DNA from: Synechococcales cyanobacterium S06
GTDB lineage: Bacteria > Cyanobacteriota > Cyanobacteriia > Cyanobacteriales > JAABRE01
DNA: 64,000 nt
Reading direction: 5' to 3'
Assembly: GCA_011391125.1 (NCBI GenBank)
Contig: JAABRE010000011.1
Coordinates: forward strand, 1-64,000
Below the pieces are notes generated by a model. The model searched no databases. It worked only from the letters and a program-made list of their open reading frames with translations, and had not been told where the DNA came from. How positions within the stretch are numbered: the stretch's first letter is position 1; each line of letters starts with the position of its first letter. The position numbers and the translations under genes are program-made. Shown in pieces: positions 1 through 64,000 of this stretch.

Positions 1-1
1 A

Positions 2-289
2 ATAAGTGATGAAGAAGTATCAGAAATTTATCGTAAAAGATGGGCCATAGAAACCTTGTGGAAATTTTTAAAAATGCATCTCAAACTAGATAAATTAATC
101 TGTAAAAATACCAATGGTATTACCCTACAAATTTATAGTTGTTTAATTATTTATTTAGTTTTACAATTAGTAGAAATACCGCCAGAAATCGGACCTAAAG
201 CATTAGATAAATTGAGATATTTACAAGCATTTATGAGTGAAAAAATAAGTTACATCCACTGGTTTAGACGCATTAGTCTAGCACGATAA
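2..289 (+). CDS. IS4-type DDE transposase, C-terminal fragment (5' end outside window)
   Basis: The open frame runs in from the left edge, so only about 95 C-terminal residues are seen. Near its start is YRKRWAIETLWKFLK, which fits the Y-(2)-R-(3)-E-(6)-K signature of IS4-family transposases, with the glutamate as the third catalytic acidic residue. The remainder is the usual helical tail. The catalytic aspartates lie outside the window, so whether the gene is intact cannot be judged. A shorter reading from the internal ATG at 56 is only part of this frame. I did not find a convincing terminal inverted repeat in the following 200 bases. Confidence 0.8.
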   Translation: MSDEEVSEIYRKRWAIETLWKFLKMHLKLDKLICKNTNGITLQIYSCLIIYLVLQLVEIPPEIGPKALDKLRYLQAFMSEKISYIHWFRRISLAR

Positions 290-469
290 TTTAGCTTAAT
301 TAGGGATTTGTCTGATCATAAATGTTAAGTTTTGTAACAATTTTCACCATTTCTGCATAAATTATAATCTTGCTCATAAATTGTTGCGTTTTTATTTGTC
401 ATATTCATAATATTTAATTACTCAGGGATAATTTTAGTATTGTTAAGTATATCTTAATTCAAATTAAAA

Positions 470-492
470 TAGGGCGGACATTGTCCACCCTA
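470..492 (-). terminator. Probable terminator of the ammonium transporter gene
   Basis: An imperfect inverted repeat (TAGGGCGGACA at 470-480 against TGTCCACCCTA at 482-492) sits about 30 bases past the stop codon of the minus-strand transporter gene. It is followed in that direction by a TTTTAAT run. The GTAGGGTGG core also occurs in other hairpins here, so the site may be a repeat that acts as a terminator. Confidence 0.5.
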
Positions 493-519
493 CTAAGTTA
501 AATCTACTTATTAATTTAC

Positions 520-2013
520 TTATTCCCTTTCGGAATATTCTCTTGAACCACTGATTCCACCAGCAGCACCGCCAAAAAGGACATCTGATTCTTTGACAAA
601 CCCACTGTAAGCTTCCATGCCGTGTTCGCCAATGTCTAAACCGCGCAATTCTTCTTCTAACTCGACCCGCAGACCGACTGTGGCTTTTAAAGCCAGCCAA
701 GCAACGAAGCTAAAGCCAACAGTGAAACCACCGATCGCCAAAATCCCGATAATTTGGGTAACTATGCTAACTGTGCCGGTATTATCAAAAATAGCCGCTG
801 CTAAAGTTCCCCAGACACCGCAACACAAGTGAACCGAAGTTGCACCGACTGGGTCATCAATTTTGATCTTGTCAAAGAAGCTGACTGCAAATACGACAAT
901 TACACCGGCGATCGCCCCAATGGCTAAAGCACCAATGTAACCCACGTTAGCGCAACCAGCGGTGACACCCACTAAACCGGCTAAAATACCGTTAATAATC
1001 ATGGATAAGTCAGGTTTCCCATCGCGAATCCAAGAGGTTGCGGTTGCGGTGCAAGCTCCGGCGGCGGCGGCTAAATTGGTAGTTACAGCAATATAAGGTA
1101 CATTAGCATTGGCACTCAAAGTGGAACCGCCGTTGAAACCAAACCAGCAAATCCATAAAATTAAGCAGCCTAAAGTAGCGATACTCATGTTATGGCCAGG
1201 GATAGCGTTAATACGGCCATCCCTGTATTTACCTTCACGAGGTCCAAGTAAAGCTGCACCCACTAAAGCGGCCCATCCTCCCACGGAGTGTACCACCGTT
1301 GAACCGGCAAAGTCTTTGAAACCCATTTTAAAGAGCCAACCGTCCGCATCCCAAACCCAATGACCAGTTACAGCGTAGGAAACACCAACGAGGAGAAGGC
1401 TAAAAATTAAAAAGGAATCAAAGCGGATTCTTTCTGCTACAGCACCGGAAACAATGGTGGCGGCTGTTCCAGCAAAAGCGGCTTGGAACAAGAAAGAAAT
1501 GGAAGCAGGTACAGCTTGGGGATAATTTGCGTCTCCGTAGGGAGTAGCATCACCACCAAAGAAAAACCCTTGTAGACCAATAATTGGACCACCTTGACCG
1601 TACATTAAACCATAACCGATCGCCCAATAGGCAATGGTTGCGAGGGCAAATACAATTAAATTTTTCGCTAGGATATTGACCGCATTTTTTTGGCGACAAA
1701 ACCCAGTTTCCAGCATCGCAAAACCCGCATTCATAAAGATGACGAGAATTGAAGCTACAAATAAAAATATGGTGTCTAGGACTATTCTTAATTCTTCTAC
1801 AGTTTTCGGTGGTTCATAAGCTTGAGCCATGGCTGCACTATTCCACAGTACCACAATAATGGCGGTCAAAGGAATACAAGCTAACCAAGAGGGTGAAAAT
1901 AATTTAGCTACAGTTTGAATAGGAACAAAAAGCTGGTTATTCCACCAATATAGGGAAGCACTTTTTTTCGTCAATAGTATAGGGGGATTTTTTGTTTTAA
2001 CTTTAGACATCAT
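520..2013 (-). CDS. amt: Ammonium transporter, Amt family
   Basis: A 497-residue Amt/Mep/Rh transporter that would conduct ammonium across the cytoplasmic membrane. The N-terminus is extended: about 60 residues end in a hydrophobic stretch and MAQAYEPP, which looks like a cleaved leader as in other cyanobacterial Amt proteins. The conserved core follows, with [15 protein letters not shown], the [12 protein letters not shown] region, [16 protein letters not shown] (first pore histidine) and [16 protein letters not shown] (second pore histidine). The C-terminal cytoplasmic tail ([15 protein letters not shown]) carries the motif that couples subunits in the trimer. It is transcribed alone, divergent from nothing nearby. 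Regulation by NtcA is usual in this family, but no well-placed site is seen. Confidence 0.95.
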
Positions 2014-2218
2014 ATTATGGTGTAAGTTGCTAAACTCAATAAAGTAACTTTATTGAAAACGGTACGAGATCGTTATGACAATTTATAGAAACTAATAAAT
2101 CTTTGGTTTTTTCTTAACTTTTTTCTGTATTGGTTAATACATTTTGGTTAAATTCAGTTTAATTACCTTAAGCAAAATCCCTAAAATTGACCAGTTTTCT
2201 TGTACTTTAATTGAGTTT

Positions 2219-2866
2219 TTATTCTTTGGGCAAGAGATTTTTACCTTTTGATTCCCACCACAGCGGGATAAAAATCCAAGCCAACACTATTGCTAAAGCA
2301 ATTAAACCAAACTGAGAAATTAGTTTTAATAAACTCGCTAAAGGGATTAATTTCCCCAGAAAAAAGGCTAAGGTTACCATAATTAAAGCCCAAATTGTGG
2401 CACCACCAAAATTACAAAGTAAAAACTTGGGGTAGGACATTTGGGCAATACCTGCCATGGGACCGGCAAAAATTCTTAAAATGGCAATAAAACGGCCAAA
2501 AAAAACCGCTTTAGCAGCATTGTTACTAAATTCCTGTCGCGCTTTTTCTAAGTGACTGGGATTAATTCTAAAAAAATTGCCAATTTTTGTTAATAAAGGC
2601 CAACCACCAACTTTTCCTAACCAATAGCCAAAATTATCCCCGATTACCGCTCCGACGATGGTACTTCCTAACACATACCAATAATTTAACTCACCACTAC
2701 CGGCTAAAAAACCAGCGACAATAATGATCGTTTCCCCAGGTAAAGGAATACCCGTGTTTTCTAAAGCAATACCCCCAAATACAGCCCAATAACCGTATTC
2801 GCGAGCGATTTCTTGGATAGCATCTAATGACAACAATTCCAGAGACATATAACCCAAGCTTGACAA
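2219..2866 (-). CDS. DedA family membrane protein
   Basis: A 215-residue DedA/VTT-domain protein of the inner membrane. The family is implicated in lipid scrambling or transport and membrane homeostasis. Diagnostic motifs are ENTGIPLPGETII near residues 36-48 and FFGRFIAILRIFAGPMAG near 120-140, the conserved F-x-R-x3-R-x3-G signature with its membrane-embedded arginines. Several hydrophobic segments and a C-terminal membrane helix ending in a basic tail are evident. Length is normal. It lies between the transporter gene and heme oxygenase on its own promoter. Substrate cannot be inferred. Confidence 0.88.
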   Translation of the reverse strand: MSSLGYMSLELLSLDAIQEIAREYGYWAVFGGIALENTGIPLPGETIIIVAGFLAGSGELNYWYVLGSTIVGAVIGDNFGYWLGKVGGWPLLTKIGNFFRINPSHLEKARQEFSNNAAKAVFFGRFIAILRIFAGPMAGIAQMSYPKFLLCNFGGATIWALIMVTLAFFLGKLIPLASLLKLISQFGLIALAIVLAWIFIPLWWESKGKNLLPKE

Positions 2867-3064
2867 AAGTTTACTCTGATTCTGATCATCCCTATTTTTC
2901 GCCTTTGTGTCAATGTTTCCTGGTTAACACTGATGGTCTCCTTCTCTCCCCCTCATTGTTAACTAAATTGTAAAAATTCTTAACATAAACTGGTAACAAA
3001 TCCGTTTAAGCTATCTACTTAAGCACTTTTTATATTTTAGTAAAAAATCATAAGGAAATTTAGA

Positions 3065-3787
3065 ATGAGCGTTAACTTAGCAACCATGTTAAAAGAAGGG
3101 ACTCAAAAATCCCACACAATGGCGGAAAACGTTGGTTTTATCAAATGTTTTTTAAAAGGGACTGTTGAGAAAAACTCCTATAGAAAGTTAGTTACTAATC
3201 TTTATTTCGTTTATTCTGCTATGGAAGAAGAAATGGAGCTGTTAAAAGATCACGCTATTATTAGTAAGATTTACTTTCCTCAATTAAACCGTAAGGAAAG
3301 TTTAGAAAAAGATTTAACTTTTTATTATGGTGCTAATTGGCGCGAAGAAATTGAGATTTCTCCTGCTGGTAAAGCTTACGTTGAGAGAATTAGAGAAGTT
3401 TCCAACAATCAACCAGAATTATTGGTTGGACACTGCTATACACGGTACTTAGGCGATTTATCCGGTGGACAAATTCTTAAGAAAATTGCCCAAACTGCCA
3501 TGAATCTTGATGGTAATGGTACGGCTTTTTATGAATTTGCTGATATTGCCGATGAAAAAGCCTTTAAGGATAAATATCGTCAAGCAATGAATGAATTGCC
3601 CATTGATCAAGAGATGGCGGAAACTATCGTTACCGAAGCTAATGATGCTTTCGGCATGAACATGAAAATGTTTAATGAACTAGAAGGCAACTTAATTAAG
3701 GCGATCGGAGTCATGTTATTTAATGCTCTCACCCGTCGTCGTAATCGTGGTGGCACAGAAACCGAATTAGCAACAGCTGAAAACTAA
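3065..3787 (+). CDS. ho1: Heme oxygenase (biliverdin-producing)
   Basis: A 240-residue heme oxygenase that opens heme to biliverdin IXalpha, CO and iron using reduced ferredoxin, supplying the phycobilin pathway. The proximal heme ligand is His17 in QKSHTMAEN. The distal helix motif GDLSGGQ is intact, preceded by the conserved HCYTRYLGDLSGG block. Length matches the constitutive cyanobacterial enzyme HO1. The start has an AAGGAAATTTAG leader. It appears monocistronic, with a U-rich hairpin about 60 bases downstream. Subtyping as HO1 rather than the low-oxygen paralogue HO2 is an inference from general similarity. Confidence 0.94.
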   Translation: MSVNLATMLKEGTQKSHTMAENVGFIKCFLKGTVEKNSYRKLVTNLYFVYSAMEEEMELLKDHAIISKIYFPQLNRKESLEKDLTFYYGANWREEIEISPAGKAYVERIREVSNNQPELLVGHCYTRYLGDLSGGQILKKIAQTAMNLDGNGTAFYEFADIADEKAFKDKYRQAMNELPIDQEMAETIVTEANDAFGMNMKMFNELEGNLIKAIGVMLFNALTRRRNRGGTETELATAEN

Positions 3788-3844
3788 AACATTAATCGGT
3801 AGGGGAAACTGTTTACCCCTACTTTGAGAATAATTCAGTTTACC

Positions 3845-3875
3845 TAATCCTAATTATTTTTGGGATTATTTTTTT
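3845..3875 (+). terminator. Rho-independent terminator after heme oxygenase gene
   Basis: TAATCC (3845-3850) pairs with GGATTA (3863-3868), followed by a run of seven T. An additional hairpin GTAGGGG...CCCCTAC lies at about 3801-3822, just after the stop codon. Confidence 0.6.
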
Positions 3876-3990
3876 CGCTAAATTAGTGCGATTGATCACA
3901 GCTATCTTTCTAATATTTGTTACCATATATAGTTATTTAAACTAAGAATTATTCCATTAGATAAATTAGTAAATTAAGGGAGGTCAAAAA

Positions 3991-5157
3991 TTGTATAGCA
4001 AAATAACAGAGAGTTTAAGCTTTTCCTTTAAAATAGACCAATTAGCAGAGAAACTTGGCGAATTTGCATCTCAAGCACGTACAGGATATTGGAAAATTAA
4101 CTTAGAATCTAAGGGCCAACTTTGGTATTTAACCTTAGCACAGGGAAGGGTGATCTTTTCGGGAGTTGAACCCCTTTCCTGGGCAAGTTTTCGAGACAAT
4201 TTACAACGTCATTTATTGAAGTTTAAAAATGCGAATTTACAGGAGAACCTCAATATCCTAGAACAAGAATCAACACCCGAACAATTACAACAAATTGGGG
4301 TAATGTTAAGTAAAATCGAAAAACAAGGATTAATTACTAGGGAAGAAGTCTTACAAACATCACAAAAAAGTATTTTATTAGACTTAGATAATTACTTATT
4401 TGAGACAACTGGAAAAGCGGAATTTATTGCCGACCCAAGTTTAATAACTCAAGCACAAATTCCCGGATTTAAGTTAGAAGATTTAATGACTCGTGCTAAT
4501 CAAAGGAGAATGCAATGGCAATTATTAAAAACCCAGATTCCCTCCATTAAAGCAATCCCTAAACTCAATCAAAAAGCCTTTGAAAATAGCCAACTTACTC
4601 CCCAACAAAAACAGAAAATTCAAAAATTAATTAAATCAGGTAAAAGCTTAGAAAATATCGCCCAAAAAGTGGGTAAAGATACCCTAGAAATTGGCCAATT
4701 TTTTGCCAAACTTTCCCAAAGTGGTTTAGTCTCTTTAAAAGTACCCTTAGAAGACCAAACAATGATCGGACAAAAACGAGTTTTTGTCGTCGATGATTCA
4801 CCGGTATTATTACAACAATTCCAAAGATTGGTGACTAAATTTGGTTACAAAGTTTATACCTGTGGTGAGCCTTTAAATGCCGTAGAAGCTATGTTAAATA
4901 TCGAGCCAGATTTAGTATTTATTGATATTAATATGCCCGGTATTAATGGTTTTGAATTAATTAAACAAATTAGGCGTAAATCCCTATTATCATCCATTCC
5001 TTTAGTGTTATTAACCGCCGAAAAATCGGTTTCTAATCAATGGCGCGCGAACTGGGCCAATTGCAAATTTTTAGCTAAACCCCGCACTAAAGAAGAAGTA
5101 GAGCAATTTCAAACCGAATTACAACAATTATTGCAAGAAATTATACCTTTAAGTTAA
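3991..5157 (+). CDS. PatA-type response regulator (PATAN + REC), first gene of chemosensory operon
   Basis: 388 residues. The N-terminal 250 residues form a PATAN/DUF4388-type domain that ends in a helical segment. The C-terminal 125 residues are a receiver domain with FVVDDSP and phospho-acceptor Asp312 in DLVFIDINMPGINGFE. This architecture matches cyanobacterial PatA, PixG (TaxP1) and PilG regulators, which act on type IV pili or phototaxis. No DNA-binding domain is present. Translation starts at TTG 3991, supported by GGGAGGTC at 3978-3985; no ATG fits better. The next five genes follow the order of Synechocystis pixG-H-I-J1-J2-L. Which of the host's Pix/Tax/Pil systems this is cannot be settled here. 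Confidence 0.88.
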   Translation: MYSKITESLSFSFKIDQLAEKLGEFASQARTGYWKINLESKGQLWYLTLAQGRVIFSGVEPLSWASFRDNLQRHLLKFKNANLQENLNILEQESTPEQLQQIGVMLSKIEKQGLITREEVLQTSQKSILLDLDNYLFETTGKAEFIADPSLITQAQIPGFKLEDLMTRANQRRMQWQLLKTQIPSIKAIPKLNQKAFENSQLTPQQKQKIQKLIKSGKSLENIAQKVGKDTLEIGQFFAKLSQSGLVSLKVPLEDQTMIGQKRVFVVDDSPVLLQQFQRLVTKFGYKVYTCGEPLNAVEAMLNIEPDLVFIDINMPGINGFELIKQIRRKSLLSSIPLVLLTAEKSVSNQWRANWANCKFLAKPRTKEEVEQFQTELQQLLQEIIPLS

Positions 5158-5199
5158 TAATAAAGGTAAGCTAGTTTAAAGAAAAGGAGAATAATAAAA

Positions 5200-5559
5200 A
5201 TGAAATTTCTAGTCATTGATGATAGTGCCGTTGATAAAAAATTAATGTTTTCTTTATTGACACAATTAGGACATCAAGCTGAAATAGGAGAAACCAGCGA
5301 TAATTTAGTCGAAAAAATTACCACCGGAGGATATGATGCCGTTTTTCTTGATATTGTAATGCCGGATCAAGATGGTTACAAATTTTTAAGAAACTTAAGG
5401 TCTAACTCGGAAACAGCTCAACAATATGTCATATTTTACTCTAGCAAAAAGACACCTATTGAGATTAATTATGGTATCAAAAGAGCCGGAGCCGACGATT
5501 ATTTAGTGAAACCAGCAACTAAAGAAACCCTGAGCGAAGTTATTAATAAAATAAAATAA
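5200..5559 (+). CDS. CheY-like response regulator (PixH/PilH type)
   Basis: A 119-residue single-domain receiver. It has acidic residues in VIDDSAVDKK, phospho-acceptor Asp51 in AVFLDIVMPDQDG, and the lysine of YLVKPAT late in the domain. There is no output domain, so it is a diffusible signal or a phosphate sink for the CheA-type kinase encoded 6 kb downstream. An AAAGGAGAA ribosome site precedes the ATG. Its stop codon abuts the next start (TAATGG), indicating translational coupling to the CheW gene. A motility role is inferred from operon context and the family. Confidence 0.92.
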   Translation: MKFLVIDDSAVDKKLMFSLLTQLGHQAEIGETSDNLVEKITTGGYDAVFLDIVMPDQDGYKFLRNLRSNSETAQQYVIFYSSKKTPIEINYGIKRAGADDYLVKPATKETLSEVINKIK

Positions 5560-6002
5560 TGGAGCAATTTAAAAGCGAAAAAAAACAGCGTTTTATTCTC
5601 GTAAAAGTCGGCGAAATAACCGTAGTTTTTCCTTCAGAAATAGTCGCTGAAATTGGTATTATTGACCGCAATAAAATCATGAATTTACCCTTTTATAGTG
5701 ACCGTTTAAAAGGCTGTATTTATTATAATGGTAAAATCATTTCTTTAGTGGAACTTAAAACAATTTTAGAGGTAGATTCTCTTTTTAATAAAGAGCAACT
5801 GATTGTGGTATGTTTAAACGAAAAAGCTGATCAACTTCAGGGAATTGGTTTAATCGCCGAGCAAGTTTTAGGGAGTAAAAATCAAGAAGAATTACCGCCA
5901 GAATTGTGGACAAATCAGGCAAAAAAAGTAAAATTATTTAAACTAGAAATGTTAGATCAAAATATTTGGGAATTACAAAATTATTACTCAAAATCTAACT
6001 AA
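5559..6002 (+). CDS. CheW-like adaptor (PixI/PilI type)
   Basis: 147 residues with a CheW fold. The typical beginning FILVKVGEITVVFPSEIVAEI is followed by LKGCIYYNGKIISLVELKTIL, the Y-x-G-x-x-P/I-L-DL-like segment. CheW proteins bridge receptors to the CheA kinase. Its first base overlaps the last base of the preceding stop codon (5559), so the two are almost certainly co-translated. The protein is slightly shorter in conserved core than enteric CheW and diverged, as usual for the Pix/Tax series. Confidence 0.87.
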   Translation: MEQFKSEKKQRFILVKVGEITVVFPSEIVAEIGIIDRNKIMNLPFYSDRLKGCIYYNGKIISLVELKTILEVDSLFNKEQLIVVCLNEKADQLQGIGLIAEQVLGSKNQEELPPELWTNQAKKVKLFKLEMLDQNIWELQNYYSKSN

Positions 6003-6111
6003 AAATAGGAGTATTTTTAATTAGATTTTGAAAAAATTATCACTAAATCGGTAAAATTGGCCTCCATTTATCAATAAGGCTAAATAGAGAATTTAATCAT
6101 AGGTGAAAAAG

Positions 6112-8850
6112 ATGATATTTCCACAGGAAACAAGTCAAGAAATTAAGCAAAAAACGCCAAAATATAATGAGGATATTTTAGAAAAGAAGCTAATTCAAGC
6201 AAAAGGTTTCGGGTTAGGTTTTAAAGCTACTATTCTAGCTTTTGTCTTTGGAGTTGTACCAGTTTCCATTGTTAGTTGGGTCTCCTATTATTATGCGGAT
6301 ATTGCCATTACCGAAAAAACATCTTTAGCTAAAATTACCGAGGTTGAAAAATTATCCTATAGCTTGAGTAAATTTTTACAAGAAAGAATTAATAATAATA
6401 AAAATATCGTAAATTTCGTTAATTTACTTTATCCTAATCTTCAAGATATTCAATTACTTAATGCCGAAGAAAAAACTCGATTAGAAAATATTTTAAATCA
6501 AGTTTACGGCGATTATTTGATATTTCAACATATCGGTATTTATAATTTACAAGGTGATTTAATCGTTCAATCCATTGGCTCTACTCGAGAATTAAATAAA
6601 CAAAAATATCAATTTTTTCAAGAGGTCGTCAAAACTGGTAATATTGTTATTAGTGAACCCTTGGGCTATGAAACAAATGATCCCAGAAGTTTAGCTATTT
6701 ATTTAGCTATTCCCCTTAAAAATAATCTAAATAAAACACAGGCAATTGTTATTAGTCGTATCGGGGCTAATTCTCTCGGTAATGCTATCTTAAGAAATGC
6801 TAGTTTAGAACCCGGAATCAGCTATCAATTAATTGATAGTAACGGTAAGATTTTTCAAAACTTTCAAGACTCACAAAAAACTCCCCTCGGAACTAAAATT
6901 AGTGAAATCTTACCCCTTTATGATCAAATTAATACCTTTAGAGATAGTAAAGCTTGGATTAATGATAACTCAAACAAGCAAACTTTAAATGCTTATACTC
7001 CTATTATTAGCGGAGTAAAATTAAACTGGAGTTTGGTAACTTCTACGTCTCCAGAGCAGGCTTTCTCGGCTCAAAAACAGTTAGCTCAAACTATTACTTT
7101 TGGTACGATAATTATGGCAGTTTTAGCGGTAATTATTGGTGCAATTATCGCAAATTTATCTATTCGTCCAGTTTTATTAGCTACTACTGTCGTCGAAAAA
7201 ATAGGACAAGGCCAATTAAAGATTAGATTACCGGTTCAGGGTAATGATGAATGGGCTATTTTGAATGAGAATATTAATAAAATGGCCAGTGAAATTGAAG
7301 ATTTATTGGCCACTTTACAACGAAATTCTCAACAGTTAACTCACCAAAATAATATCCTCTCTGAATTAGCTAAAAATGACGCGGTCATTCAAGGTGATTT
7401 ATCATCTGCTGCTCTTACTTTTACCGAAACTATTGCTAATACTCTTAAGATAGAACGGGTTTCCATTTGGCTTTATAATTTATCAGAAAATGCCCTCGTT
7501 ACCACTGATATTTATGACGCTATTAATCAGAAACATTCGGCTAATTTAAGCCTTAATTTTGCCGATTATCCTGATTATATTAATGCTTTAAATGATGATA
7601 AACCTATTGTGGCTTTTGATGTTAATACTAATCCTTTTACTGCTGAATTAGTAACTAATGAATTGGCAAATCTGGGCATTAAATCTAAGTTGGATATCCC
7701 CATTTCTCTTAGTGGTAAAACTGTGGGAACAATTACCTGTGAACAAATTAGCAAACCTAGAACTTGGCGACCTCAAGAACAAACTTTTGTCGCTTCTGTC
7801 GCCAATTTAACTGCCTTGGCTTTAGAAAATCAAACTTTACAAAATGAAGTAGGCTCTCTCCTCGATTTAGTTTCCGATATTGAAACTGGAAATTTGACAG
7901 TTAAAGCGACAGTAAGCGATCGCACCACGGGGTTGGTAGCTGATACTCTCAACAGATTAATTGAAGAACTTGCCCAAGTATTGCAACAGGTACTAGATAC
8001 CGCCAAACAGGTTAGTGAAGGTACGGACAACTTGCAACTGATCTCGCAAACGGTTGCTGATGGTACGATCCAGCAAGCTGAAGCCGTGACCAAGGTTAAG
8101 GAATTATCCCAATTAGTTGAGCAATCTGCCGAAAATTCCGCCGAGAAAGTGCAAATGACCAAAAAATCCCTGTCTTCTCTTGATGTTACCGTGAAATTTG
8201 GGGAAAAATCCATGATGTCCTTGGGGGCAAGTATCCAAATTTTGCAACAAGGGACAGATAGGATTATTCAGCAAATGAAGACATTGGGAGAATTCGTGGG
8301 ATTAGCGGACCAATTCCTGCAAGATCAGGGAGAAATCGCCCAACAAACCCAAGTTTTGGCGCTAAATGCCGCTTTAGTCGCAGCTAGGGCCGGTGAACAA
8401 AAAGACCCTCGCCGTTTTGAAATGGTAGCCAAAGACTTTGAAGGTATTGCCAATCAAATTAGTCTTTTAGCTCAAAAAACCAATGAGGGTTTGGGGGTGT
8501 TAGAAGAAAGAACCAGCCAAATTCACACCGTGGTGACAACTGTTGATAATGAAGTCCAAAATTTAGGCGGTTTAGTCGGAGGCTTTACCAAAGGCGTTGA
8601 GCAATCAAGTAGATTATTTAAAGGGGTCAGAAATGTTACCAAAAAGGCGATCGCGGACGGAGAAAATGTAGCGCAATCAAATCAAGAAATTTTGACAGCA
8701 ACCTTAGAAACAGTGGAGGCAATTAAAAATATTGAAAAAACGACCATAGAAACCGCAAATATTACAAAAGATAGTTTAAAACAATCACAATTGATGGAAA
8801 AATTATCGAATCAATTATTAGAAAGAATTAAATTCTTCCAACTTCCCTAA
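6112..8850 (+). CDS. Methyl-accepting chemotaxis-like receptor with GAF domain (PixJ/PilJ type)
   Basis: About 912 residues. The ATG at 6112 is preferred because TAGG precedes it at good spacing; GTG at 6103 is the longer alternative. One membrane helix (about residues 38-60) and a second (about 330-352) bracket an extracytoplasmic sensor of 270 residues resembling Cache domains. A HAMP segment (SIRPVLLATTVVEKIGQGQL), a GAF domain (about 425-575) and a long coiled-coil signalling domain follow, with tip QVLALNAALVAARAGEQ. The GAF domain has a lone Cys in TITCEQ and no CH or DXCF motif, so it should not bind bilin as Synechocystis PixJ1 does. The position in the operon is that of pixJ1. Confidence 0.88.
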   Translation: MIFPQETSQEIKQKTPKYNEDILEKKLIQAKGFGLGFKATILAFVFGVVPVSIVSWVSYYYADIAITEKTSLAKITEVEKLSYSLSKFLQERINNNKNIVNFVNLLYPNLQDIQLLNAEEKTRLENILNQVYGDYLIFQHIGIYNLQGDLIVQSIGSTRELNKQKYQFFQEVVKTGNIVISEPLGYETNDPRSLAIYLAIPLKNNLNKTQAIVISRIGANSLGNAILRNASLEPGISYQLIDSNGKIFQNFQDSQKTPLGTKISEILPLYDQINTFRDSKAWINDNSNKQTLNAYTPIISGVKLNWSLVTSTSPEQAFSAQKQLAQTITFGTIIMAVLAVIIGAIIANLSIRPVLLATTVVEKIGQGQLKIRLPVQGNDEWAILNENINKMASEIEDLLATLQRNSQQLTHQNNILSELAKNDAVIQGDLSSAALTFTETIANTLKIERVSIWLYNLSENALVTTDIYDAINQKHSANLSLNFADYPDYINALNDDKPIVAFDVNTNPFTAELVTNELANLGIKSKLDIPISLSGKTVGTITCEQISKPRTWRPQEQTFVASVANLTALALENQTLQNEVGSLLDLVSDIETGNLTVKATVSDRTTGLVADTLNRLIEELAQVLQQVLDTAKQVSEGTDNLQLISQTVADGTIQQAEAVTKVKELSQLVEQSAENSAEKVQMTKKSLSSLDVTVKFGEKSMMSLGASIQILQQGTDRIIQQMKTLGEFVGLADQFLQDQGEIAQQTQVLALNAALVAARAGEQKDPRRFEMVAKDFEGIANQISLLAQKTNEGLGVLEERTSQIHTVVTTVDNEVQNLGGLVGGFTKGVEQSSRLFKGVRNVTKKAIADGENVAQSNQEILTATLETVEAIKNIEKTTIETANITKDSLKQSQLMEKLSNQLLERIKFFQLP

Positions 8851-8915
8851 TCAAGTAATTATTAACAATTATGGATACATTACCAAAATTTAGGACCATT
8901 AAAATAAAGAATATT

Positions 8916-8986
8916 GTAGGGTGGGTTAGGTGGCGAAAATAAAATTCGGCTCAACCGAGATCAGAAAATCCGCCGTAACCCACCAT
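8916..8986. mobile_element. 71-bp palindromic miniature element, copy 1
   Basis: The element begins GTAGGGTGGGTTAGGTGGCG and ends CGCCGTAACCCACCAT, with ends that are imperfect inverted repeats. It is identical to the copy at 9071-9141 and shares its ends with 11025-11094. This GTAGGGTGGGTTA / TAACCCACC type is common between cyanobacterial genes. No target duplication can be assigned because the copy lies inside a tandem duplication. Confidence 0.75.
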
Positions 8987-9070
8987 CACAACTAATTAAA
9001 AATTAACAATTACGGATTTAAAATTATGGATACATTACCAAAATTTACGACCCTTAAAATAGAGAATATT

Positions 9071-9141
9071 GTAGGGTGGGTTAGGTGGCGAAAATAAAAT
9101 TCGGCTCAACCGAGATCAGAAAATCCGCCGTAACCCACCAT
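9071..9141. mobile_element. 71-bp palindromic miniature element, copy 2
   Basis: Base-for-base identical to 8916-8986. Located 32 bases before the true start of the second receptor gene, so any hairpin or promoter in it would fall directly in that gene's leader. Confidence 0.75.
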
Positions 9142-9172
9142 CACAACTAATACTAATGAAAAATTAACAATT

Positions 9173-11014
9173 ATGGATACATTACCAAAATTTACGACCA
9201 TTAAAATAGAGAATCAAAATAAGAGTAATCAACCTAAAAATAAGGGTTTTAAAGATTTCCTTAATGCCAACTTAACTGAAGTAATCGGTAGTTTAGTAAT
9301 CTTAAGTTTAATCCTATTTGGCGGTTCAATTTGGAATACCTGGACTGCTTATCGTGGGTTTAAAGATAACATTACTAAAGAGTTTAAACTTCAAGATTTA
9401 AGTGGTCAAATTGTGCATTTAGACGAAGTATTAACGATGTCCGCGCGTCTGGCTGCTAGTACAGGGGAAACGCGTTGGGAAAACCGTTATAATAACTTTG
9501 TCACACCTTTAGATACTGCTCTTAAAAACATTATTAAATTAGCACCTTCGGCCATTGAAGAAAATACTACGAAGACAGATCAAGCTAATCTTAAATTAGT
9601 GGAAATGGAAACAAAAGCTTTTCAATTAGTTAGAGCTGGAAAAAGTAAAGAAGCGTTAGAATTATTATTAGGAAAAGAGTATGAAGATCAGAAACAAATC
9701 TATTCCCAAGGGATTAATACAACCTTATCAAATATTAAAGAAAGTATCGACAAAGATATAGCATTATATAGTCAGCGGTTAAGAAATTCTGTTATTTTTG
9801 CAGGAATAACTTTACCCATTTTAGTCATAAGTTGGAGCATAATTTTCTGGTTAATTAAAAGTTATATAAGCGATCGCCAAAAAGCCTTAAATGAGTTATC
9901 AAACTCGCAAAAAGAATTACTACAATTGAATAATGAATTAGAAAATACCAGTCAAAAAATCATTGAACAAGAGCAAATTACCCAACAAGAAAATGAGCTA
10001 TTACAAACAGATGTCAGTCATCTTTTAGACGTAGTTTCTCTGATGGAAGAAGGGGATTTAACCATTAATGCTGAGGTAAATGATCGCCTTACCGGATTAG
10101 TTTCTGATACCTTAAACCGTTTATTAGAACAGTTAAGAGAAATTATTAATCAAGTTATTAAAACCACGGAAAAAGTAACCACTGGAACCACAAAATTAGA
10201 AGATGTTGCCTTAAATACCGCAACTCAGATTCAAGAACAAACGGAATTAATTGTAGAATGCGAGCAATTAATTGGTCAAGTAGCCAAATTGTCCCAGGAC
10301 ACATTAGAACAGGAATTAGTGGCCAATAAAGCGATCAAAAATGCACAAACTGCGGTTAAAAATGGTGAGCAAAAAATGAATACCATGACCGTAAAAATGG
10401 TTATTTTGCAAGAAGAAACCGAACTAATTGTCACGAGGGTAAATACACTAACAGACTTCGTTGACTTAGCATCTAAATTTAGTAAAGATCAGAAAAAACT
10501 AGCAGCATTAACGAGGGTATTGGCGTTAAATGCTTCAATGATTGCGACTAGAGCCTCTCAACAACAAGACCCAGAACAATTTATGAGTACAGCACGAGAA
10601 TTTGAAACCATTGCCCGTCAAGTGAACGATTTAGCGGTAGAAACGAACGAAAACCTATTAGTTTTGCAACAAAGAACTGATAAAATTAAAACAGTAGTAT
10701 CGGGATTAAATCAGGATACAGAAGATATTAATAATCTAGTCAAAGACTTTACATTAGGACTAAAAGAATCCTATCAAATGTTCCAAGAAATCAGTAAAAT
10801 TACTAACCAAATTGTGGAGGTAGAAGAGGAAGTAATGAAATCTAGTCATAAAATTACCGATTTAACTACTAATACCTTAAATTCCATTGAAAATATTTCT
10901 AAAATTGCCCAAACTACCGAACAAGAAATGAAAATTACTTTAGCACAAACAAACACTATGAATACCTTAGCATTTAACCTATTAGAAATAATCAAATTCT
11001 TTCGTACTAATTAA
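9173..11014 (+). CDS. Second MCP-like receptor of the chemosensory operon (PixJ2 position)
   Basis: 613 residues. Membrane helices are at about 35-57 and 205-230, with a 150-residue extracytoplasmic four-helix-like sensor between them. A coiled coil and a receptor signalling domain follow, with tip region TRVLALNASMIATRASQQ. Compared with the neighbouring receptor the tip is degenerate: MIATRASQQ replaces the usual alanine-rich AAxxAARAGE pattern. There is no GAF domain. The start at 9173 is the third of three near-identical copies, and only it leads into the full frame. In Synechocystis the equivalent place is filled by a second, smaller receptor gene. The ligand is unknown. Confidence 0.85.
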   Translation: MDTLPKFTTIKIENQNKSNQPKNKGFKDFLNANLTEVIGSLVILSLILFGGSIWNTWTAYRGFKDNITKEFKLQDLSGQIVHLDEVLTMSARLAASTGETRWENRYNNFVTPLDTALKNIIKLAPSAIEENTTKTDQANLKLVEMETKAFQLVRAGKSKEALELLLGKEYEDQKQIYSQGINTTLSNIKESIDKDIALYSQRLRNSVIFAGITLPILVISWSIIFWLIKSYISDRQKALNELSNSQKELLQLNNELENTSQKIIEQEQITQQENELLQTDVSHLLDVVSLMEEGDLTINAEVNDRLTGLVSDTLNRLLEQLREIINQVIKTTEKVTTGTTKLEDVALNTATQIQEQTELIVECEQLIGQVAKLSQDTLEQELVANKAIKNAQTAVKNGEQKMNTMTVKMVILQEETELIVTRVNTLTDFVDLASKFSKDQKKLAALTRVLALNASMIATRASQQQDPEQFMSTAREFETIARQVNDLAVETNENLLVLQQRTDKIKTVVSGLNQDTEDINNLVKDFTLGLKESYQMFQEISKITNQIVEVEEEVMKSSHKITDLTTNTLNSIENISKIAQTTEQEMKITLAQTNTMNTLAFNLLEIIKFFRTN

Positions 11015-11024
11015 CACCAATTTA

Positions 11025-11094
11025 GTAGGGTGGGTTAGGTGCAAGATTAATTTTGAGAAAAAACGAATAACTTTTTTTGCACCGTAACTAACCC
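11025..11094. mobile_element. 70-bp palindromic miniature element, diverged copy
   Basis: Ends GTAGGGTGGGTTAGGTGCA and TGCACCGTAACTAACCCT match the elements at 8916 and 9071, but the middle differs. It fills the gap between the second receptor gene and the CheA gene, and a T-run follows. The receptor gene is thus bracketed by the same element family. Confidence 0.65.
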
Positions 11095-11139
11095 TTTTTT
11101 TTAGACTTACCAATTAATCATTAACTAAGAATAATTAAC

Positions 11140-14100
11140 ATGGAAAAACTAGATTTAATTGAATTAGAATTACAGGAAGAATTAAGGGGACTATTTGAGG
11201 CCGATACCCAAAATTATCTCCAAAAATATCTCAATTTAGCCCAAGAATTGCAACCAGAAACATGGCAAAGTGAGATACAGGAAATGTATCGTTCTATTCA
11301 TACAATTAAAGGAGGTGCAGTTACAGTAGGAGCAGATGCTATCCTATATGTAGCAACGGTTTTAGAAGATTTATTGTCCGATTTACGTTATTTAGATCCC
11401 CCTCCTTTTTTAGCAGATGGAAAGTTAGGCCAAATGTTATTAGAAGTAGGGGAATTATTAGCAGGTACTATTACAATTAATCTGCCCGAAACCGAAATTT
11501 TAGCAGCAGTTAATCCCATTATTGAAAGAATTAAAACCCTCCATGAAGAGATTAAAAAGCTTTATTTACCTGAGTGGAATGAGCAGAGTTTATTACATCA
11601 GGAATTTGCAGAACAAGGTTTTGATTTGGTAGTTTTAGATTTAGAAATGGCCTTAGAAAATTTAGCTACCGAATCAAAAATACCTGACAATACCATCGAA
11701 ATTGCGACGATTACTTTAAAACAATTGCAACAAATTGGCCAAGATTTACAATTGGCCGAAGGTTGGACTCAACTTTTAACTAAAGCTGAAACAATTAGCA
11801 AGATAATTGATGTAAACTTCTGGAGATCGCAGTGGTTTACTCTTTTAGCGGATTTAAAAAATTGCGTCAAACATGGTGGAATTATCAAGATAGAAGCAAA
11901 AATTTCACCAGTAGAAGAACAAGAATTTTTGCTAGAAAATGAAGAAGGAGACTTTTCTGATTTTACCGAGGATGATTTTTCCAATTTAGATGAATTATTA
12001 CCAGAAAATTTAGCGACTTTAACCACTCTTATTAATCAGAAAAAAGAAGCAGATTTTAACACTTTTGAAGCAGAAGATTACTCAAATTTAGATGAATTAT
12101 TACCAGATAATTCCCAACCAGAAAATTCCACTTTTGAAGCAGAAAATTACTCAAATTTAGATGAATTATTACCAGATAATTTTCGACCAAAAAATTTTAC
12201 TTTTGAAGCAGAAGATTACTCAAATTTAGATGAATTATTACCAGATGACTTATTTAGTGAAGAATTAAGGGAGTTAATTGCCGAAGAAGATATTGATTGG
12301 GAATTTGAAGACAATGCCCCTTCAACTATTATTTATCATCAAAATACCAGTGAAGAAAAACCCACCGAAATTAGAATCTCTGTTCCCTTAACTCGTTTAG
12401 ACAAAACTGCACAAAATTTAGTTGAAACCCTTTTAGCAGCAAGGTCTTCCCAAGGTATTTATTCGCAATTAAAATCCCAATTAACTCAGCTATTTATCTT
12501 AGCTCAAGAAAACGCCAAATATATCACTCATTTGCGACAAATTCAAGATGAATATGCTAATTTAAACGAGATTAAAGCTACTACTAATAATGCCCAAGAT
12601 GGCGTAATTTTAGAACAATATCGCCAGGGATATACTACTATTAATCATCTCTTAGAAACCAGTTTACGCTTATCAGAATTAGGCGCAGAAGTAGCAGAAA
12701 TTTCTAATCAAACAGAAAACGCTTTACAAAATTTAGATCGCACCATTATTAACTTACAATCTTCCGTGGAAGAAAGTCGCCTTTTATCATTTCAAAAGCT
12801 GGCTTTTCGCGCTAGAGCTATTATTCGAGACCTGAATAATCGTTATCAAAAAAATGTCGAATTACACATAGAAGGGGAACATATTGAACTTGATGCCAGT
12901 ACCGCTTCCCAGTTAGAACCAGTTTTGTTGCATCTATTGCGCAATGCTTTTGACCACGGAATCGAGTCCCCTGAAATTAGAACTAATCAGCATAAACCCC
13001 CCAAAGGCACAATTAAGCTATCTTTGCAACGACAAGGGAAAATTTTTATCTTAAAAGTTCAAGATGATGGTAAAGGCATGGAAGCTGACCACATTAGCAA
13101 ACTTGCTCGCTCAAAAAATCTACCCCTCACCGAGACCCGTAATAATGCGCAACTTTTAGCGGTTATTTGTCAACCCGGTTTTACTTCCCAAACTCAAGTT
13201 ACCGATATTTCCGGCCGTGGTGTGGGTATGGATGTGGTAGCCAATCAAGTTGCCCATCTCGGCGGTTTGCTGACTCTTGAAACGAGTCCCGCTCAAGGTA
13301 CGACTTTTGTCATCGAAATTCCACCTCTGGCCTTGTTAGTTCCTTGCGTTTTGGTACGTTCTGGCGATCGCACTTTGGCATTTCCCACCGACGAAATTAC
13401 CACGATTAATCTTGTTGGTCAAATAAATCTAACCATACTTGATCACTCCAACTATATGTATGCCATGGTCGTCACCTCCGAAACCGGAGTAACTCCCGCA
13501 TTTGACTTGGCAAACTATGGTATGACAAGGGAAACTAAGCGCACTTTTGCCGAAACTGCCTTAGCTATTTATGTCAAATCCGCCAAATTAAATCAAGGAG
13601 TGTGGTTATTGGCTGATGATTTATTAGGACAGAGAGAATTATTGATTAACTCCCTACCTTCTCCCTTAAAACCACCTTTAGGAATCATGGGACTGAGTTT
13701 GAACCTTGATGGCACTTTAATCCCCGTTTTAGCTCCCGCCAATTTGGCTGAATTAATCCTTACTGCACCAGCAAAAACTGCCCCAGGTGAAGCTATTTCC
13801 CCTCAAAATACGGCCAAAACTGAGTCTCAAAGCGGTTTGAGCCGCACTATTTTAATTGTTGATGATGCAGCCCTAGTGCGTCGTCGTCTTGAAGTTAGTT
13901 TAACTGCATCTGGTTACCAAGTTCAAGCTTGTGTTGATGGTTTAGACGCTTGGACTTGGCTACAAAGTAATCAGACCCCCGCTTTGTTGATTACTGATAT
14001 CGAAATGCCGGAAATGGACGGTTTTACCCTCATTGATCGCTGTCGCAAGTCCGGTTTTAGCTTTCCTGTTTTAGTCATCTCCTCCCGTCTCTCTGAAGAA

Positions 14101-14211
14101 TGGAGCAAAGAATCCCGCCGAGTCGGAGCTAATGACTACCTAACCAAAGGGTTTTCCACCCCCGATTTGATTAATAAAGTTAAGGAATTACTGAATCTTA
14201 GCTTGCGTTAA
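11140..14211 (+). CDS. CheA-type hybrid histidine kinase with receiver domain (PixL/TaxAY type)
   Basis: 1023 residues. An Hpt domain with phospho-accepting His54 (RSIHTIKGGAV) comes first. It is followed by an acidic linker with repeats (about 274-370), a dimerisation helix pair, and a HATPase with N-box HLLRNAFDHGIE near 600 plus DDGKGM and GRGVGMDVV. A CheW-like regulatory domain comes next, then a C-terminal receiver with phospho-acceptor Asp953 in LLITDIEMPEMDGF. All catalytic motifs look intact. It would phosphorylate the two regulators at the start of the operon under control of the receptors through CheW. The fused receiver is standard for Tax/Pix CheA proteins. Confidence 0.93.
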   Translation: MEKLDLIELELQEELRGLFEADTQNYLQKYLNLAQELQPETWQSEIQEMYRSIHTIKGGAVTVGADAILYVATVLEDLLSDLRYLDPPPFLADGKLGQMLLEVGELLAGTITINLPETEILAAVNPIIERIKTLHEEIKKLYLPEWNEQSLLHQEFAEQGFDLVVLDLEMALENLATESKIPDNTIEIATITLKQLQQIGQDLQLAEGWTQLLTKAETISKIIDVNFWRSQWFTLLADLKNCVKHGGIIKIEAKISPVEEQEFLLENEEGDFSDFTEDDFSNLDELLPENLATLTTLINQKKEADFNTFEAEDYSNLDELLPDNSQPENSTFEAENYSNLDELLPDNFRPKNFTFEAEDYSNLDELLPDDLFSEELRELIAEEDIDWEFEDNAPSTIIYHQNTSEEKPTEIRISVPLTRLDKTAQNLVETLLAARSSQGIYSQLKSQLTQLFILAQENAKYITHLRQIQDEYANLNEIKATTNNAQDGVILEQYRQGYTTINHLLETSLRLSELGAEVAEISNQTENALQNLDRTIINLQSSVEESRLLSFQKLAFRARAIIRDLNNRYQKNVELHIEGEHIELDASTASQLEPVLLHLLRNAFDHGIESPEIRTNQHKPPKGTIKLSLQRQGKIFILKVQDDGKGMEADHISKLARSKNLPLTETRNNAQLLAVICQPGFTSQTQVTDISGRGVGMDVVANQVAHLGGLLTLETSPAQGTTFVIEIPPLALLVPCVLVRSGDRTLAFPTDEITTINLVGQINLTILDHSNYMYAMVVTSETGVTPAFDLANYGMTRETKRTFAETALAIYVKSAKLNQGVWLLADDLLGQRELLINSLPSPLKPPLGIMGLSLNLDGTLIPVLAPANLAELILTAPAKTAPGEAISPQNTAKTESQSGLSRTILIVDDAALVRRRLEVSLTASGYQVQACVDGLDAWTWLQSNQTPALLITDIEMPEMDGFTLIDRCRKSGFSFPVLVISSRLSEEWSKESRRVGANDYLTKGFSTPDLINKVKELLNLSLR
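11966..12255 (+). repeat. 69-bp coding tandem repeats in the CheA linker
   Basis: The motif F-E-A-E-D/N-Y-S-N-L-D-E-L-L-P-D recurs at 12063, 12132 and 12201 with an exact 69-base period (23 residues). A more diverged first copy (FTEDDFSNLDELLPEN) ends near 12010. The repeats lie between the Hpt and kinase domains, where ordinary CheA has its P2 docking domain. Confidence 0.88.
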
Positions 14212-14293
14212 AGGACAATAAGACACAAAAAAGTGGGTTTTTACACCCACTGGAAACCACCGTCTGATTCGATTTTTTGTTCGAGACATCCTC

Positions 14294-14524
14294 CTAACTG
14301 TTAGTTGCAGAATAAGCGTCTAAACTGTAAGCAGGAGTGCGATCACCATAATCAGTCTCCTTACCAGTAAAGCTTTGCGCCAGTTTGTCGAAATCTTCTG
14401 ATCCCCAATTCCGTTCATGGATGGGCTTAGATTGTTCACCTAAGAAATAAGCTTGTGTACCTAAAATTGCAACTGCAACCCAACCGACAATAAATAAGAT
14501 GCTTAAAACAATTAAACTCATCAT
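14294..14524 (-). CDS. Small single-membrane-helix protein, possibly Psb35-related
   Basis: 76 residues. One N-terminal membrane helix (about 3-25) is followed by the block FLGEQSKPIHERNWGSEDFD and a polar tail ending AYSLDAYSATNS. I associate the GEQSKPIHERNW block with small cyanobacterial proteins annotated as Psb35-related, which help stabilise the CP47 assembly module of photosystem II. That link is from memory and is not certain. It is separated from the chemosensory operon by an 80-base convergent gap and appears to have its own promoter. Confidence 0.6.
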   Translation of the reverse strand: MMSLIVLSILFIVGWVAVAILGTQAYFLGEQSKPIHERNWGSEDFDKLAQSFTGKETDYGDRTPAYSLDAYSATNS

Positions 14525-14696
14525 TTCTTTTCACTCCGTTTTGTAAACTTTTGTATCCCTTATGTAAATAAATGTAACAAACTCTTGCCATTCTTGTAAA
14601 GATAGGGTAGGTACGGTTAACTACCCTAGATGAGTTCGTAGTTGCGTTTTAGCCCTATCTTGTCCTTAAGAATGAAGTTTTTTGGGGAATTACCAG

Positions 14697-16070
14697 CTAT
14701 AATTGCTCTAAATCTGCAATTTGTGTGGGTAAAGCTGAACTTAAAACCTGATTTCCTGACTCAGTAACCAAAATATCATCTTCAATTCTAATACCTTTAA
14801 CATCGGCAAAATTGGCTAATTTATCCCAGTTAAGATCATCCCGATATTTATCTCTAAAAGTAGGGTTATTTAAAATAGCAGAAACTTGATAAAAACCTGG
14901 TTCAATAGTTACAATCATCCCGCTTTTTAAAGGCCTATTTAAACGTAAATAACCTAAACCAAACCGATTGCTTCTCCTGCGATTTTCTTCATAACCAGCT
15001 AAATCGCCTAAATCTTCCATATCATGAACATCTAAACCTAATAAATGGCCGATACCATGGGGAAAAAATAAAGCGTGAACATCTCGGTTAACTAAATCTT
15101 CAGGATCACCTTTTAAGATACCTAAATCGATTAATCCTTCTGTAATAATTTGAGCTGCTAATAAGTGTATATCTTTATATTCAATATTAGGAGAAACTTG
15201 AGCAATGCACTGATCATGTGCTGCTAAAACCACCTCATAAATATCCCTTTGACTATGGGTAAATTTTCCTCTCACAGGAAAGGTTCGGGTTAAATCTGCC
15301 GCCCAACCTAAAGGGGTTTCTGCCCCCACATCCGCTAATAATAAATCACCTTTTTGTAGCTTATTAAAATAGGTTTCATTGTGCAGTATTTCTCCATTTA
15401 CTGTCACAATACTGTTATAGGAGCAGCACATATTATTAGCCAGAATTTCTGCTTCCATTGCTGCTCTAACTTCCGCTTCTTTTTGCGCAGTTACTGTTGC
15501 TTTAATCCCAGCTTTATGAGCTGCAACTGATACATTTACCGCCCTTTTTATTTCAGAAATAGAGTTAGTATCATGGCATAATCTTAACTTAACCATCGCC
15601 TTTGCTAATTCTAAATCAATATCCTCCGGCGCGTTACTGGGGTAAATCGGACGACTTAACACATTTGCCTGCAAAAATGAGGTAAACATATCTTGTACGC
15701 ACACTGTAGCGCAATTTTCTGCCCTTTCAGATAGCTTTTCGAGGGGATAGCAACCCTTTGCGCCGATCAAGTCTGCGATTTTAGCAACGGGCAGAGTTTC
15801 CCCGTGCCATAAAGCAGAATCTGGGTTAGAATCTGCTATAAATAGCTCTAATTCGCCGTTTTCCAAACGAATAGCCGCATTTTCTAAGGATAATCCCGCA
15901 AAATAAAGAAAATGACTACTTGCACGAAAAGGAAAACGGTTAGCCGCAAAATTACGGGGATTAGCTTTTCCCGACCATAAAATCACGGGAAAATTAACTA
16001 ATTGGGCTAAATTTTCCCGTCTTTGTTGTAAAATTGTGAGCAAGGAATTTGTATCTTGGGGAATGTACAT
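14697..16070 (-). CDS. pepP: Xaa-Pro aminopeptidase, M24B family
   Basis: 457 residues. An AMP_N-type domain (about 1-160) precedes a pita-bread M24 metallopeptidase domain. The five metal ligands can be placed: Asp in LLADVGAETP, Asp in AADLTRTF, His in FFPHGIGHLLGLDVHD, Glu in VTIEPGFY and Glu in IRIEDDILVTESG. It would remove N-terminal residues that precede proline in the cytoplasm. Length and motif order fit aminopeptidase P. The symbol is assigned on family grounds. It is divergent from the Rpn gene, with only 48 bases between the two starts. Confidence 0.9.
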   Translation of the reverse strand: MYIPQDTNSLLTILQQRRENLAQLVNFPVILWSGKANPRNFAANRFPFRASSHFLYFAGLSLENAAIRLENGELELFIADSNPDSALWHGETLPVAKIADLIGAKGCYPLEKLSERAENCATVCVQDMFTSFLQANVLSRPIYPSNAPEDIDLELAKAMVKLRLCHDTNSISEIKRAVNVSVAAHKAGIKATVTAQKEAEVRAAMEAEILANNMCCSYNSIVTVNGEILHNETYFNKLQKGDLLLADVGAETPLGWAADLTRTFPVRGKFTHSQRDIYEVVLAAHDQCIAQVSPNIEYKDIHLLAAQIITEGLIDLGILKGDPEDLVNRDVHALFFPHGIGHLLGLDVHDMEDLGDLAGYEENRRRSNRFGLGYLRLNRPLKSGMIVTIEPGFYQVSAILNNPTFRDKYRDDLNWDKLANFADVKGIRIEDDILVTESGNQVLSSALPTQIADLEQL

Positions 16071-16118
16071 ATTAATTTAGTAAATAAATTACATTTATTG
16101 TAACAAAAAGCTTCCAAA

Positions 16119-17024
16119 ATGATTGATCATGATCGACTTTTTAAAGAGTTATTAGAAACTTTTTTCTGGGAATTTCTTGAATTATTTTTGCCAGAAGTGT
16201 TAGAGTATGTCTCAAGAGATAGTTTAATTTTTTTACCTCAAGAGGTTTTTACTGATGTAACTTTTGGCGAAAAAAAAGAAATTGATTTACTTGCTCAAGT
16301 TAAATTTAGGGGAGAAAATCGGGTTTTTCTGATTCATATAGAAAACCAATCTTACACTCAACCTGAATTTGAAAGGCGAATGTTTCATTATTTTGCTCGT
16401 TTAGATGAAAAATATCAATTACCAATTTATCCCGTAGTTGTATTTTCATTCGATGAGCCAAAAAGACCAGAAAAAAACCAATATCTTGTCAATTTTCCTG
16501 ACAAAAAAGTATTGGAATTTAACTATGTTGCGATTCAATTAAACCGTCTTAATTGGCGTAAATTCTTAAATAAACCATCCCCTGTTACCGCAGCTTTAAT
16601 GGCTAAAATGGAATTTAAACCTGAAGATAGGCCAAAAGTTAAACTAGAATGTTTAAGAATGTTAGCAACTTTAAAATTAGACCCTGCTAGAATAGAATTA
16701 ATTTCTGGTTTTGTGGATACTTATTTAAGGTTAAATGACATGGAAGAACAAGGTTTGCAAACTGAATTAAAACAGGCCGGATTAGTTGAGGAGGAAAAAG
16801 TTATGGAAATAGTTACCTCTTGGATGGAAAAAGGAATTGAAACCGGAGAAAAGGGGTTAGTTATTCGTCTTCTTAATCGTTGTTTTGGTAGTATTTCTAA
16901 TGATTTGCAACAGCAAATTAATGGTTTATCAATTCAGAAGATTGAGCAATTAGCGGATTCTTTGTTAGATTTTAAATCGGAAACAGATTTAATTAATTGG
17001 TTAAATCAAAACAGTAATAATTAA
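16119..17024 (+). CDS. Rpn-type PD-(D/E)XK nuclease with C-terminal DUF4351-like tail
   Basis: 301 residues. The N-terminal half has the Rpn/YhgA-like nuclease pattern: HDRLFKELL at the start, then KKEIDLLAQVKF and VFLIHIENQ, in which the usual E-x-K is E-x-Q as is common in this family, and ERRMFHYFARL. The C-terminal segment LVIRLLNRCFGSISNDLQQQINGLS matches DUF4351. Rpn proteins of enterics promote RecA-independent recombination. In cyanobacteria they are multicopy and of unknown purpose. No partner gene is obvious. Confidence 0.82.
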   Translation: MIDHDRLFKELLETFFWEFLELFLPEVLEYVSRDSLIFLPQEVFTDVTFGEKKEIDLLAQVKFRGENRVFLIHIENQSYTQPEFERRMFHYFARLDEKYQLPIYPVVVFSFDEPKRPEKNQYLVNFPDKKVLEFNYVAIQLNRLNWRKFLNKPSPVTAALMAKMEFKPEDRPKVKLECLRMLATLKLDPARIELISGFVDTYLRLNDMEEQGLQTELKQAGLVEEEKVMEIVTSWMEKGIETGEKGLVIRLLNRCFGSISNDLQQQINGLSIQKIEQLADSLLDFKSETDLINWLNQNSNN

Positions 17025-17082
17025 CAACTTAGTAAGTTTATTTATTAAAAATAAACTTACTTTTATTTAATAACTTAACCTG

Positions 17083-17478
17083 ATGCAATCTTATTATTAT
17101 CCCATTGAAAAATTACCAGGAATTTCTCAGCAAGAAGTTAACTTATTGCAAAGAAATAATATTACAACTACTCAGGAATTATTAGCACAAACTAAAACTT
17201 TAGCAGCACAACAATTATTGGCCAATCAATTACAAATTAAACTTCAATCTGTCAGAAAATGGACAGCTTTAGCTGATTTAGCTAGGATTAAAAGTGTCGG
17301 TTGTCAGTATTCTGGTTTGATTTTGCATTCAGGTATTGCTTCCGTAGAGCAACTTAAACAGACTCCCATACCTAGAATACATCAGCAAATTTTAAAACTA
17401 CAGGTATCCACCATGCAAAGACGAGATTTATGCCCTTCTATTCAAGATGTGCAGAAATGGTTACAGGAAGCAAAATAA
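17083..17478 (+). CDS. DUF4332 protein (helix-hairpin-helix-like)
   Basis: 131 residues. Two repeats of a helix-hairpin-helix-like pattern are visible: IEKLPGISQQEVNLLQRNNITTTQELLAQT in the first half, and DLARIKSVGCQYSGLILHSGIASVEQL in the second. This is the hallmark of DUF4332, common in cyanobacteria. Such folds often bind DNA non-specifically, but no function is established. It lies 58 bases after the Rpn gene on the same strand, and a hairpin follows its stop. Confidence 0.75.
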   Translation: MQSYYYPIEKLPGISQQEVNLLQRNNITTTQELLAQTKTLAAQQLLANQLQIKLQSVRKWTALADLARIKSVGCQYSGLILHSGIASVEQLKQTPIPRIHQQILKLQVSTMQRRDLCPSIQDVQKWLQEAK

Positions 17479-17493
17479 TAATTAATAATTATT

Positions 17494-17520
17494 AAGCTGA
17501 TTTTTAAAAATCGGCTTCTT
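17494..17520 (+). terminator. Hairpin after the DUF4332 gene
   Basis: AAGCTGATTTTT pairs with AAAAATCGGCTT with almost no loop, followed by CTTT. Stem strength is modest because much of it is A-T. Confidence 0.45.
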
Positions 17521-17564
17521 TAATGCTAAAATTGCCTTAGTAATAATTATAAAAGAGATTAACA

Positions 17565-18626
17565 ATGTCAAATTTAACATTAATAGAAACCCATAACGTT
17601 TATCCTGATTGTGTCTTTTTAGAATTAGAAATACAGACAAAAGATGAACAGATACTTGACCTATATTTGACCATGAAATTTAATGAACAATGGACAGATT
17701 TATGCGGAGGCCGTGTTAAGTTTGGTCTCAAAGGTGGCGAATTAAAATTAACTTTATCAAACTGTATTTTTTCCCAAAATTATTTAATTGTCCATGATGA
17801 TTTTCAGATTGATGTTTCACCCGATCATCTAAGTTATTACTTTACTGGTAAAGAAATAACCGTCTTAAAGTCGAGTTTAAATAAAGTAAAATTGGGAACT
17901 CTTAATCTTACTAATAATCCTTGTTCCTTGACAGCTACTTTTAAGCCATCTTTGGTTAATATTTCCCTTACCGATGCTGAAGGTTTATGGAAACATGATA
18001 TTACTCCCAATAAACATGGTATTTTAGATCGAAAAATCGCTCTATTTTTGTTAGAAAATCGTTTTCAACCTTATCTAAGTTACAGTAAAATTGGCTCAGA
18101 AAATGTCACTTCTAACGAGAATATTCCTGAACAAAATAACGAAAATAAGGTACAGGAAGTTATCACTAAAATTTGTACTGCAACCACAAATAATTTATTA
18201 GAATTAGCAGATTTGGCTGGTTTAAATCCTTGTCAAGATTTTGCAGGAGCGAATTTTTTAGCGACTAATTTAAGTGGACTTGACTTAAGTGGAACTAATT
18301 TAGAATACATTAATCTCAGAGGAGCAGTGCTTACTGATACTGATTTAAGCGATAGTAATTTAAGCCATGCTAAACTCTCCGGAGCCGATTTAAGTGGTGC
18401 TTTTTTGGAAAATTCGAACCTCAGTTATGCTGATTTTCATTGTGCTAGTTTGGCTTTAGTTAATCTTATTGGTGCTAATCTTACCGGTGCTATTCTAACA
18501 GAAACTAACCTCATTAATACTAATTTTAGTAGTGCTAATTTAGAAAATGCTATCTTTGCTAATAATCCAGGTATTTCTGATAGTTTAAAAGCAAGTTTAT
18601 TGGCTAGAGGAGCGCAAATTAAGTAG
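17565..18626 (+). CDS. Pentapeptide-repeat protein with unique N-terminal half
   Basis: 353 residues. Residues 1-200 form a mixed domain I do not recognise, ending in a low-complexity NENIPEQNNENK linker. From about 228 the pattern A(D/N)LXX repeats more than 20 times (FAGANFLATNLSGLDLSGTN onward), giving a right-handed quadrilateral beta-helix. Such repeats are very frequent in cyanobacteria, mostly with unknown function. No signal peptide is seen, so a cytoplasmic location is likely. It ends just before a strong hairpin. Confidence 0.85.
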   Translation: MSNLTLIETHNVYPDCVFLELEIQTKDEQILDLYLTMKFNEQWTDLCGGRVKFGLKGGELKLTLSNCIFSQNYLIVHDDFQIDVSPDHLSYYFTGKEITVLKSSLNKVKLGTLNLTNNPCSLTATFKPSLVNISLTDAEGLWKHDITPNKHGILDRKIALFLLENRFQPYLSYSKIGSENVTSNENIPEQNNENKVQEVITKICTATTNNLLELADLAGLNPCQDFAGANFLATNLSGLDLSGTNLEYINLRGAVLTDTDLSDSNLSHAKLSGADLSGAFLENSNLSYADFHCASLALVNLIGANLTGAILTETNLINTNFSSANLENAIFANNPGISDSLKASLLARGAQIK

Positions 18627-18634
18627 CTTAAACT

Positions 18635-18664
18635 AAAAGTTAAACACTCCAGTGTTAACTTTTT
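18635..18664 (+). terminator. Rho-independent terminator before znuA
   Basis: AAAAGTTAAACACT (from about 18635) pairs with AGTGTTAACTTTT (18651-18664), with a short CC-containing loop and T-run. It separates the pentapeptide gene from the zinc operon promoter. Confidence 0.65.
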
Positions 18665-18671
18665 CCTGTAA

Positions 18672-18690
18672 AATGATAATCATAATCATT
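18672..18690 (+). promoter_or_regulatory. Zur/Fur-type operator upstream of znuA
   Basis: AATGATAAT-C-ATAATCATT is a near-perfect palindrome (8 of 9 pairs), ending 14 bases before the znuA ATG. It has the A/T-rich NATAAT pattern of Fur-superfamily boxes. Given the zinc-uptake genes downstream, Zur is the likely regulator, repressing when zinc is sufficient. Fur cannot be excluded by sequence alone. Confidence 0.75.
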
Positions 18691-18704
18691 ATGTCGCTAT
18701 TAAG

Positions 18705-19622
18705 ATGAGAAAAATTACAGTAACAATGATCGCTCTGTCAATAGGATTAATCGGTTTAGGAGGATGTCAAAAACCAACCCCAGTCAAGGAAGTAACCGAA
18801 CCCTCAAAGTTGGAGGTCACAGTCAGCATTGTTCCACAACAATATTTTGTGGAACGTATTGGAGGCGATCGTGTTGCGGTTAATATCATGGTTTTGCCCG
18901 GTGCCAATCATGAGTTATATGAACCAAAACCCGAACAGTTGCGATCGCTCGCCAACTCAAAAGTATATTTCTCCATCGGTCAGTTGCCCTTTGAGAAAAC
19001 ATGGTCTCAGCGAATTAGTACAGCTAATCAAAACTTGTTAATTGTTGACACCAGCAAAGGAATAGAATTACAACCAATGAAAGGTCATCATCATGAGGGA
19101 GAAGAAAAAGGGGAAAATCATCAAGAAGAAAGCTTAGATCCGCACATTTGGTTATCACCAAAACTGGTAAAAAATCAGGCTAATACTATTTATGAAACCT
19201 TGGAAAAAATTGATCCCAAAAATGTGGTGGAATATCGTCAGAACCTAGAAAATTTTATCGCAGATATCGAAAAATTAGATCAAGAAATAACTGACAAGTT
19301 TGACGGTTTAACTAATCGAAAATTCATGGTGTTTCATCCCAATTGGGGTTACTTTGCTAAGGATTATAACTTAGAAATGATTGCCATGGAAGTGGATGGC
19401 AAAGAACCAAGTCCCCAGGAATTAGCAAATCTGATTAAAGAAGGAAGAGAGGAAAATATTAAAGTGGTATTTACCGACCCAGAATTTAATACAGCAACGG
19501 CTGAAAGTCTTGCTAAACAGATAGGTGCAGAAGTCTTATTAATTAATCCTCTTGCTCCTAATTGGTTAGAAAATATGAGAGAAACAGCTGATAAAATGTA
19601 TCAAAGTTTAACGACAAAATAA
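18705..19622 (+). CDS. znuA: Zinc ABC transporter substrate-binding lipoprotein
   Basis: 305 residues. A lipoprotein signal ends in LGGC with Cys21 as the lipidation site. The cluster A-1/A-9 metal-binding fold follows: MVLPGANHELYEPKPEQ (first ligand His), the mobile loop KGHHHEGEEKGENHQEE rich in His and acidic residues, LDPHIWLSP, FHPNWGYFAKDYNLE and a C-terminal VFTDPEFN. The His-rich loop points to zinc rather than manganese. It is the first gene of the znu operon, under a Zur-like box. The function is zinc capture at the periplasmic face. Confidence 0.92.
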   Translation: MRKITVTMIALSIGLIGLGGCQKPTPVKEVTEPSKLEVTVSIVPQQYFVERIGGDRVAVNIMVLPGANHELYEPKPEQLRSLANSKVYFSIGQLPFEKTWSQRISTANQNLLIVDTSKGIELQPMKGHHHEGEEKGENHQEESLDPHIWLSPKLVKNQANTIYETLEKIDPKNVVEYRQNLENFIADIEKLDQEITDKFDGLTNRKFMVFHPNWGYFAKDYNLEMIAMEVDGKEPSPQELANLIKEGREENIKVVFTDPEFNTATAESLAKQIGAEVLLINPLAPNWLENMRETADKMYQSLTTK

Positions 19623-19658
19623 CTATTAAAAGTTTAATTAAATTTCCGGAGTAAACCC

Positions 19659-20483
19659 ATGCAACTTACCAATAAAATTGAGCAGCAAATTAATTTTAAT
19701 CAAGATAATTTAGCCGAAGTAATAAATATCAAAAATTTGTGGGCTGGTTATGATAAACAATCAGTATTAGAAGATATTAATTTATCAGTAAAAAAACATG
19801 ATTTTATTGGCATAATTGGTCCGAATGGCGGCGGAAAAACTACCTTAATTAAGGTCTTATTAGGCTTAATTACCCCTAATTATGGTGAAATATTAATTAT
19901 GGGGAGAAATGTGCTTAAAGGTAGGAGGAATATCGGTTATGTGCCGCAAAGTATGGAATGCGATCGCAACTTTCCCATTAGCGTTTGGGAAGTGGTAAAA
20001 ATGGGGCGACTTGGTAACAGAAATTGGTGGCAAAGATACGACCGAAAAGACGATAAATTAATCGCTGAAATATTAGAAAAAGTAGAAATGTTACATTTGC
20101 GCAAACGTCCCATTGGTGAGCTTTCTGGGGGACAAAGACAACGAGTTTACATCGCGCGGGCCTTAGTTACCCAACCGCAAATATTATTATTAGATGAGCC
20201 AACCGCCAGCGTTGATCCTCACGGTAGCGCCAGCATTTATGAGTTATTACAAGAATTAAATAAACACCTAACAATTGTCATGATTTCCCACGATATGGGG
20301 GCAATTTCTAGCTATGTAAAAACAGTTGGATGTTTAAATCGACGATTATTTTATCACGGAGACCGATTAATCACCAAAGAAATGTTAGAACAAACCTACC
20401 AATGCCCCATTGACTTAATCGCCCATGGCTTACCCCATCGAGTCTTACCCGATCATTGTTGTTCTGAAGAACATAATTCCTAA
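19659..20483 (+). CDS. znuC: Zinc ABC transporter ATP-binding protein
   Basis: 274 residues with a complete ABC ATPase: Walker A GPNGGGKTTLIKVLLG, Q-loop YVPQSMECDRNFPISVWEVVKMGR, signature LSGGQRQRVYIARAL, Walker B ILLLDEPTASVD and H-switch ISHDMG. The C-terminus has a CC-x-EEH metal-binding-like end (HCCSEEHNS). The stretch between Q-loop and signature matches metal-type (FecE/ZnuC) ATPases. It lies 36 bases after znuA with its own GGAG site. The membrane partner ZnuB is not encoded next door, which is unusual. Confidence 0.92.
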   Translation: MQLTNKIEQQINFNQDNLAEVINIKNLWAGYDKQSVLEDINLSVKKHDFIGIIGPNGGGKTTLIKVLLGLITPNYGEILIMGRNVLKGRRNIGYVPQSMECDRNFPISVWEVVKMGRLGNRNWWQRYDRKDDKLIAEILEKVEMLHLRKRPIGELSGGQRQRVYIARALVTQPQILLLDEPTASVDPHGSASIYELLQELNKHLTIVMISHDMGAISSYVKTVGCLNRRLFYHGDRLITKEMLEQTYQCPIDLIAHGLPHRVLPDHCCSEEHNS

Positions 20484-20807
20484 TTCTTTGTTGAACTTTA
20501 GCACTATTGTATTGACAACAATACTTGTTAATGAATTAAAAGGCTAACAAAGGTCGTTTACTAAGCGAAACTAATTCCTGTATCTTAATTCAATTCAGGA
20601 AACGCTCGCTATAACCTCGAAATTCTTTTTGTGGTAAATTACCTTAATTTGTGGTCAAAAATCCGATTTTAAAACTTGTCTAAGACCTCCTAATTAAATC
20701 TTAATTACCCATCTTACTGTTAATAATTTTTTATCATAATTAAGGGATATCTTTTGTTTGTAAGCATGATATAATACAATAATAAAGAAGTTTTTAAGTA
20801 TTTAATA
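20484..20807. other. Gap without a recognisable gene
   Basis: 324 bases after znuC. I see no znuB remnant in any frame. A short inverted repeat (TATTGT...ACAATA near 20507-20525) may end the znu transcript. The remainder is A/T-rich with no open frame of note. Confidence 0.5.
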
Positions 20808-21281
20808 ATGATTGAAAGTTTGTATCTTGACACCAGTATTATTGGTTATTTAACAATTAGACCAAGTGCAAATCTGATTACTGCTTCTAATGCATTAATT
20901 ACACAAAATTGGTGGGATACTCGTCGTCAAAATTTTGTACTATATATTTCTGAAGTTGTGTTAGAAGAAGTAGCCAGAGGAGACCAAGAAATAGCGATTA
21001 AACGACTTAATTTACTGAATAATTTACCCTTACTTGAAGTCAATGAAACCGTAGAAGAATTAGCTAGAGAGTTTCTGATCAAAAGTAATCTTCCTCCCAA
21101 AGCTGCCGATGACGCTTTACACATTGCCTTAGCTACTTTTTACCAAGTAGATTATTTGTTAACATGGAATTGTAAACATATTGCCAATGCACAAATCCAG
21201 AAAAAACTATCACAAATTAGTAGGGAATCTGGAGCTGAATTACCAACAATTTGCACACCTTATGAACTAATGGGGAATTAA
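20808..21281 (+). CDS. PIN-domain VapC-like ribonuclease toxin
   Basis: 157 residues. A PIN fold with the first catalytic aspartate in SLYLDTSIIGYL, an acidic residue in SEVVLEEVARGD, PKAADDALHIALATFY (central DD) and LLTWNCKHIANAQ. These acidic residues bind the divalent metal for RNA cleavage. Unlike most vapBC pairs, the toxin gene comes first. A 53-codon gene starts 3 bases after its stop codon and is probably the antitoxin. Length is normal. It has no obvious link to the znu operon. Confidence 0.85.
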   Translation: MIESLYLDTSIIGYLTIRPSANLITASNALITQNWWDTRRQNFVLYISEVVLEEVARGDQEIAIKRLNLLNNLPLLEVNETVEELAREFLIKSNLPPKAADDALHIALATFYQVDYLLTWNCKHIANAQIQKKLSQISRESGAELPTICTPYELMGN

Positions 21282-21283
21282 TT

Positions 21284-21445
21284 ATGTGGAAAGATCAAGT
21301 ATTAGAAGAAATTGAGCAAATTAGAGAAGAACACGCTAGATCTTTTAATTATAATTTACACGCAATTTGTGAAGATTTACGAAAAAAACAGGTAACTAGA
21401 AACCGAAAAATTATTACACAACCTCTCATTAAATTACCATCTTAA
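21284..21445 (+). CDS. Small probable antitoxin paired with the upstream PIN toxin
   Basis: 53 residues, starting MWKDQVLEEIEQIREEHARS and rich in charged residues, predicted mostly helical. It begins 2 bases after the toxin stop codon, so the pair should be co-translated. Small proteins of this kind (EEIxxIReEhARxFNyDLhAIceDLR pattern) commonly sit next to PIN genes in cyanobacteria, which supports an antitoxin role. No DNA-binding fold is obvious. Confidence 0.7.
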   Translation: MWKDQVLEEIEQIREEHARSFNYNLHAICEDLRKKQVTRNRKIITQPLIKLPS

Positions 21446-21528
21446 AATACTTACTATTCGGTAGATTGAGCAATTATAAATCTGATATGTTATAACAATT
21501 AAATTTTAATAATTGCCCACTCTACTGA

Positions 21529-22677
21529 TTAACTTTTTAAGATTCTTTGCAAGGTATTTTCTCGAATTAAGGGGGATTCTTTGCCCCAATTCCAGATACT
21601 TTCATAGAAAAAGAATGACACTCCTGCAAAATTTCTTTTCCGTGTTTCCTGAATTTGAGATTCAATTTGCTCTAAGGAAACCCCGTTATTTTTTAACCCC
21701 GTTAAAATACCGATCACCACTGGTATATGACTTTTCGCCAATTCCACTTCAGTGCGTTCTAATTCCATAATAAATCTATCAATATCTGGTCGATAAACTT
21801 GTAAGATTATTTCTTCTATGTAACCTTTTCTTTCCCAAGTAAACCAATCCTGTAAATAGGCAGGTAAAGCAAAATGGAGGGGATTAGGTGACAAAGAAAT
21901 GAGACAATTACTGTTAATATTTTTCACCGTTGTAAACATTTTGGCCACAAATTGATTTATTTTATCAGCTCTCCATCTAACCCAAAAAGTTTCCTGAGAA
22001 TCATTGGAAGGAGATAAACCTTTTAACTCCTTTTGATATAGAGAAACGGTAAAATTATCATAACCAAACTCAGAAGGAAGACCAAAATGATCGTCAAATT
22101 GGATTCCATCTATATCATAATTACTAACAATTTCAGTAATTAATTGTAGGATAAAATTCTGCACATCTGGAAGAAAAGGATTTAACCAAACTCTTTCCTC
22201 AACTCCCTCCTTTTTAACAGTTGTACCATCTAAACGATTAGTTAACCAATCTGGGTGAATTGTCGCTAATTCCGAACCATTATTAGTCATGAATCCAAAT
22301 TCAAACCAAGGAATAACCCTCAGTCCTTTTTTATGGCCATAATCAATAATTTCTCGTAACATATCGCGATTTTGTAAACCCTTTTCAGGAAAAATCGAAA
22401 CCCCGAAAGTTTCATTGGCAATTTTACTAGGAAAAAGAGTATAACCACCTTGCCAAACAGTGGGATAAATCGTGTTAATATTAAGTTTTACCAGTTTATC
22501 AATAGCTTGTTGAATATTCTTTTTTGATAACAAAACCTCACTATCAACATTAGTTAACCAAACCCCGCGAATTTCCTGATTTTTATCAGCTAAACTAACA
22601 GAATTAAAACGAAAAATAGTCAAACTAAAAGTTAGTAAAAAACCAACTAAAATAATAACAAAACCTTTTTTTTTCAT
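21529..22677 (-). CDS. Secreted family-10-like glycoside hydrolase (GHL10/DUF187 type)
   Basis: About 382 residues from the ATG at 22677; the open frame extends seven codons further, but the start MKKKGFVIILVG makes a proper signal peptide. The core shows EIRGVWLTNVDSEVL at the beginning, then WFEFGFM, DGIQFDDHFGLPSEFGYD (candidate catalytic acids), ISLSPNPLHFA and ISYFF-like FAGVSFFFYESIWNW near the end. This is the GHL10 fold found in bacterial envelope glycoside hydrolases such as YngK and DigH. Substrate is probably an envelope glycan. No operon partner is seen. Confidence 0.85.
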   Translation of the reverse strand: MKKKGFVIILVGFLLTFSLTIFRFNSVSLADKNQEIRGVWLTNVDSEVLLSKKNIQQAIDKLVKLNINTIYPTVWQGGYTLFPSKIANETFGVSIFPEKGLQNRDMLREIIDYGHKKGLRVIPWFEFGFMTNNGSELATIHPDWLTNRLDGTTVKKEGVEERVWLNPFLPDVQNFILQLITEIVSNYDIDGIQFDDHFGLPSEFGYDNFTVSLYQKELKGLSPSNDSQETFWVRWRADKINQFVAKMFTTVKNINSNCLISLSPNPLHFALPAYLQDWFTWERKGYIEEIILQVYRPDIDRFIMELERTEVELAKSHIPVVIGILTGLKNNGVSLEQIESQIQETRKRNFAGVSFFFYESIWNWGKESPLIRENTLQRILKS

Positions 22678-22722
22678 CATAAAAATACAAAAATACAACC
22701 TATTAATAAAACTATTTAACTA

Positions 22723-22775
22723 GGTTTGTTGTTGCGCTTTAGCGCTAAGAGTGCGCTAAAGCGCAACAACGAACC
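22723..22775. repeat. REP-like hairpin, GTTGCGCTTTAGCGC family, copy 1
   Basis: GGTTTGTTGTTGCGCTTTAG and its inverted partner ending GCGCAACAACGAACC form a long stem with a 7-base loop. Related copies are at 24953-25116, inside 47289-47412, and at 62432-62473. All lie between genes. Confidence 0.8.
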
Positions 22776-22905
22776 TTAACCATAACCTTCTTTGCGACTT
22801 TGCGTCTTTGCGTGAGTAAAAAAAATTCATAAAAATTAACAATTTGTATTATAACTTAGTGAAAAAATTAGTTAAAATTAAAACTATGAGTTTTGAGTTA
22901 AAAAA

Positions 22906-24951
22906 GTGAGCGAAAATATTAGTCAAGATTCGGATGAATTTAAACAAATAGTTGAATTGGCAAAAAAAAGTAAAGTAGGTAAACATTTACCGAATGCTCT
23001 TTATGTTCATATTTCGGCTTTAATCTTCCTTGATCCTATCTTGCAAAACTACGAAAAACAAGCTCATTTTTTCAGCGATGAAATTGAATCAGCAAACCTG
23101 ATAAAACTGCATTTAGATCAACCCAAAATATCCTATTTATTTTATCCAAATTTTGACAAAAATCCTCATCCTTTCCTACAGCAAAGTATTATTATTGATC
23201 TCGAAAATGGCACAGCAAAATTAGTCAAATATGAAGATCGTGATAATCCTCCGATTCTTCATCGTAAGGAAACTTTTGTTACTTCTGATTATCATTTATT
23301 TCCAATTTTTGCCCATTTAACTAAGTGTGAATTGTTGTTAGGATTATTAGATAAAACCTCTTTAATTGGGTTTCAAAAAGGCTGGAAACAAGTATTAACT
23401 CAACAGAAAATAGCTTTTGTTGATCAGGCTTTAGTTTGCCACATTGATCCATCCTGCTCCGGTCAAAGTTTGGTGACAATTGAACGTCACAAAGCAGCCA
23501 TCAAACGCACTGAATTGTCTCGTCCCGTGGCTTTAGCCCTAGAAGCTGGTATCATTACCCCAGAATCGACTTTTTTTGACTATGGTTGCGGTTATGGTGG
23601 AGATATTGAGCGCATCCATGCAGTAGGAGTGAAATCAACAGGATGGGACCCCTATTATTGTCCACATAACCCGAAAAATAAGGCAGATATTGTTAATCTT
23701 GGTTATATTCTTAATGTTATTGAAGACTTGGGCGAGCGAAGATTAGCTTTAATTCAAGCTTGGCAATTGACGGAAAAAGTGTTAATTGTAGCGGCACAAG
23801 TGTTAATTAATGATAGTAATTATGGCTTAATTGTTTATAGTGATGGTGTAATCACTAATCGCAATACTTTTCAGAAATATTATCAACAAGAGGAATTGAA
23901 AAATTATATTGATCAGGTTTTAGAAGTGGATTCAATACCTGTTGGATTGGGGATTTATTTTGTGTTTAAAAATGATGAAGACAAGGAGAATTTTCGCATT
24001 AATCGTTTTCATTCTCGCTCATATTTGCCCCAAATTCTTAACCGGAATTTCGAGGAATATGAGGTTATGTTAACACCTTTAATGACCTTTTTTAGCGAAC
24101 GTGGCCGACTTCCAGTTAACGGGGAATTACCATTAGAAAATGAACTGGAAATTAAACAATCTTTTCGTAGTTTTAAATATGCTTTTCACCTAATCTTAAA
24201 ATCTACTAATCCCGAAGATTGGCAGGCCATCGCCAACAAACGGCGAGACGAAATACTCATTTATTTGGCATTGGCTAATTTTTCAGAACGCCCCACCATG
24301 AGACAACTTCCTCGTCAAGTCAGAGAAGATATTAAGGCTCTTTTTAGCAATTATAGGGAAGCTTGCGCCTTGGCAGACTTGATGCTGTTGAGTTTGCGGG
24401 ATTTTGAAAATATCGCCGATTATTGCGCCGAAAGTGCGATCGGTAGTCAACGTTTAGACTCATTTTGGATACACACCAGCGCCCTTGAAGATTTAGACCC
24501 CATGCTCCGCTTATACGAAGGATGTGCCTCTCGGGGAATTGGAACTTTAGAACAAGCCAACGTAATTAGATTTAATCTCAAACAAGCGAAAATTTCCTAT
24601 TTATATTATCCCAATTTTGACACCGAAGCACACCCAAAATTACATACAAGTATGCAAGTTGACCTAACAGAATTAAGGGTAGTTTATCGGGATTTTGAAA
24701 ATGATGATAACCCACCAATTCTGCATGAAAAAGATAGTTTAGTTACCCCAAAATATCATCTTTACGAAGTATTTAAAAAATTAACGGATCGAGAAAAACA
24801 GTTAGGATTATTAGAAGATCAGAGAAAAATTAGTCATTTAAGGGGATGGAGAAAATATTTAAAAGAAAATTCTGTCACCATAAAAGGTCATAATTTATAT
24901 TGTCAAAAAGATTTAGAAAAACCTACCGAAATAAATAGAAATAATGAATAA
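22906..24951 (+). CDS. DNA phosphorothioation-associated putative methyltransferase, orphan
   Basis: 681 residues from a GTG start. The centre (about 190-340) holds TIERHKAAIKRTELSRPVAL and FFDYGCGYGGDIER with STGWDPYYCP, matching the family annotated as phosphorothioation-associated methyltransferase; GCGYG is the SAM-binding glycine motif. A roughly 150-residue domain appears twice, flanking this core: ISYLFYPNFDKNPHP with PPILHRKETFVT near the N-terminus, and ISYLYYPNFDTEAHP with PPILHEKDSLVT near the C-terminus. No dnd genes are in the window. The family is widespread in cyanobacteria outside dnd clusters, and its true substrate is unknown. Confidence 0.82.
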   Translation: MSENISQDSDEFKQIVELAKKSKVGKHLPNALYVHISALIFLDPILQNYEKQAHFFSDEIESANLIKLHLDQPKISYLFYPNFDKNPHPFLQQSIIIDLENGTAKLVKYEDRDNPPILHRKETFVTSDYHLFPIFAHLTKCELLLGLLDKTSLIGFQKGWKQVLTQQKIAFVDQALVCHIDPSCSGQSLVTIERHKAAIKRTELSRPVALALEAGIITPESTFFDYGCGYGGDIERIHAVGVKSTGWDPYYCPHNPKNKADIVNLGYILNVIEDLGERRLALIQAWQLTEKVLIVAAQVLINDSNYGLIVYSDGVITNRNTFQKYYQQEELKNYIDQVLEVDSIPVGLGIYFVFKNDEDKENFRINRFHSRSYLPQILNRNFEEYEVMLTPLMTFFSERGRLPVNGELPLENELEIKQSFRSFKYAFHLILKSTNPEDWQAIANKRRDEILIYLALANFSERPTMRQLPRQVREDIKALFSNYREACALADLMLLSLRDFENIADYCAESAIGSQRLDSFWIHTSALEDLDPMLRLYEGCASRGIGTLEQANVIRFNLKQAKISYLYYPNFDTEAHPKLHTSMQVDLTELRVVYRDFENDDNPPILHEKDSLVTPKYHLYEVFKKLTDREKQLGLLEDQRKISHLRGWRKYLKENSVTIKGHNLYCQKDLEKPTEINRNNE

Positions 24952-24952
24952 A

Positions 24953-25116
24953 GGTTTGTAGTTGCGCTTTAGCGCTTCCTCAATTAATGACGAAGTCGAA
25001 TTATAATTTGTCATTTTTACTAATAATTATGACCACCTAATTATTAATAATTATTAAATTTGTTCAATTGTTATTGTGCTTTAACGTTATCCATGGGCTA
25101 AAGCGCAACAACGAAC
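24953..25116. repeat. REP-like hairpin family, two half copies
   Basis: A left half GGTTTGTAGTTGCGCTTTAG starts at 24953, and a more complete hairpin ends with GCTAAAGCGCAACAACGAAC at 25116. Both match the family at 22723. They fill the gap between the methyltransferase and the solute-binding protein gene. Confidence 0.7.
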
Positions 25117-25159
25117 TAATGTGATATAATTTAATTTCGATTTTATAATCTTACTTTTT

Positions 25160-26887
25160 ATGATTAAAATTAATAATTATTTAAGTCTGGCTTTTTGTCT
25201 ATTATCATTATCAACTCCCTTAATTTTATCAGGTTGTAACTCTCAAAAAACTGAGGTAACAAATCCGGTTAATAATGACACTTTAAAGCTATTATATTGG
25301 CAAGCTCCAACCATTTTAAATCCCCATCTTTCCACCGGTTTTAAAGATTCTGAAGCAAGTAGAATCACTTTAGAACCTTTAGCCAGTTTTGATAAAAATG
25401 GGGAATTAGTGTTATTTTTGGCATCGGAAATACCGACATTAGAAAATGGTGGTTTAGCTCCCGATGGAAAATCAGTAACATGGAAGCTTAAATCGGGAGT
25501 AAAATGGTCTGATGGTACACCTTTTACAGCTAATGATATTGTCTTTACCCATCAGTTTATTAGTAATCAAAAAGTAGCGTCAACTACCGCCGGAAGTTAT
25601 CAAATAATTGAGAAAGTAGAAGCCTTAAATGACCAAACAGTTAAGATTAGTTTTAAACAAGTTAATCCCGCTTGGTTTTTAGTATTTGTTGGTACAGAAG
25701 GGCAGATTTTACCTAAACATATTTATGAAAAATATAACGGTGAAAATGCAAGATCAGCACCTGCAAACCTTATTCCCATTGGTACTGGTCCATATAAAGT
25801 AGTAGAATTTAAACCGGGAGATACTGTTATTTATGAACCTAATCCTAACTTTAGAGAAGCTACGAAAGTAGCCTTTAAACGCATCGAATTAAAAGGAGGA
25901 GGAGACGCACCGTCGGCCGCTAGAGCAGTCTTACAAACAGGAGATGCAGATTACGCTTATAACTTACAAGTTGAAGCCAAAATTTTAACGGAATTAGAAA
26001 CAGCAGGAAAGGGAAAAGTAGTCGCTAATTTTAGTTCTTTAAGTGAGCAAATTTTTCTTAACCAAACTGACCCAAATTTAGCCACTTCTGATGGTGAAAA
26101 ATCGAGTTTTAAAAATCCCCATCCCTTCTTGAAGGATAAAACAGTTAGAGAGGCCTTATCATTAGCAATAGATCGGGATTTAATTGCCCAGCAACTTTAT
26201 GGAAAAACTGGTCAAGCTACTGTTAATATGTTAGTTGCACCAAGTCAATATAATTCCCCGAATACGAGCTATGAATTTAACCCAAATAAAGCGGTAGAAT
26301 TGTTAGATAATGCTGGTTGGAAGGATAGCAATAATAATGGAATTAGGGATAAAAACGGCGTAGAAATGCAAATTTTATTCCAAAGTTCCGTTAATCCTTT
26401 AAGACAAAAAACCCAAGAAATTATTAAACAAGGATTACAAAAAATTGGGATCGGAGTGGAATTAAAAAGTATTGACCCTAGCATCTTTTTCAGTAGTGAT
26501 CCTGCCAATAACGACACCATTGAACATTTCTACGCCGACTTACAAATGTACACCACAGGTAACACAAATCCAGACCCCACTAACTATCTGAAACGCTTTA
26601 CTTGCCTTGATATTCCGCAAAAAAGTAATAACTGGAATGGTTTAAATGTTGGCCGTTATTGTAACCCAGAATACGATAATTTATGGCAACAATCAACTAC
26701 CGAATTAAACCCAGAAAAACGAGCCCAATTATTTATTAAAATGAACGATATGTTAGTAAATGAAATCGCCGTAATTCCCTTAATTCATCGCGCAGAAACC
26801 GTGGGTTTTAGTAATAGAATTACTGGAATAAATTTAACACCTTGGGACCTTAATACTTGGAATATTGCTGAGTGGAAATTGCAATAA
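25160..26887 (+). CDS. Peptide/nickel-type ABC substrate-binding lipoprotein (family 5)
   Basis: 575 residues. A signal peptide ends in LSGC with Cys26 as the lipid anchor. The family-5 solute-binding fold is clear: LLYWQAPTILNPHLSTGFKD, GKSVTWKLKSGVKWSDGTPF, IGTGPYKVVEF, VREALSLAIDRDLIAQQLYG and AELLDNAGWK-like AVELLDNAGWKDSN. It should capture oligopeptides or a similar ligand for import. The only permease of the matching type begins 2.85 kb downstream at 29736, with Uma2, nuclease, membrane and HicB genes in between. Confidence 0.9.
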   Translation: MIKINNYLSLAFCLLSLSTPLILSGCNSQKTEVTNPVNNDTLKLLYWQAPTILNPHLSTGFKDSEASRITLEPLASFDKNGELVLFLASEIPTLENGGLAPDGKSVTWKLKSGVKWSDGTPFTANDIVFTHQFISNQKVASTTAGSYQIIEKVEALNDQTVKISFKQVNPAWFLVFVGTEGQILPKHIYEKYNGENARSAPANLIPIGTGPYKVVEFKPGDTVIYEPNPNFREATKVAFKRIELKGGGDAPSAARAVLQTGDADYAYNLQVEAKILTELETAGKGKVVANFSSLSEQIFLNQTDPNLATSDGEKSSFKNPHPFLKDKTVREALSLAIDRDLIAQQLYGKTGQATVNMLVAPSQYNSPNTSYEFNPNKAVELLDNAGWKDSNNNGIRDKNGVEMQILFQSSVNPLRQKTQEIIKQGLQKIGIGVELKSIDPSIFFSSDPANNDTIEHFYADLQMYTTGNTNPDPTNYLKRFTCLDIPQKSNNWNGLNVGRYCNPEYDNLWQQSTTELNPEKRAQLFIKMNDMLVNEIAVIPLIHRAETVGFSNRITGINLTPWDLNTWNIAEWKLQ

Positions 26888-26964
26888 ATTATGATTCCCT
26901 TAACCCAGTTTATTAAGGGGGGGGAATTATATAACAATTATCAGTTTATAAAGGAAAAATAATA

Positions 26965-27519
26965 ATGATTACCACAGAAAAACTAACTTTGCAACAATTT
27001 TTAGACGCTCCCAAAGGGCATTTTATTTGTGAATTAATCGAAGGAGAAGCCATTACTAAAATGTCACCAAAAAGATTTCATTCCCGTTTGGCGATAACTT
27101 TCTGTATTTTGTTAAAAAATTGGTGTAAAAATAACGGAGAAGTCGGTTTAGAATGGTCCGTTACTCTCAAAAGAAATGGCAAAGATTGGATTCCTGTTCC
27201 AGATTTACTTTATATTTCTAATGATAGATTGCCTCCCGAAAGATTTGAGGATGAAGCCTGTCCTTTTCCCCCAGAATTAGTCATTGAAATTATCTCTCCA
27301 GGACAATCTTTTGGCGATTTAGCTGAAAAAGCCACTGATTATTTAAAAGCGGGTGTTAATCGAGTTTGGTTAGTGGATTCTAAGGCAAAAAGTATCACTG
27401 TATTTTATCCAGATCAACCTCCACAAACTAAACGCAATAATGATAGTTTAAATAATGATTATTTACCAGATTTTAACATCACAGTTGGCGATATTTTTAG
27501 GGAAGCAGGTTTAAGTTAA
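26965..27519 (+). CDS. Uma2-family putative endonuclease (DUF820)
   Basis: 184 residues. The core pattern is typical: LTLQQFLDAPKGHFICELIEGEA, WIPVPDLLYISNDRLP, PPELVIEIISPGQSFGDLAEKATDYLKAGVNRVWLVDSKAKSITVF. The PD...E-x-I arrangement belongs to the PD-(D/E)XK superfamily. Uma2 genes are hugely amplified in cyanobacteria; biochemical function is unproven. A ribosome site AAAGGAAAAATAATAATG precedes it. It is followed 6 bases past its stop by a miniature element. Confidence 0.88.
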   Translation: MITTEKLTLQQFLDAPKGHFICELIEGEAITKMSPKRFHSRLAITFCILLKNWCKNNGEVGLEWSVTLKRNGKDWIPVPDLLYISNDRLPPERFEDEACPFPPELVIEIISPGQSFGDLAEKATDYLKAGVNRVWLVDSKAKSITVFYPDQPPQTKRNNDSLNNDYLPDFNITVGDIFREAGLS

Positions 27520-27525
27520 TTGTTA

Positions 27526-27626
27526 TAGCAGTTTCTGATTAAATGAGATAGAACCCCTCACCCCCCTACCCCCCTCATCCCAAAGGGAGAGGGGGAAAAG
27601 AGGCAAAATATCAACTAAAAATGCTA
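27526..27626. mobile_element. 101-bp TA-flanked miniature element (TAGCA...TGCTA), copy 1
   Basis: The element is TAGCAGTTTCTGATTAAATG at the left and ends TCAACTAAAAATGCTA, with imperfect terminal inverted repeats and a TA duplication on each side (27524-27525, 27627-27628). The centre has the CCCTCACCCCCCTAC...GGGAGAGGGGG hairpin. It has exactly the same length as the copy at 59921-60021. TA target use suggests mobilisation by an IS630/Tc1-type transposase. Confidence 0.8.
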
Positions 27627-27638
27627 TAAACTTAAATA

Positions 27639-27708
27639 TAGCATTCCTAAATGATTTCTGTAGAGACGTTGCATGCAACGTCTCTACACAACGAAGATAT
27701 GATTGCTA
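27639..27708. mobile_element. 70-bp TA-flanked element containing a 28-bp perfect palindrome
   Basis: It begins TAGCATTCC and ends ATTGCTA with TA on both sides. The centre, 27660-27687, is the perfect palindrome GTAGAGACGTTGCA / TGCAACGTCTCTAC. Its ends match those of the adjacent 101-bp element although the interior is unrelated, so the same transposase could move both. Confidence 0.75.
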
Positions 27709-27715
27709 TATAAAC

Positions 27716-28327
27716 TTAATATTTTTCCTCTAAAATACCCACTAAAATACATCCTAATTCCATTAATTCATCAGGTATTTTAAATAAATTAATATCCTGT
27801 GTAATCTCTTTTTTTTGCCGATCTAATTTGCCAAATCTCCAAATATCTCCCATGGTAACAGCACCATAAAAGATATCTTGTTCTTCTATTTCAGCTAATG
27901 CAATTAACTCGACAGCAAGTTGGGTAAATCCTCGGGTTAAATCGTCATTTTTGGCCTCAATTATTAGTAAATCATTCTTTGAACGCAATAAATAATCTAG
28001 CTTACCTTGTAACCAATTATTAACTTTTAAAGGGTATTCAATTTTTAATTTACATTGGCAATAACGGATAATTTCTAACAAAATAGGAGCGACTAATGTT
28101 TCCCTTCTCGCTGTTTCATTGCTTAAACTAATTAAGGGTAATATCTCATTGATTTTCTCTTTTATTGTCAATAAATTATCTAAATTTTTGTTAGTTTTTG
28201 GCAAAGATAAATGGGATTTTACTAATAAATAACCAAACTCTGCTAAAATTTCCTCAGCTTCGTAGGATAATTCAAAATAGGAGCGAAATGTATAGGATTG
28301 ATCATCTTGTAATATTTTAATTTTCAA
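27716..28327 (-). CDS. Putative PD-(D/E)XK nuclease-like protein
   Basis: 203 residues. Helical N-terminus, then ETARRETLVAPILLEI, YPLKVNNWLQGKLDYLL and DLLIIEAKNDDLTRGFTQLAVELIAL. The spacing E...GxLDYLL...LLIIEAKN fits a PD-(D/E)XK nuclease core, with Asp in KLDYLL and E-x-K in IEAKN. Such proteins occur as single genes in many cyanobacteria; the biological role is not known. It stands alone on the minus strand between two plus-strand genes. Confidence 0.65.
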   Translation of the reverse strand: MKIKILQDDQSYTFRSYFELSYEAEEILAEFGYLLVKSHLSLPKTNKNLDNLLTIKEKINEILPLISLSNETARRETLVAPILLEIIRYCQCKLKIEYPLKVNNWLQGKLDYLLRSKNDLLIIEAKNDDLTRGFTQLAVELIALAEIEEQDIFYGAVTMGDIWRFGKLDRQKKEITQDINLFKIPDELMELGCILVGILEEKY

Positions 28328-28523
28328 TATAATTTTTCACCTCTTTATTAATTAAAATTTGCTTTTCTTTAAACCATTATATCAACTATATTCCATCTTT
28401 ATATTGCCATGACAAATACATAAGATTTATTAATATTAATTTTTGTTAAAAACACTTGTTTTTTTTTTCATAAAGATTATGCTTGCTATTGATATATTGA
28501 TTATTCAAAGGAAGGTTTTGAAA

Positions 28524-29210
28524 ATGTCACAGGAAAATTTTACAAATTGGTTTAAGAATTTTTTAGGTTTTGTCTTTGTCTATTTGTATGTTGGTTATAT
28601 AGCCGATACATTTTACAATATTCCGATCATTGATCCTACAACTGAAGAACCAACAAGTTTGGTTCTTTTTATTTCAATTTTAGTCTTTTTATTAGGACTG
28701 GTTATCAGGAAAATTTTTCAGGGGTTATGGGAACAAATTAGGGAACTTAAAATTGTTTCTATCATGCAAGGATTAGGAAAATGTAAAGAATTTTTTTTAG
28801 TTATCATGCAAGGATTGGGAAAATTTATTTGGTTTATATTTATTCTTTTGATAGAGATTTTTCTAGCTATAATAATAGTTGTTTATTATCTATTTTTTGT
28901 AATTAGAATACCTTTAGAATTGATTGGATATGCATGGGAATTCATCATATCTAAGCTAAAAAGTAATTCAGATTCTAATGAAAATCATGGTATTTTGAAT
29001 TTAAAGAAAAGATCAGTTCTAACTCGTATTTATCGTAAAATTGTTGTTAAGGAAGAAATAATAATGGAATCTGGCAACGAAAAAATGACCTTTACTCAAA
29101 CTTCTGAAAGTCAAGAAGAAATTGAAATGTTTTTAGATGAAATTCTTTTTAATTCACTAAAAGAGAATTTTAAGACAAATATTAAAGATTTCAACTTTTT
29201 AAAAAGTTAA
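28524..29210 (+). CDS. Unrecognised membrane protein
   Basis: 228 residues from the ATG at 28524, chosen because AAAGGAAGG lies 8 bases before it; the open frame extends 27 codons upstream from TTG. Hydrophobic segments lie near residues 10-27, 45-62, and a long one at 95-135 (WFIFILLIEIFLAIIIVVYY). The C-terminal 80 residues are polar and acidic with a QEEIEMFLDEI segment. I do not recognise a family. It is 120 bases upstream of a HicB gene, but no functional link is evident. Confidence 0.6.
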   Translation: MSQENFTNWFKNFLGFVFVYLYVGYIADTFYNIPIIDPTTEEPTSLVLFISILVFLLGLVIRKIFQGLWEQIRELKIVSIMQGLGKCKEFFLVIMQGLGKFIWFIFILLIEIFLAIIIVVYYLFFVIRIPLELIGYAWEFIISKLKSNSDSNENHGILNLKKRSVLTRIYRKIVVKEEIIMESGNEKMTFTQTSESQEEIEMFLDEILFNSLKENFKTNIKDFNFLKS

Positions 29211-29221
29211 GAATTAATTGT

Positions 29222-29287
29222 AAGGTGGGCAAAAAATTTATATTTAAAATATAGCAATTAATTATTAATAATTTTGCCCACCCTACC
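29222..29287. repeat. Inverted repeat of the GGTGGGCA class
   Basis: GGTGGGCAAAA and its partner TTTTGCCCACC(CTACC) bracket about 40 A/T-rich bases between the membrane protein and HicB genes. The same GTAGGGTGGGCA/TGCCCACC type recurs at 38390 and about 54173. Confidence 0.6.
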
Positions 29288-29335
29288 AAGTATTATCATG
29301 ATTAAATTATTAATCTATTTTAAAGGAGAATAATA

Positions 29336-29548
29336 ATGAAGTGCGAAAATTATTTTAGTGTCCAATATCCGATTACTCTTTATCCAGATCCTGATGGTGG
29401 ATATGTGGCCGAAATTCAGGATTTACCCGGTTGTCTTACTCAAGGTGAAGCCATTGAAGAAACAATAAAAAATATTAATGAAGCGCGAGAATTATGGTTA
29501 GAAACTGCTTTTGATTTGGGTGATAATATTCCTTTACCTAAATATTAA
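29336..29548 (+). CDS. HicB-like antitoxin, orphan
   Basis: 70 residues. FSVQYPITLYPDPDGGYVAEIQDLPGCLTQGE followed by IEETIKNINEARELWLETA is the HicB partial RNase H fold. The C-terminus ends after LPKY without a DNA-binding domain, as in the short HicB group. An AAAGGAGAA site precedes the ATG. No hicA lies on either side, so the protein may be an orphan or neutralise a distant toxin. Confidence 0.85.
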   Translation: MKCENYFSVQYPITLYPDPDGGYVAEIQDLPGCLTQGEAIEETIKNINEARELWLETAFDLGDNIPLPKY

Positions 29549-29560
29549 TGGTTGGGTTAA

Positions 29561-29688
29561 AAAAATCGGATTTCTTAATTTATCCTATTTTACTTAATCT
29601 AAATATTTATCAGAAATCCGATTTTTGACATTTTAAAAATCGGATTTCTTAATTATTCTTGTTTTTATTTATCAGAAATCCGATTTTT
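29561..29688. repeat. Two consecutive inverted repeats upstream of the permease gene
   Basis: AAAAATCGGATTTCT / AGAAATCCGATTTTT occurs twice in a row: 29561-29626 and 29635-29688, with different loops. All four 15-base arms are identical. The pair sits 50 bases before the permease start, so it could end the HicB transcript or shape the permease leader. Confidence 0.85.
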
Positions 29689-29735
29689 GCTCTCAATAAT
29701 AAGGTAAACTTATTTTTAAACTAACCTTATTTCTC

Positions 29736-30692
29736 ATGTTAAAACACTTTTTTAAACGCATTTTAAGCTCTATTCCTACTTTAATTGCTATTAGTATTGT
29801 TATTTTTACCATCCTAGCTTTAGCTCCTGGTGATCCCATGGGAGAATTTGCTACTAATCCTTCAATTACCCCAGAAGTTCGCGAAAATATTCGCAAATCC
29901 CTCGGTTTAGATCAACCTATTTATATCCGTTATTTTAAGTGGTTTTTTGCTTTTATTAAGGGTGATTTAGGTTATTCTTTTACTAGCAGAAGTCCGGTTT
30001 TTGATCTGATTTTGCAACGCTTACCGACCACTTTATTAGTAGTAGGAATTTCTTATATTTTATCTGTTTTGATCGCTTTTCCTTTGGGAGTAATTTCTGC
30101 GGTTAAACGCTATTCTTTTCTCGATAATTTGGTTACAACTTTCGCTTTTTTAGGGTTTTCTTTACCTACTTTTTTCACTGGTTTATTATTTATAATTATC
30201 TTTAGTGTTAAGTTAAATTGGTTTCCTTTTATCTATAATAGCACTCTCAAAGTAACAGATTTTACCAGTTTTATTGACCAGATCAAACAGTCGATTATGC
30301 CCATTTCTGTGTTAGCTTTATATCAATCTGCAATTTTAATGCGTTTTGTGCGTTCTTCGCTGCTTGAAGAAATTAACCAAGAATATGTAAAAACTGCTTA
30401 CGCTAAAGGTTTGTCTAGTTTTTCTGTGTTGAAAAAACATATTTTGCGTAATGCGTTAATTCCTGTGGTAACATTAATTGCCATCGAAATTCCTAGCATT
30501 TTTACCGGTGCTTTAGTTACTGAACAAGTGTTCAGAATACCCGGAATTGGTGCTTTGCTAATCGAATCAATTTATCGCAGTGATACCCCTGTAATTATGG
30601 CGATCGCCTGCATTTATGCTATCCTAATTGTAATATTTAATCTCCTTGCTGATCTTACTTATTCTTTCCTTGATCCCCGTGTTCGTTATTAA
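29736..30692 (+). CDS. Dipeptide/oligopeptide-type ABC permease (DppB-like)
   Basis: 318 residues with six predicted membrane helices. The N-terminal IPTLIAISIVIFTILALAPGDP is the family start, followed by VRENIRKSLGLDQPIYIRYFKW. The EAA-type cytoplasmic loop is EYVKTAYAKGLSSFSVLKKHILRNALIPV, where the ATPase docks. It most likely works with the solute-binding protein at 25160. DppC-like permease and Dpp-type ATPases are not in the window; the ATPase at 30765 belongs to a different class. Confidence 0.9.
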   Translation: MLKHFFKRILSSIPTLIAISIVIFTILALAPGDPMGEFATNPSITPEVRENIRKSLGLDQPIYIRYFKWFFAFIKGDLGYSFTSRSPVFDLILQRLPTTLLVVGISYILSVLIAFPLGVISAVKRYSFLDNLVTTFAFLGFSLPTFFTGLLFIIIFSVKLNWFPFIYNSTLKVTDFTSFIDQIKQSIMPISVLALYQSAILMRFVRSSLLEEINQEYVKTAYAKGLSSFSVLKKHILRNALIPVVTLIAIEIPSIFTGALVTEQVFRIPGIGALLIESIYRSDTPVIMAIACIYAILIVIFNLLADLTYSFLDPRVRY

Positions 30693-30764
30693 TTAATAAC
30701 TCCCTTCTCCCTGTGGGGGAGGGGTTGGGGTGAGGGTCTTATATATTAATAACTAATAAAAATT

Positions 30765-31946
30765 ATGGCAAAAGTTGTTATAGATAAAGTTTATAAAAGT
30801 TTTCCTAGTAATAATAAAAATGTTACTACTGTTAATGTATTACGTCAGATTAATTTAACCATAGAAGATGGCGAATTTATGGTTTTAGTTGGTCCTTCTG
30901 GATGTGGAAAAAGTACCCTTTTAAGAATAATTGCTGGTTTAGAATCTTTAACCGGAGGTGATATTTCGGTCGGGGAAAAATTGGTTAATAATTTGCCCCC
31001 CAAAGAACGAGATATCGCCATGGTTTTTCAAAATTATGCCCTTTATCCCCATTTAACTGTTTATGATAATATTGCTTTTGGCCTCCGTAGAATGGGCAAA
31101 AATAATGATACTAAGGTGCAAAAAATATTAACATATTTTACGAAAAAATTACCATCTTCTTTACAATATTTAACAGAATCTGAGAAAATAATTAACCAAA
31201 AAGTTACTAATGTCGCTGAATTATTACAGATAGAAAATTTGCTAAAAAGATTGCCTAAACAATTGTCAGGAGGCCAACGACAAAGGGTGGCTTTAGGAAG
31301 GGCGATCGCCAGAAATCCCCAAGTATTTTTGATGGATGAACCCTTATCTAATTTAGATGCCAAATTAAGGACCCAAACCCGCAGTGAAATAGTAAAATTA
31401 CAACGACAATTAGGCACAACAACTATCTATGTTACTCACGACCAAACTGAAGCAATGACCATGGGCGATCGCATAGCAGTAATGAACCAGGGGCAAATTC
31501 AACAAATAGGAAGACCCCTGGAAATATACAATAAACCAGTGAATAAATTTGTGGCGGAATTTGTTGGTTCACCCACCATGAATTTCCTTCCCATTAAAGT
31601 AAAGCAACCCCAATTAATTAACCCTGAATTTAGTTTTAAAATACCGGAGAAATGGCAAGAATATTTAAAGAGATATGAAAGCCAATTAATATTATTAGGT
31701 ATTCGTCCCGAAGACTTTAAAATTAGTGTCCCAAGTCCAGAAAATATCCCCGTAAAAATTAATTTTATCGAAGCATTAGGGAATGATACATATATAACAG
31801 CTAATTTAATCAAACAAGAGCAAATAAGCTTACAAGTACGTATTGCACCGGATATTGTTATTAAAACCCAAGAGATAATTTACTTAGAGATAAACCTCGA
31901 TAAAATTCATTTATTTGATGAAGATACGGGTAAGGCAATTTGGTAA
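30765..31946 (+). CDS. ABC ATPase of the UgpC/MalK (CUT1) class
   Basis: 393 residues. Walker A is VGPSGCGKSTLLRIIAGLE, the Q-loop MVFQNYALYPHLTVYDNIAFGLR, the signature LSGGQRQRVALGRAIAR, Walker B VFLMDEPLSNLDAKLR and the H-loop VTHDQTEAMTMGDR. A C-terminal TOBE-like regulatory region contains LLGIRPEDF. About 40 residues (NNDTKVQKILTYFTKKLPSS onward) are inserted in the helical domain relative to the usual family. In cyanobacteria such ATPases serve sugar or glucosylglycerol importers. It is unlikely to energise the DppB-like neighbour. A 72-base repeat-rich gap separates the two. Confidence 0.87.
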   Translation: MAKVVIDKVYKSFPSNNKNVTTVNVLRQINLTIEDGEFMVLVGPSGCGKSTLLRIIAGLESLTGGDISVGEKLVNNLPPKERDIAMVFQNYALYPHLTVYDNIAFGLRRMGKNNDTKVQKILTYFTKKLPSSLQYLTESEKIINQKVTNVAELLQIENLLKRLPKQLSGGQRQRVALGRAIARNPQVFLMDEPLSNLDAKLRTQTRSEIVKLQRQLGTTTIYVTHDQTEAMTMGDRIAVMNQGQIQQIGRPLEIYNKPVNKFVAEFVGSPTMNFLPIKVKQPQLINPEFSFKIPEKWQEYLKRYESQLILLGIRPEDFKISVPSPENIPVKINFIEALGNDTYITANLIKQEQISLQVRIAPDIVIKTQEIIYLEINLDKIHLFDEDTGKAIW

Positions 31947-31956
31947 GATAAAATGT

Positions 31957-32090
31957 GGCGTTGCATGACTCTGAGATGAAATTGTAGGGGCAATCCCTTG
32001 TGGTTGCCCCCGAAACGCTGATAGGGTAGGGACAAGTCCTACCCCTACATTGAAAATAAATATCAAATCATCTTGCATAGGTGCAACGCC
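31957..32090. mobile_element. 134-bp miniature element with an 8-bp target duplication
   Basis: It begins GGCGTTGCATGACT and ends AGGTGCAACGCC, so the outer 9 bases are inverted repeats. It is flanked on both sides by TAAAATGT (31949-31956 and 32091-32098), an exact 8-base duplication. The interior carries two common hairpins, GTAGGGGCAA...TTGCCCC and GGGTAGGGACAAGTCCTACCC. An 8-bp duplication is the habit of families such as IS6 and ISL3. No coding capacity. Confidence 0.85.
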
Positions 32091-32159
32091 TAAAATGTAG
32101 CTCTTTTTTTGATCGTCTCTTATGATAAAGAAAGTCTTAAAATAAATTTTATTACCATC

Positions 32160-32423
32160 ATGGATGATCTAGATAATCAAAAAGAAAAAAGAAAATCTAA
32201 AAAGAGCATTGATGAGGAGCTTAGATTGTTAAAACAAGCGGATGAAAACCTATATAATGTATTAGCAATCGATGTTTGGGCTTTAGCAAAAACCATGGAT
32301 GAATTTCAACCTGGATTTTGGTCAAGTTTTATGAAAAATCGAGATGTAGCTATGAAAAAATTTATCCAAGAAGTGCTCAAAAAAAAATCGACCGATGATA
32401 ATGAATATCCTTTTTTGCGCTAA
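32160..32423 (+). CDS. Conserved-looking small protein, unknown function
   Basis: 87 residues from the ATG at 32160; an upstream TTG at 32109 would add 17 residues that overlap element-derived sequence. The N-terminus is very basic and charged (DDLDNQKEKRKSKKSIDEEL). The centre has VLAIDVWALAKTMDEFQPGFWSSFMKNRDVAMKKF, which resembles conserved cyanobacterial proteins without assigned function. It is followed 31 bases on by another small gene, and both may form one transcript that ends at a hairpin at 32667. Confidence 0.6.
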   Translation: MDDLDNQKEKRKSKKSIDEELRLLKQADENLYNVLAIDVWALAKTMDEFQPGFWSSFMKNRDVAMKKFIQEVLKKKSTDDNEYPFLR

Positions 32424-32454
32424 AATAAATTAAACTTTTGAGGATGATTAAACC

Positions 32455-32634
32455 ATGGATAAAACAACTCTTAAAACTCAAGTAATTGAAATAGAAAGTA
32501 AAAAAAATTTCCTAATCGAACTTTTAGAAAAGCCAAATTTAGGCAATTTACGCATTGATGTTAATCAAGCTTTAGAAGAATTAGACGAGTTAATGGATGA
32601 ATTTCACGAGGTTTTTCCCGAAGAAAAAAAATAA
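32455..32634 (+). CDS. Small acidic protein, unknown function
   Basis: 59 residues, MDKTTLKTQVIEIESKKNFL followed by IELLEKPNLGNLRIDVNQAL and an acidic tail ending FPEEKK. Predicted helical. Spacing of 31 bases from the 87-residue gene, TGAGGATG-type leader, and a hairpin 33 bases downstream support it as the second gene of a two-gene unit. The acidic/basic pairing of the two products hints at a complex, but this is only inference. Confidence 0.6.
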   Translation: MDKTTLKTQVIEIESKKNFLIELLEKPNLGNLRIDVNQALEELDELMDEFHEVFPEEKK

Positions 32635-32666
32635 TTTAATTATTAATTGAAAAATTTTCACAAATA

Positions 32667-32712
32667 AAGTGTTAAATGATTCCTAAAAAATTAGGATTAA
32701 CTTAACACTTTT
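32667..32712 (+). terminator. Hairpin ending the two-gene unit
   Basis: AAGTGTTAA (32667-32675) pairs with TTAACACTT (32702-32710), with further pairing of ATTCCTAA and TTAGGAT inside. TTCT follows. The rest of the gap to 33084 holds a GAAGGCTTTAGCCTTC palindrome near 32800 and the element at 32842; no gene is seen. Confidence 0.6.
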
Positions 32713-32841
32713 CTACTTACCTAATCACGATTATCTTTTGCTAAAAAAAGGCTAAGTAGGTCGTTATAATTAAATATAAAATGATTTTTTTGTAGTGAAG
32801 GCTTTAGCCTTCATTATTAATGAATTTAACCGCTGAGGGTA

Positions 32842-32944
32842 CAGCATTTTCTGATTAAGTGTTATATGCCCTCACCCCCCAACCCCCCTCATCCCAAAGG
32901 GAGAGGGGGGAAAAAAGAGACCAAATGTCAACTAAAAATGCGAT
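32842..32944. mobile_element. TAGCA-type miniature element, diverged copy
   Basis: Left end ACAGCATTTTCTGATTAAGT and right end TCAACTAAAAATGCGATA match the 101-bp elements at 27526 and 59921, with decayed terminal bases. The interior has the same CCCTCACCCCCC...GGGAGAGGGGGG hairpin. Confidence 0.7.
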
Positions 32945-33084
32945 ACTACAAACTGATATTTAATTAGATTTATCTACTTAAGTAATTCATTCTTTATGGT
33001 TAATCATAAAATTTGGATAGTTAATTATAAATTTAAGTAACTTAAACAGGGAATTATTTAATAAGTAATTCCCCAATTTAAGAA

Positions 33085-33978
33085 TTAATTACTGATAGTT
33101 TCCTCTGATTTTTCAGGATGAAATCTAATTCCAATCAAGACATCATAAAGGAAATTCCAGAAATTTTTACCTTCCAATAAACCCAAAGATTGATCACAAC
33201 CTTTAGCATCTAAAACGGGTTTAGCAGCATAATAAGCAGGTTGATATCGATACCAAGGAATAGAAGGCCAAAGATGGTGAACTAAATGATAATTTTGCCC
33301 TAATATAAGTAGGTTTAAAACTTTTCCCGGATAAACCCTCGCATTTTTCCAGCGATTACGTTCCTGAAAAGGACGATGGGGTAAATAATCGAAAAATAAA
33401 CCCAAAGCAATACCCACAACTAAAGCAGGTACAAACCAAAAATTCATTACATAACCAATGAAATCATAATTAATAGCTACAGCAACAATGGTAATTAAAA
33501 ATAATCTGCTTAAAAACCATTCTAATAACTCATATTTGCGCCATAAACGACGTTTAAAAAAGAAGATTTCATGGTAAAAAAAACGGGCTGCAATTAACCA
33601 CAAAGGTCCACCGGTGGAAACAAAATGATCCGGGTCATTTTCCGGGTCATTGACATGGGAATGATGTTGCAAATGTACCCTAGTAAAAACAGGAAACGCA
33701 AAACCTAACATTAAAGCGCTGACATGACCTAAAATAGCATTTATAATACGATTACTGTGGGCGCTATTATGAGAGGCATCATGAATCACTGTACCCGCTA
33801 AATGTAAAGCCAGTACATTCATAGAAAAGCAATACCAATCTAACCAACCCCAGAGAAAATAACCACAGGTTGACGTGAAAATTAACCCAATCCCTGCTAA
33901 ACTCATCAATACGTTAGGATTCCATCCTCCTTCCGGTTGAAGATACTGTTTTACCAGGGCTGTTCCCCCCATAGTCAT
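33085..33978 (-). CDS. crtR: Beta-carotene hydroxylase, CrtR type
   Basis: 297 residues. A membrane di-iron hydroxylase of the fatty-acid-desaturase superfamily. Three histidine clusters bind iron: HDASH in TVIHDASHNSAH, HLQHHSH, and HHLWP in GQNYHLVHHLWPSIPWYRYQP. The latter extended motif is characteristic of cyanobacterial CrtR, which adds hydroxyls to beta-ionone rings on the way to zeaxanthin. Several hydrophobic spans fit a thylakoid or plasma-membrane location. Length is close to known CrtR. It is monocistronic and divergent from the DUF2993 gene. Confidence 0.9.
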   Translation of the reverse strand: MTMGGTALVKQYLQPEGGWNPNVLMSLAGIGLIFTSTCGYFLWGWLDWYCFSMNVLALHLAGTVIHDASHNSAHSNRIINAILGHVSALMLGFAFPVFTRVHLQHHSHVNDPENDPDHFVSTGGPLWLIAARFFYHEIFFFKRRLWRKYELLEWFLSRLFLITIVAVAINYDFIGYVMNFWFVPALVVGIALGLFFDYLPHRPFQERNRWKNARVYPGKVLNLLILGQNYHLVHHLWPSIPWYRYQPAYYAAKPVLDAKGCDQSLGLLEGKNFWNFLYDVLIGIRFHPEKSEETISN

Positions 33979-34150
33979 ATATTTATCTCTACTCCAATAA
34001 TCCTGATTCTTTGGGTAGTTTACAATACTACACGAAATTTATAAAGTTTTGTAACTAGATTCATTAGAAATTCTGTTTCACCAAAATTGCAATTAACTTA
34101 ATATTTTGTTACAAAGTAAAAAGACGTATAGCTAAATTAAGATTTTATTT

Positions 34151-34942
34151 ATGTTTGGTGGCTTTATTGGTTTTGGTAACACAAATGGTCAAGACTGGGG
34201 AGAAAAACTACTTGATACTGTGGCAACGAACACTATTCGCCGCCTTTTTACCTACAGTGACTCAGTTAAGGTGGAACTGCGTTGTCACCCCTCTAGTAAG
34301 CTTTTACAGGGGAGTATCGATAGTTTTAAAATGGTGGGTAAAGGTTTAGTGATTCGCCGAGAATTTCGCACCGAAGAAATGTCCTTTGAAACCGATGCTG
34401 TTTCTCTTGATTTTAGTGCCGTAATGAAAGGGCAACTTGACCTGAAACAACCAACACAGGCGATCGCCCTAGTTAAATTAACCGAAACGGACTTAAACAA
34501 CTCATTTCAAGCCGAATTGGTGAGAAAACGACTGGAAAACCTTAATTTACCTGCTTTACAATCGATTTCGGCCGGTCAACCCGTCTCCTTTACCGATGTC
34601 AAACTAGAATTATTAGCCGATAATAAACTAAAACTGTCCGCTTTGGCTAAATTACCAGCCGAGCAAATTCCCCTCGCCTTAATTTGTACACTGGGAGTAG
34701 TAAAAAGAAGGAGAGTTGTCTTCAATGACATCGAATTTTTAAGTGATGGAATTCCCGAAACATTACAAGAGCGATCGAGAACTTTGACCCATATTTTAGG
34801 GGAAATCTTAAATGAAATGGTGGATTTAGATCGTTTTAATCTTGATGGTATTACCATGAGAATAAATCGCTTAGAAACCGAGGGAAAAACCCTGATTTTC
34901 AGTGGTTACGCCCAGGTTGATCACTTTCCCAAGGTGGGGTAA
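34151..34942 (+). CDS. DUF2993 protein
   Basis: 263 residues. The pattern WGEKLLDTVATNTIRRLFTYSDSVKVELRCHPSSKLLQGSIDSFKMVGKGLVIRREFRTEEM fits DUF2993 (LmeA-like), a lipid-binding beta-rich fold of the TULIP type. Unlike actinobacterial members there is no signal peptide, so it is probably cytoplasmic or membrane-associated. In cyanobacteria these proteins have no assigned role. Followed 53 bases later by a STAS-domain gene on the same strand, perhaps one transcript. Confidence 0.8.
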   Translation: MFGGFIGFGNTNGQDWGEKLLDTVATNTIRRLFTYSDSVKVELRCHPSSKLLQGSIDSFKMVGKGLVIRREFRTEEMSFETDAVSLDFSAVMKGQLDLKQPTQAIALVKLTETDLNNSFQAELVRKRLENLNLPALQSISAGQPVSFTDVKLELLADNKLKLSALAKLPAEQIPLALICTLGVVKRRRVVFNDIEFLSDGIPETLQERSRTLTHILGEILNEMVDLDRFNLDGITMRINRLETEGKTLIFSGYAQVDHFPKVG

Positions 34943-34995
34943 ATCTAGGACAAATAAATAGGTTTTTTCTTACTTTTTACTTTTTACTTAAAATT

Positions 34996-35472
34996 ATGGC
35001 TATCGTATTAAGACCGAAAGGAAAATTAGACTTAGTAGGTTCAACAACCTTACAACAGAAAACCGAAAAAATTGCAGCAATAAGCAATAAACAAAAATTG
35101 TGGGTCATTGACCTAGACGGGGTCAATGACATAAATCATTTTGGCCTGACAACCTTAGTGGCCTTGCGTCGTTTAGCAAATGATCAAGGGTGTCGTTTAT
35201 TTTTACGTAATCTGAACCCAAATGTCCAATCAATGCTAGACATCGCCTACTTAAGTGAAGAATTTGACATTTTGCCCCCAGATACCACAATTATTGGGGA
35301 AAGTCCCGTTACTTATGGGACAAAAACTAAAGCCAAAACTTATCAAACAGAAGTAAGTATCGAAAATAGTAATCCAGAACAAGAAAACCAACAAGCCCAA
35401 TTCCAGGCCATTGGTAATATGCGCAAAATTTTAACCAATCTCAAAACCAAAGTCCCCGAAGAAGAGAAATAA
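34996..35472 (+). CDS. STAS-domain protein (anti-sigma antagonist-like)
   Basis: 158 residues. A STAS domain (about 1-105): IVLRPKGKLDLVGSTTLQQK, then LWVIDLDGVNDINHFGLTTLVALRRLANDQGCRLFLRNLNPNVQSMLDIAYLSEEFDI. In SpoIIAA-type proteins the phosphorylated serine follows D in D-S-S/T-G; here the position reads NDINHFGL, so a serine switch is missing. A 50-residue Q/E-rich tail follows. It may act as a binding scaffold rather than a phospho-regulated antagonist. Confidence 0.8.
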   Translation: MAIVLRPKGKLDLVGSTTLQQKTEKIAAISNKQKLWVIDLDGVNDINHFGLTTLVALRRLANDQGCRLFLRNLNPNVQSMLDIAYLSEEFDILPPDTTIIGESPVTYGTKTKAKTYQTEVSIENSNPEQENQQAQFQAIGNMRKILTNLKTKVPEEEK

Positions 35473-35620
35473 GAAGTAAGAAGTAATAAGTAATAAGTAA
35501 GAAATAAGTTAATAATTATTCATTGTTAATTGTTAAACGTGTTTGCTTTTTTGCTAGAATTGCTCAAGGCTAAATATGGCTTAAGTGTTGATTGAGAAAG
35601 GGAATAAGGTAATTATAGTT

Positions 35621-36667
35621 ATGAACGCAGTAAAAAGCAATGAGCGCACTGTACCTAAATTTGATTCTAGTTCCGTAAAAATTACCAAAGAAGAAGGCTT
35701 AATTTTATACGAGGATATGGTTTTAGGCCGTTTTTTTGAAGATAAGTGCGCCGAAATGTATTATCGAGGCCGTATGTTTGGCTTTGTTCACCTTTACAAC
35801 GGCCAAGAAGCCATTTCGACCGGAGTCATCAAGTCTTTACGTCAGGGTTATGACTACGTTTCCAGTACCTATCGTGACCACGTTCATGCGTTAAGTACAG
35901 GAGTACCCGCGCGGGAAGTTATGGCGGAACTATTCGGAAAATCCACTGGTTGCAGTAAAGGTCGTGGTGGCTCAATGCACCTATTTTCCGCCGAACATAA
36001 ACTATTAGGTGGTTATGCTTTCATTGGTGAAGGAATCCCCGTCGCTCTGGGCGCAGGTTTTACCAGCAAGTATCGCCGTGATGCTTTAGGTTATCAAGAT
36101 TCAGATCACGTCTCCGTTTCTTTCTTTGGCGATGGTACTAGCAATAATGGTCAATTTTTTGAGTGTTTGAATATGGCCGCACTCTGGAAATTACCGGTTA
36201 TTTTTGTGGTAGAAAACAATAAATGGGCGATCGGTATGGCCCATGAAAGATCAACTTCCCAACCTGAAATCTACAAAAAAGCCAGTGTTTTTGGCATGGA
36301 AGGCGTTGAAGTCGATGGTATGGACGTTTTAGCTGTTCGTGAAGCCGCTCAAAAGGCGATCGCCCGCGCCAGAGCTGGAGAAGGTCCGACTTTAATTGAA
36401 TGCTTAACCTATCGCTTTAGAGGCCATTCCCTCGCGGATCCTGATGAATTACGGGATCAAGAGGAGAAGGAATTTTGGGCACAAAGAGACCCCCTCAAAA
36501 TGTTTACTAAATTTATGCTCGAAAGAGGTTTAGCCACCGAAGCCGAATTGACGGCCGTTGACAAAAAGATACAAGACGTAATTAACGAAGCCGTGGAATT
36601 TGCAGAAAAAAGCCCTGAACCTTCTCCCGATGAGTTATATCGCTTTGTTTTTGCCGAAGACGAGTAA
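35621..36667 (+). CDS. pdhA: Pyruvate dehydrogenase E1 component, alpha subunit
   Basis: 348 residues from the ATG at 35621; an upstream GTG at 35585 would add 12 residues without family resemblance. It binds thiamine diphosphate through [31 protein letters not shown]. The phosphorylation-loop region of eukaryotic homologues corresponds to [19 protein letters not shown]. With the beta subunit it decarboxylates pyruvate and passes acetyl to E2. The beta-subunit gene is not adjacent, as is usual in cyanobacteria. A 28-bp perfect palindrome about 160 bases on may end transcription. Confidence 0.94.
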
Positions 36668-36710
36668 TTAGTTGCTAGTTGACAGTTATTTTAATTGACC
36701 ATAAAAGCGG

Positions 36711-36785
36711 TGTAAGGGCTCCCCTTTCAAGGGAGAATAATAATGATGTACCCCCCTACCCCCCCCTAGAAAGGGGGGAAGTAAT
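36711..36785. repeat. G/C-run palindromic repeat after pdhA
   Basis: GGCTCCCCTTTCAAGGGAGA is followed by TACCCCCCTACCCCCCCCTA and GAAAGGGGGGAAG. This is another of the CCCCCCTA/AAGGGGGG repeats seen at 63386 and 63671. Confidence 0.6.
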
Positions 36786-36824
36786 AAAAATATTCCTTAT
36801 TTCAAGCTACCGCCTTTAGGCAAT

Positions 36825-36852
36825 GTAGGGGTTAACGGCCGTTAACCCCTAC
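36825..36852 (+). terminator. 28-bp perfect palindrome, likely pdhA terminator or repeat
   Basis: GTAGGGGTTAACGG and its exact complement CCGTTAACCCCTAC. There is no loop and no T-run, so it may be a repeat rather than a true terminator. Confidence 0.45.
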
Positions 36853-36856
36853 TGTT

Positions 36857-36905
36857 AACTGATAACTGATAACTGATAACTGATAGCTGATAGCTGATAA
36901 CTGTA
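36857..36905. repeat. Heptamer tandem repeat (AACTGAT)7
   Basis: Seven units of AACTGAT, two of them AGCTGAT. A separate and shorter array than the one at 36966. Confidence 0.85.
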
Positions 36906-36965
36906 ATCAATAAGATTAGAAATTTTTGCTAATTACTTATTGATAAAAACATGGATAGTTAATTG

Positions 36966-37176
36966 TCAACTATCAACTATCAACTATCAACTATTAACTA
37001 TTAACTATCAACTATTAACTATCCACTATCAACTATCAACTATCAACTATCAACTATCAACTATCAACTATCAACTATCAACTATTAACTATCAACTATC
37101 AACTATCAACTATTAACTATTAACTATCAACTATCAACTATCAACTATTAACTATTAACTATCAACTATTAACTAT
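36966..37176. repeat. Long heptamer tandem repeat (TCAACTA)n, about 30 units
   Basis: Units of TCAACTA and TTAACTA, with one TCCACTA, run without a break for about 210 bases and stop 11 bases before the nurA ATG. Such heptanucleotide repeats are known in cyanobacterial genomes. No spacers are present, so it is not a CRISPR array. The gap 36668-37187 holds only repeats. Confidence 0.93.
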
Positions 37177-37187
37177 CTAAATTCCTT

Positions 37188-38387
37188 ATGTTAGATATAA
37201 ATAAATTAGCTACACAAATTCCCGTTATTAGTGAACATTTAAAAGCAGAAGCGATCGCCTCTCAAAAAAGATTGACTAAAGGGAAACAAATATTAAAAGA
37301 AACGGGAGAAAATCAGCGCCACTGGCTAAAGATACAGGAACAATGGCGGGAACATTTAATATTTGCACCGGCAACTCCGGTGGAGGAAATTGATATTTCT
37401 TATCCCATTTCTTCGCCCCCAGAAAGTCATACTGTTTTCGCCACTGATGGTTCACAAATATCCCCTTCTCACCATGAAATTACCTATTGTTATCTGATTA
37501 ATATTGGCAGGGTAATGTTACATTATGGGCAATCTTTGCATCCTTTATTAGATAGTATTCCCGAAGTTTATTATAAATCAGAAGACCTTTATATTTCTCA
37601 ACCGTGGAATATTTCGACAGAGGAATGGATGGGCTATCGTCGCACCGTTTTAGAAGCGCAAATGCTGTCAGAAATGGCCACTCGTTGGGTTTTACCACCA
37701 GGTGCGCACCATCACACCCCCAATTTAGCTTTGGTTGACGGTTCTCTCATTTATTGGTTTTTAGACAAGTTGGTTTCCGAAGCAAAGGATCAACTGTTAC
37801 CGCCGATTTTGGCCGCTTGGGAAGATTTGCGTAACAGCAAGATTCCCCTGATGGGCTATTTAAGCGCATCTCGCAGTCGCGAAGCGGTGAATTTCCTGCG
37901 TTTTCCTGCTTGTACGTTCGATTTCCCCAATTGCATCGTTAATTGTCGCGATTCTGAGGAAGAAAATAAACCTTGTCAATTAATTCATCCCATCCGGGAT
38001 ACTACTCTTTGGGGGAGTGTCTTACCAGCGGGGCACAGAAGCGCTCTGTGGCGCAGTAATTTGCGCATTTTGGACTATTATGACGAGCCCCAAAGGGTCT
38101 ATTTTTGCTATGTTAATGTGGGCAATGAAATCGCTAGAATCGAGCTACCCGCTTGGGTGGCCGAAGATTCCACTTTATTTGAACAGTCTTTAGGTATTAT
38201 GTTGGCTCAAGTTTACAAGGGTTATGGCTATCCCGTAGCCTTGGCGGAAGCACACAACATGGCCGTGGTCCGAAGTAGAGATCGCCATAGCTTTTTTAAC
38301 CTACTTGAACAACAAATGATTCGCAGTGGCTTAAAAAATGTGGGAACATCCTACAAAGAAGCGAAAAAAAGGGGTAGTATTGCTTAG
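37188..38387 (+). CDS. nurA: NurA-domain nuclease
   Basis: 399 residues. The NurA 5'-3' nuclease fold is marked by TVFATDGSQISPSHHE (first metal-binding Asp near residue 88), LALVDGSLIYWFLDKL (second Asp) and a late EAHNMAVVRSRDRH. In archaea NurA resects DNA ends with the HerA helicase; cyanobacteria carry it without an obvious partner nearby. The leader lacks a Shine-Dalgarno sequence because the heptamer array reaches to within 11 bases of the ATG. A GTAGGGTGGGCATGGCCCACC hairpin follows the stop codon. Confidence 0.85.
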   Translation: MLDINKLATQIPVISEHLKAEAIASQKRLTKGKQILKETGENQRHWLKIQEQWREHLIFAPATPVEEIDISYPISSPPESHTVFATDGSQISPSHHEITYCYLINIGRVMLHYGQSLHPLLDSIPEVYYKSEDLYISQPWNISTEEWMGYRRTVLEAQMLSEMATRWVLPPGAHHHTPNLALVDGSLIYWFLDKLVSEAKDQLLPPILAAWEDLRNSKIPLMGYLSASRSREAVNFLRFPACTFDFPNCIVNCRDSEEENKPCQLIHPIRDTTLWGSVLPAGHRSALWRSNLRILDYYDEPQRVYFCYVNVGNEIARIELPAWVAEDSTLFEQSLGIMLAQVYKGYGYPVALAEAHNMAVVRSRDRHSFFNLLEQQMIRSGLKNVGTSYKEAKKRGSIA

Positions 38388-38438
38388 TAGGGTGGGCATG
38401 GCCCACCGATAGAGAAAGAAAAATAAGAGTAAAAAACT

Positions 38439-41400
38439 ATGAAATTAAGCGATATTTTTAAGGATTCTGATTATAAATTGTCTCAATTTTTGCCCTCAGA
38501 AATCGAGACTTTTCAACAGTCTATTTTTATTAAGAAAACAGCGAAAAATGAGTTACCTTATATCAAATGTTTAGTCAGAGATAAGGAGATTCAATTAAAA
38601 CCAGAAGAGGCCATTAAACAATTATATTTAATGGTCTTAAATCAGCGTTATGGTTATCCTTTTAAAAGGATGGAGGTGGAATATTCGGTATCATTTGGTC
38701 GGGAAAAAAAGAAGGCCGATATCGTAATCTTTGATCAGGATCGTCCCACCGTTCCTTATATTATTATCGAACTGAAAAAACCCAAATTAAAGGACGGAAA
38801 AGAGCAGCTTAAATCCTATTGTAATGCTACGGGAGCACCGATCGCCGTGTGGACAAATGGGGAGCAGATTTCCTATTACCAAAGAAAAGACCCCAATTAT
38901 TTTGAAGATTTAACGGATATTCCTAATGTTAATCAGACATTGGCCGATATTTTAAATGAGAAATTTACCCTGGAAGATTTAATTAAAAAAGATAAATTAG
39001 TTAATGAGAAAAAATCCCTCAAAACTTTAATTGAAGAAATGGAAGATGAGGTCTTAGCAAATGCAGGAGTGGATGTATTTGAAGAAATTTTTAAGTTAAT
39101 TTTTGCCAAACTTTATGATGAATGGTTATCCGGTCAAGGAAGTAATAAAAGTAGTCGTTTATTAGAGTTTAGAAATACAGGACAAACGGAAACTGCCCTA
39201 AAAAACAAGATACAAAACCTCTTTGATCAAGCTACAAAAAAATGGGAGGGAGTTTTCAGTGAAGATACGAAAATTACCCTCACACCTTCCCATTTATCCG
39301 TGTGTATTTCTTCCTTAGAAAATGTCAAGTTATTTAACTCGAATTTAGACGTTGTTGACGAAGCCTTTGAGTATTTAATTAATAAGAGTAGTAAAGGGGA
39401 AAAAGGGCAATTTTTCACCCCCCGTTATGTCATTGATATGTGTGTCAAGATGCTTAATCCCAAGGAAGATGAACACATGATTGATACAGCAGCTGGTTCA
39501 TCAGGTTTTCCTGTGCATACTATTTTCCACGTTTGGAAACAAATATTAACCGATGAAGGCCTTGAAGCAAGTCATTTATTTAGTTTGGAAAATAAACCCT
39601 ACCGTTGTCGTCAATATGTGGAAAATAAGGTATTTGCGCTGGATTTTGATGAAAAAGCCGTGAGGGTTGCGCGAACATTAAATCTTATTGCAGGAGATGG
39701 TGAAACTAATGTTTTACACCTGAATACATTGGACTTTGAAAGGTGGGATGAATGGACAAAACAGGAGCAATGGAATGACGTTTATAATAACGGTTTTAAG
39801 AGGTTGAAAAAATTACAAAAAGACAAAGGAAGTTATCAAGAATTTAACTTTGATGTTTTGATGGCCAATCCACCTTTTGCTGGAGATATTAAGGAAAGTA
39901 GGTTAATTCAAAAGTATGATTTATCAGTTAAATCTGGTGGAAAAAGACAGACCAAAATGGGTCGAGATATTTTATTTATTGAGCGAAATTTAGATTTTCT
40001 TAAACCCGGAGGTCGAATGGCCATCGTTTTACCCCAAGGAAGATTTAACAATTCTTCTGATAAATATATTCGGGATTATATCGCGGAACAATGCCGAATT
40101 TTAGCAGTTATTGGGCTGCATGGTAACACTTTTAAACCCCATACGGGGACTAAAACTTCGGTTTTATTAGTACAAAAATGGGATGAAAAATTATGTCCAA
40201 AGGTGGAAGATTATCAGATATTTTTTGCTACCCAAAGAAAGTCTGGTAAGGATAATTCGGGGGAAAAAATTTACGCCAAAAATGCTAATAATGAGGCCAT
40301 TTTAGATGGTCACGGTCATTTAATTGTCGACCATGATTTATTTAATCATGAAGGTTTAACCGAGGATGGGATTGCTGAAGCATTTATCGAGTTTGCTAAA
40401 AAGGAGGGTTTAAGTTTTTTTGATTGTAGGGGTGATCAGGCGATCGCCCCTACCTTTGATAATATTAAATATCAGCTTTTAATGGATAGGCTAGAAGCTA
40501 TTGAACTTAGCTTTAATATAGTAAGAGAAAATAACTTAAATTTTAGATTTGATAGTGAATTTTTCAAGAAAAAATACTTTGATATTGACGCTAAATTTGG
40601 GTTAATTCCTAATACAATTAGATTTCATCAAACTAACCCTATAATTGTACATCCTAGCGAAATTAAAAGAGAATATATAGAAGAAGGAGGTGTTTTATTT
40701 TTTAGAACTCAAAATCTTCGTCCTTTAAAAGTAGATTTAACGACTCAAGTTTTTATTTCAGAGGAAGATGCACAAATTTTAGCTAAAAATCTAATCAAAA
40801 AAAATGATGTTTTAATAACAAGAACAGGTGCTAATTTTGGTGATACCTTAGTTTTTAACGAAAATATAACAACGATTGCTTCTTCTCATGTTTTTATTGT
40901 GAGAAATCAAGTAATTAATCAGTCTTATTTGGCGGTTTTTTTAAATACTTATTATGGAAGAGAACAAATTAACAAGGGAATGTATGGTGGTTTACAACCA
41001 GAAGTTGCACCTTATTATTTAAAAAATATTCTGATTCCCCAATTTTCTAATTTATTTCAAAAACAAATTGAAAATTTAGTTAGAGAATCTCATGAAATTA
41101 AGGAAAAAAGTCAAATTATTTACCAACAATCTGAAGAATTACTATTAAGTGAATTAGGATTAAAAGATTGGCAACCAACCGAAGATAACATCGCAGAAAA
41201 AAGTTTTTCCGCTTCCTTTTTAGCTTCGGGGAGATTAGATGCAGAATATTATCAACCTAAATATGATCAAGTTATTGATAAAATTAAACAATATAAACAT
41301 GGTTTTAATTTACTTAATAAAACTTGTAAAATTTATGATAAAAACTTTAATCCTTCTGACAATAAACAATATAAATATATAGAATTATCTAATATTGATA

Positions 41401-41906
41401 GTAATTCTCAAATTAACGAACCTACAATAGATCATGGTTGTAATTTACCATCAAGAGCAAGACGATTAGTCAAAACAAATCAAGTTATTATTTCATCAGT
41501 AGAAGGATCACTAGATAAATGCGCTATTATTGGTCATCAATTGAATAATTCTATTTGTTCTACAGGTTTTTATGTTCTTGATTCATCGGTTATTAATTCA
41601 GAAACTTTATTAGTTTTATTTCGATCGCAATTAATGCAATTACAACTAAAACAAGGTTGTTCAGGTACAATTTTAACGGCAATTAATCGAGATAGTTTTA
41701 ACTCTTTAATTTTACCGATAATTAATGTTAATACTCAACATGAGATTAAAAATAAAATTCAGCAAAGTAATTTATTTATTCAACAATCAAAACAACTATT
41801 AGAAATTGCAAAAATAGGGGTAGAAAAAGCCATCGAAACCGATGAAGAAACTGCAATTAATTGGATTAATGGGGAATTAGGGAAAATGGAGGTAAAATTA
41901 GATTGA
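38439..41906 (+). CDS. Single-chain restriction-modification protein (nuclease domain, N6-adenine methylase, two recognition domains)
   Basis: 1155 residues. The N-terminus has an HSDR_N-like PD-(D/E)XK core with Asp94 in KKADIVIFD and Glu111/Lys113 in IIIELKKPK. The centre is an HsdM-type N6-adenine methyltransferase: motif I from Asp349 in DTAAGSSGFP and motif IV NPPF at 477-480. The C-terminal 460 residues contain two target-recognition-like halves, one starting NLNFRFDSEFFKKKYFD and the other SGRLDAEYYQPKYDQ, each ending in a helical coil. No ATP-dependent motor motifs are present, so it resembles type IIG or a motor-less type I enzyme. It leads the island of toxin-antitoxin genes. Confidence 0.85.
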   Translation: MKLSDIFKDSDYKLSQFLPSEIETFQQSIFIKKTAKNELPYIKCLVRDKEIQLKPEEAIKQLYLMVLNQRYGYPFKRMEVEYSVSFGREKKKADIVIFDQDRPTVPYIIIELKKPKLKDGKEQLKSYCNATGAPIAVWTNGEQISYYQRKDPNYFEDLTDIPNVNQTLADILNEKFTLEDLIKKDKLVNEKKSLKTLIEEMEDEVLANAGVDVFEEIFKLIFAKLYDEWLSGQGSNKSSRLLEFRNTGQTETALKNKIQNLFDQATKKWEGVFSEDTKITLTPSHLSVCISSLENVKLFNSNLDVVDEAFEYLINKSSKGEKGQFFTPRYVIDMCVKMLNPKEDEHMIDTAAGSSGFPVHTIFHVWKQILTDEGLEASHLFSLENKPYRCRQYVENKVFALDFDEKAVRVARTLNLIAGDGETNVLHLNTLDFERWDEWTKQEQWNDVYNNGFKRLKKLQKDKGSYQEFNFDVLMANPPFAGDIKESRLIQKYDLSVKSGGKRQTKMGRDILFIERNLDFLKPGGRMAIVLPQGRFNNSSDKYIRDYIAEQCRILAVIGLHGNTFKPHTGTKTSVLLVQKWDEKLCPKVEDYQIFFATQRKSGKDNSGEKIYAKNANNEAILDGHGHLIVDHDLFNHEGLTEDGIAEAFIEFAKKEGLSFFDCRGDQAIAPTFDNIKYQLLMDRLEAIELSFNIVRENNLNFRFDSEFFKKKYFDIDAKFGLIPNTIRFHQTNPIIVHPSEIKREYIEEGGVLFFRTQNLRPLKVDLTTQVFISEEDAQILAKNLIKKNDVLITRTGANFGDTLVFNENITTIASSHVFIVRNQVINQSYLAVFLNTYYGREQINKGMYGGLQPEVAPYYLKNILIPQFSNLFQKQIENLVRESHEIKEKSQIIYQQSEELLLSELGLKDWQPTEDNIAEKSFSASFLASGRLDAEYYQPKYDQVIDKIKQYKHGFNLLNKTCKIYDKNFNPSDNKQYKYIELSNIDSNSQINEPTIDHGCNLPSRARRLVKTNQVIISSVEGSLDKCAIIGHQLNNSICSTGFYVLDSSVINSETLLVLFRSQLMQLQLKQGCSGTILTAINRDSFNSLILPIINVNTQHEIKNKIQQSNLFIQQSKQLLEIAKIGVEKAIETDEETAINWINGELGKMEVKLD

Positions 41907-42136
41907 ACTTTGAAATAATTGGTAAAATAACTAATATTGACATAATTGCTGTTAATAATTCTATTCGAGATTTAGAGAGACTTAAAAAAATTTATGGTCA
42001 GGGAAGATGGAGAAAATTAAAAGGAATAGCTACTATTAAATTAGCAGATAATACTGTCATTCAAGCTGAATTACATTGGTATGAATGTCATGGTATTGGT
42101 AAAAAAGAACTTAAAATTAAAACTATTTTGGAGTAA
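41903..42136 (+). CDS. Small conserved protein coupled to the restriction-modification gene
   Basis: 77 residues from TTG 41903; the start overlaps the preceding stop codon (TTGA at 41903-41906), with GGAGG at 41888-41892. Core sequence is YGQGRWRKLKGIATIKLADN followed by QAELHWYECHGIGKKELKIK. I recall many cyanobacterial homologues with this KLKGIA...HWYE...GIG pattern and no assigned function. The coupling to the upstream gene and the 5-base gap to the next ORF suggest one operon. Basic, probably nucleic-acid binding, but that is inference. Confidence 0.72.
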   Translation: MNFEIIGKITNIDIIAVNNSIRDLERLKKIYGQGRWRKLKGIATIKLADNTVIQAELHWYECHGIGKKELKIKTILE

Positions 42137-42141
42137 GGAAA

Positions 42142-42375
42142 ATGGAAAATTACCCCCAAGAAAAAAAAATCGCTATCTGTATTAATAATCAAGATTATCC
42201 CGCTTCTTTAGAACTTAGAAAAATATATCAAATAATAACTGACCTAAAAGCCGAATCTCATCAAATGATCAGAATAATAGATGAAAGTGGAGAAGATTAT
42301 CTTTATCCTACAGGTTATTTTGTAATAGTTGAATTACCCGAAATTGCCCAAAAATTGTTTACTAAAGTGGGTTAA
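42142..42375 (+). CDS. Small SGEDYLYP-motif protein, intact copy of a four-member family
   Basis: 77 residues: IAICINNQDYPASLELRKIY, then RIIDESGEDYLYPTGYFVIV and ELPEIAQKLFTKVG. This is the only undamaged copy; relatives at 43750, 44500 and 45442 are broken. The family pattern (short beta-rich N-terminus, I-D-E-S-G-E-D-Y-L-Y-P, YF-x-I-V-E-L-P) recurs in cyanobacteria beside the HWYE-type protein and toxin-antitoxin genes as far as I recall. Function unknown. In this island each copy closes a cassette, directly after a toxin gene in three of the four cases. Confidence 0.75.
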   Translation: MENYPQEKKIAICINNQDYPASLELRKIYQIITDLKAESHQMIRIIDESGEDYLYPTGYFVIVELPEIAQKLFTKVG

Positions 42376-42451
42376 TTTTCTTAAGGGAAAATGGGATAAA
42401 ATGGAAATTGAGTTATTATCAAAATAATTAATTATTAAGAAGAATTTTGCC

Positions 42452-42658
42452 ATGATTAAAACTATTGATGTTTCCGATTTAAAACCCGAACAAATCGAAA
42501 ATTTACAGGACATTATTGCTGCTTTTAAAGTGCAAAATCAAGCTAATAAGAATGGTCCATCTAAATTTAATATGATTGACTATTTGTTAGAACATCCCCT
42601 AGAAGTTGATGATTTACAATTTATGAAACGAGAGGAAATTTATGACAGAAATAAATAA
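42452..42658 (+). CDS. Antitoxin of a PIN module, first copy
   Basis: 68 residues: MIKTIDVSDLKPEQIENLQD, then a variable middle and KREEIYDRNK. It is a close paralogue of the gene at 46376 (first 26 codons nearly identical). The start overlaps nothing upstream and has an AAGAAGAA leader. The toxin start at 42642 lies inside its 3' end (17-base overlap), the usual antitoxin-then-toxin coupling. The partner toxin is broken, so this is probably a leftover antitoxin. Confidence 0.78.
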   Translation: MIKTIDVSDLKPEQIENLQDIIAAFKVQNQANKNGPSKFNMIDYLLEHPLEVDDLQFMKREEIYDRNK

Positions 42659-43068
42659 GAATCTTTGTTTTATTGATTCTAATATTTGGCTGTCTGCTTT
42701 TTCTACTGATAAAAAAGAAGAGACTAAAAGAATTTTAGCCAAACAATTAATTCAGGAAAAAACTATCGTCATTAGTACACAAGTTATTAATGAAGTTTCT
42801 TCCAATCTACTTAAAAAATATAAAATTGATGAAGCAATCTTATGAAGATTAATTGATTCTTTTTACGAGAAATATCAAATTATTTCTTTTAATCTTAAGA
42901 TTCTTAAATCAGCATCTAACCTGAGAAATAATTATTCCTTATCATTTTGGGATAGTTTAATTGTTGCTTTCTATTTCTTTTTCTAACGCAAATTTTCTCT
43001 ATTCAGAAGATATGCATGATGGTTTAATTATTAATAATAAACTTACTATTATTAATCCTTTTAAATAA
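42642..43068 (+). pseudogene. PIN-domain toxin, broken by nonsense and frameshift
   Basis: The frame starts MTEINKNLCFIDSNIWLSAF with the first PIN aspartate and runs to a TGA at 42843-42845. It continues in the same frame with RLIDSFYEKYQIISFN and ASNLRNNYSLSFWDSLIVA (later acidic site). A one-base insertion in GCTTTCTATTTC then shifts the frame; the +1 frame restores SNANFLYSEDMHDG and LTIINPFK to a TAA at 43068. Its paralogue at 46598 shows what the intact reading would be. At least two independent lesions make it non-functional. Confidence 0.85.
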
Positions 43069-43113
43069 TTAATTAAACTTGATAACTCATAATGACCCAG
43101 CAGGATCAAAGAG

Positions 43114-43190
43114 GAATTGAGTTATAATTTATTTATATTATGGAGGTCATTATGTCGAAATTGTCCTTAGATCAAACTCAACTTAAACAA
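43114..43190 (+). promoter_or_regulatory. Duplicated promoter-leader segment, copy 1
   Basis: GGAATTGAGTTATAATTTAT with a TATAAT at 43123-43128 and the GGAGGTC ribosome site is repeated almost unchanged at 43989-44066, together with the first 13 codons of the following antitoxin gene. The -10 to start spacing fits a short leader. No clear -35 box. Confidence 0.6.
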
Positions 43191-43403
43191 ACAGTCCGAG
43201 AAATGATGTTAGAAATATTCGCCGAAAATTCAGAATATTTTTATCAATCTTTTAGCAAAATAATCGAAAACAAATCCGATCAAAAATTGATAGAATTTGA
43301 GTTAGATTTAGAAGAATCAGCTAATTTATACGCAGAAATTTATCAAGAAAGTAAGGAATTACAAGAGTTAACTGAATCAGCATTATTGGATTTTGTCGAA
43401 TGA
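43152..43403 (+). CDS. Antitoxin paired with MazF-type toxin
   Basis: 83 residues from the ATG at 43152, which has GGAGGTC 8 bases before it; an ATG at 43140 lies upstream of that site and is not used. It begins MSKLSLDQTQLKQTVREMML, has a helical middle, and ends acidic (LDFVE). It overlaps the toxin by four bases (ATGA, 43400-43403). The first 23 residues closely resemble those of the antitoxin at 44027, which serves a RelE-type toxin; the rest is unrelated. Confidence 0.82.
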   Translation: MSKLSLDQTQLKQTVREMMLEIFAENSEYFYQSFSKIIENKSDQKLIEFELDLEESANLYAEIYQESKELQELTESALLDFVE

Positions 43404-43753
43404 ATAAATTAGAAAAAGGAATGATAATTGATGTCAATCTTGATCCAACAAAGGGATCAGAAACTGGTAAAATACGCCCTTGTATTATTGTTACTAATAA
43501 TACTTATAATGAGAGAGTACCTATAATTCAAGTTGTCCCAATAACAGAATGGAGTGAGAAAAAAGTTAGGATTAAAACTAATGTTGAAATTACTCCTTCT
43601 CCTGTTAATGGATTAGTAAAAAAATCTATTGCTGATTGTTTACAAACAAGGCCGATTGATTATCGTTTAAGATTAGTTAAAATACGAGGTAAATTAGAAA
43701 TAAAAATAATAGAACAAATTAATGAAGCTTTGAAAATTGTATTTGCTATATGA
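43400..43753 (+). CDS. MazF/PemK-type endoribonuclease toxin
   Basis: 117 residues. The family opening KLEKGMIIDVNLDPTKGSETGKIRPCIIVTNN is intact, with the conserved R-P-C/V-L/I-I-V strand, then VPIIQVVPITEW and SIADCLQTRPIDYRLR. This fold cleaves mRNA at short sites. It overlaps the antitoxin upstream (ATGA) and the small SGEDYLYP-type ORF downstream (ATGA at 43750-43753), giving a three-gene coupled unit. No damage seen, so this is one of the intact toxins of the island. Confidence 0.9.
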   Translation: MNKLEKGMIIDVNLDPTKGSETGKIRPCIIVTNNTYNERVPIIQVVPITEWSEKKVRIKTNVEITPSPVNGLVKKSIADCLQTRPIDYRLRLVKIRGKLEIKIIEQINEALKIVFAI

Positions 43754-43969
43754 ATCATCTCAATTTTGTTCTTTGTATTAACCATAAAAATTGTGAAGAT
43801 TTAACTTTATTAAAGGTTTATCAAGTATTACCGCGATGAAGCGGCTGCTAGGGATAATTATATTAGAATTATCGATGATTCTGATGAAGATTATCTTGAT
43901 CCTGCTAATTATTTTGTAATAGTTGAATTACCCGAAATTGCCCAGAAATTGTTTACTAAAGTCGGTTAA
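43750..43969 (+). pseudogene. SGEDYLYP-family small ORF, frameshifted copy
   Basis: Starts at ATG 43750 inside the MazF stop codon and reads MNHLNFVLCINHKNCEDLTL, then KVYQVLPR to TGA at 43837-43839. Dropping one C (CCG-c-GAT GAA) restores DEAAARDNYIRIIDDSDEDY and the family ending to TAA 43967-43969. The copy at 45442 has the same one-base difference at the same codon. It is either an inherited lesion or, less likely, a recoding site. Confidence 0.8.
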
Positions 43970-43988
43970 TTTTTTTCAGGGAAAATGG

Positions 43989-44066
43989 GAATTGAGTTAT
44001 AATTTATTTATGTTATGGAGGTTATTATGTCAAGATTATCCTTAGATCAAACTCAACTTAAAGAAA
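43989..44066 (+). promoter_or_regulatory. Duplicated promoter-leader segment, copy 2
   Basis: Near-identical to 43114-43190, with TATAAT at 43998-44003 and GGAGGTT before the ATG at 44027. The duplication covers promoter, ribosome site and the antitoxin's first codons. Confidence 0.6.
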
Positions 44067-44236
44067 CCTTTAAAAAAGCAATATTAGAACTTTTTTACGA
44101 AAATAAAGAGGAATTTTCGGCCTTACTCGTAGAAATAAGGGAAGATATTGCTTTATCAAAAGCTATTGAAGAAGGAGAACAAACCGAATTAGTGGATCGA
44201 GATTCAATTTTCGCTATTTTAGATCAAGAATCATGA
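44027..44236 (+). CDS. Antitoxin paired with RelE-type toxin
   Basis: 69 residues from the ATG at 44027 (GGAGG upstream). It begins MSRLSLDQTQLKETFKKAIL, nearly the same as the MazF antitoxin at 43152, then differs: EIREDIALSKAIEEGEQTEL and a DRDSIFAILDQES ending that fits RelB/ParD-like toxin wrapping. It ends TCATGA, overlapping an ATG that would start the toxin (44233). Its toxin has lost the proper frame at that point. Confidence 0.8.
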   Translation: MSRLSLDQTQLKETFKKAILELFYENKEEFSALLVEIREDIALSKAIEEGEQTELVDRDSIFAILDQES

Positions 44237-44495
44237 AAACAGAATAAAAAGTTTTGCTAAAGATTTAAAAAAGATTAAAGATTTTAACTTGTTAAAACGA
44301 GTAAAATTGGTCATAGAAGAAATCGAAAAAGCTGATAATTTACAGTCCATTAATAACTTAAAATTTCTCAAAACAGCTAGTAATCATTATCGCATTCGAG
44401 TTGGTGATTATCGAATTGGTATCTCTATTAATAATGATGTTGTTACCTTGGTAAGAATTTTACATCGACAAGAAAATTATCGCAATTTTCCTTAA
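44233..44495 (+). pseudogene. RelE/ParE-type toxin with a start-proximal frameshift
   Basis: The family reading NRIKSFAKDLKKIKDFNLLKRVKL, continuing to YRIRVGDYRIGISI and VRILHRQENYRNFP, is complete but is out of frame with the coupled ATG at 44233. ATGAAAAC has four A where five would give M-K-N-R-I-K. In the proper frame no ATG, GTG or TTG occurs before a TTG at 44289, which would delete about 17 residues. The A-run could have lost one base. Probably inactive or poorly made. Confidence 0.75.
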
Positions 44496-44499
44496 ATAT

Positions 44500-44724
44500 A
44501 TGCCAAATTATCCCCAAATTGCTATATGTATTAACAATCAAAATTACCCCGCTTCTTGAGAACTTAGAAAAATATATCAAACAATACCTTATCTAAAAGC
44601 CGAGTCTTATCAAATGATTAGAATAATAGATGAAAGTGGAGAAGATTATCTTGATCCTGCTAATTATTTTTTAATAGTTGAATTACCAAAAATTGCGCAA
44701 AAATTGTTTACTAAAGTCGGTTAA
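44500..44724 (+). pseudogene. SGEDYLYP-family small ORF, nonsense copy
   Basis: MPNYPQIAICINNQNYPAS is followed by TGA where the intact copy has TTA (leucine). The frame then continues ELRKIYQTIPYLKAESYQMI and RIIDESGEDYLDPANYFLIV to TAA at 44722-44724. It is the closest relative of the intact copy at 42142. It starts 4 bases after the RelE stop codon. Confidence 0.85.
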
Positions 44725-44762
44725 TATGTAGTTAAATTTAATTATTAAGGAGGTAATATTTT

Positions 44763-45026
44763 ATGACAGTTAAACAGCAATTAATCCAAGAAATAGAAGA
44801 AGTACCAGATTATTTAGCTAAAGAAATTCTTAATTTCTGTTTATTTCTTAAAGCAAAAATTAAAGATCAGGAATCTCAATCAACCGAAAATAATTTACCG
44901 GATTTTTTAGATTTTATTGACGAAATTACTAAAGAAGTTCCCTTGAATGAATGGGAAAAACTACCTAGTGATTTATCTAAAAATATCGATCATTATTTGT
45001 ATGGAATACCTAAAATTGAACCATGA
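44763..45026 (+). CDS. DUF2281-like antitoxin of a PIN module
   Basis: 87 residues. The start MTVKQQLIQEIEEVPDYLAKEILNFCLFLKAK matches the DUF2281 pattern (hydrophobic helix ending in FLxFLK), typical of antitoxins for PIN toxins. The C-terminal half is acidic with EVPLNEWEKLPSDLSKNIDH, likely the toxin-binding segment. GGAGG precedes the ATG, and the stop overlaps the toxin ATG (ATGA, 45023-45026). Confidence 0.82.
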   Translation: MTVKQQLIQEIEEVPDYLAKEILNFCLFLKAKIKDQESQSTENNLPDFLDFIDEITKEVPLNEWEKLPSDLSKNIDHYLYGIPKIEP

Positions 45027-45445
45027 AAACCTTTTTTGTTGATACGGGATATTGGGTTGCGATTGTTAATCCTGCTGATCAATTATATCAGAAAGCACGG
45101 TTAATTACTAAACAATTAGCTCCTTTTAAAATTGTTACCAGTGAAATGATATTTAATGAGTTATTAAATACTTTTTCTAAACAAGGAACATTTCTTAAAC
45201 AAGTAGCAATTAAGTTAGTTAATCAATCCTATAATAATCCTAATCTTGAAATTATTGCTCAAAATACCGACCTATTTAAACAGTCATTAAAACTTTATGA
45301 ACAACGTCTTGATCAAAATTGGAGTCATACAGATTGTTCCTCGTTTATAATTATGAAACAAAAAGGAATTTTAGAAGCTCTTGCTTATGATAAACATTTT
45401 GAACAAGCTGGTTTTATTCCTTTATTACGTCAAAATAAATTATGA
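45023..45445 (+). CDS. PIN-domain toxin (VapC-like)
   Basis: 140 residues. First acidic residue in FFVDTGYWVAIVNPAD, then SEMIFNELLNTF, and SHTDCSSFIIMKQKGILEALAYDKHFEQAGF, which carries the remaining PIN acids and the typical A-x-D-x-H-F-x-x-A-G-F end. It appears intact. It overlaps the antitoxin upstream and the next small ORF downstream (ATGA 45442-45445). Confidence 0.9.
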   Translation: MKTFFVDTGYWVAIVNPADQLYQKARLITKQLAPFKIVTSEMIFNELLNTFSKQGTFLKQVAIKLVNQSYNNPNLEIIAQNTDLFKQSLKLYEQRLDQNWSHTDCSSFIIMKQKGILEALAYDKHFEQAGFIPLLRQNKL

Positions 45446-45661
45446 ATCATGTAAATTTTGTTGTTTGTATTAACCCAGAAAACTGCGAAGATTTAACCTT
45501 ATTAAAGGTTTATCAAGTATTACTGCGATGAATCCTCTGCTAAGGATAATTATATTAGAATTATCGATGATTCGGGTGAAGATTATCTTGATCCCGCAGG
45601 TTATTTTGTAATAGTTGAATTACCAGAAATTGCCCAAAAATTGTTTACTAAAGTCGGTTAA
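45442..45661 (+). pseudogene. SGEDYLYP-family small ORF, second frameshifted copy
   Basis: ATG 45442 overlaps the PIN stop codon. The frame MNHVNFVVCINPENCEDLTL, KVYQVLLR ends at TGA 45529-45531. Removing one C (CTG-c-GAT GAA) gives DESSAKDNYIRIIDDSGEDY, LDPAGYFVIVELPEIAQ and the family ending. The break is at the same codon as in the copy at 43750, although the surrounding sequence has diverged. Confidence 0.8.
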
Positions 45662-45683
45662 TATTTTATTATTCGAGGTATTT

Positions 45684-46019
45684 ATGTCTCAGTTAATCCA
45701 GAAAAAAAATCCCAATATTGATTTACCAATGGAGTTAATTAAAGAATTTTGTCACCGTTGGGAAATTCAAGAATTTGCCTTATTTGGTTCAGTTTTAAGG
45801 GATGATTTTACAGAGGATAGTGATATTGATATTCTGGTTTCTTTTAACTCTAATTCTCATCCAACTTTATTCGATCTTGTGAAAATGGAAAATGAACTTA
45901 AAATTATTTTTAATCGAGAGATTGATTTAGTTAGTAAAAGGGGTATTGAAAACAGTCGTAATTATTTACGTCGTCAAGAAATATTACATAGTTATCAGGT
46001 TATTTATGCTCAGAGATAA
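45684..46019 (+). CDS. mntA: MntA-type minimal nucleotidyltransferase antitoxin
   Basis: 111 residues from the ATG at 45684 (GAGG 9 bases before); an upstream ATG at 45615 lies within the previous small ORF. The nucleotidyltransferase motif G-S-x9/10-D-x-D is FALFGSVLRDDFTEDSDIDILVSF, with a later acidic residue in REIDLVSK. In MntA-HepT systems this enzyme adds AMP to the HEPN toxin and silences it. Its 3' end overlaps the toxin gene by 14 bases. Confidence 0.9.
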   Translation: MSQLIQKKNPNIDLPMELIKEFCHRWEIQEFALFGSVLRDDFTEDSDIDILVSFNSNSHPTLFDLVKMENELKIIFNREIDLVSKRGIENSRNYLRRQEILHSYQVIYAQR

Positions 46020-46332
46020 ACAGTTTATTTTTGATATGTTAGATTCGGCTGAATTAGCTTTAGGTTATTTACAAAAAGTCTCTAAACAAGACTTTTTAAC
46101 TAATACTTTAATTCAAGATGCTATTATTAGAAGATTATTAGTGATTGCCGAAGCTGCTCGTCGTATTTCAGAGGAAACTAAACAAAATAATCCTCAAATT
46201 TCTTGGGTTGAAATTAAGGGGATGCGTAATCGTTTAGTTCATGAATATGATGATATTGATTTAGAAATAGTTTGGGAGGCCTTAGAAAAAGATATTCCTA
46301 ATTTGATTGTGCAGTTACAAACTCTTATTTAA
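46006..46332 (+). CDS. hepT: HepT-type HEPN ribonuclease toxin
   Basis: 108 residues from the ATG at 46006, which begins MLRDKQFIFDMLDSAELALG as other HepT proteins do; the open frame extends 20 codons upstream in the antitoxin gene. The HEPN R-x4-H-x-Y active site is RNRLVHEY in KGMRNRLVHEYDDID, with the Tyr that MntA modifies. A complete four-helix HEPN fold is likely. The module is intact. Confidence 0.92.
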   Translation: MLRDKQFIFDMLDSAELALGYLQKVSKQDFLTNTLIQDAIIRRLLVIAEAARRISEETKQNNPQISWVEIKGMRNRLVHEYDDIDLEIVWEALEKDIPNLIVQLQTLI

Positions 46333-46375
46333 TTTCTTTGTCATAATTAAATTAATTATTAAGGAGAATTTTGCC

Positions 46376-46588
46376 ATGATTAAAACTATTGATGTTTCCG
46401 ATTTAAAACCCGAACAAATCGAAAATTTACAGGCTATTATTGCTGCTTTTAAAACTAAAAATCAAATAGAAACTCAAGAATTATCTCATCTTAATCACGA
46501 AGAAGATATGATCGATTTTTTGTCAAAAAATCCCCTTCCCGTTGATGGATTTTTAACCCGTGAAGAAATTTATAATCGTCAAGGTTAA
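46376..46588 (+). CDS. Antitoxin of a PIN module, second copy
   Basis: 70 residues from the ATG at 46376 (AAGGAGAA before it); the longer frame from 46307 starts inside hepT and is not favoured. It begins MIKTIDVSDLKPEQIENLQA, nearly identical to the copy at 42452, including the leader TTTTGCCATG. The C-terminus (FLSKNPLPVDGFLTREEIYN) is longer. A 9-base gap leads to the toxin, which is interrupted by a mobile element. Confidence 0.82.
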   Translation: MIKTIDVSDLKPEQIENLQAIIAAFKTKNQIETQELSHLNHEEDMIDFLSKNPLPVDGFLTREEIYNRQG

Positions 46589-46597
46589 TTTAATAAA

Positions 46598-47236
46598 ATG
46601 AATAAAAATTTTATTGATACCAATATTTGGTTATATCGTTTATTTGATGATCAGAGAATTGAACCAACAGAAAGAGAAAGAAAACGAAATATTGCAATTT
46701 TAATTACAGAACAATCCAGTTTGATTATTAGTACACAGGTGGTTAATGAACTTTCTTTTAATTTATTAAAAAAAGGAAAATTTAATGAAGAACAAATTAA
46801 TATGGTGATTAAATCTCTTATTAATCGTTGTCAAATAATTAAGTTTGATCTAATTATTTGGGAAACTGCATCTAATCTGAGAAATAATTAGGGTTTACTG
46901 AAAAAAGCACAAAGCCATGTCGATCAAGAATTTCAAGTTGGTGGGACTTGAATTAAGTGCAAGGATTTCAACAACTAATAGTAAAAAACCTTACATTTAC
47001 GGGGATTAATCAAGATTTTTGCTCGTCAAAAGACCCGGTCAAACTATCAACTATCAACTATCAACTCGCCCTCACCAGCCATTTATTCAGCAAACCCTAA
47101 TTATTCCTTATCTTTTTGGGATAGTTTAATCGTTGCTTCAGCTTTATTTTCTAATGCTGATTTTCTCTATTCAGAAGATCTGCAGGATGGTTTAATTATT
47201 AATAATAACCTTACCATTATTAATCCTTTTAACTAA
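46598..47236 (+). pseudogene. PIN-domain toxin split by a 207-bp element
   Basis: The 5' part (46598-46890) reads MNKNFIDTNIWLYRLFDDQR with the first PIN aspartate and stops within ASNLRNN. After a 207-bp insertion, the 3' part (47098-47236) resumes YSLSFWDSLIVASALFSNAD, then FLYSEDLQDGLIINNN and INPFN. Removing the insertion and one copy of the 6-base duplication restores a continuous frame, which agrees with the paralogue at 42642. The toxin was therefore intact before the insertion. Confidence 0.92.
46891..47097. mobile_element. 207-bp non-coding insertion with inverted ends and TAATTA duplication
   Basis: Ends GGGTTTACTGAA and TTCAGCAAACCC are inverted repeats (11 of 12). Flanks are TAATTA at 46885-46890 and at 47098-47103. 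The interior includes three units of the TCAACTA heptamer. No transposase, so it is a miniature or remnant element; the IS family is not determined. Confidence 0.88.
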
Positions 47237-47288
47237 TAGTTTTTTTCTTTAACTTAGTTGCAATGGATCAAAAATATGGAGGTTCTTA

Positions 47289-47412
47289 TAGTAATTCCAA
47301 ATAAAAATTAAACAAAAGTTTTTAGTTTCTTGTTGGACTTTAGTCCTAAGAAGCGCTAAAGCGCAACTACGAACCTATTTTTCAACTGTTTTAATCTTAA
47401 TTGGAATCACTA
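47289..47412. mobile_element. 124-bp TA-flanked element enclosing a REP-like hairpin
   Basis: Ends TAGTAATTCCAA and TTGGAATCACTA are inverted repeats, with TA on both sides (47287-47288 and 47413-47414). Inside is a GCGCTAAAGCGCAACTACGAACC hairpin half of the family at 22723. TA target and inverted ends suggest an IS630/mariner-type mobiliser. Confidence 0.7.
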
Positions 47413-47471
47413 TATCTCTATAATGCCATATCTGAACTTGTGTTAATCATTTGCTGATTCTGCTATTATTA

Positions 47472-47515
47472 AAACCCCGTAAGTTTGTGAAGACTTACGG
47501 GGTTTAACTTTTTTT
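47472..47515. terminator. Strong terminator, 13-bp perfect stem
   Basis: AAACCCCGTAAGT (47472-47484) pairs with ACTTACGGGGTTT (47493-47505), with an 8-base loop and a run of T on the plus strand. On the minus strand TTTTAAT follows. It lies just downstream of the tRNA gene, so it probably ends that transcript and may also end read-through from the toxin island. Confidence 0.8.
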
Positions 47516-47520
47516 TTTAA

Positions 47521-47594
47521 CGGGACTGACGGGGCTCGAACCCGCAACTTCCGCCGTGACAGGGCGGTGCTCTAACCAATTGAACTACAGTCCC
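47521..47594 (-). tRNA. tRNA-Asp (anticodon GTC)
   Basis: The minus strand reads GGGACTGTAGTTCAATTGGT, an anticodon arm CCGCCCTGTCACGGCGG with GTC in the loop, and a T arm CGGGTTCGAGCCCCG, closing with CAGTCCC and discriminator G. All arms pair. Length 74. The 3' CCA is not encoded. A hairpin terminator follows 7 bases further on. Confidence 0.95.
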
Positions 47595-47737
47595 TGGCGT
47601 TTTGACATTTTTAATACTATCTGATTTACCTTTATTTTGTCAAGCCTTTTTCCAAAAATTTTTTTTTCTTTTGTCTAATCAGGGTTTGAGTCCTTTTGGT
47701 GAGTTGGTTAAAGTTTGATTTTATAAAAAATTTTTCC

Positions 47738-47983
47738 TTAATTGAGGTTAATTGGTTCAAAAATGAGGAATCGGGAAACTAATCTAAATCTCAGAAGCAG
47801 TACTAACGCCAATAGCTGTATTGACCAAGGGGCGATCGCCAATCCCCAAATTAAACCAACCATGGCCAATGTCACCGTTAGGATTCTCGTTAATTCTTGG
47901 GTTGTTCTTTGATAAATCAGAATGTTTACTAAAGCGACGGTTAAGAGGATGATGGAGAGGAGGGAGTGTATCATGGGATTCAC
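47738..47983 (-). CDS. Small two-helix membrane protein, unknown
   Basis: 81 residues. Two hydrophobic segments are seen: IHSLLSIILLTVALVNILIY and ILTVTLAMVGLIWGLAIAPW with a further LALVLLLRFRLVSRF. No motif I recognise. It stands alone between the tRNA gene and a RecB-like nuclease gene. It might be real because its composition is protein-like and its leader has CCTTAAGG, but support is weak. Confidence 0.5.
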   Translation of the reverse strand: MNPMIHSLLSIILLTVALVNILIYQRTTQELTRILTVTLAMVGLIWGLAIAPWSIQLLALVLLLRFRLVSRFLIFEPINLN

Positions 47984-48131
47984 CTTAAGGTAAATTTTTC
48001 TTGATGTTTTTTAGCTTACCTTAAGTTTTGCCTTGTTTTGTAATAATTAAAACAATTGTGAGCAAATTTGAGAAATCTTATTATAAGTTTATATTTGACT
48101 GGTTTTAAGTGAGTGATTAATTTTCTTTTTG

Positions 48132-49568
48132 TTACATTAATTTACTATTCTCAGAGAGGAATTTAACTAACCATTCTTTCAGATGATAAGTAGCAAAACA
48201 ATCATCTTGGTTATAACTTAAAATTTGCTCGATTAGGGTATAATTTCCGGTTTTTAACCACTGGTCATACCAATAGACCGATTGATCGCCCCTTGCGAAG
48301 GGTATCTTCCAAGTAAATCCTAACCAGTTAGCAATCGCTTTTAATGAATAACTTTCTAATGGTAAAATTACTGAGTTAATTACTTGGTGATGTAAATCTA
48401 TACACCGTGATAATACTTTTTCTCTTTGTTCCATTGGGGTTTTATATAATTTCGCTAAACGCTTAATTGTCTCTCTTTCATAATTAGAATAGTGGAAAAT
48501 AGGCGCTTCGGGATACTGATTTACTAACTCTAAAAATTGCTCCCAAATTTCTGCTTCTTGTTCCGGTTTTTCCGCCAAAAAAGGATAAAATTTCTCAGTA
48601 TTTTTACTCTGATCTATTACTAATACTCCTAATAAATAATCAAGATTGCGATCAGGTTCGGCTTCAATGTCAAAATAAAGATTAACGGGAGAATCGGGAA
48701 GATTCGGGCTAAAATTGCTGATTTTACGCAAAGGACTTTGTTCAACAAGAGATTTCGCTTGTAATTTAAGTTGGGTGGCAATTTCATCGCCGACTAATTC
48801 GCCTAATTCTGGGGAAGTATCCACGGCTAAAGATTCCACGGTATTAATACCTAAAAATTGCAAATGTTGGTAACGATGGGGAGTCACTCCAGGGATGAGG
48901 GAAAGATGATGTTCGGATTTGGCGATCGCCTTACAGTAGCTAGACCAATTACACAAACTACATTTCTGACGGGAAATAAAGACTTCAGGTTCGTTTTTGT
49001 GAGCTAACATCTCCATTAATTCCCCGACAACTGTTTGTAATCGAGGGAAAAGTTCCGCTAATTTAAGGGAATAAAGAGAGTAGGGACGTAAAATAATTTC
49101 TCCTTTTGGTGGTAAAATTCCTTGGCTAAAAGTGAGTAAATAACTGTGAAAAGTAGTCAAGATTTTATATTCAAATTTAGGCCGACGACCTAAATAAATA
49201 TTAACAGGAGCATAAAGCCAATCTCCCAAAAGGGAATAACCAGTTTGTTTCACCAATAAAGTAGGTTGACCGATAAAAGTAGTTTGAGGATTATTAAGTA
49301 TTAAAACGCCATTATAAATATAATCGACTCCTTGATTCATCAAAAAAGTAGTTTCCTGAGCTCTTTCTAATAAATCATTAGCTTGAGGTTGATCATAAAC
49401 TGGGGTTAAACTCTTGACAACCTCAAGACTATATTTCATGCTTTCTTGACGTAATTTACGGACAAAATCCAGTTCCGGATCTTGTAAAAGGTAATTACCA
49501 TAAACGTTAAGAAAACTACGACGAGAACACCGTAGATAATTTAATAATAAATTGTCGGTTAATAACAT
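48132..49568 (-). CDS. TM0106-family RecB-like nuclease
   Basis: 478 residues from the ATG at 49568; a TTG at 49583 would add five. The N-terminus MLLTDNLLLNYLRCSRRSFLNVYG includes the first cysteine of a Cas4-like iron-sulphur site, completed by KCSLCNWSSYC (about 210). A helix-hairpin-helix segment LSLIPGVTPHRYQHLQFLGI comes next. The C-terminal half is an RNase H-like exonuclease domain (LYFDIEAEPDRNLDYLLGVL, and FHYSNYERETIKRLA). Family members are predicted DNA-repair nucleases of unproven activity. Confidence 0.85.
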   Translation of the reverse strand: MLLTDNLLLNYLRCSRRSFLNVYGNYLLQDPELDFVRKLRQESMKYSLEVVKSLTPVYDQPQANDLLERAQETTFLMNQGVDYIYNGVLILNNPQTTFIGQPTLLVKQTGYSLLGDWLYAPVNIYLGRRPKFEYKILTTFHSYLLTFSQGILPPKGEIILRPYSLYSLKLAELFPRLQTVVGELMEMLAHKNEPEVFISRQKCSLCNWSSYCKAIAKSEHHLSLIPGVTPHRYQHLQFLGINTVESLAVDTSPELGELVGDEIATQLKLQAKSLVEQSPLRKISNFSPNLPDSPVNLYFDIEAEPDRNLDYLLGVLVIDQSKNTEKFYPFLAEKPEQEAEIWEQFLELVNQYPEAPIFHYSNYERETIKRLAKLYKTPMEQREKVLSRCIDLHHQVINSVILPLESYSLKAIANWLGFTWKIPFARGDQSVYWYDQWLKTGNYTLIEQILSYNQDDCFATYHLKEWLVKFLSENSKLM

Positions 49569-49723
49569 TAAATTAAAGCTCAATTTTATTAGAAAATAGA
49601 ATTAGATTTGGGTAAGAAAAATTTATCCTTTCTTTTAAGGTAAGATTTAGTCAAGACCTGTTAATAGGGGTTTTGTTACTTACCTTTGTTGAGTTATACT
49701 AAATTAGAATTACTAAACTCATA

Positions 49724-50908
49724 ATGACTATCACCTCACCTGTTACCAACAGCTTGAAATTGCATCGACAACAGTTCCCCGGACTGATTAATAAGGTTTA
49801 TTTTAATTTCGGTGGCCAAGGAACCATGCCGAATGGGGCAATGGAAGCAATCATCGACAGTTATAAGTATATTCAATTAAAAGGACCATTTTCCGGCAAA
49901 GTTAACAGTTGGATCAATAAACGAATACAATTAACCAAAGAGGCGATCGCCTCAGAAATTGACGCAAATCCTGACACTATTACCTTAACCGAAAATGTAA
50001 CCGCCAGTTGTAATATTGCCCTGTGGGGCATAAATTGGCAACCAGGAGACCATATCTTGATGACCGATTGCGAACATCCGGGGGTAATTGCCATTATTCA
50101 GGAAATTTCCCGTCGTTTTGGGGTGGAATTCTCCACTTGTCCCCTTCTGGACACTTTAAACGAAGGTGATCCAGTCTCCGTCATTGCTAAACACTTGCAA
50201 CCTCAAACTAAATTAGTGGTTTTGAGTCATTTATTATGGAATACGGGTCAAGTTTTGCCACTTGAAGAAATAGTGACAGTTTGCCACCAAAAATCCGTAC
50301 CAGTTTTAGTTGACGGAGCACAGTCGGTGGGGTGCATCCCCCTAACATTAAGGGATTCTGCGGTGGATTTTTACGCGTTTACGGGTCATAAATGGCTTTG
50401 TGGACCATCTGGAGTGGGAGGTTTGTATATCAGTCCTACAGCCTTGACTAACCTGAATCCGACCTTTATCGGTTGGCGCGGAATTGAGATCGCTGACAAT
50501 GGACAACCTTTAAATTTTAAATCAGATGGAAGTAAATTTGAAGTGGCAAGTTCGGCTTATCCCTTATATGATGGTTTAAGAGGGGCGATCGCCACCCATC
50601 AAGAATGGGGAACACCCGAAAAAAGAGCCCAGCAAATTCGTGATTTAAGTGCCTATCTGTGGCAAAATTTAGCTACCATGGAAGGAGTTAAATGTTTAAG
50701 TAACCATGCTCCCGACGCTGGTTTAATTTCTTTTCAATTAACCGGTAATTTAAGCCATAATCAAGCAGTTCACTTATTAGAAAAACAGGGTTTTTTATTA
50801 AGAACCATTGCTGATCCGAATTGTATTAGAGCTTGTGTTCATTATTTTACCTTACCCGAAGAAATTGAACAGCTAAGGGAGGAACTACAGAAACTATTAC
50901 ACCTGTAA
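49724..50908 (+). CDS. Class V aminotransferase, cysteine/cystine C-S lyase type
   Basis: 394 residues of fold-type I PLP enzyme. Lys223 in AFTGHKWLCGPSGVG is the cofactor lysine, and VLVDGAQSVGCIPL carries the PLP aspartate. The substrate loop near the C-terminus lacks the short Cys-containing motif of SufS or IscS, and the overall pattern (QFPGLINKVYFNFGGQGTMP at the start) recalls cyanobacterial C-DES, which releases a persulfide or sulfide from cystine. The physiological role may be sulphur delivery for iron-sulphur clusters. A strong hairpin follows. Confidence 0.82.
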   Translation: MTITSPVTNSLKLHRQQFPGLINKVYFNFGGQGTMPNGAMEAIIDSYKYIQLKGPFSGKVNSWINKRIQLTKEAIASEIDANPDTITLTENVTASCNIALWGINWQPGDHILMTDCEHPGVIAIIQEISRRFGVEFSTCPLLDTLNEGDPVSVIAKHLQPQTKLVVLSHLLWNTGQVLPLEEIVTVCHQKSVPVLVDGAQSVGCIPLTLRDSAVDFYAFTGHKWLCGPSGVGGLYISPTALTNLNPTFIGWRGIEIADNGQPLNFKSDGSKFEVASSAYPLYDGLRGAIATHQEWGTPEKRAQQIRDLSAYLWQNLATMEGVKCLSNHAPDAGLISFQLTGNLSHNQAVHLLEKQGFLLRTIADPNCIRACVHYFTLPEEIEQLREELQKLLHL

Positions 50909-50915
50909 GCTCCCA

Positions 50916-50955
50916 AAATTAGTGCGTTATTTAAACTCATTTAACGCACTAATTT
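50916..50955 (+). terminator. Hairpin after the class V aminotransferase gene
   Basis: AAATTAGTGCGTTA (50916-50929) pairs perfectly with TAACGCACTAATTT (50942-50955) over 14 bases with a 12-base loop. The T-run is short. Confidence 0.6.
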
Positions 50956-51050
50956 AAGCCCTAATTAAGCATAAATTAACTTATTTTACTGCTAATAATT
51001 AACCAAATTTAGTAGATACTATTACCCCTAAAAAATATGGTGATGGTCTG

Positions 51051-52373
51051 ATGAACTTTAATAACTGGAAAGAAACAACTCTCGTTGACAAATCTGTACA
51101 ACAGCTCTTGAAATTGGAACAAAATCAAGAGCTAATTTGTCAATTTTTTCGTGAATTAATTACAACAGAATCTACCTATCGAGTTTTACAAAAATTTGAT
51201 CAAATTTTTATTGACTATAAACCCCGAGAGATTTCCGACTCAGTTAATCAAGCACTGCAATATATTATTAAATATAATGCAGAAGCTGTTTTTCTGGCTA
51301 CCATTAAGCAGTGTTGTTATATTTTAGTTTATCCTTTAATTAAAGCTAAAAAATATGCGGATCTTAGTAATCTGATCCATCTTTTTCATGAATTTGCTCC
51401 CGAATCTGACAGTAAAATAACTTTTATCAAAAGCGGTGATTTAATTGATAATAAAATCAGATTTTGGGTTAATAAATTTAGTCAAACCTCAAGTTATCAA
51501 GAATTAAAACTTTTAACCTATCACACTGAATCTGATTCTTTTACCCATTGGACTCATCGTTATTTAGAATACTTGTTTTTTATTCAGTATTTTAATAATG
51601 ATAATTGTCAAGAACAACGAGATCTAGCCATTATTATCATATTAAGAATACAAAAAGAGTTTAAATTTAATTTGGCCATGTATTTAACCAAATCTCAATT
51701 TGGGAATAAAAATCTGACAAATCCGACCATTTTAAACGAGAATATTTTACGTTTTATCAAATTAATTGCCGTGAGAAAAGGAAACTTAAATTATAAAAAT
51801 TTAGCTCACCTCTTTTTACAACAAACTAAAGATTTAAGTTATTTCAAATTTCACCTATCTTTTGTGAAATATTTAGTTTTTTCCCTTTACGATAAAAAAA
51901 GTTTAGAAATAATTGAAACCAAATTAGCAACTAAATTACAAGAACTTTATCAAGGTAATAATGAGAAAAAATTTAATCAAGCCTTTTTATTAAGAACTTG
52001 TAATAAAAGTTTTGATTTATTATTAACGAATAATGGGAAACCTTCAGATTTATTTGTCTTATTAATGACTCAAAGTAATCCCTATACCTTGGTTATTTTA
52101 CTGTTAAAAATTATCCTAATTAGTCCGAATTCTCAAAATCATTTAGATAAAAAAATCTCAGAATTAGTTGGCTATTATCAAAATTATCCCGAAACAGAAT
52201 GTAAATGGTTTATCAGTTTTCTTGAAGCTTTTAGAATAACTTTTGCTATTTATGCCGATGAAAATGTACAATATAATTTAGTTAAAATTAAAGAAACTCC
52301 CACCGATAGTACTTTATCCAGTAACTTAGATTGCTATCAGTTTTTCTTTAAATCTAAGAAAAAACCCAAATAA
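51051..52373 (+). CDS. Unrecognised helical protein
   Basis: 440 residues, rich in K, N, L, I and F, predicted largely helical, without a signal peptide or membrane segments. No family motif is recognised. The start at ATG 51051 follows TGGTGATGGTCTG. It lies between the aminotransferase and dapB but is separated from both by hairpins or a mobile element, so it is probably transcribed alone. The helical, repeat-like look recalls scaffolding proteins, but nothing specific can be said. Confidence 0.65.
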   Translation: MNFNNWKETTLVDKSVQQLLKLEQNQELICQFFRELITTESTYRVLQKFDQIFIDYKPREISDSVNQALQYIIKYNAEAVFLATIKQCCYILVYPLIKAKKYADLSNLIHLFHEFAPESDSKITFIKSGDLIDNKIRFWVNKFSQTSSYQELKLLTYHTESDSFTHWTHRYLEYLFFIQYFNNDNCQEQRDLAIIIILRIQKEFKFNLAMYLTKSQFGNKNLTNPTILNENILRFIKLIAVRKGNLNYKNLAHLFLQQTKDLSYFKFHLSFVKYLVFSLYDKKSLEIIETKLATKLQELYQGNNEKKFNQAFLLRTCNKSFDLLLTNNGKPSDLFVLLMTQSNPYTLVILLLKIILISPNSQNHLDKKISELVGYYQNYPETECKWFISFLEAFRITFAIYADENVQYNLVKIKETPTDSTLSSNLDCYQFFFKSKKKPK

Positions 52374-52408
52374 ATTACCAAAATCTTTATTTAATTACCA
52401 AATAGGTT

Positions 52409-52509
52409 TACAATTTTTTGATTCAGTGTTATATACCCTCACCCCCCAACCCAACACCAACCAAAGGGAGAGGGGAAAAAAAGAAACAAAATAGCAACTA
52501 AAAATGCTA
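52409..52509. mobile_element. TAGCA-type miniature element, diverged copy upstream of dapB
   Basis: The right end ...CAACTAAAAATGCTATA and the CCCTCACCCCCC...GGGAGAGGGG centre match the 101-bp family. The left end is altered to TACAATTTTTTGATTCAGTG. TACAATTTTTTGAT occurs again directly after the right end (from 52510), so the element is bracketed by a 14-base direct repeat. It lies within 45 bases of the dapB start. Confidence 0.65.
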
Positions 52510-52551
52510 TACAATTTTTTGATAACTATTTAAACAAAATAACTAACAATT

Positions 52552-53379
52552 ATGACCAGTGAAAATTTAATCCCAGTAGTAGTAAATGGTGCTCTCGGAA
52601 AAATGGGTCGAGAAGTCATTAAAGCTGTCGCTCAATCAAAGGATATGATGTTAATGGGAGCAGTGGATATTAATCCTCATTATCTTGGCCAAGATGTCGG
52701 CGAAGTGATCGGTTGTGGCCCTTTAGAAGTACCCATTTTAAACGATTTACAGAGTGTCTTAGTATTAGCAACTCAAGAAAAAATACAGGGAGTAATGGTC
52801 GATTTTACTCACCCAAATGCAGTTTATGAAAACGTCAGAAGTGCGATCGCCTACGGAGTTCGTCCAGTGGTGGGAACAACTGGACTTAGTGAACAACAAC
52901 TGAAAGATTTAGGAGATTTCGCCGAAAAAGCCAGTACAGGAGCTTTAATTATCCCGAATTTTTCCATTGGTATGGTCTTATTGCAGCAGGCTTCAATACA
53001 AGCAGCGAAATATTTTGACAACGTAGAAATCATCGAATTACATCATAATCAAAAAGCAGATGCTCCCAGTGGAACTGCCATAAAAACAGCACAAATGCTA
53101 TCAGAAATTGGCAAAAAATATAACGAACCCTTAGTAAAAGAAACGGAAATAATTGCGGGTTCAAGGGGTGGTTTAACCGAGGATAATATTCGTCTTCATA
53201 GCATAAGATTACCCGGATTAATAGCCCATCAAGAGGTAATTTTTGGCGCAACAGGACAGATTTATACCTTACGTCATGATACCACCGATCGCACTTGTTA
53301 TATGCCCGGTGTGTTATTATCAATTCGAAAAGTAACCGAACTAAAATCCTTAGTTTACGGTTTAGAAAATATCTTGTAA
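52552..53379 (+). CDS. dapB: 4-hydroxy-tetrahydrodipicolinate reductase
   Basis: 275 residues. The NAD(P)-binding start [20 protein letters not shown] is followed by [23 protein letters not shown], and the catalytic/substrate site [19 protein letters not shown] with its paired histidines and lysine. A later GRGGLT-like [22 protein letters not shown] and [15 protein letters not shown] complete the fold. It makes tetrahydrodipicolinate for lysine and peptidoglycan. The leader lacks a clear ribosome site and is close to a miniature element. Confidence 0.95.
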
Positions 53380-53459
53380 TAGTTGATAGTTGACAGTTGA
53401 TAGTTAAAAACTGTTAACTAAAAACTGAAAACTGTTAACTGTTAACTGAAAACTGAAAA

Positions 53460-54164
53460 ATGTTAATACCAATTACCAGAGCCAAATTTGAACAGATAAT
53501 TCCAGTTATTGGAACAGGTGCGCAATATGTGTATTATTGGGGTAATCTTACTGATATTTTAAGACGAGCATTAATTTCAATTGTCGTGGTGATCGTATTA
53601 TTTATAATCGGAAAAATCACGGGAGCAGGAGAAGCAGGAATAATACTTCTCTTACAAGTAATCTTCGGTTTATATTGGTTATGGTCTCCGGTATATTGGG
53701 CCAGTATTCGTAATGGCAAATATCGCAAATTTCCCTATAGTGGTTTTTGGCGCGGAGAAATATTAGATGTTTTTATCACTGAAGATTTAATTGGCGAAGA
53801 AGAAACGGTAAACAAACAAGGAGAATTAGTAATAATTGAAAATAGAGAAAGAAGAATTAACATCGAAATTGGGGATGAAATCGGACCATTTACCATAGTA
53901 CAATCACCCTTAAAAAGGATTCATAAAGTAATCAAACCGGGAGAAGAAGCCGCATTATTAGTATTATCAAATAAACCAGATTTAAGTAAAATCGATGCAA
54001 TTACTGATGTTTATTTACCAAAATATAACCTGTGGATTGGTCCTTATCCTTATGTACAAAGGGATATTTTTACCCAAGTTAGTGAACAATTAGGAGGGGC
54101 AAAAAGGGAAAAAGATCAGCAAAGAAATTATAGTAATGTTGCCAGAAAAAAAAGATATAGATAA
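53460..54164 (+). CDS. Conserved-looking two-helix membrane protein, unknown
   Basis: 234 residues. Two membrane helices follow each other at about 33-75 (RRALISIVVVIVLFIIGKIT, then GIILLLQVIFGLYWLW). The remaining 150 residues are a soluble domain with GEILDVFITEDLIGEEETVNKQGEL and IGDEIGPFTIVQSPLKRIHK, ending in a basic tail. I recall homologues restricted to cyanobacteria, some labelled phosphate permease without basis. It directly follows a stretch of AACTGTTA/AACTGAAA repeats after dapB. Confidence 0.7.
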   Translation: MLIPITRAKFEQIIPVIGTGAQYVYYWGNLTDILRRALISIVVVIVLFIIGKITGAGEAGIILLLQVIFGLYWLWSPVYWASIRNGKYRKFPYSGFWRGEILDVFITEDLIGEEETVNKQGELVIIENRERRINIEIGDEIGPFTIVQSPLKRIHKVIKPGEEAALLVLSNKPDLSKIDAITDVYLPKYNLWIGPYPYVQRDIFTQVSEQLGGAKREKDQQRNYSNVARKKRYR

Positions 54165-54198
54165 TTAATTGTGGGGTGGGAATTGCCCACCTTTCCTC

Positions 54199-54837
54199 TT
54201 ACAATAAAGTAATATTACTAAAGTGAAACTCAGTAATTATTACCTTGCCTTCTGGCTCAATTGACTCAATAATTTGACAAGTAGGGAGATAGTAATCACC
54301 GAATTTATCGTAGGTTTCTTTAATTTCTCGTTGCGATTTTAGTTCATTGGTTTTGGAATCACGAAAAATTGCTTGATATTCCGTAGCCACATAACCTGAA
54401 CCTGTATTCAAGGTGTCATGGGTATGAATAGTAAAGGCCATGGGACCCATAACTCGATAAACTTGAGAAATAATGTCACCTCGGACCTGGTAATGTGAAC
54501 CCATGGATTCGCCTTCGACTAAAATTTCTACAGCGCCGCTTTCGTCAGTTGCACCAAGGATAAACTTATTTTTACCGTGGGTTTTTTCAAAAGAGGAACG
54601 TTTACGATGGGTAACAATATCCCACATTTGGTGATTAATACTTCCTAATACCTTTTCATCGTCAATACCGGTCACTTCGATAGTGAAATCAGGGTTAACT
54701 TTAATATTAGCAGAATAGATTTCATCTCCCTGTTTTAAAGTTAAATTAGTGGTGTAACCGGGGAAATTTTCATCCCAAGTATAACGGTTTTCATAAGCAG
54801 TTTTAAAGATGTCGATCGCCTCAATTGTTACAGTCAT
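54199..54837 (-). CDS. DUF3386 protein
   Basis: 212 residues. Blocks such as AYENRYTWDENFPGYTTNLTLK, INHQMWDIVTHRKRSSFEKTHGKNKF, SMGSHYQVRGDIISQVYRVMG and MAFTIHTHDTLNTGSGYVATEY identify DUF3386, found in cyanobacteria and plant plastids with no assigned role. No signal peptide. It converges on the membrane protein gene, with only 34 bases between the stops, in which a GGTGGGAATTGCCCACC hairpin serves both. Confidence 0.85.
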   Translation of the reverse strand: MTVTIEAIDIFKTAYENRYTWDENFPGYTTNLTLKQGDEIYSANIKVNPDFTIEVTGIDDEKVLGSINHQMWDIVTHRKRSSFEKTHGKNKFILGATDESGAVEILVEGESMGSHYQVRGDIISQVYRVMGPMAFTIHTHDTLNTGSGYVATEYQAIFRDSKTNELKSQREIKETYDKFGDYYLPTCQIIESIEPEGKVIITEFHFSNITLL

Positions 54838-54908
54838 AAAACCTCAAAATGAAATAAAAGTAATACACAAAATTATAACAATTGTAAATGAATTCTGGTT
54901 AATAATAA

Positions 54909-56576
54909 TTAATTATTAAAAGTTTTAATTACGGGGATTTCTTGAAGAGGAATGGTAAAAGTTACCGTAGAACCTAAACCTTCACCCATACTATAAAAAG
55001 AGATTTTACCTCCCATAGTTTCGACTAATTTTTGAGAAATAGCTAAACCTAAACCTGTACCTCCATATTCTCTAGTACGACCACCATTAACCTGAAAAAA
55101 CTTTTGAAATAGCTGATCTTGTTGGTCAAGAGAAACTCCAATTCCCGTATCAGAAACGCCAATTTTGACTAAACCGGGAAATTCTTGATGATGACGCTGA
55201 ATTTTTTTCATTATAATTTCCACATTAATAGTAATTGAGCCTTCATGGGTAAATTTAATGGCATTTCCTACTAAGTTTAAAATTACTTGTAAAATACGTT
55301 GATGATTACCATATATAATAATTGGTTTATAGGTCTTAGGAAGTTTAATTTCAAAATTCAAATTTTTTCTTTCTGCTTGTGGACGACTAAAACTTTCGAC
55401 ATTTGTCAATAAATTATTGAGGATAACAGGAGATAAATCCAAGTCCATTTTTCCGGCTTCAATTTTAGCAATGTCCAAGATATCATTAATTAAATTAAGC
55501 AGATGAATTGCCGAATTATAAGCTTCTTGAATAAACTCTCCCTGTTCTTCTGGATTATCGGTCATTCCTTCCAAAATCAATTTTAAAAAGCCAATAATCC
55601 CATTTAAAGGTGTTCTTAATTCATGGGATGTACTAGCCAAAAAATCACTTTTTAAACGGGAAATATCTTCAGCTTGAATTTTTGCCTGTTCTAACTTTTG
55701 ATAAATTGCTGCATGAGCCAAAGAAGTACCCACTTGTTCAGCTAACTCTTGAATTAGCTCAATTTCTCCCTGAGTCCAATAGCGATATTCATCATATTGA
55801 TATAAACAAATTAAACCTAAAGTTTCTTCTTGATAACAAGTTGCAACAGCTAAAATGGACTTAATATTCTCAGTTTTTCTTTCAATTATATCCATAGTTA
55901 AAACGGATTTTAAAGAAATGGCTTCCTGAAAAAAAATTTCATTATTTAGCTCAATTTGATAACCAAGCATAGATTTAATTTGGAAATTATTTTGACGATA
56001 TTCTGTCTCTACTTTTAACTTATTTATCTGGGGATTGTAAGAGAATAAAAGACAACGACTAACCCCAAAAGCTTCACCCAAACTATCAACAACTTGTAAC
56101 TTAATTGTTTCTAAATCTAAAGTGCGGCGCAATTTTCTCGTAATATTAATTAACAGTTGTTGTAAGGTTTTTTGCTCTAAAGGTAAATGAGAATTATGAA
56201 TGAGAGTAATTTTACTTTGGCCAACAAAATTACCAAGCACTAACACAGATTTTACGATACCATTAGCGGGAATAATAGGATTAATAATTAACTCAAAACC
56301 TAAATATTTAGCACCATAAATAAATAAACAATAAAACTGACTAGGAAGCCGTTGAGAAATGACCTGTTCCAGCAGAAAGTAATAAGTTTTTTTGTCTACA
56401 GGAGTAAAAATCGTTTCTAAAGATTGACCGATAATGTGCTGTTCATTTAAGCCATAATCCGGCGCTTTTTCCCAATAAAACGAGAGATATTTACCCAAGT
56501 TATCCTGAGTAAAAACTAACTCTGCTCCTAAATTTTGCCAATTAACTCCATTTTTAGTAGCAGTTATATCATCCAT
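54909..56576 (-). CDS. Sensor histidine kinase (PAS-like, GAF, HisKA, HATPase)
   Basis: 555 residues from the ATG at 56576, chosen for the GGTGGAG before it; the frame extends 18 codons further. An N-terminal PAS-like region (10-125), a GAF domain (about 155-310) ending EQVGTSLAHAAIYQKLEQAK, then HisKA with STSHELRTPLNGIIGF (phospho-His) and a HATPase with N-box VGNAIKF, DTGIGV and GGTGLGLAIS. The GAF has no CH-type bilin motif. It has no membrane helix, so it senses a cytoplasmic signal. The partner regulator is not adjacent. Confidence 0.9.
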   Translation of the reverse strand: MDDITATKNGVNWQNLGAELVFTQDNLGKYLSFYWEKAPDYGLNEQHIIGQSLETIFTPVDKKTYYFLLEQVISQRLPSQFYCLFIYGAKYLGFELIINPIIPANGIVKSVLVLGNFVGQSKITLIHNSHLPLEQKTLQQLLINITRKLRRTLDLETIKLQVVDSLGEAFGVSRCLLFSYNPQINKLKVETEYRQNNFQIKSMLGYQIELNNEIFFQEAISLKSVLTMDIIERKTENIKSILAVATCYQEETLGLICLYQYDEYRYWTQGEIELIQELAEQVGTSLAHAAIYQKLEQAKIQAEDISRLKSDFLASTSHELRTPLNGIIGFLKLILEGMTDNPEEQGEFIQEAYNSAIHLLNLINDILDIAKIEAGKMDLDLSPVILNNLLTNVESFSRPQAERKNLNFEIKLPKTYKPIIIYGNHQRILQVILNLVGNAIKFTHEGSITINVEIIMKKIQRHHQEFPGLVKIGVSDTGIGVSLDQQDQLFQKFFQVNGGRTREYGGTGLGLAISQKLVETMGGKISFYSMGEGLGSTVTFTIPLQEIPVIKTFNN

Positions 56577-56827
56577 AAAAACTCCACCACAAACACAAAA
56601 TAAAAAGTAATCAATAACAATAATTAACAATTGACAATTATTTTAATTGATAGGAAATAAGTAGGTAAATCTTAATTAATAAAATAAGCTGAATCCCCAC
56701 AGACTGCGGACTCTGCGACTCCAACCCTCCACAAATTATGTTTATTTATCACCATCTACTTCGTTGACAGAGGGATAGTTTTTCTCAACTATCAATTATC
56801 CATTGTCAATTGTTAATTGTCAATTGT

Positions 56828-57058
56828 TTAGTCGTTCCACTCCCCCCGGGGAGGTACGGGAGGATTGCGTTTAAAGGTACGGGTTAATTCGTCATCTCGA
56901 TCTTTTTCTCCTTTTAACCATTGTTTGATGGCACTTTCTATGACTCTACTGGGATCATTGGTTAGGTGTTTGATTTCTTTTAAAAGTTCCGCATCTAAAT
57001 GGATAGAAACTTCTACTTTTTCACCTAAACGTTGAGAAGGAAAGCTATTATCGTTCAT
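56828..57058 (-). CDS. Small CopG-like DNA-binding protein
   Basis: 76 residues. VEVSIHLDAELLKEIKHLTNDPSRVIESAIKQWLKGE fits a ribbon-helix-helix with a beta-strand (EVSIHLD) and two helices. The tail RTFKRNPPVPPRGEWND is conserved-looking. Such proteins are antitoxins or small regulators, but no toxin gene lies beside it. It is divergent from lepA. Confidence 0.72.
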   Translation of the reverse strand: MNDNSFPSQRLGEKVEVSIHLDAELLKEIKHLTNDPSRVIESAIKQWLKGEKDRDDELTRTFKRNPPVPPRGEWND

Positions 57059-57248
57059 AATGTTTTATTTTGATATTCCTAATCTCTATTCTAAGCTTTA
57101 CCAGTAATTTGCAAGGGTTTTTAGTTATGGTTAATACAGTTCTTGGAAAACTTCTTAGACTAATCAGCGTTATTGCCCAATAAATATTAAAATAAATTAA
57201 GGTTTATTGACTTATGCCCATTACTCAATTTAATAAATTAGAACTTAT

Positions 57249-59057
57249 ATGACTGACGTTGCCGTCTCCCGCATTAGAAATTTCTCTATTATTGCTCACA
57301 TTGATCACGGTAAATCAACTCTTGCTGACCGTATGTTGCAAAATACCGGTACTGTAGCACAGCGAGAAATGAAGGAGCAATTCCTCGATAATATGGACCT
57401 CGAACGCGAAAGAGGAATTACCATCAAGTTACAGGCTGCTCGTATGAATTATAAGGCCAAGGATGGCCAGGATTACGTCCTCAATTTGATTGACACTCCC
57501 GGACACGTTGATTTTTCCTACGAAGTTTCCCGTTCTCTGGCTGCTTGTGAAGGCGCTTTGTTGGTGGTTGACGCAAGTCAAGGTGTGGAAGCGCAAACCC
57601 TGGCCAATGTTTATTTGGCCTTGGAAAATAATCTGGAAATTATCCCCGTTTTAAACAAAATTGACCTCCCCGGTGCTGAACCTGAACGCATTGCCCACGA
57701 AATTGAGGAAATAGTCGGACTTGATTGCAGCAACATTATCTACGCTTCCGCTAAACAAGGCCTCGGAATTGAGGATATTTTAGAGCGTATTGTGCAGCAA
57801 GTACCCCCACCCCAAGACACCGTCGATCGCCCCCTCAGAGCGCTGATTTTCGATAGCTATTACGATGCTTATCGGGGGGTGGTGGTCTATTTTCGGGTTA
57901 TGGATGGTAAAGTCAAAAGGGGCGATCGGGTTCGCTTGATGTTCTCAGGCAAGGAATATGTGATTGACGAGTTAGGGATACTTTCCCCCAACCAAATTCA
58001 ACTGGATGAACTCCACGCCGGGGAAGTTGGTTATTTCGCCGCAGCCATCAAAACCGTGGAAGATGCACGGGTAGGGGATACCATTACCTTGGCCTACAAT
58101 CCTGCTCCCGAACCCTTACCGGGTTACACCGAAGCAAAACCCATGGTTTTCTGTGGTTTATTTCCCACGGACTCCGACCAATATGAAGATTTAAGGGACG
58201 CTTTGAACAAACTAAAACTCAATGATGCGGCTTTGTCCTACGAGCCGGAAACTTCTACAGCGATGGGTTTTGGCTTTCGATGTGGCTTTTTAGGACTATT
58301 ACACAGCGAAATTGTTCAGGAGCGTCTGGAGCGCGAATACAATCTTGATTTAATTACCACGGCCCCTTCCGTAGTTTATCGAGTGACAGATAATCACGGA
58401 GAAGTGACTTATATTGACAATCCTAGTCAACTACCTGAGCCACAATTGCGGGAAAAAATCGAAGAACCGATCATTAAAGTGGAAATTATTACTCCCGAAA
58501 CCTACGTCGGCTCGTTGATGGACCTCTGTCAAACTCGACGGGGTGTGTTTAAGGATATGAGATATTTTACTCAAACCCGAACCACCCTGATTTATGAGTT
58601 ACCTTTGGCGGAAATTGTGACCGACTTTTTTGACCAACTTAAATCTCGCTCTCGGGGTTACGCTAGTATGGAATACCAGTTTTTAGAATACCGAGAGGAC
58701 CATCTGGTTAAAATGGATATTATGGTCAATGGCGATCCTGTGGATTCCCTCGCCATGATTGTCCACCGAGACAAGGCCTATAATCTAGGACGAGCATTGA
58801 CGGAAAAACTCAAAGAATTGATCCCCCGTCACCAATTTAAAATCCCCATTCAAGCAGCCATCGGTAGTAAAATTATTGCCAGTGAACAAATACCAGCATT
58901 GCGTAAAGACGTGTTAGCAAAATGTTACGGTGGTGATATTTCCCGTAAGAAAAAACTGCTGCAAAAACAGGCCAAAGGTAAAAAACGCATGAAATCTATT
59001 GGTACAGTGGATGTTCCCCAAGAAGCTTTCATGGCTGTGTTAAAATTAGAACAATAA
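57249..59057 (+). CDS. lepA: Elongation factor 4 (LepA)
   Basis: 602 residues. The GTPase motifs are complete: [14 protein letters not shown] (G1), RERGITIK (G2), DTPGHVDF (G3), NKIDLPGAE (G4) and [12 protein letters not shown] (G5). Domain II, the EF-G-like domains and the LepA-specific C-terminal domain follow, with [22 protein letters not shown] near the end. It back-translocates stalled ribosomes. Length is exactly typical. A GGGGGTAA...TTATCCCCC hairpin follows the stop. Confidence 0.97.
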
Positions 59058-59325
59058 CCAATTTTGGGGGTAATTTTTATTAGTTATCCCCCGGAAAAAA
59101 GCAGGGCATTTTCATTCTCAAATGTTAAAACGTTGGGGACTTAGGGTATTGGGGGATTGGGGGGATTTTTCACTCTCGGATTTGCCATCCTAATTAAAAG
59201 TCAGAAAATTCTCAATTTGTGGCTATAAATTCTCAAAAAAGATTGATTATTCACTATGTAGGGTTCCTTGTTCCCCATAAAAAATTTAGAATGAAAACAC
59301 CCCCGGAAAAAAGGAGCTTTTAAAT

Positions 59326-59757
59326 ATGAATTCAATCAAATATGAACTTGACTTTTATGCTTGGACACAACAACAAGCAGAATTATTAAGAAGTAAACAA
59401 ATTGGGCAACTAGATTGGGATCATTTAGCCGAAGAAATTGAAGACATGGGCAGAGCTGAAAAAAGACAATTAGGAAGCAGATTAGAAATATTAATTATGC
59501 ACTTATTAAAATGGCAATTTCAGCCTAATTTACGCTCTCGTAGCTGGAAATTAACGATTAAAGAACAACGTCTTCGCTTAGAAAAATTATTAGAAGAAAA
59601 CGCCAGTCTTAAGGCTAATCTTGAAGATGTGAAAGGAAAAATTTATCCTTTAGCTGTAATTACTGCCGAAAAAGAAACCGGTTTATCCTGTTTTCCTAAT
59701 AGTTGTCCTTATGATTTAAGAGAAATATTAGCGCCCGATTTTTTCCCTGAAAATTAA
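59326..59757 (+). CDS. DUF29 protein
   Basis: 143 residues. The pattern YELDFYAWTQQQAELLRSKQIGQLDWDHLAEEIEDMGRAEKRQLGSRLEILIMHLLKWQFQP is the DUF29 signature; the ending CPYDLREILAPDFFPEN is also typical. The family is highly duplicated in cyanobacteria and has no known function. AAAAAAGGAGC precedes the ATG. It ends tail-to-tail with, and overlaps by about 30 bases, the broken antitoxin gene on the other strand. Confidence 0.9.
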   Translation: MNSIKYELDFYAWTQQQAELLRSKQIGQLDWDHLAEEIEDMGRAEKRQLGSRLEILIMHLLKWQFQPNLRSRSWKLTIKEQRLRLEKLLEENASLKANLEDVKGKIYPLAVITAEKETGLSCFPNSCPYDLREILAPDFFPEN

Positions 59758-60085
59758 GTTACTTCTTTTTTCTTGCCACCATTCCTCAGTAATTTGTATC
59801 AACTCACCGCTATCTAATCCTTCTAATAATAATTGCTCTAATTGTTCTTGATCAGCTTGTTTTTGTGCTTCATTAATTAAATAAAAAATATACTCATTCG
59901 GATTATGATAACCCTTTTTATAGCACTTTTCGATTAAATGTTATATACCCTCACCCCCCTACCCCCCTCATCCCAAAGGGAGAGGGGGGAAAGAGAGACA
60001 AAATATCAACTAAAAATGCTATAGCTACTTGTTCATTAATAAAATTGCTCAGGGAATCTGGTAAGGAAATATTTAAGTTTGTCAT
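59728..60085 (-). pseudogene. ParD/CopG-type antitoxin split by a 101-bp element
   Basis: On the minus strand MTNLNISLPDSLSNFINEQVA (60085 to about 60024) is interrupted by a miniature element, and KKGYHNPNEYIFYLINEAQK resumes after it. The rejoined reading NEQVA-KKGYHNPNEYI is a typical ParD ribbon-helix-helix sequence, running on to EEWWQEKRSNLIFREKIGR and TAA at 59728. Excising the element with one TA restores GTA GCT AAA AAG exactly in frame. No parE toxin gene is adjacent. Confidence 0.9.
59921..60021. mobile_element. 101-bp TA-flanked miniature element inside an antitoxin gene
   Basis: TAGCACTTTTCGATTAAATG at one end and AACTAAAAATGCTA at the other, TA on both sides (59919-59920 and 60022-60023). 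Same length and interior hairpin as 27526-27626. The empty site can be read from the antitoxin's coding frame, which proves the boundaries. Confidence 0.9.
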
Positions 60086-60139
60086 AATTTTTACCAATTT
60101 ACTTAATAATAATTGTACTATTTTTTTTTGCATTTACCA

Positions 60140-60484
60140 TCAGGAATTAGTGATAATTAAACTAAAAGTTTCCACAATTTGATTCACAAATTCCTCTGGT
60201 AAAATTTCGTCTGTGCTTCTCCACCAACGGCTATTAAGATCAATTGTTCTTATTTGTTCAGCTATTACTGATCCTTTAATCTTAAATCCTTCGGGAATGG
60301 GAATCATCATTTTTACCTCTGGTTTCATGGTCCTGGTGATTGGAGTAATTACTACAATCCCTTGACGAGCTAAATTATATTTAGTATGACTTAAGACTAA
60401 ACAAGGGCGTGCGTTTCCTGATTGTTCTCTACCCATGGTAGGATTTAAGTTAATTCTGATTATTTCACCCCGTTGAATATTCAT
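60140..60484 (-). CDS. MazF/PemK-type toxin
   Basis: 114 residues from the ATG at 60484; the longer frame from 60523 lies inside the antitoxin gene. It has MNIQRGEIIRINLNPTMGRE, QSGNARPCLVLSHTKYN and VITPITRTMKPEVKM, then SVIAEQIRTIDLNSRW, all typical MazF strands. It starts one base after the antitoxin stop (60486), giving close coupling. It appears intact. Confidence 0.9.
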   Translation of the reverse strand: MNIQRGEIIRINLNPTMGREQSGNARPCLVLSHTKYNLARQGIVVITPITRTMKPEVKMMIPIPEGFKIKGSVIAEQIRTIDLNSRWWRSTDEILPEEFVNQIVETFSLIITNS

Positions 60485-60485
60485 T

Positions 60486-60737
60486 TTAAAGACTTTCTCT
60501 CCCAAGGGGTTCACTTTCCACAAAATCTAGCACATCGTCAGGATATTGAAAATCCGCAGGAATACTGGCCAATAATTCATCTAAATTGGAGACTTTTTTC
60601 TTTTTTCTAATGATTAAATTATCTCCTGATTCAGTAATCTCAACTACGGAATTATGATCAATACCAAAATTTTCGGCAATTTGGTGGGGAATCCGCAATC
60701 CAAGACTATTTCCCCATTTTCTGAGTTGAATTTCCAT
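60486..60737 (-). CDS. MazE/AbrB-type antitoxin
   Basis: 83 residues. The SpoVT/AbrB swapped-hairpin start MEIQLRKWGNSLGLRIPHQI is unmistakable for MazE, followed by VVEITESGDNLIIRKKKK. The acidic C-terminus (SIPADFQYPDDVLDFVESEP) would wrap the toxin. First gene of a mazEF operon, divergent from ddl. Confidence 0.92.
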   Translation of the reverse strand: MEIQLRKWGNSLGLRIPHQIAENFGIDHNSVVEITESGDNLIIRKKKKVSNLDELLASIPADFQYPDDVLDFVESEPLGRESL

Positions 60738-60849
60738 AATAATATTGGGACTAGGTTATACAATGTATAATATTATAAATTAAATTAATTAAAAAATAAG
60801 TCTGTGATAAATTGTCTTTACAATTTAAGTGATAATTGAGGAGTTTTTG

Positions 60850-61920
60850 ATGGCAATTTTAAAGGTAGGTTTATTGTTCGGTGGTAATTCGGGGGAACAT
60901 GAAGTATCCATAAATTCGGCAAAAGCGATTTTTGCTGCTTTACAAGAAGGGGAAAACGCTACTAAATACGAGGTAAAACCCTTTTATATTCAGAAAAATG
61001 GTATTTGGCAAGGGCCACAAATTGCTAACCAAGTTTTAACCAGTGGCCAAGTTTACCAAAGTGATACTCCCCAAAATAAATGGCAATTTCCCTCCCAAGT
61101 CAGCGAAATTGAGGTTTGGTTTCCCATTTTGCATGGTCCCAACGGCGAAGATGGTACAATCCAAGGGTTATTAACCTTAATGCAAGTTCCTTTTGTCGGA
61201 AGTGGGGTGTTAGGTTCAGCAGTGGGAATGGACAAAATCGCCATGAAAAGTGCCTTTGCTCAAGTCGGCCTACCCCAAGTTAAATATATGGCCGTTACTA
61301 GGGGGCAAATTTGGTCGAATCCCTGCGTTTTTCCCAAATTATGCGACGAAATCGAGGCAAATCTCGGTTATCCTTGTTTTATTAAACCCGCAAACCTTGG
61401 CTCTTCTGTCGGTATTTCTAAGGCTAAAAACCGCAACGAATTAGAAAAGGCCTTAGATGACGCAGCCAAATATGATAGCAGAATCATTGTGGAAGCAGGA
61501 GTTGTTGCTAGGGAAGTCGAGTGCGCAGTTTTAGGCAACGATAAACCCAAAGTTTCAATAATCGGTGAAATTACCTTTCAAAGCGACTTCTACGATTACG
61601 AGACCAAATATACTGACGGAAAATCCCAAATGATTATTCCTGCTGAGTTACCAGACAATGTAGTTAGGGAAATTCAAGAAATGTCGGTGAAAGCATTTAC
61701 CACCCTAAATTGTAGCGGTTTATCAAGAGTTGATTTCTTTTACGTAGAATCCACTGGGGGAATTTTGATTAATGAAGTCAATACTTTGCCCGGTTTTACC
61801 AAGTTTAGTATGTATCCTCAACTTTGGGCCGCAACAGGAATTACATTCCCGAATTTAGTCGATCAATTGATTCAACTGGCCATGGAAACTTACCAAAATT
61901 TAGCCACAAGTGACCAATAA
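60850..61920 (+). CDS. ddl: D-alanine--D-alanine ligase
   Basis: 356 residues from the ATG at 60850, which has GAGGAG before it; the frame opens seven codons earlier. The ATP-grasp fold shows [77 protein letters not shown], and the C-terminal [20 protein letters not shown]. It joins two D-alanines for peptidoglycan. The next gene, ndk, starts 45 bases on. Confidence 0.96.
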
Positions 61921-61965
61921 CTGGTAATCTTGTCTTTTGTGTTAACTGTTATTTTAGGAACAAAA

Positions 61966-62415
61966 ATGGAACGTACTTTTTTAATGATTAAACCCGACGG
62001 TGTGCAACGCAACTTGGTTGGCGAAATTATCCGCCGTTTTGAAGCTAAGGGTTTCACTTTAGTTGGCTTAAAAATGTTGCAAGTCTCCCAGGAATTAGCT
62101 CAACAACATTATGATGTTCACAAAGAAAGACCTTTCTTTGATTCTTTGGTGCAATTTATTATTTCCGCTCCCGTAGTTGCGATGGTTTGGGAAGGAGACG
62201 GCGTTGTTGGGGCATCTCGCAATATTATTGGCGCTACTAATCCCTTAACCGCAGCTCCTGGTACAATTAGGGGAGATTTAGCTGTTAGTATTGGTCGTAA
62301 TATTATTCATGGTTCAGATGCGATCGAAACTGCACAAAGAGAGATTGCTTTATGGTTTAAAGATGAGGAATTAACTACTTGGAATCCTACCATAAAACCT
62401 TGGCTTTACGAGTAA
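61966..62415 (+). CDS. ndk: Nucleoside diphosphate kinase
   Basis: 149 residues from the ATG at 61966, the standard [20 protein letters not shown] start, with TTTTAGGAAC before it; a TTG at 61930 would add 12 residues. The active-site His115 is in [18 protein letters not shown]. It transfers gamma-phosphate among nucleotides. Length normal. A REP-like hairpin follows within 20 bases. Confidence 0.97.
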
Positions 62416-62431
62416 AATTTAATTAAATTCC

Positions 62432-62473
62432 TAGTTGCGCTAAAACGCATATTTTAGCGCTAAAGCGCAACTA
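62432..62473. repeat. REP-like hairpin, GTTGCGCTTTAGCGC family, copy after ndk
   Basis: TAGTTGCGCTAAAACGC and GCGCTAAAGCGCAACTA form a stem around an A/T loop. It lies 16 bases after the ndk stop and may double as a terminator. Confidence 0.7.
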
Positions 62474-62512
62474 CAAACCTTTAACAAATCGGATTTGTGA
62501 TCTTTTTTAAGT

Positions 62513-62860
62513 TTATAGACCTAAATAATAACGAATTGCGACTTCTATTTCTTGCATTTTTTGTTCTGATAATTTACCGATTGGTTCAGTGGAAAATCGC
62601 TGTTTATCGAGACAACGTATTTGAAAACACATAAAAACAGTTTCCATTAGTAATCCACTTTCTTCAGGAGAAATACGAACATTAGTCGGATAATTTCTAG
62701 TAATATTACTTCCTTTTGTCCCCACAATAACTGTTACGACTAAAGGAGCATTATTGATTTCATTAATAGATAAGATTAAAACTGGTCTTTTTCCTGCTTG
62801 TTCTCTACCTAAAACTGGATTAAGATTAATAAAATATATTTCACCTCTATTAATACTCAT
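62513..62860 (-). CDS. MazF/PemK-type toxin
   Basis: 115 residues. SINRGEIYFINLNPVLGREQ, AGKRPVLILSINEINNAPLV and the DKQRFSTEPIGKLSEQKMQEIEVAIRYYLGL ending fit the PemK family. Its ATG overlaps the antitoxin end by 11 bases. It is different enough from the toxins at 60140 and 43400 to be a separate lineage. Confidence 0.9.
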   Translation of the reverse strand: MSINRGEIYFINLNPVLGREQAGKRPVLILSINEINNAPLVVTVIVGTKGSNITRNYPTNVRISPEESGLLMETVFMCFQIRCLDKQRFSTEPIGKLSEQKMQEIEVAIRYYLGL

Positions 62861-63062
62861 TATTAATTAATCCGTCCATTTCTGTAATCAAAAATTCTTC
62901 ATTAATGGTCTTTATTTCAGTTTGTATTTCCAGATCTAAGGCCATTTCTTGAATTTGTTTTTGTCGAAGATTCTTGGTAATTATTTCTAATAACCAGTTT
63001 CCTTCTTCAATAGATAAATCAGAAAGTTGAGATTCAATATTTTTTAATTTTTCTAAATTCAT
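62850..63062 (-). CDS. Antitoxin paired with PemK-type toxin
   Basis: 70 residues. MNLEKLKNIESQLSDLSIEE and GNWLLEIITKNLRQKQIQEM are helical, and the end is acidic. AGGAGG precedes the ATG. It overlaps the toxin gene by 11 bases, as usual for such pairs. No known DNA-binding fold is visible. Confidence 0.8.
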   Translation of the reverse strand: MNLEKLKNIESQLSDLSIEEGNWLLEIITKNLRQKQIQEMALDLEIQTEIKTINEEFLITEMDGLINNEY

Positions 63063-63084
63063 AACTTTTCCTCCTGTAATTGGT

Positions 63085-63999
63085 TTAAGAAATCGGATTT
63101 CTGGCTAATTCTTTTACTATTTTAACTGTTTCTAAGCTAATTGTTATTATTTGTCCGATTAATCTTAGTATATATTGTTCGTCGTCTAAGTGATTACAAT
63201 CGTTAATTATCCCGCTCCTTTGATCGGTTTTTACTTGATACTGATCAATTACCCATTCTAAGGCAGATTTATTCCCTAATTTATATTCAAAAACTTCGTT
63301 GGGGATTCCTTTTAAGGTTAGAAAATCGTTATATTTTAACTCGGTTTTATCTTTATTTAAGCGCATTTTTTCGACTCGAAATAATCCCCCCCAACCCCCC
63401 TTACTAAGGGGGGAGTTTGAACCCCCCCAACCCCCCTTACTAAGGGGGGAGTTTGAATTTTCCACTATTTCTAAGGGGTATTCTGCTTGTTTTTCGTAGT
63501 TTAAATGTAAATCTGCTAGTTTTTTTCCTAATATTACAAAAGGGGAAAATTTAGGAGCAAAAGGTATTCTGGGGAGTTCCCTTTTTAGATTTTCTGCGTA
63601 TAATTTACGGTATTCTGGATGATGTAAAATGGCGTAAATATAATAAAATATGTCCCATTTTGTAATCTCCAATTCCCCTCCTTCTAAGGGGGGTTTAGGG
63701 GGGGTCAAATAACATTTTTGATACTCATTTAATATCCAATCGGTGATATTTTCTTGGCGATTTTCTCCATTTTCATTGTAGGTATAAAAGGGAAAAGATT
63801 GCTGAGGATCTGCATAAAAATTTAAGTCAGAAATATAACGAGTTATAATAACTGAAAAGTCTTTTCTTCCATATCCTCCGACACAAATTACTCGATTTTC
63901 TTCCTCACTTTTTATAGTCGGAAATATATAAGGAAATTGACCACGACGATCAATTAAAATCTCATCAAAATATAAATATTTTTGACAAAAAGGACGATA
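63085..63999 (-). CDS. Type ISP restriction-modification enzyme, C-terminal part (continues off the right edge)
   Basis: About 304 residues are visible, with the start outside the window. Recognisable pieces are YRPFCQKYLYFDEILIDRRG and VICVGGYGRKDFSVIITRYI, then WDIFYYIYAILHHPEYRKLY, LPRIPFAPKFSPF and SALEWVIDQYQVKTDQRSGI with ETVKIVKELARN. These are the end of the recognition domain of LlaGI-like single-chain type ISP enzymes. The frame is open but holds three repeat-derived insertions: TPPKPPLEGGELE and two tandem SPLSKGGWGGSN units, so activity is uncertain. Confidence 0.82.
   Translation of the reverse strand, partial: YRPFCQKYLYFDEILIDRRGQFPYIFPTIKSEEENRVICVGGYGRKDFSVIITRYISDLNFYADPQQSFPFYTYNENGENRQENITDWILNEYQKCYLTPPKPPLEGGELEITKWDIFYYIYAILHHPEYRKLYAENLKRELPRIPFAPKFSPFVILGKKLADLHLNYEKQAEYPLEIVENSNSPLSKGGWGGSNSPLSKGGWGGLFRVEKMRLNKDKTELKYNDFLTLKGIPNEVFEYKLGNKSALEWVIDQYQVKTDQRSGIINDCNHLDDEQYILRLIGQIITISLETVKIVKELARNPIS
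63386..63457. repeat. Two tandem 36-bp repeat units inside the type ISP gene
   Basis: CCCCCCCAACCCCCCTTACT plus AAGGGGGGAGTTTGAA is repeated with a 36-base period (12 codons), so the frame stays open. On the minus strand it encodes NSPLSKGGWGGS. The same run of C and G occurs as free intergenic repeats elsewhere. Confidence 0.9.
63671..63705. repeat. Third in-frame repeat insertion in the type ISP gene
   Basis: AATTCCCCTCCTTCTAAGGG with GGGGTTTAGGGGGGG is an imperfect palindrome that encodes TPPKPPLEGGE on the minus strand between NEYQKCYL and LEITKWDIFYY. Confidence 0.75.
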
Positions 64000-64000
64000 T

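Follow-up and report, generated by a model that had tools for sequence, protein, structure and literature searches.

The triplicated start of the second receptor gene in a taxis operon of Synechococcales cyanobacterium S06 very probably results from the multiplication in tandem of a REP-like, GTAG-tagged palindrome together with some of the DNA beside it. This reading is based on the recurrence of element-plus-flank arrays at other loci and on the dispersal of the element as a family.

The triplicated gene start

The window (the whole stretch of 64,000 nucleotides that was analysed) contains a cyanobacterial-type taxis operon with the gene order response regulator, CheY, CheW, first receptor, second receptor and CheA hybrid kinase. 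From gene order and general knowledge, we take the first response regulator to be PatA-like. The junction of the two receptor genes has the order X-E-X-E-X, where X is a start copy and E is the palindromic element:

6103-8850, + strand: first receptor gene, dCache-HAMP-GAF-MCP, 915 aa; its stop codon abuts X1
8849-8913, + strand: X1, copy 1 of leader, ATG (8871) and 14 codons, starting at the upstream receptor's stop codon
8871-8942, + strand: stub ORF 1, MDTLPKFRTIKIKNIVGWVRWRK*, 23 codons and TAA; the palindrome or its edge holds the last nine codons and the stop
8914-8992, + strand: E1, GTAG-tagged palindromic REP-like element, core 8916-8984
8993-9068, + strand: X2, copy 2 of leader, ATG (9026) and 14 codons, with a partial leader copy, ACGGATTTAAAATTATGGAT
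9026-9097, + strand: stub ORF 2, MDTLPKFTTLKIENIVGWVRWRK*, 23 codons and TAA; the TAA lies inside the element
9069-9147, + strand: E2, second element, same sequence as E1, core 9071-9139
9148-9215, + strand: X3, copy 3, with the leader and probable true start of the second receptor
9173-11014, + strand: second receptor gene, 613 aa, weak match to an MCP signalling domain
11140-14211: CheA hybrid kinase gene

Position 9173 is probably the true start of the second receptor, since the open frame upstream is only ~13 codons longer and has no start codon, and the next in-frame Met lies only past the first hydrophobic segment. With X1 starting right at the first receptor's stop codon, ~20 bases would separate the two genes if the inserted units were absent. 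An Rfam search of positions 5900-11300 gave no match. Downstream, the CheA hybrid kinase gene contains three in-frame 69-nt repeats (12047-12253), which correspond to an acidic repeat, FEAEDYSNLDELLPDN.

As originally predicted, the leader, the ATG and the first codons of the second receptor (MCP) gene are present three times, with ~14 codons in each copy; ATGGATACATTACCAAAATTT is found at 8871, 9026 and 9173, the positions of the ATGs. A 52-nt core is shared by the three copies at 90-96% identity, with spacings of 155 and 147. Repeats of such length and identity cannot be due to chance. Start copies and elements join directly, with not a base between them. E1 and E2 are identical at 79 of 79 positions (TTGTAGGG...CATCACAAC, also bounded as TTGTAGGG...ATCACAAC), of which 69 nt form the strict core and the full 79 nt include the TTGT/ACAAC ends. 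The predicted identity of the two palindromes therefore held, while their predicted length of 71 bp did not, 71-nt versions being found elsewhere. The palindromes were also correctly said to supply the ending GWVRWRK and a TAA to the first two copies, so that both frames would encode the expected 23 residues.

Near identity of the start copies, by contrast, does not extend throughout. X1 differs from X3 at two codons (AGG/ACG and AAG/GAG) and X2 differs from X3 at one (CTT/ATT); the leaders contain indels, and the partial leader copy in X2 is an additional micro-duplication.

A dispersed palindromic family that forms arrays

A strict element pattern that requires GTAG, GTAGGGTGGGTTAG-N34-60-CGTAACCCACC, found 57 copies in the 4.8-Mb genome and none in the reversed control. 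The family was detected in 55 of the 293 genomes of the order that were searched, with lineage-specific interiors. GTAG was invariant in 18/18 aligned elements, as the search pattern itself demanded, and lies outside the GGTGGGTTA/TAACCCACC stem, which starts directly after it in these 18 diverse copies. The palindromic stem is kept through compensatory changes: 92.7% of cells were paired, against 34-46% when the alignment was slid; cells with a double change numbered 25, against 10.4 in shuffles (0/500), with five pairs changed on both sides; and stem covariation was 0.254, against 0.090 shuffled and at most 0.070 slid, all of this evidence pertaining to the inner stem pairs, as the outer pairs are fixed by the copy-selection pattern. 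Each of the two window copies is predicted to fold into a hairpin of -29.4 kcal/mol (z ~ -4.4), with a stem of 14 pairs and a bulge, and an inner region of ~36 nt that holds a small inner hairpin.

On these sequence features, the element is assigned to a GTAG-tagged, REP-like palindromic family. The GTAG REP super-family includes the cyanobacterial families GTAG-12, -15 and -16, and its members are tabulated with stems of 5-13 bp and loops of 2-20 bp (PMC3733652). The element shares with these REPs an unpaired GTAG at one end, a palindromic stem (here with compensatory change), dozens of dispersed copies (57 here), tandem clusters in which the flanking DNA varies, and a REP-associated tyrosine transposase in the genome (PMC3733652). 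It differs in being longer, with its 14-pair bulged stem and more than 20 nt in the inner region, and is called REP-like because stem and inner region exceed the published range.

Like MITEs such as the cyanobacterial Nezha (PMC3733652), the element is short, non-coding and dispersed, has inverted ends and lies in intergenic DNA beside genes, but no short target duplication was found at its copies here. Both the GTAG tag and the presence of a REP-associated transposase favour REPs. BIME-type REP clusters of enterobacteria (PMC2817692) resemble the window array in that several units joined by short linkers make up one cluster. The orientation of BIME units alternates; the window units are co-oriented, with a linker of local gene DNA that carries a start codon.

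The REP-associated tyrosine transposase of this genome (NF047646, 179 bits, cut-off 80) is encoded on contig C153 (L157:539-1420, gene and repeats). Its gene adjoins not the longer element but short GTAG repeats with GGTGCG stems (GTAG-GGTGCG...CGCACC-CTAC), which are a sister type of the element. After the transposase gene come oppositely oriented GTAG repeats (GTAGGGTGCG...CGCACC and GGTGCGTTAGCGACAGCGTAACGCACCCTAC), and between them AATTTAAGCATAAATGCAC units are arrayed in tandem.

Flanking DNA was compared between adjacent elements of like orientation. This showed tandem units, each made of the element and 11-66 bp of unrelated flank, at nine or more further places in the genome:

L011: tandem element and 3' flank, 54 bp of flank
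L110: tandem element and 3' flank, 47 bp, four elements
L020: tandem element and 3' flank, 43 bp
L015: tandem element and 3' flank, 21 bp
L016: tandem element and 3' flank, 19 bp, five elements
L026, L018 and L024: tandem element and 3' flank, 11 bp each
L019: tandem element and 3' flank, 52 bp, upstream element divergent
L102: 66-bp flank unit repeated, two elements, one of them flanked on either side by long direct repeats

Since the flanks are mutually unrelated, the element is their common factor. The occurrence of the same arrays at many unrelated places bears out the earlier idea of recurrent duplication. Only the window array, one of the 14 array loci inspected, has the start of a clear gene inside the repeated flank.

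In a second element-rich genome (G121), many elements lie within a larger palindrome, GTGCCGTGACAC...GTGTCACGGCAC. At six loci of that genome (L127-L129 and L131-L133) a GTGCCGTGACACAGC...GTGTCACGGCAC palindrome around the element forms a composite repeat of ~121 bp, itself in tandem. Captured flanks were considered for G121 and rejected, as the regular 121-bp spacing reflects the composite element.

The window also contains repeats of other kinds. A 36-nt palindromic repeat, CCCCCCCAACCCCCCTTACTAAGGGGGGAGTTTGAA, occurs in two exact tandem copies at 63386-63457 and represents another tandem-forming palindromic family. A long tandem array with a 7/14-nt unit (ATCAACT-like) lies at 36919-37219, and related inverted copies are found near 53377. 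Several direct-repeat pairs of 50-230 bp, mostly 75-94% identical, fall within 5 kb at 42167-47237; they suggest duplicated genes or a duplicated gene cluster.

Origin of the array

The array probably arose as follows. The element would have been present, or inserted, between both receptor genes of the PatA/CheY/CheW/MCP/MCP/CheA operon, and the unit of the element and ~65 bp of 3' flank would then have been duplicated in tandem, as at the other loci. With leader, ATG and 14 codons inside the flank, every duplication would have left a truncated start before the intact gene. Plain duplication of the element and its 3' flank does not account for the start copy that also precedes the first element, and one further event is needed. 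The exact abutment of start copies and element ends is a hint that both insertion and duplication may have happened in a single step. Two routes may be envisaged: (a) three element-plus-flank units were formed, and the first element was then lost between short CTAAT end repeats; or (b) the insertion duplicated a 65-bp target and one later exchange followed. Route (a) is favoured, because solitary elements lack long abutting repeats. This order of events, including how a start copy came to lie before the first element, is inferred, and the responsible agent may have been an enzyme or a replication slip.

Route (b) corresponds to an alternative explanation, in which insertion duplicates an unusually long target (~65 bp) to give X-E-X, and one unequal exchange produces X-E-X-E-X. 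The abutment without extra bases would suit this explanation, as would L102, where one element is likewise bordered left and right by long direct repeats. However, the solitary elements in the genome showed no consistent abutting direct repeat and none above 6 bp, and wherever long repeats do lie to either side (L102, L019, L110 and L015), the locus is part of an array with a further element copy. Taken together, the solitary elements and the arrays indicate that a long duplication is not the general outcome of insertion, and we consider this origin unlikely for the window array. A general rule of long target duplication, tried on the elements of the genome, was dropped for want of long abutting repeats at solitary copies. 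A literature search on long target duplications of REPs and on duplicated bacterial start codons found nothing relevant.

The stub reading frames

Under the preferred reading of a tandem element-plus-flank array, the two stubs are most likely a by-product, presumably with little or no function: since a dispersed REP-type family makes the same arrays at many unrelated places, no function has to be assumed for the stubs. Between the receptor genes the coding strand showed no terminator-like site. The stubs are therefore probably part of the operon mRNA, and they could slightly affect translation of the second receptor gene. Hairpins this strong in mRNA can affect decay or processing.

The original prediction went further and regarded the stubs as decoys that could lower or couple receptor translation. 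In a wider version of this idea, considered here, REP-like amplification together with flanks would turn a translation start into tandem leader minigenes, where ribosome loading and the 23-residue peptides, perhaps with hairpin unfolding, would tune how much of the second receptor is made compared with the first. The stubs and the true start share their first seven codons at the DNA level and almost agree in the bases immediately upstream of the ATG, and the uninterrupted coding strand and the strength of both hairpins are also compatible with such a role. On the other hand, all three codon substitutions between the stubs and the true start are non-synonymous, and these few sites give no sign of purifying selection; moreover, the 13 other array loci inspected contain no copied gene start.

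The relatives searched were 60 genomes of the same order, none closer than order level, and the nearest ortholog of the second receptor (in G026) has 53% identity. The arrangement was not found among the order-level orthologs examined, no element head was detected in the five ortholog loci searched, and a scan of genome contigs with the receptor as query found nothing. In G026 the gap before the orthologous receptor (L060:1277-1467) is filled by another, different repeat, a heptamer array of ACCATCA/ACTATTA flanked by AAATGCT repeats. The decoy claim thus found no support in the codon changes or the orthologs, and a regulatory role as leader minigenes is quite unlikely.

It is hardly credible that the triplication is an artefact of the short-read draft assembly (168 contigs), where elements identical over at least 79 bp could have misled it, since the three start copies differ by substitutions and indels, as expected of distinct sequences rather than one placed three times, and arrays with divergent units also occur elsewhere in the genome.

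The tandem array in the taxis operon indicates that a small palindromic repeat, as it multiplies, can copy a working gene start and so leave truncated frames within an operon. If such stubs are translated, new leader peptides would readily arise from them; if they are not, they would serve as a warning against a regulatory reading of duplicated starts beside REP-like elements.
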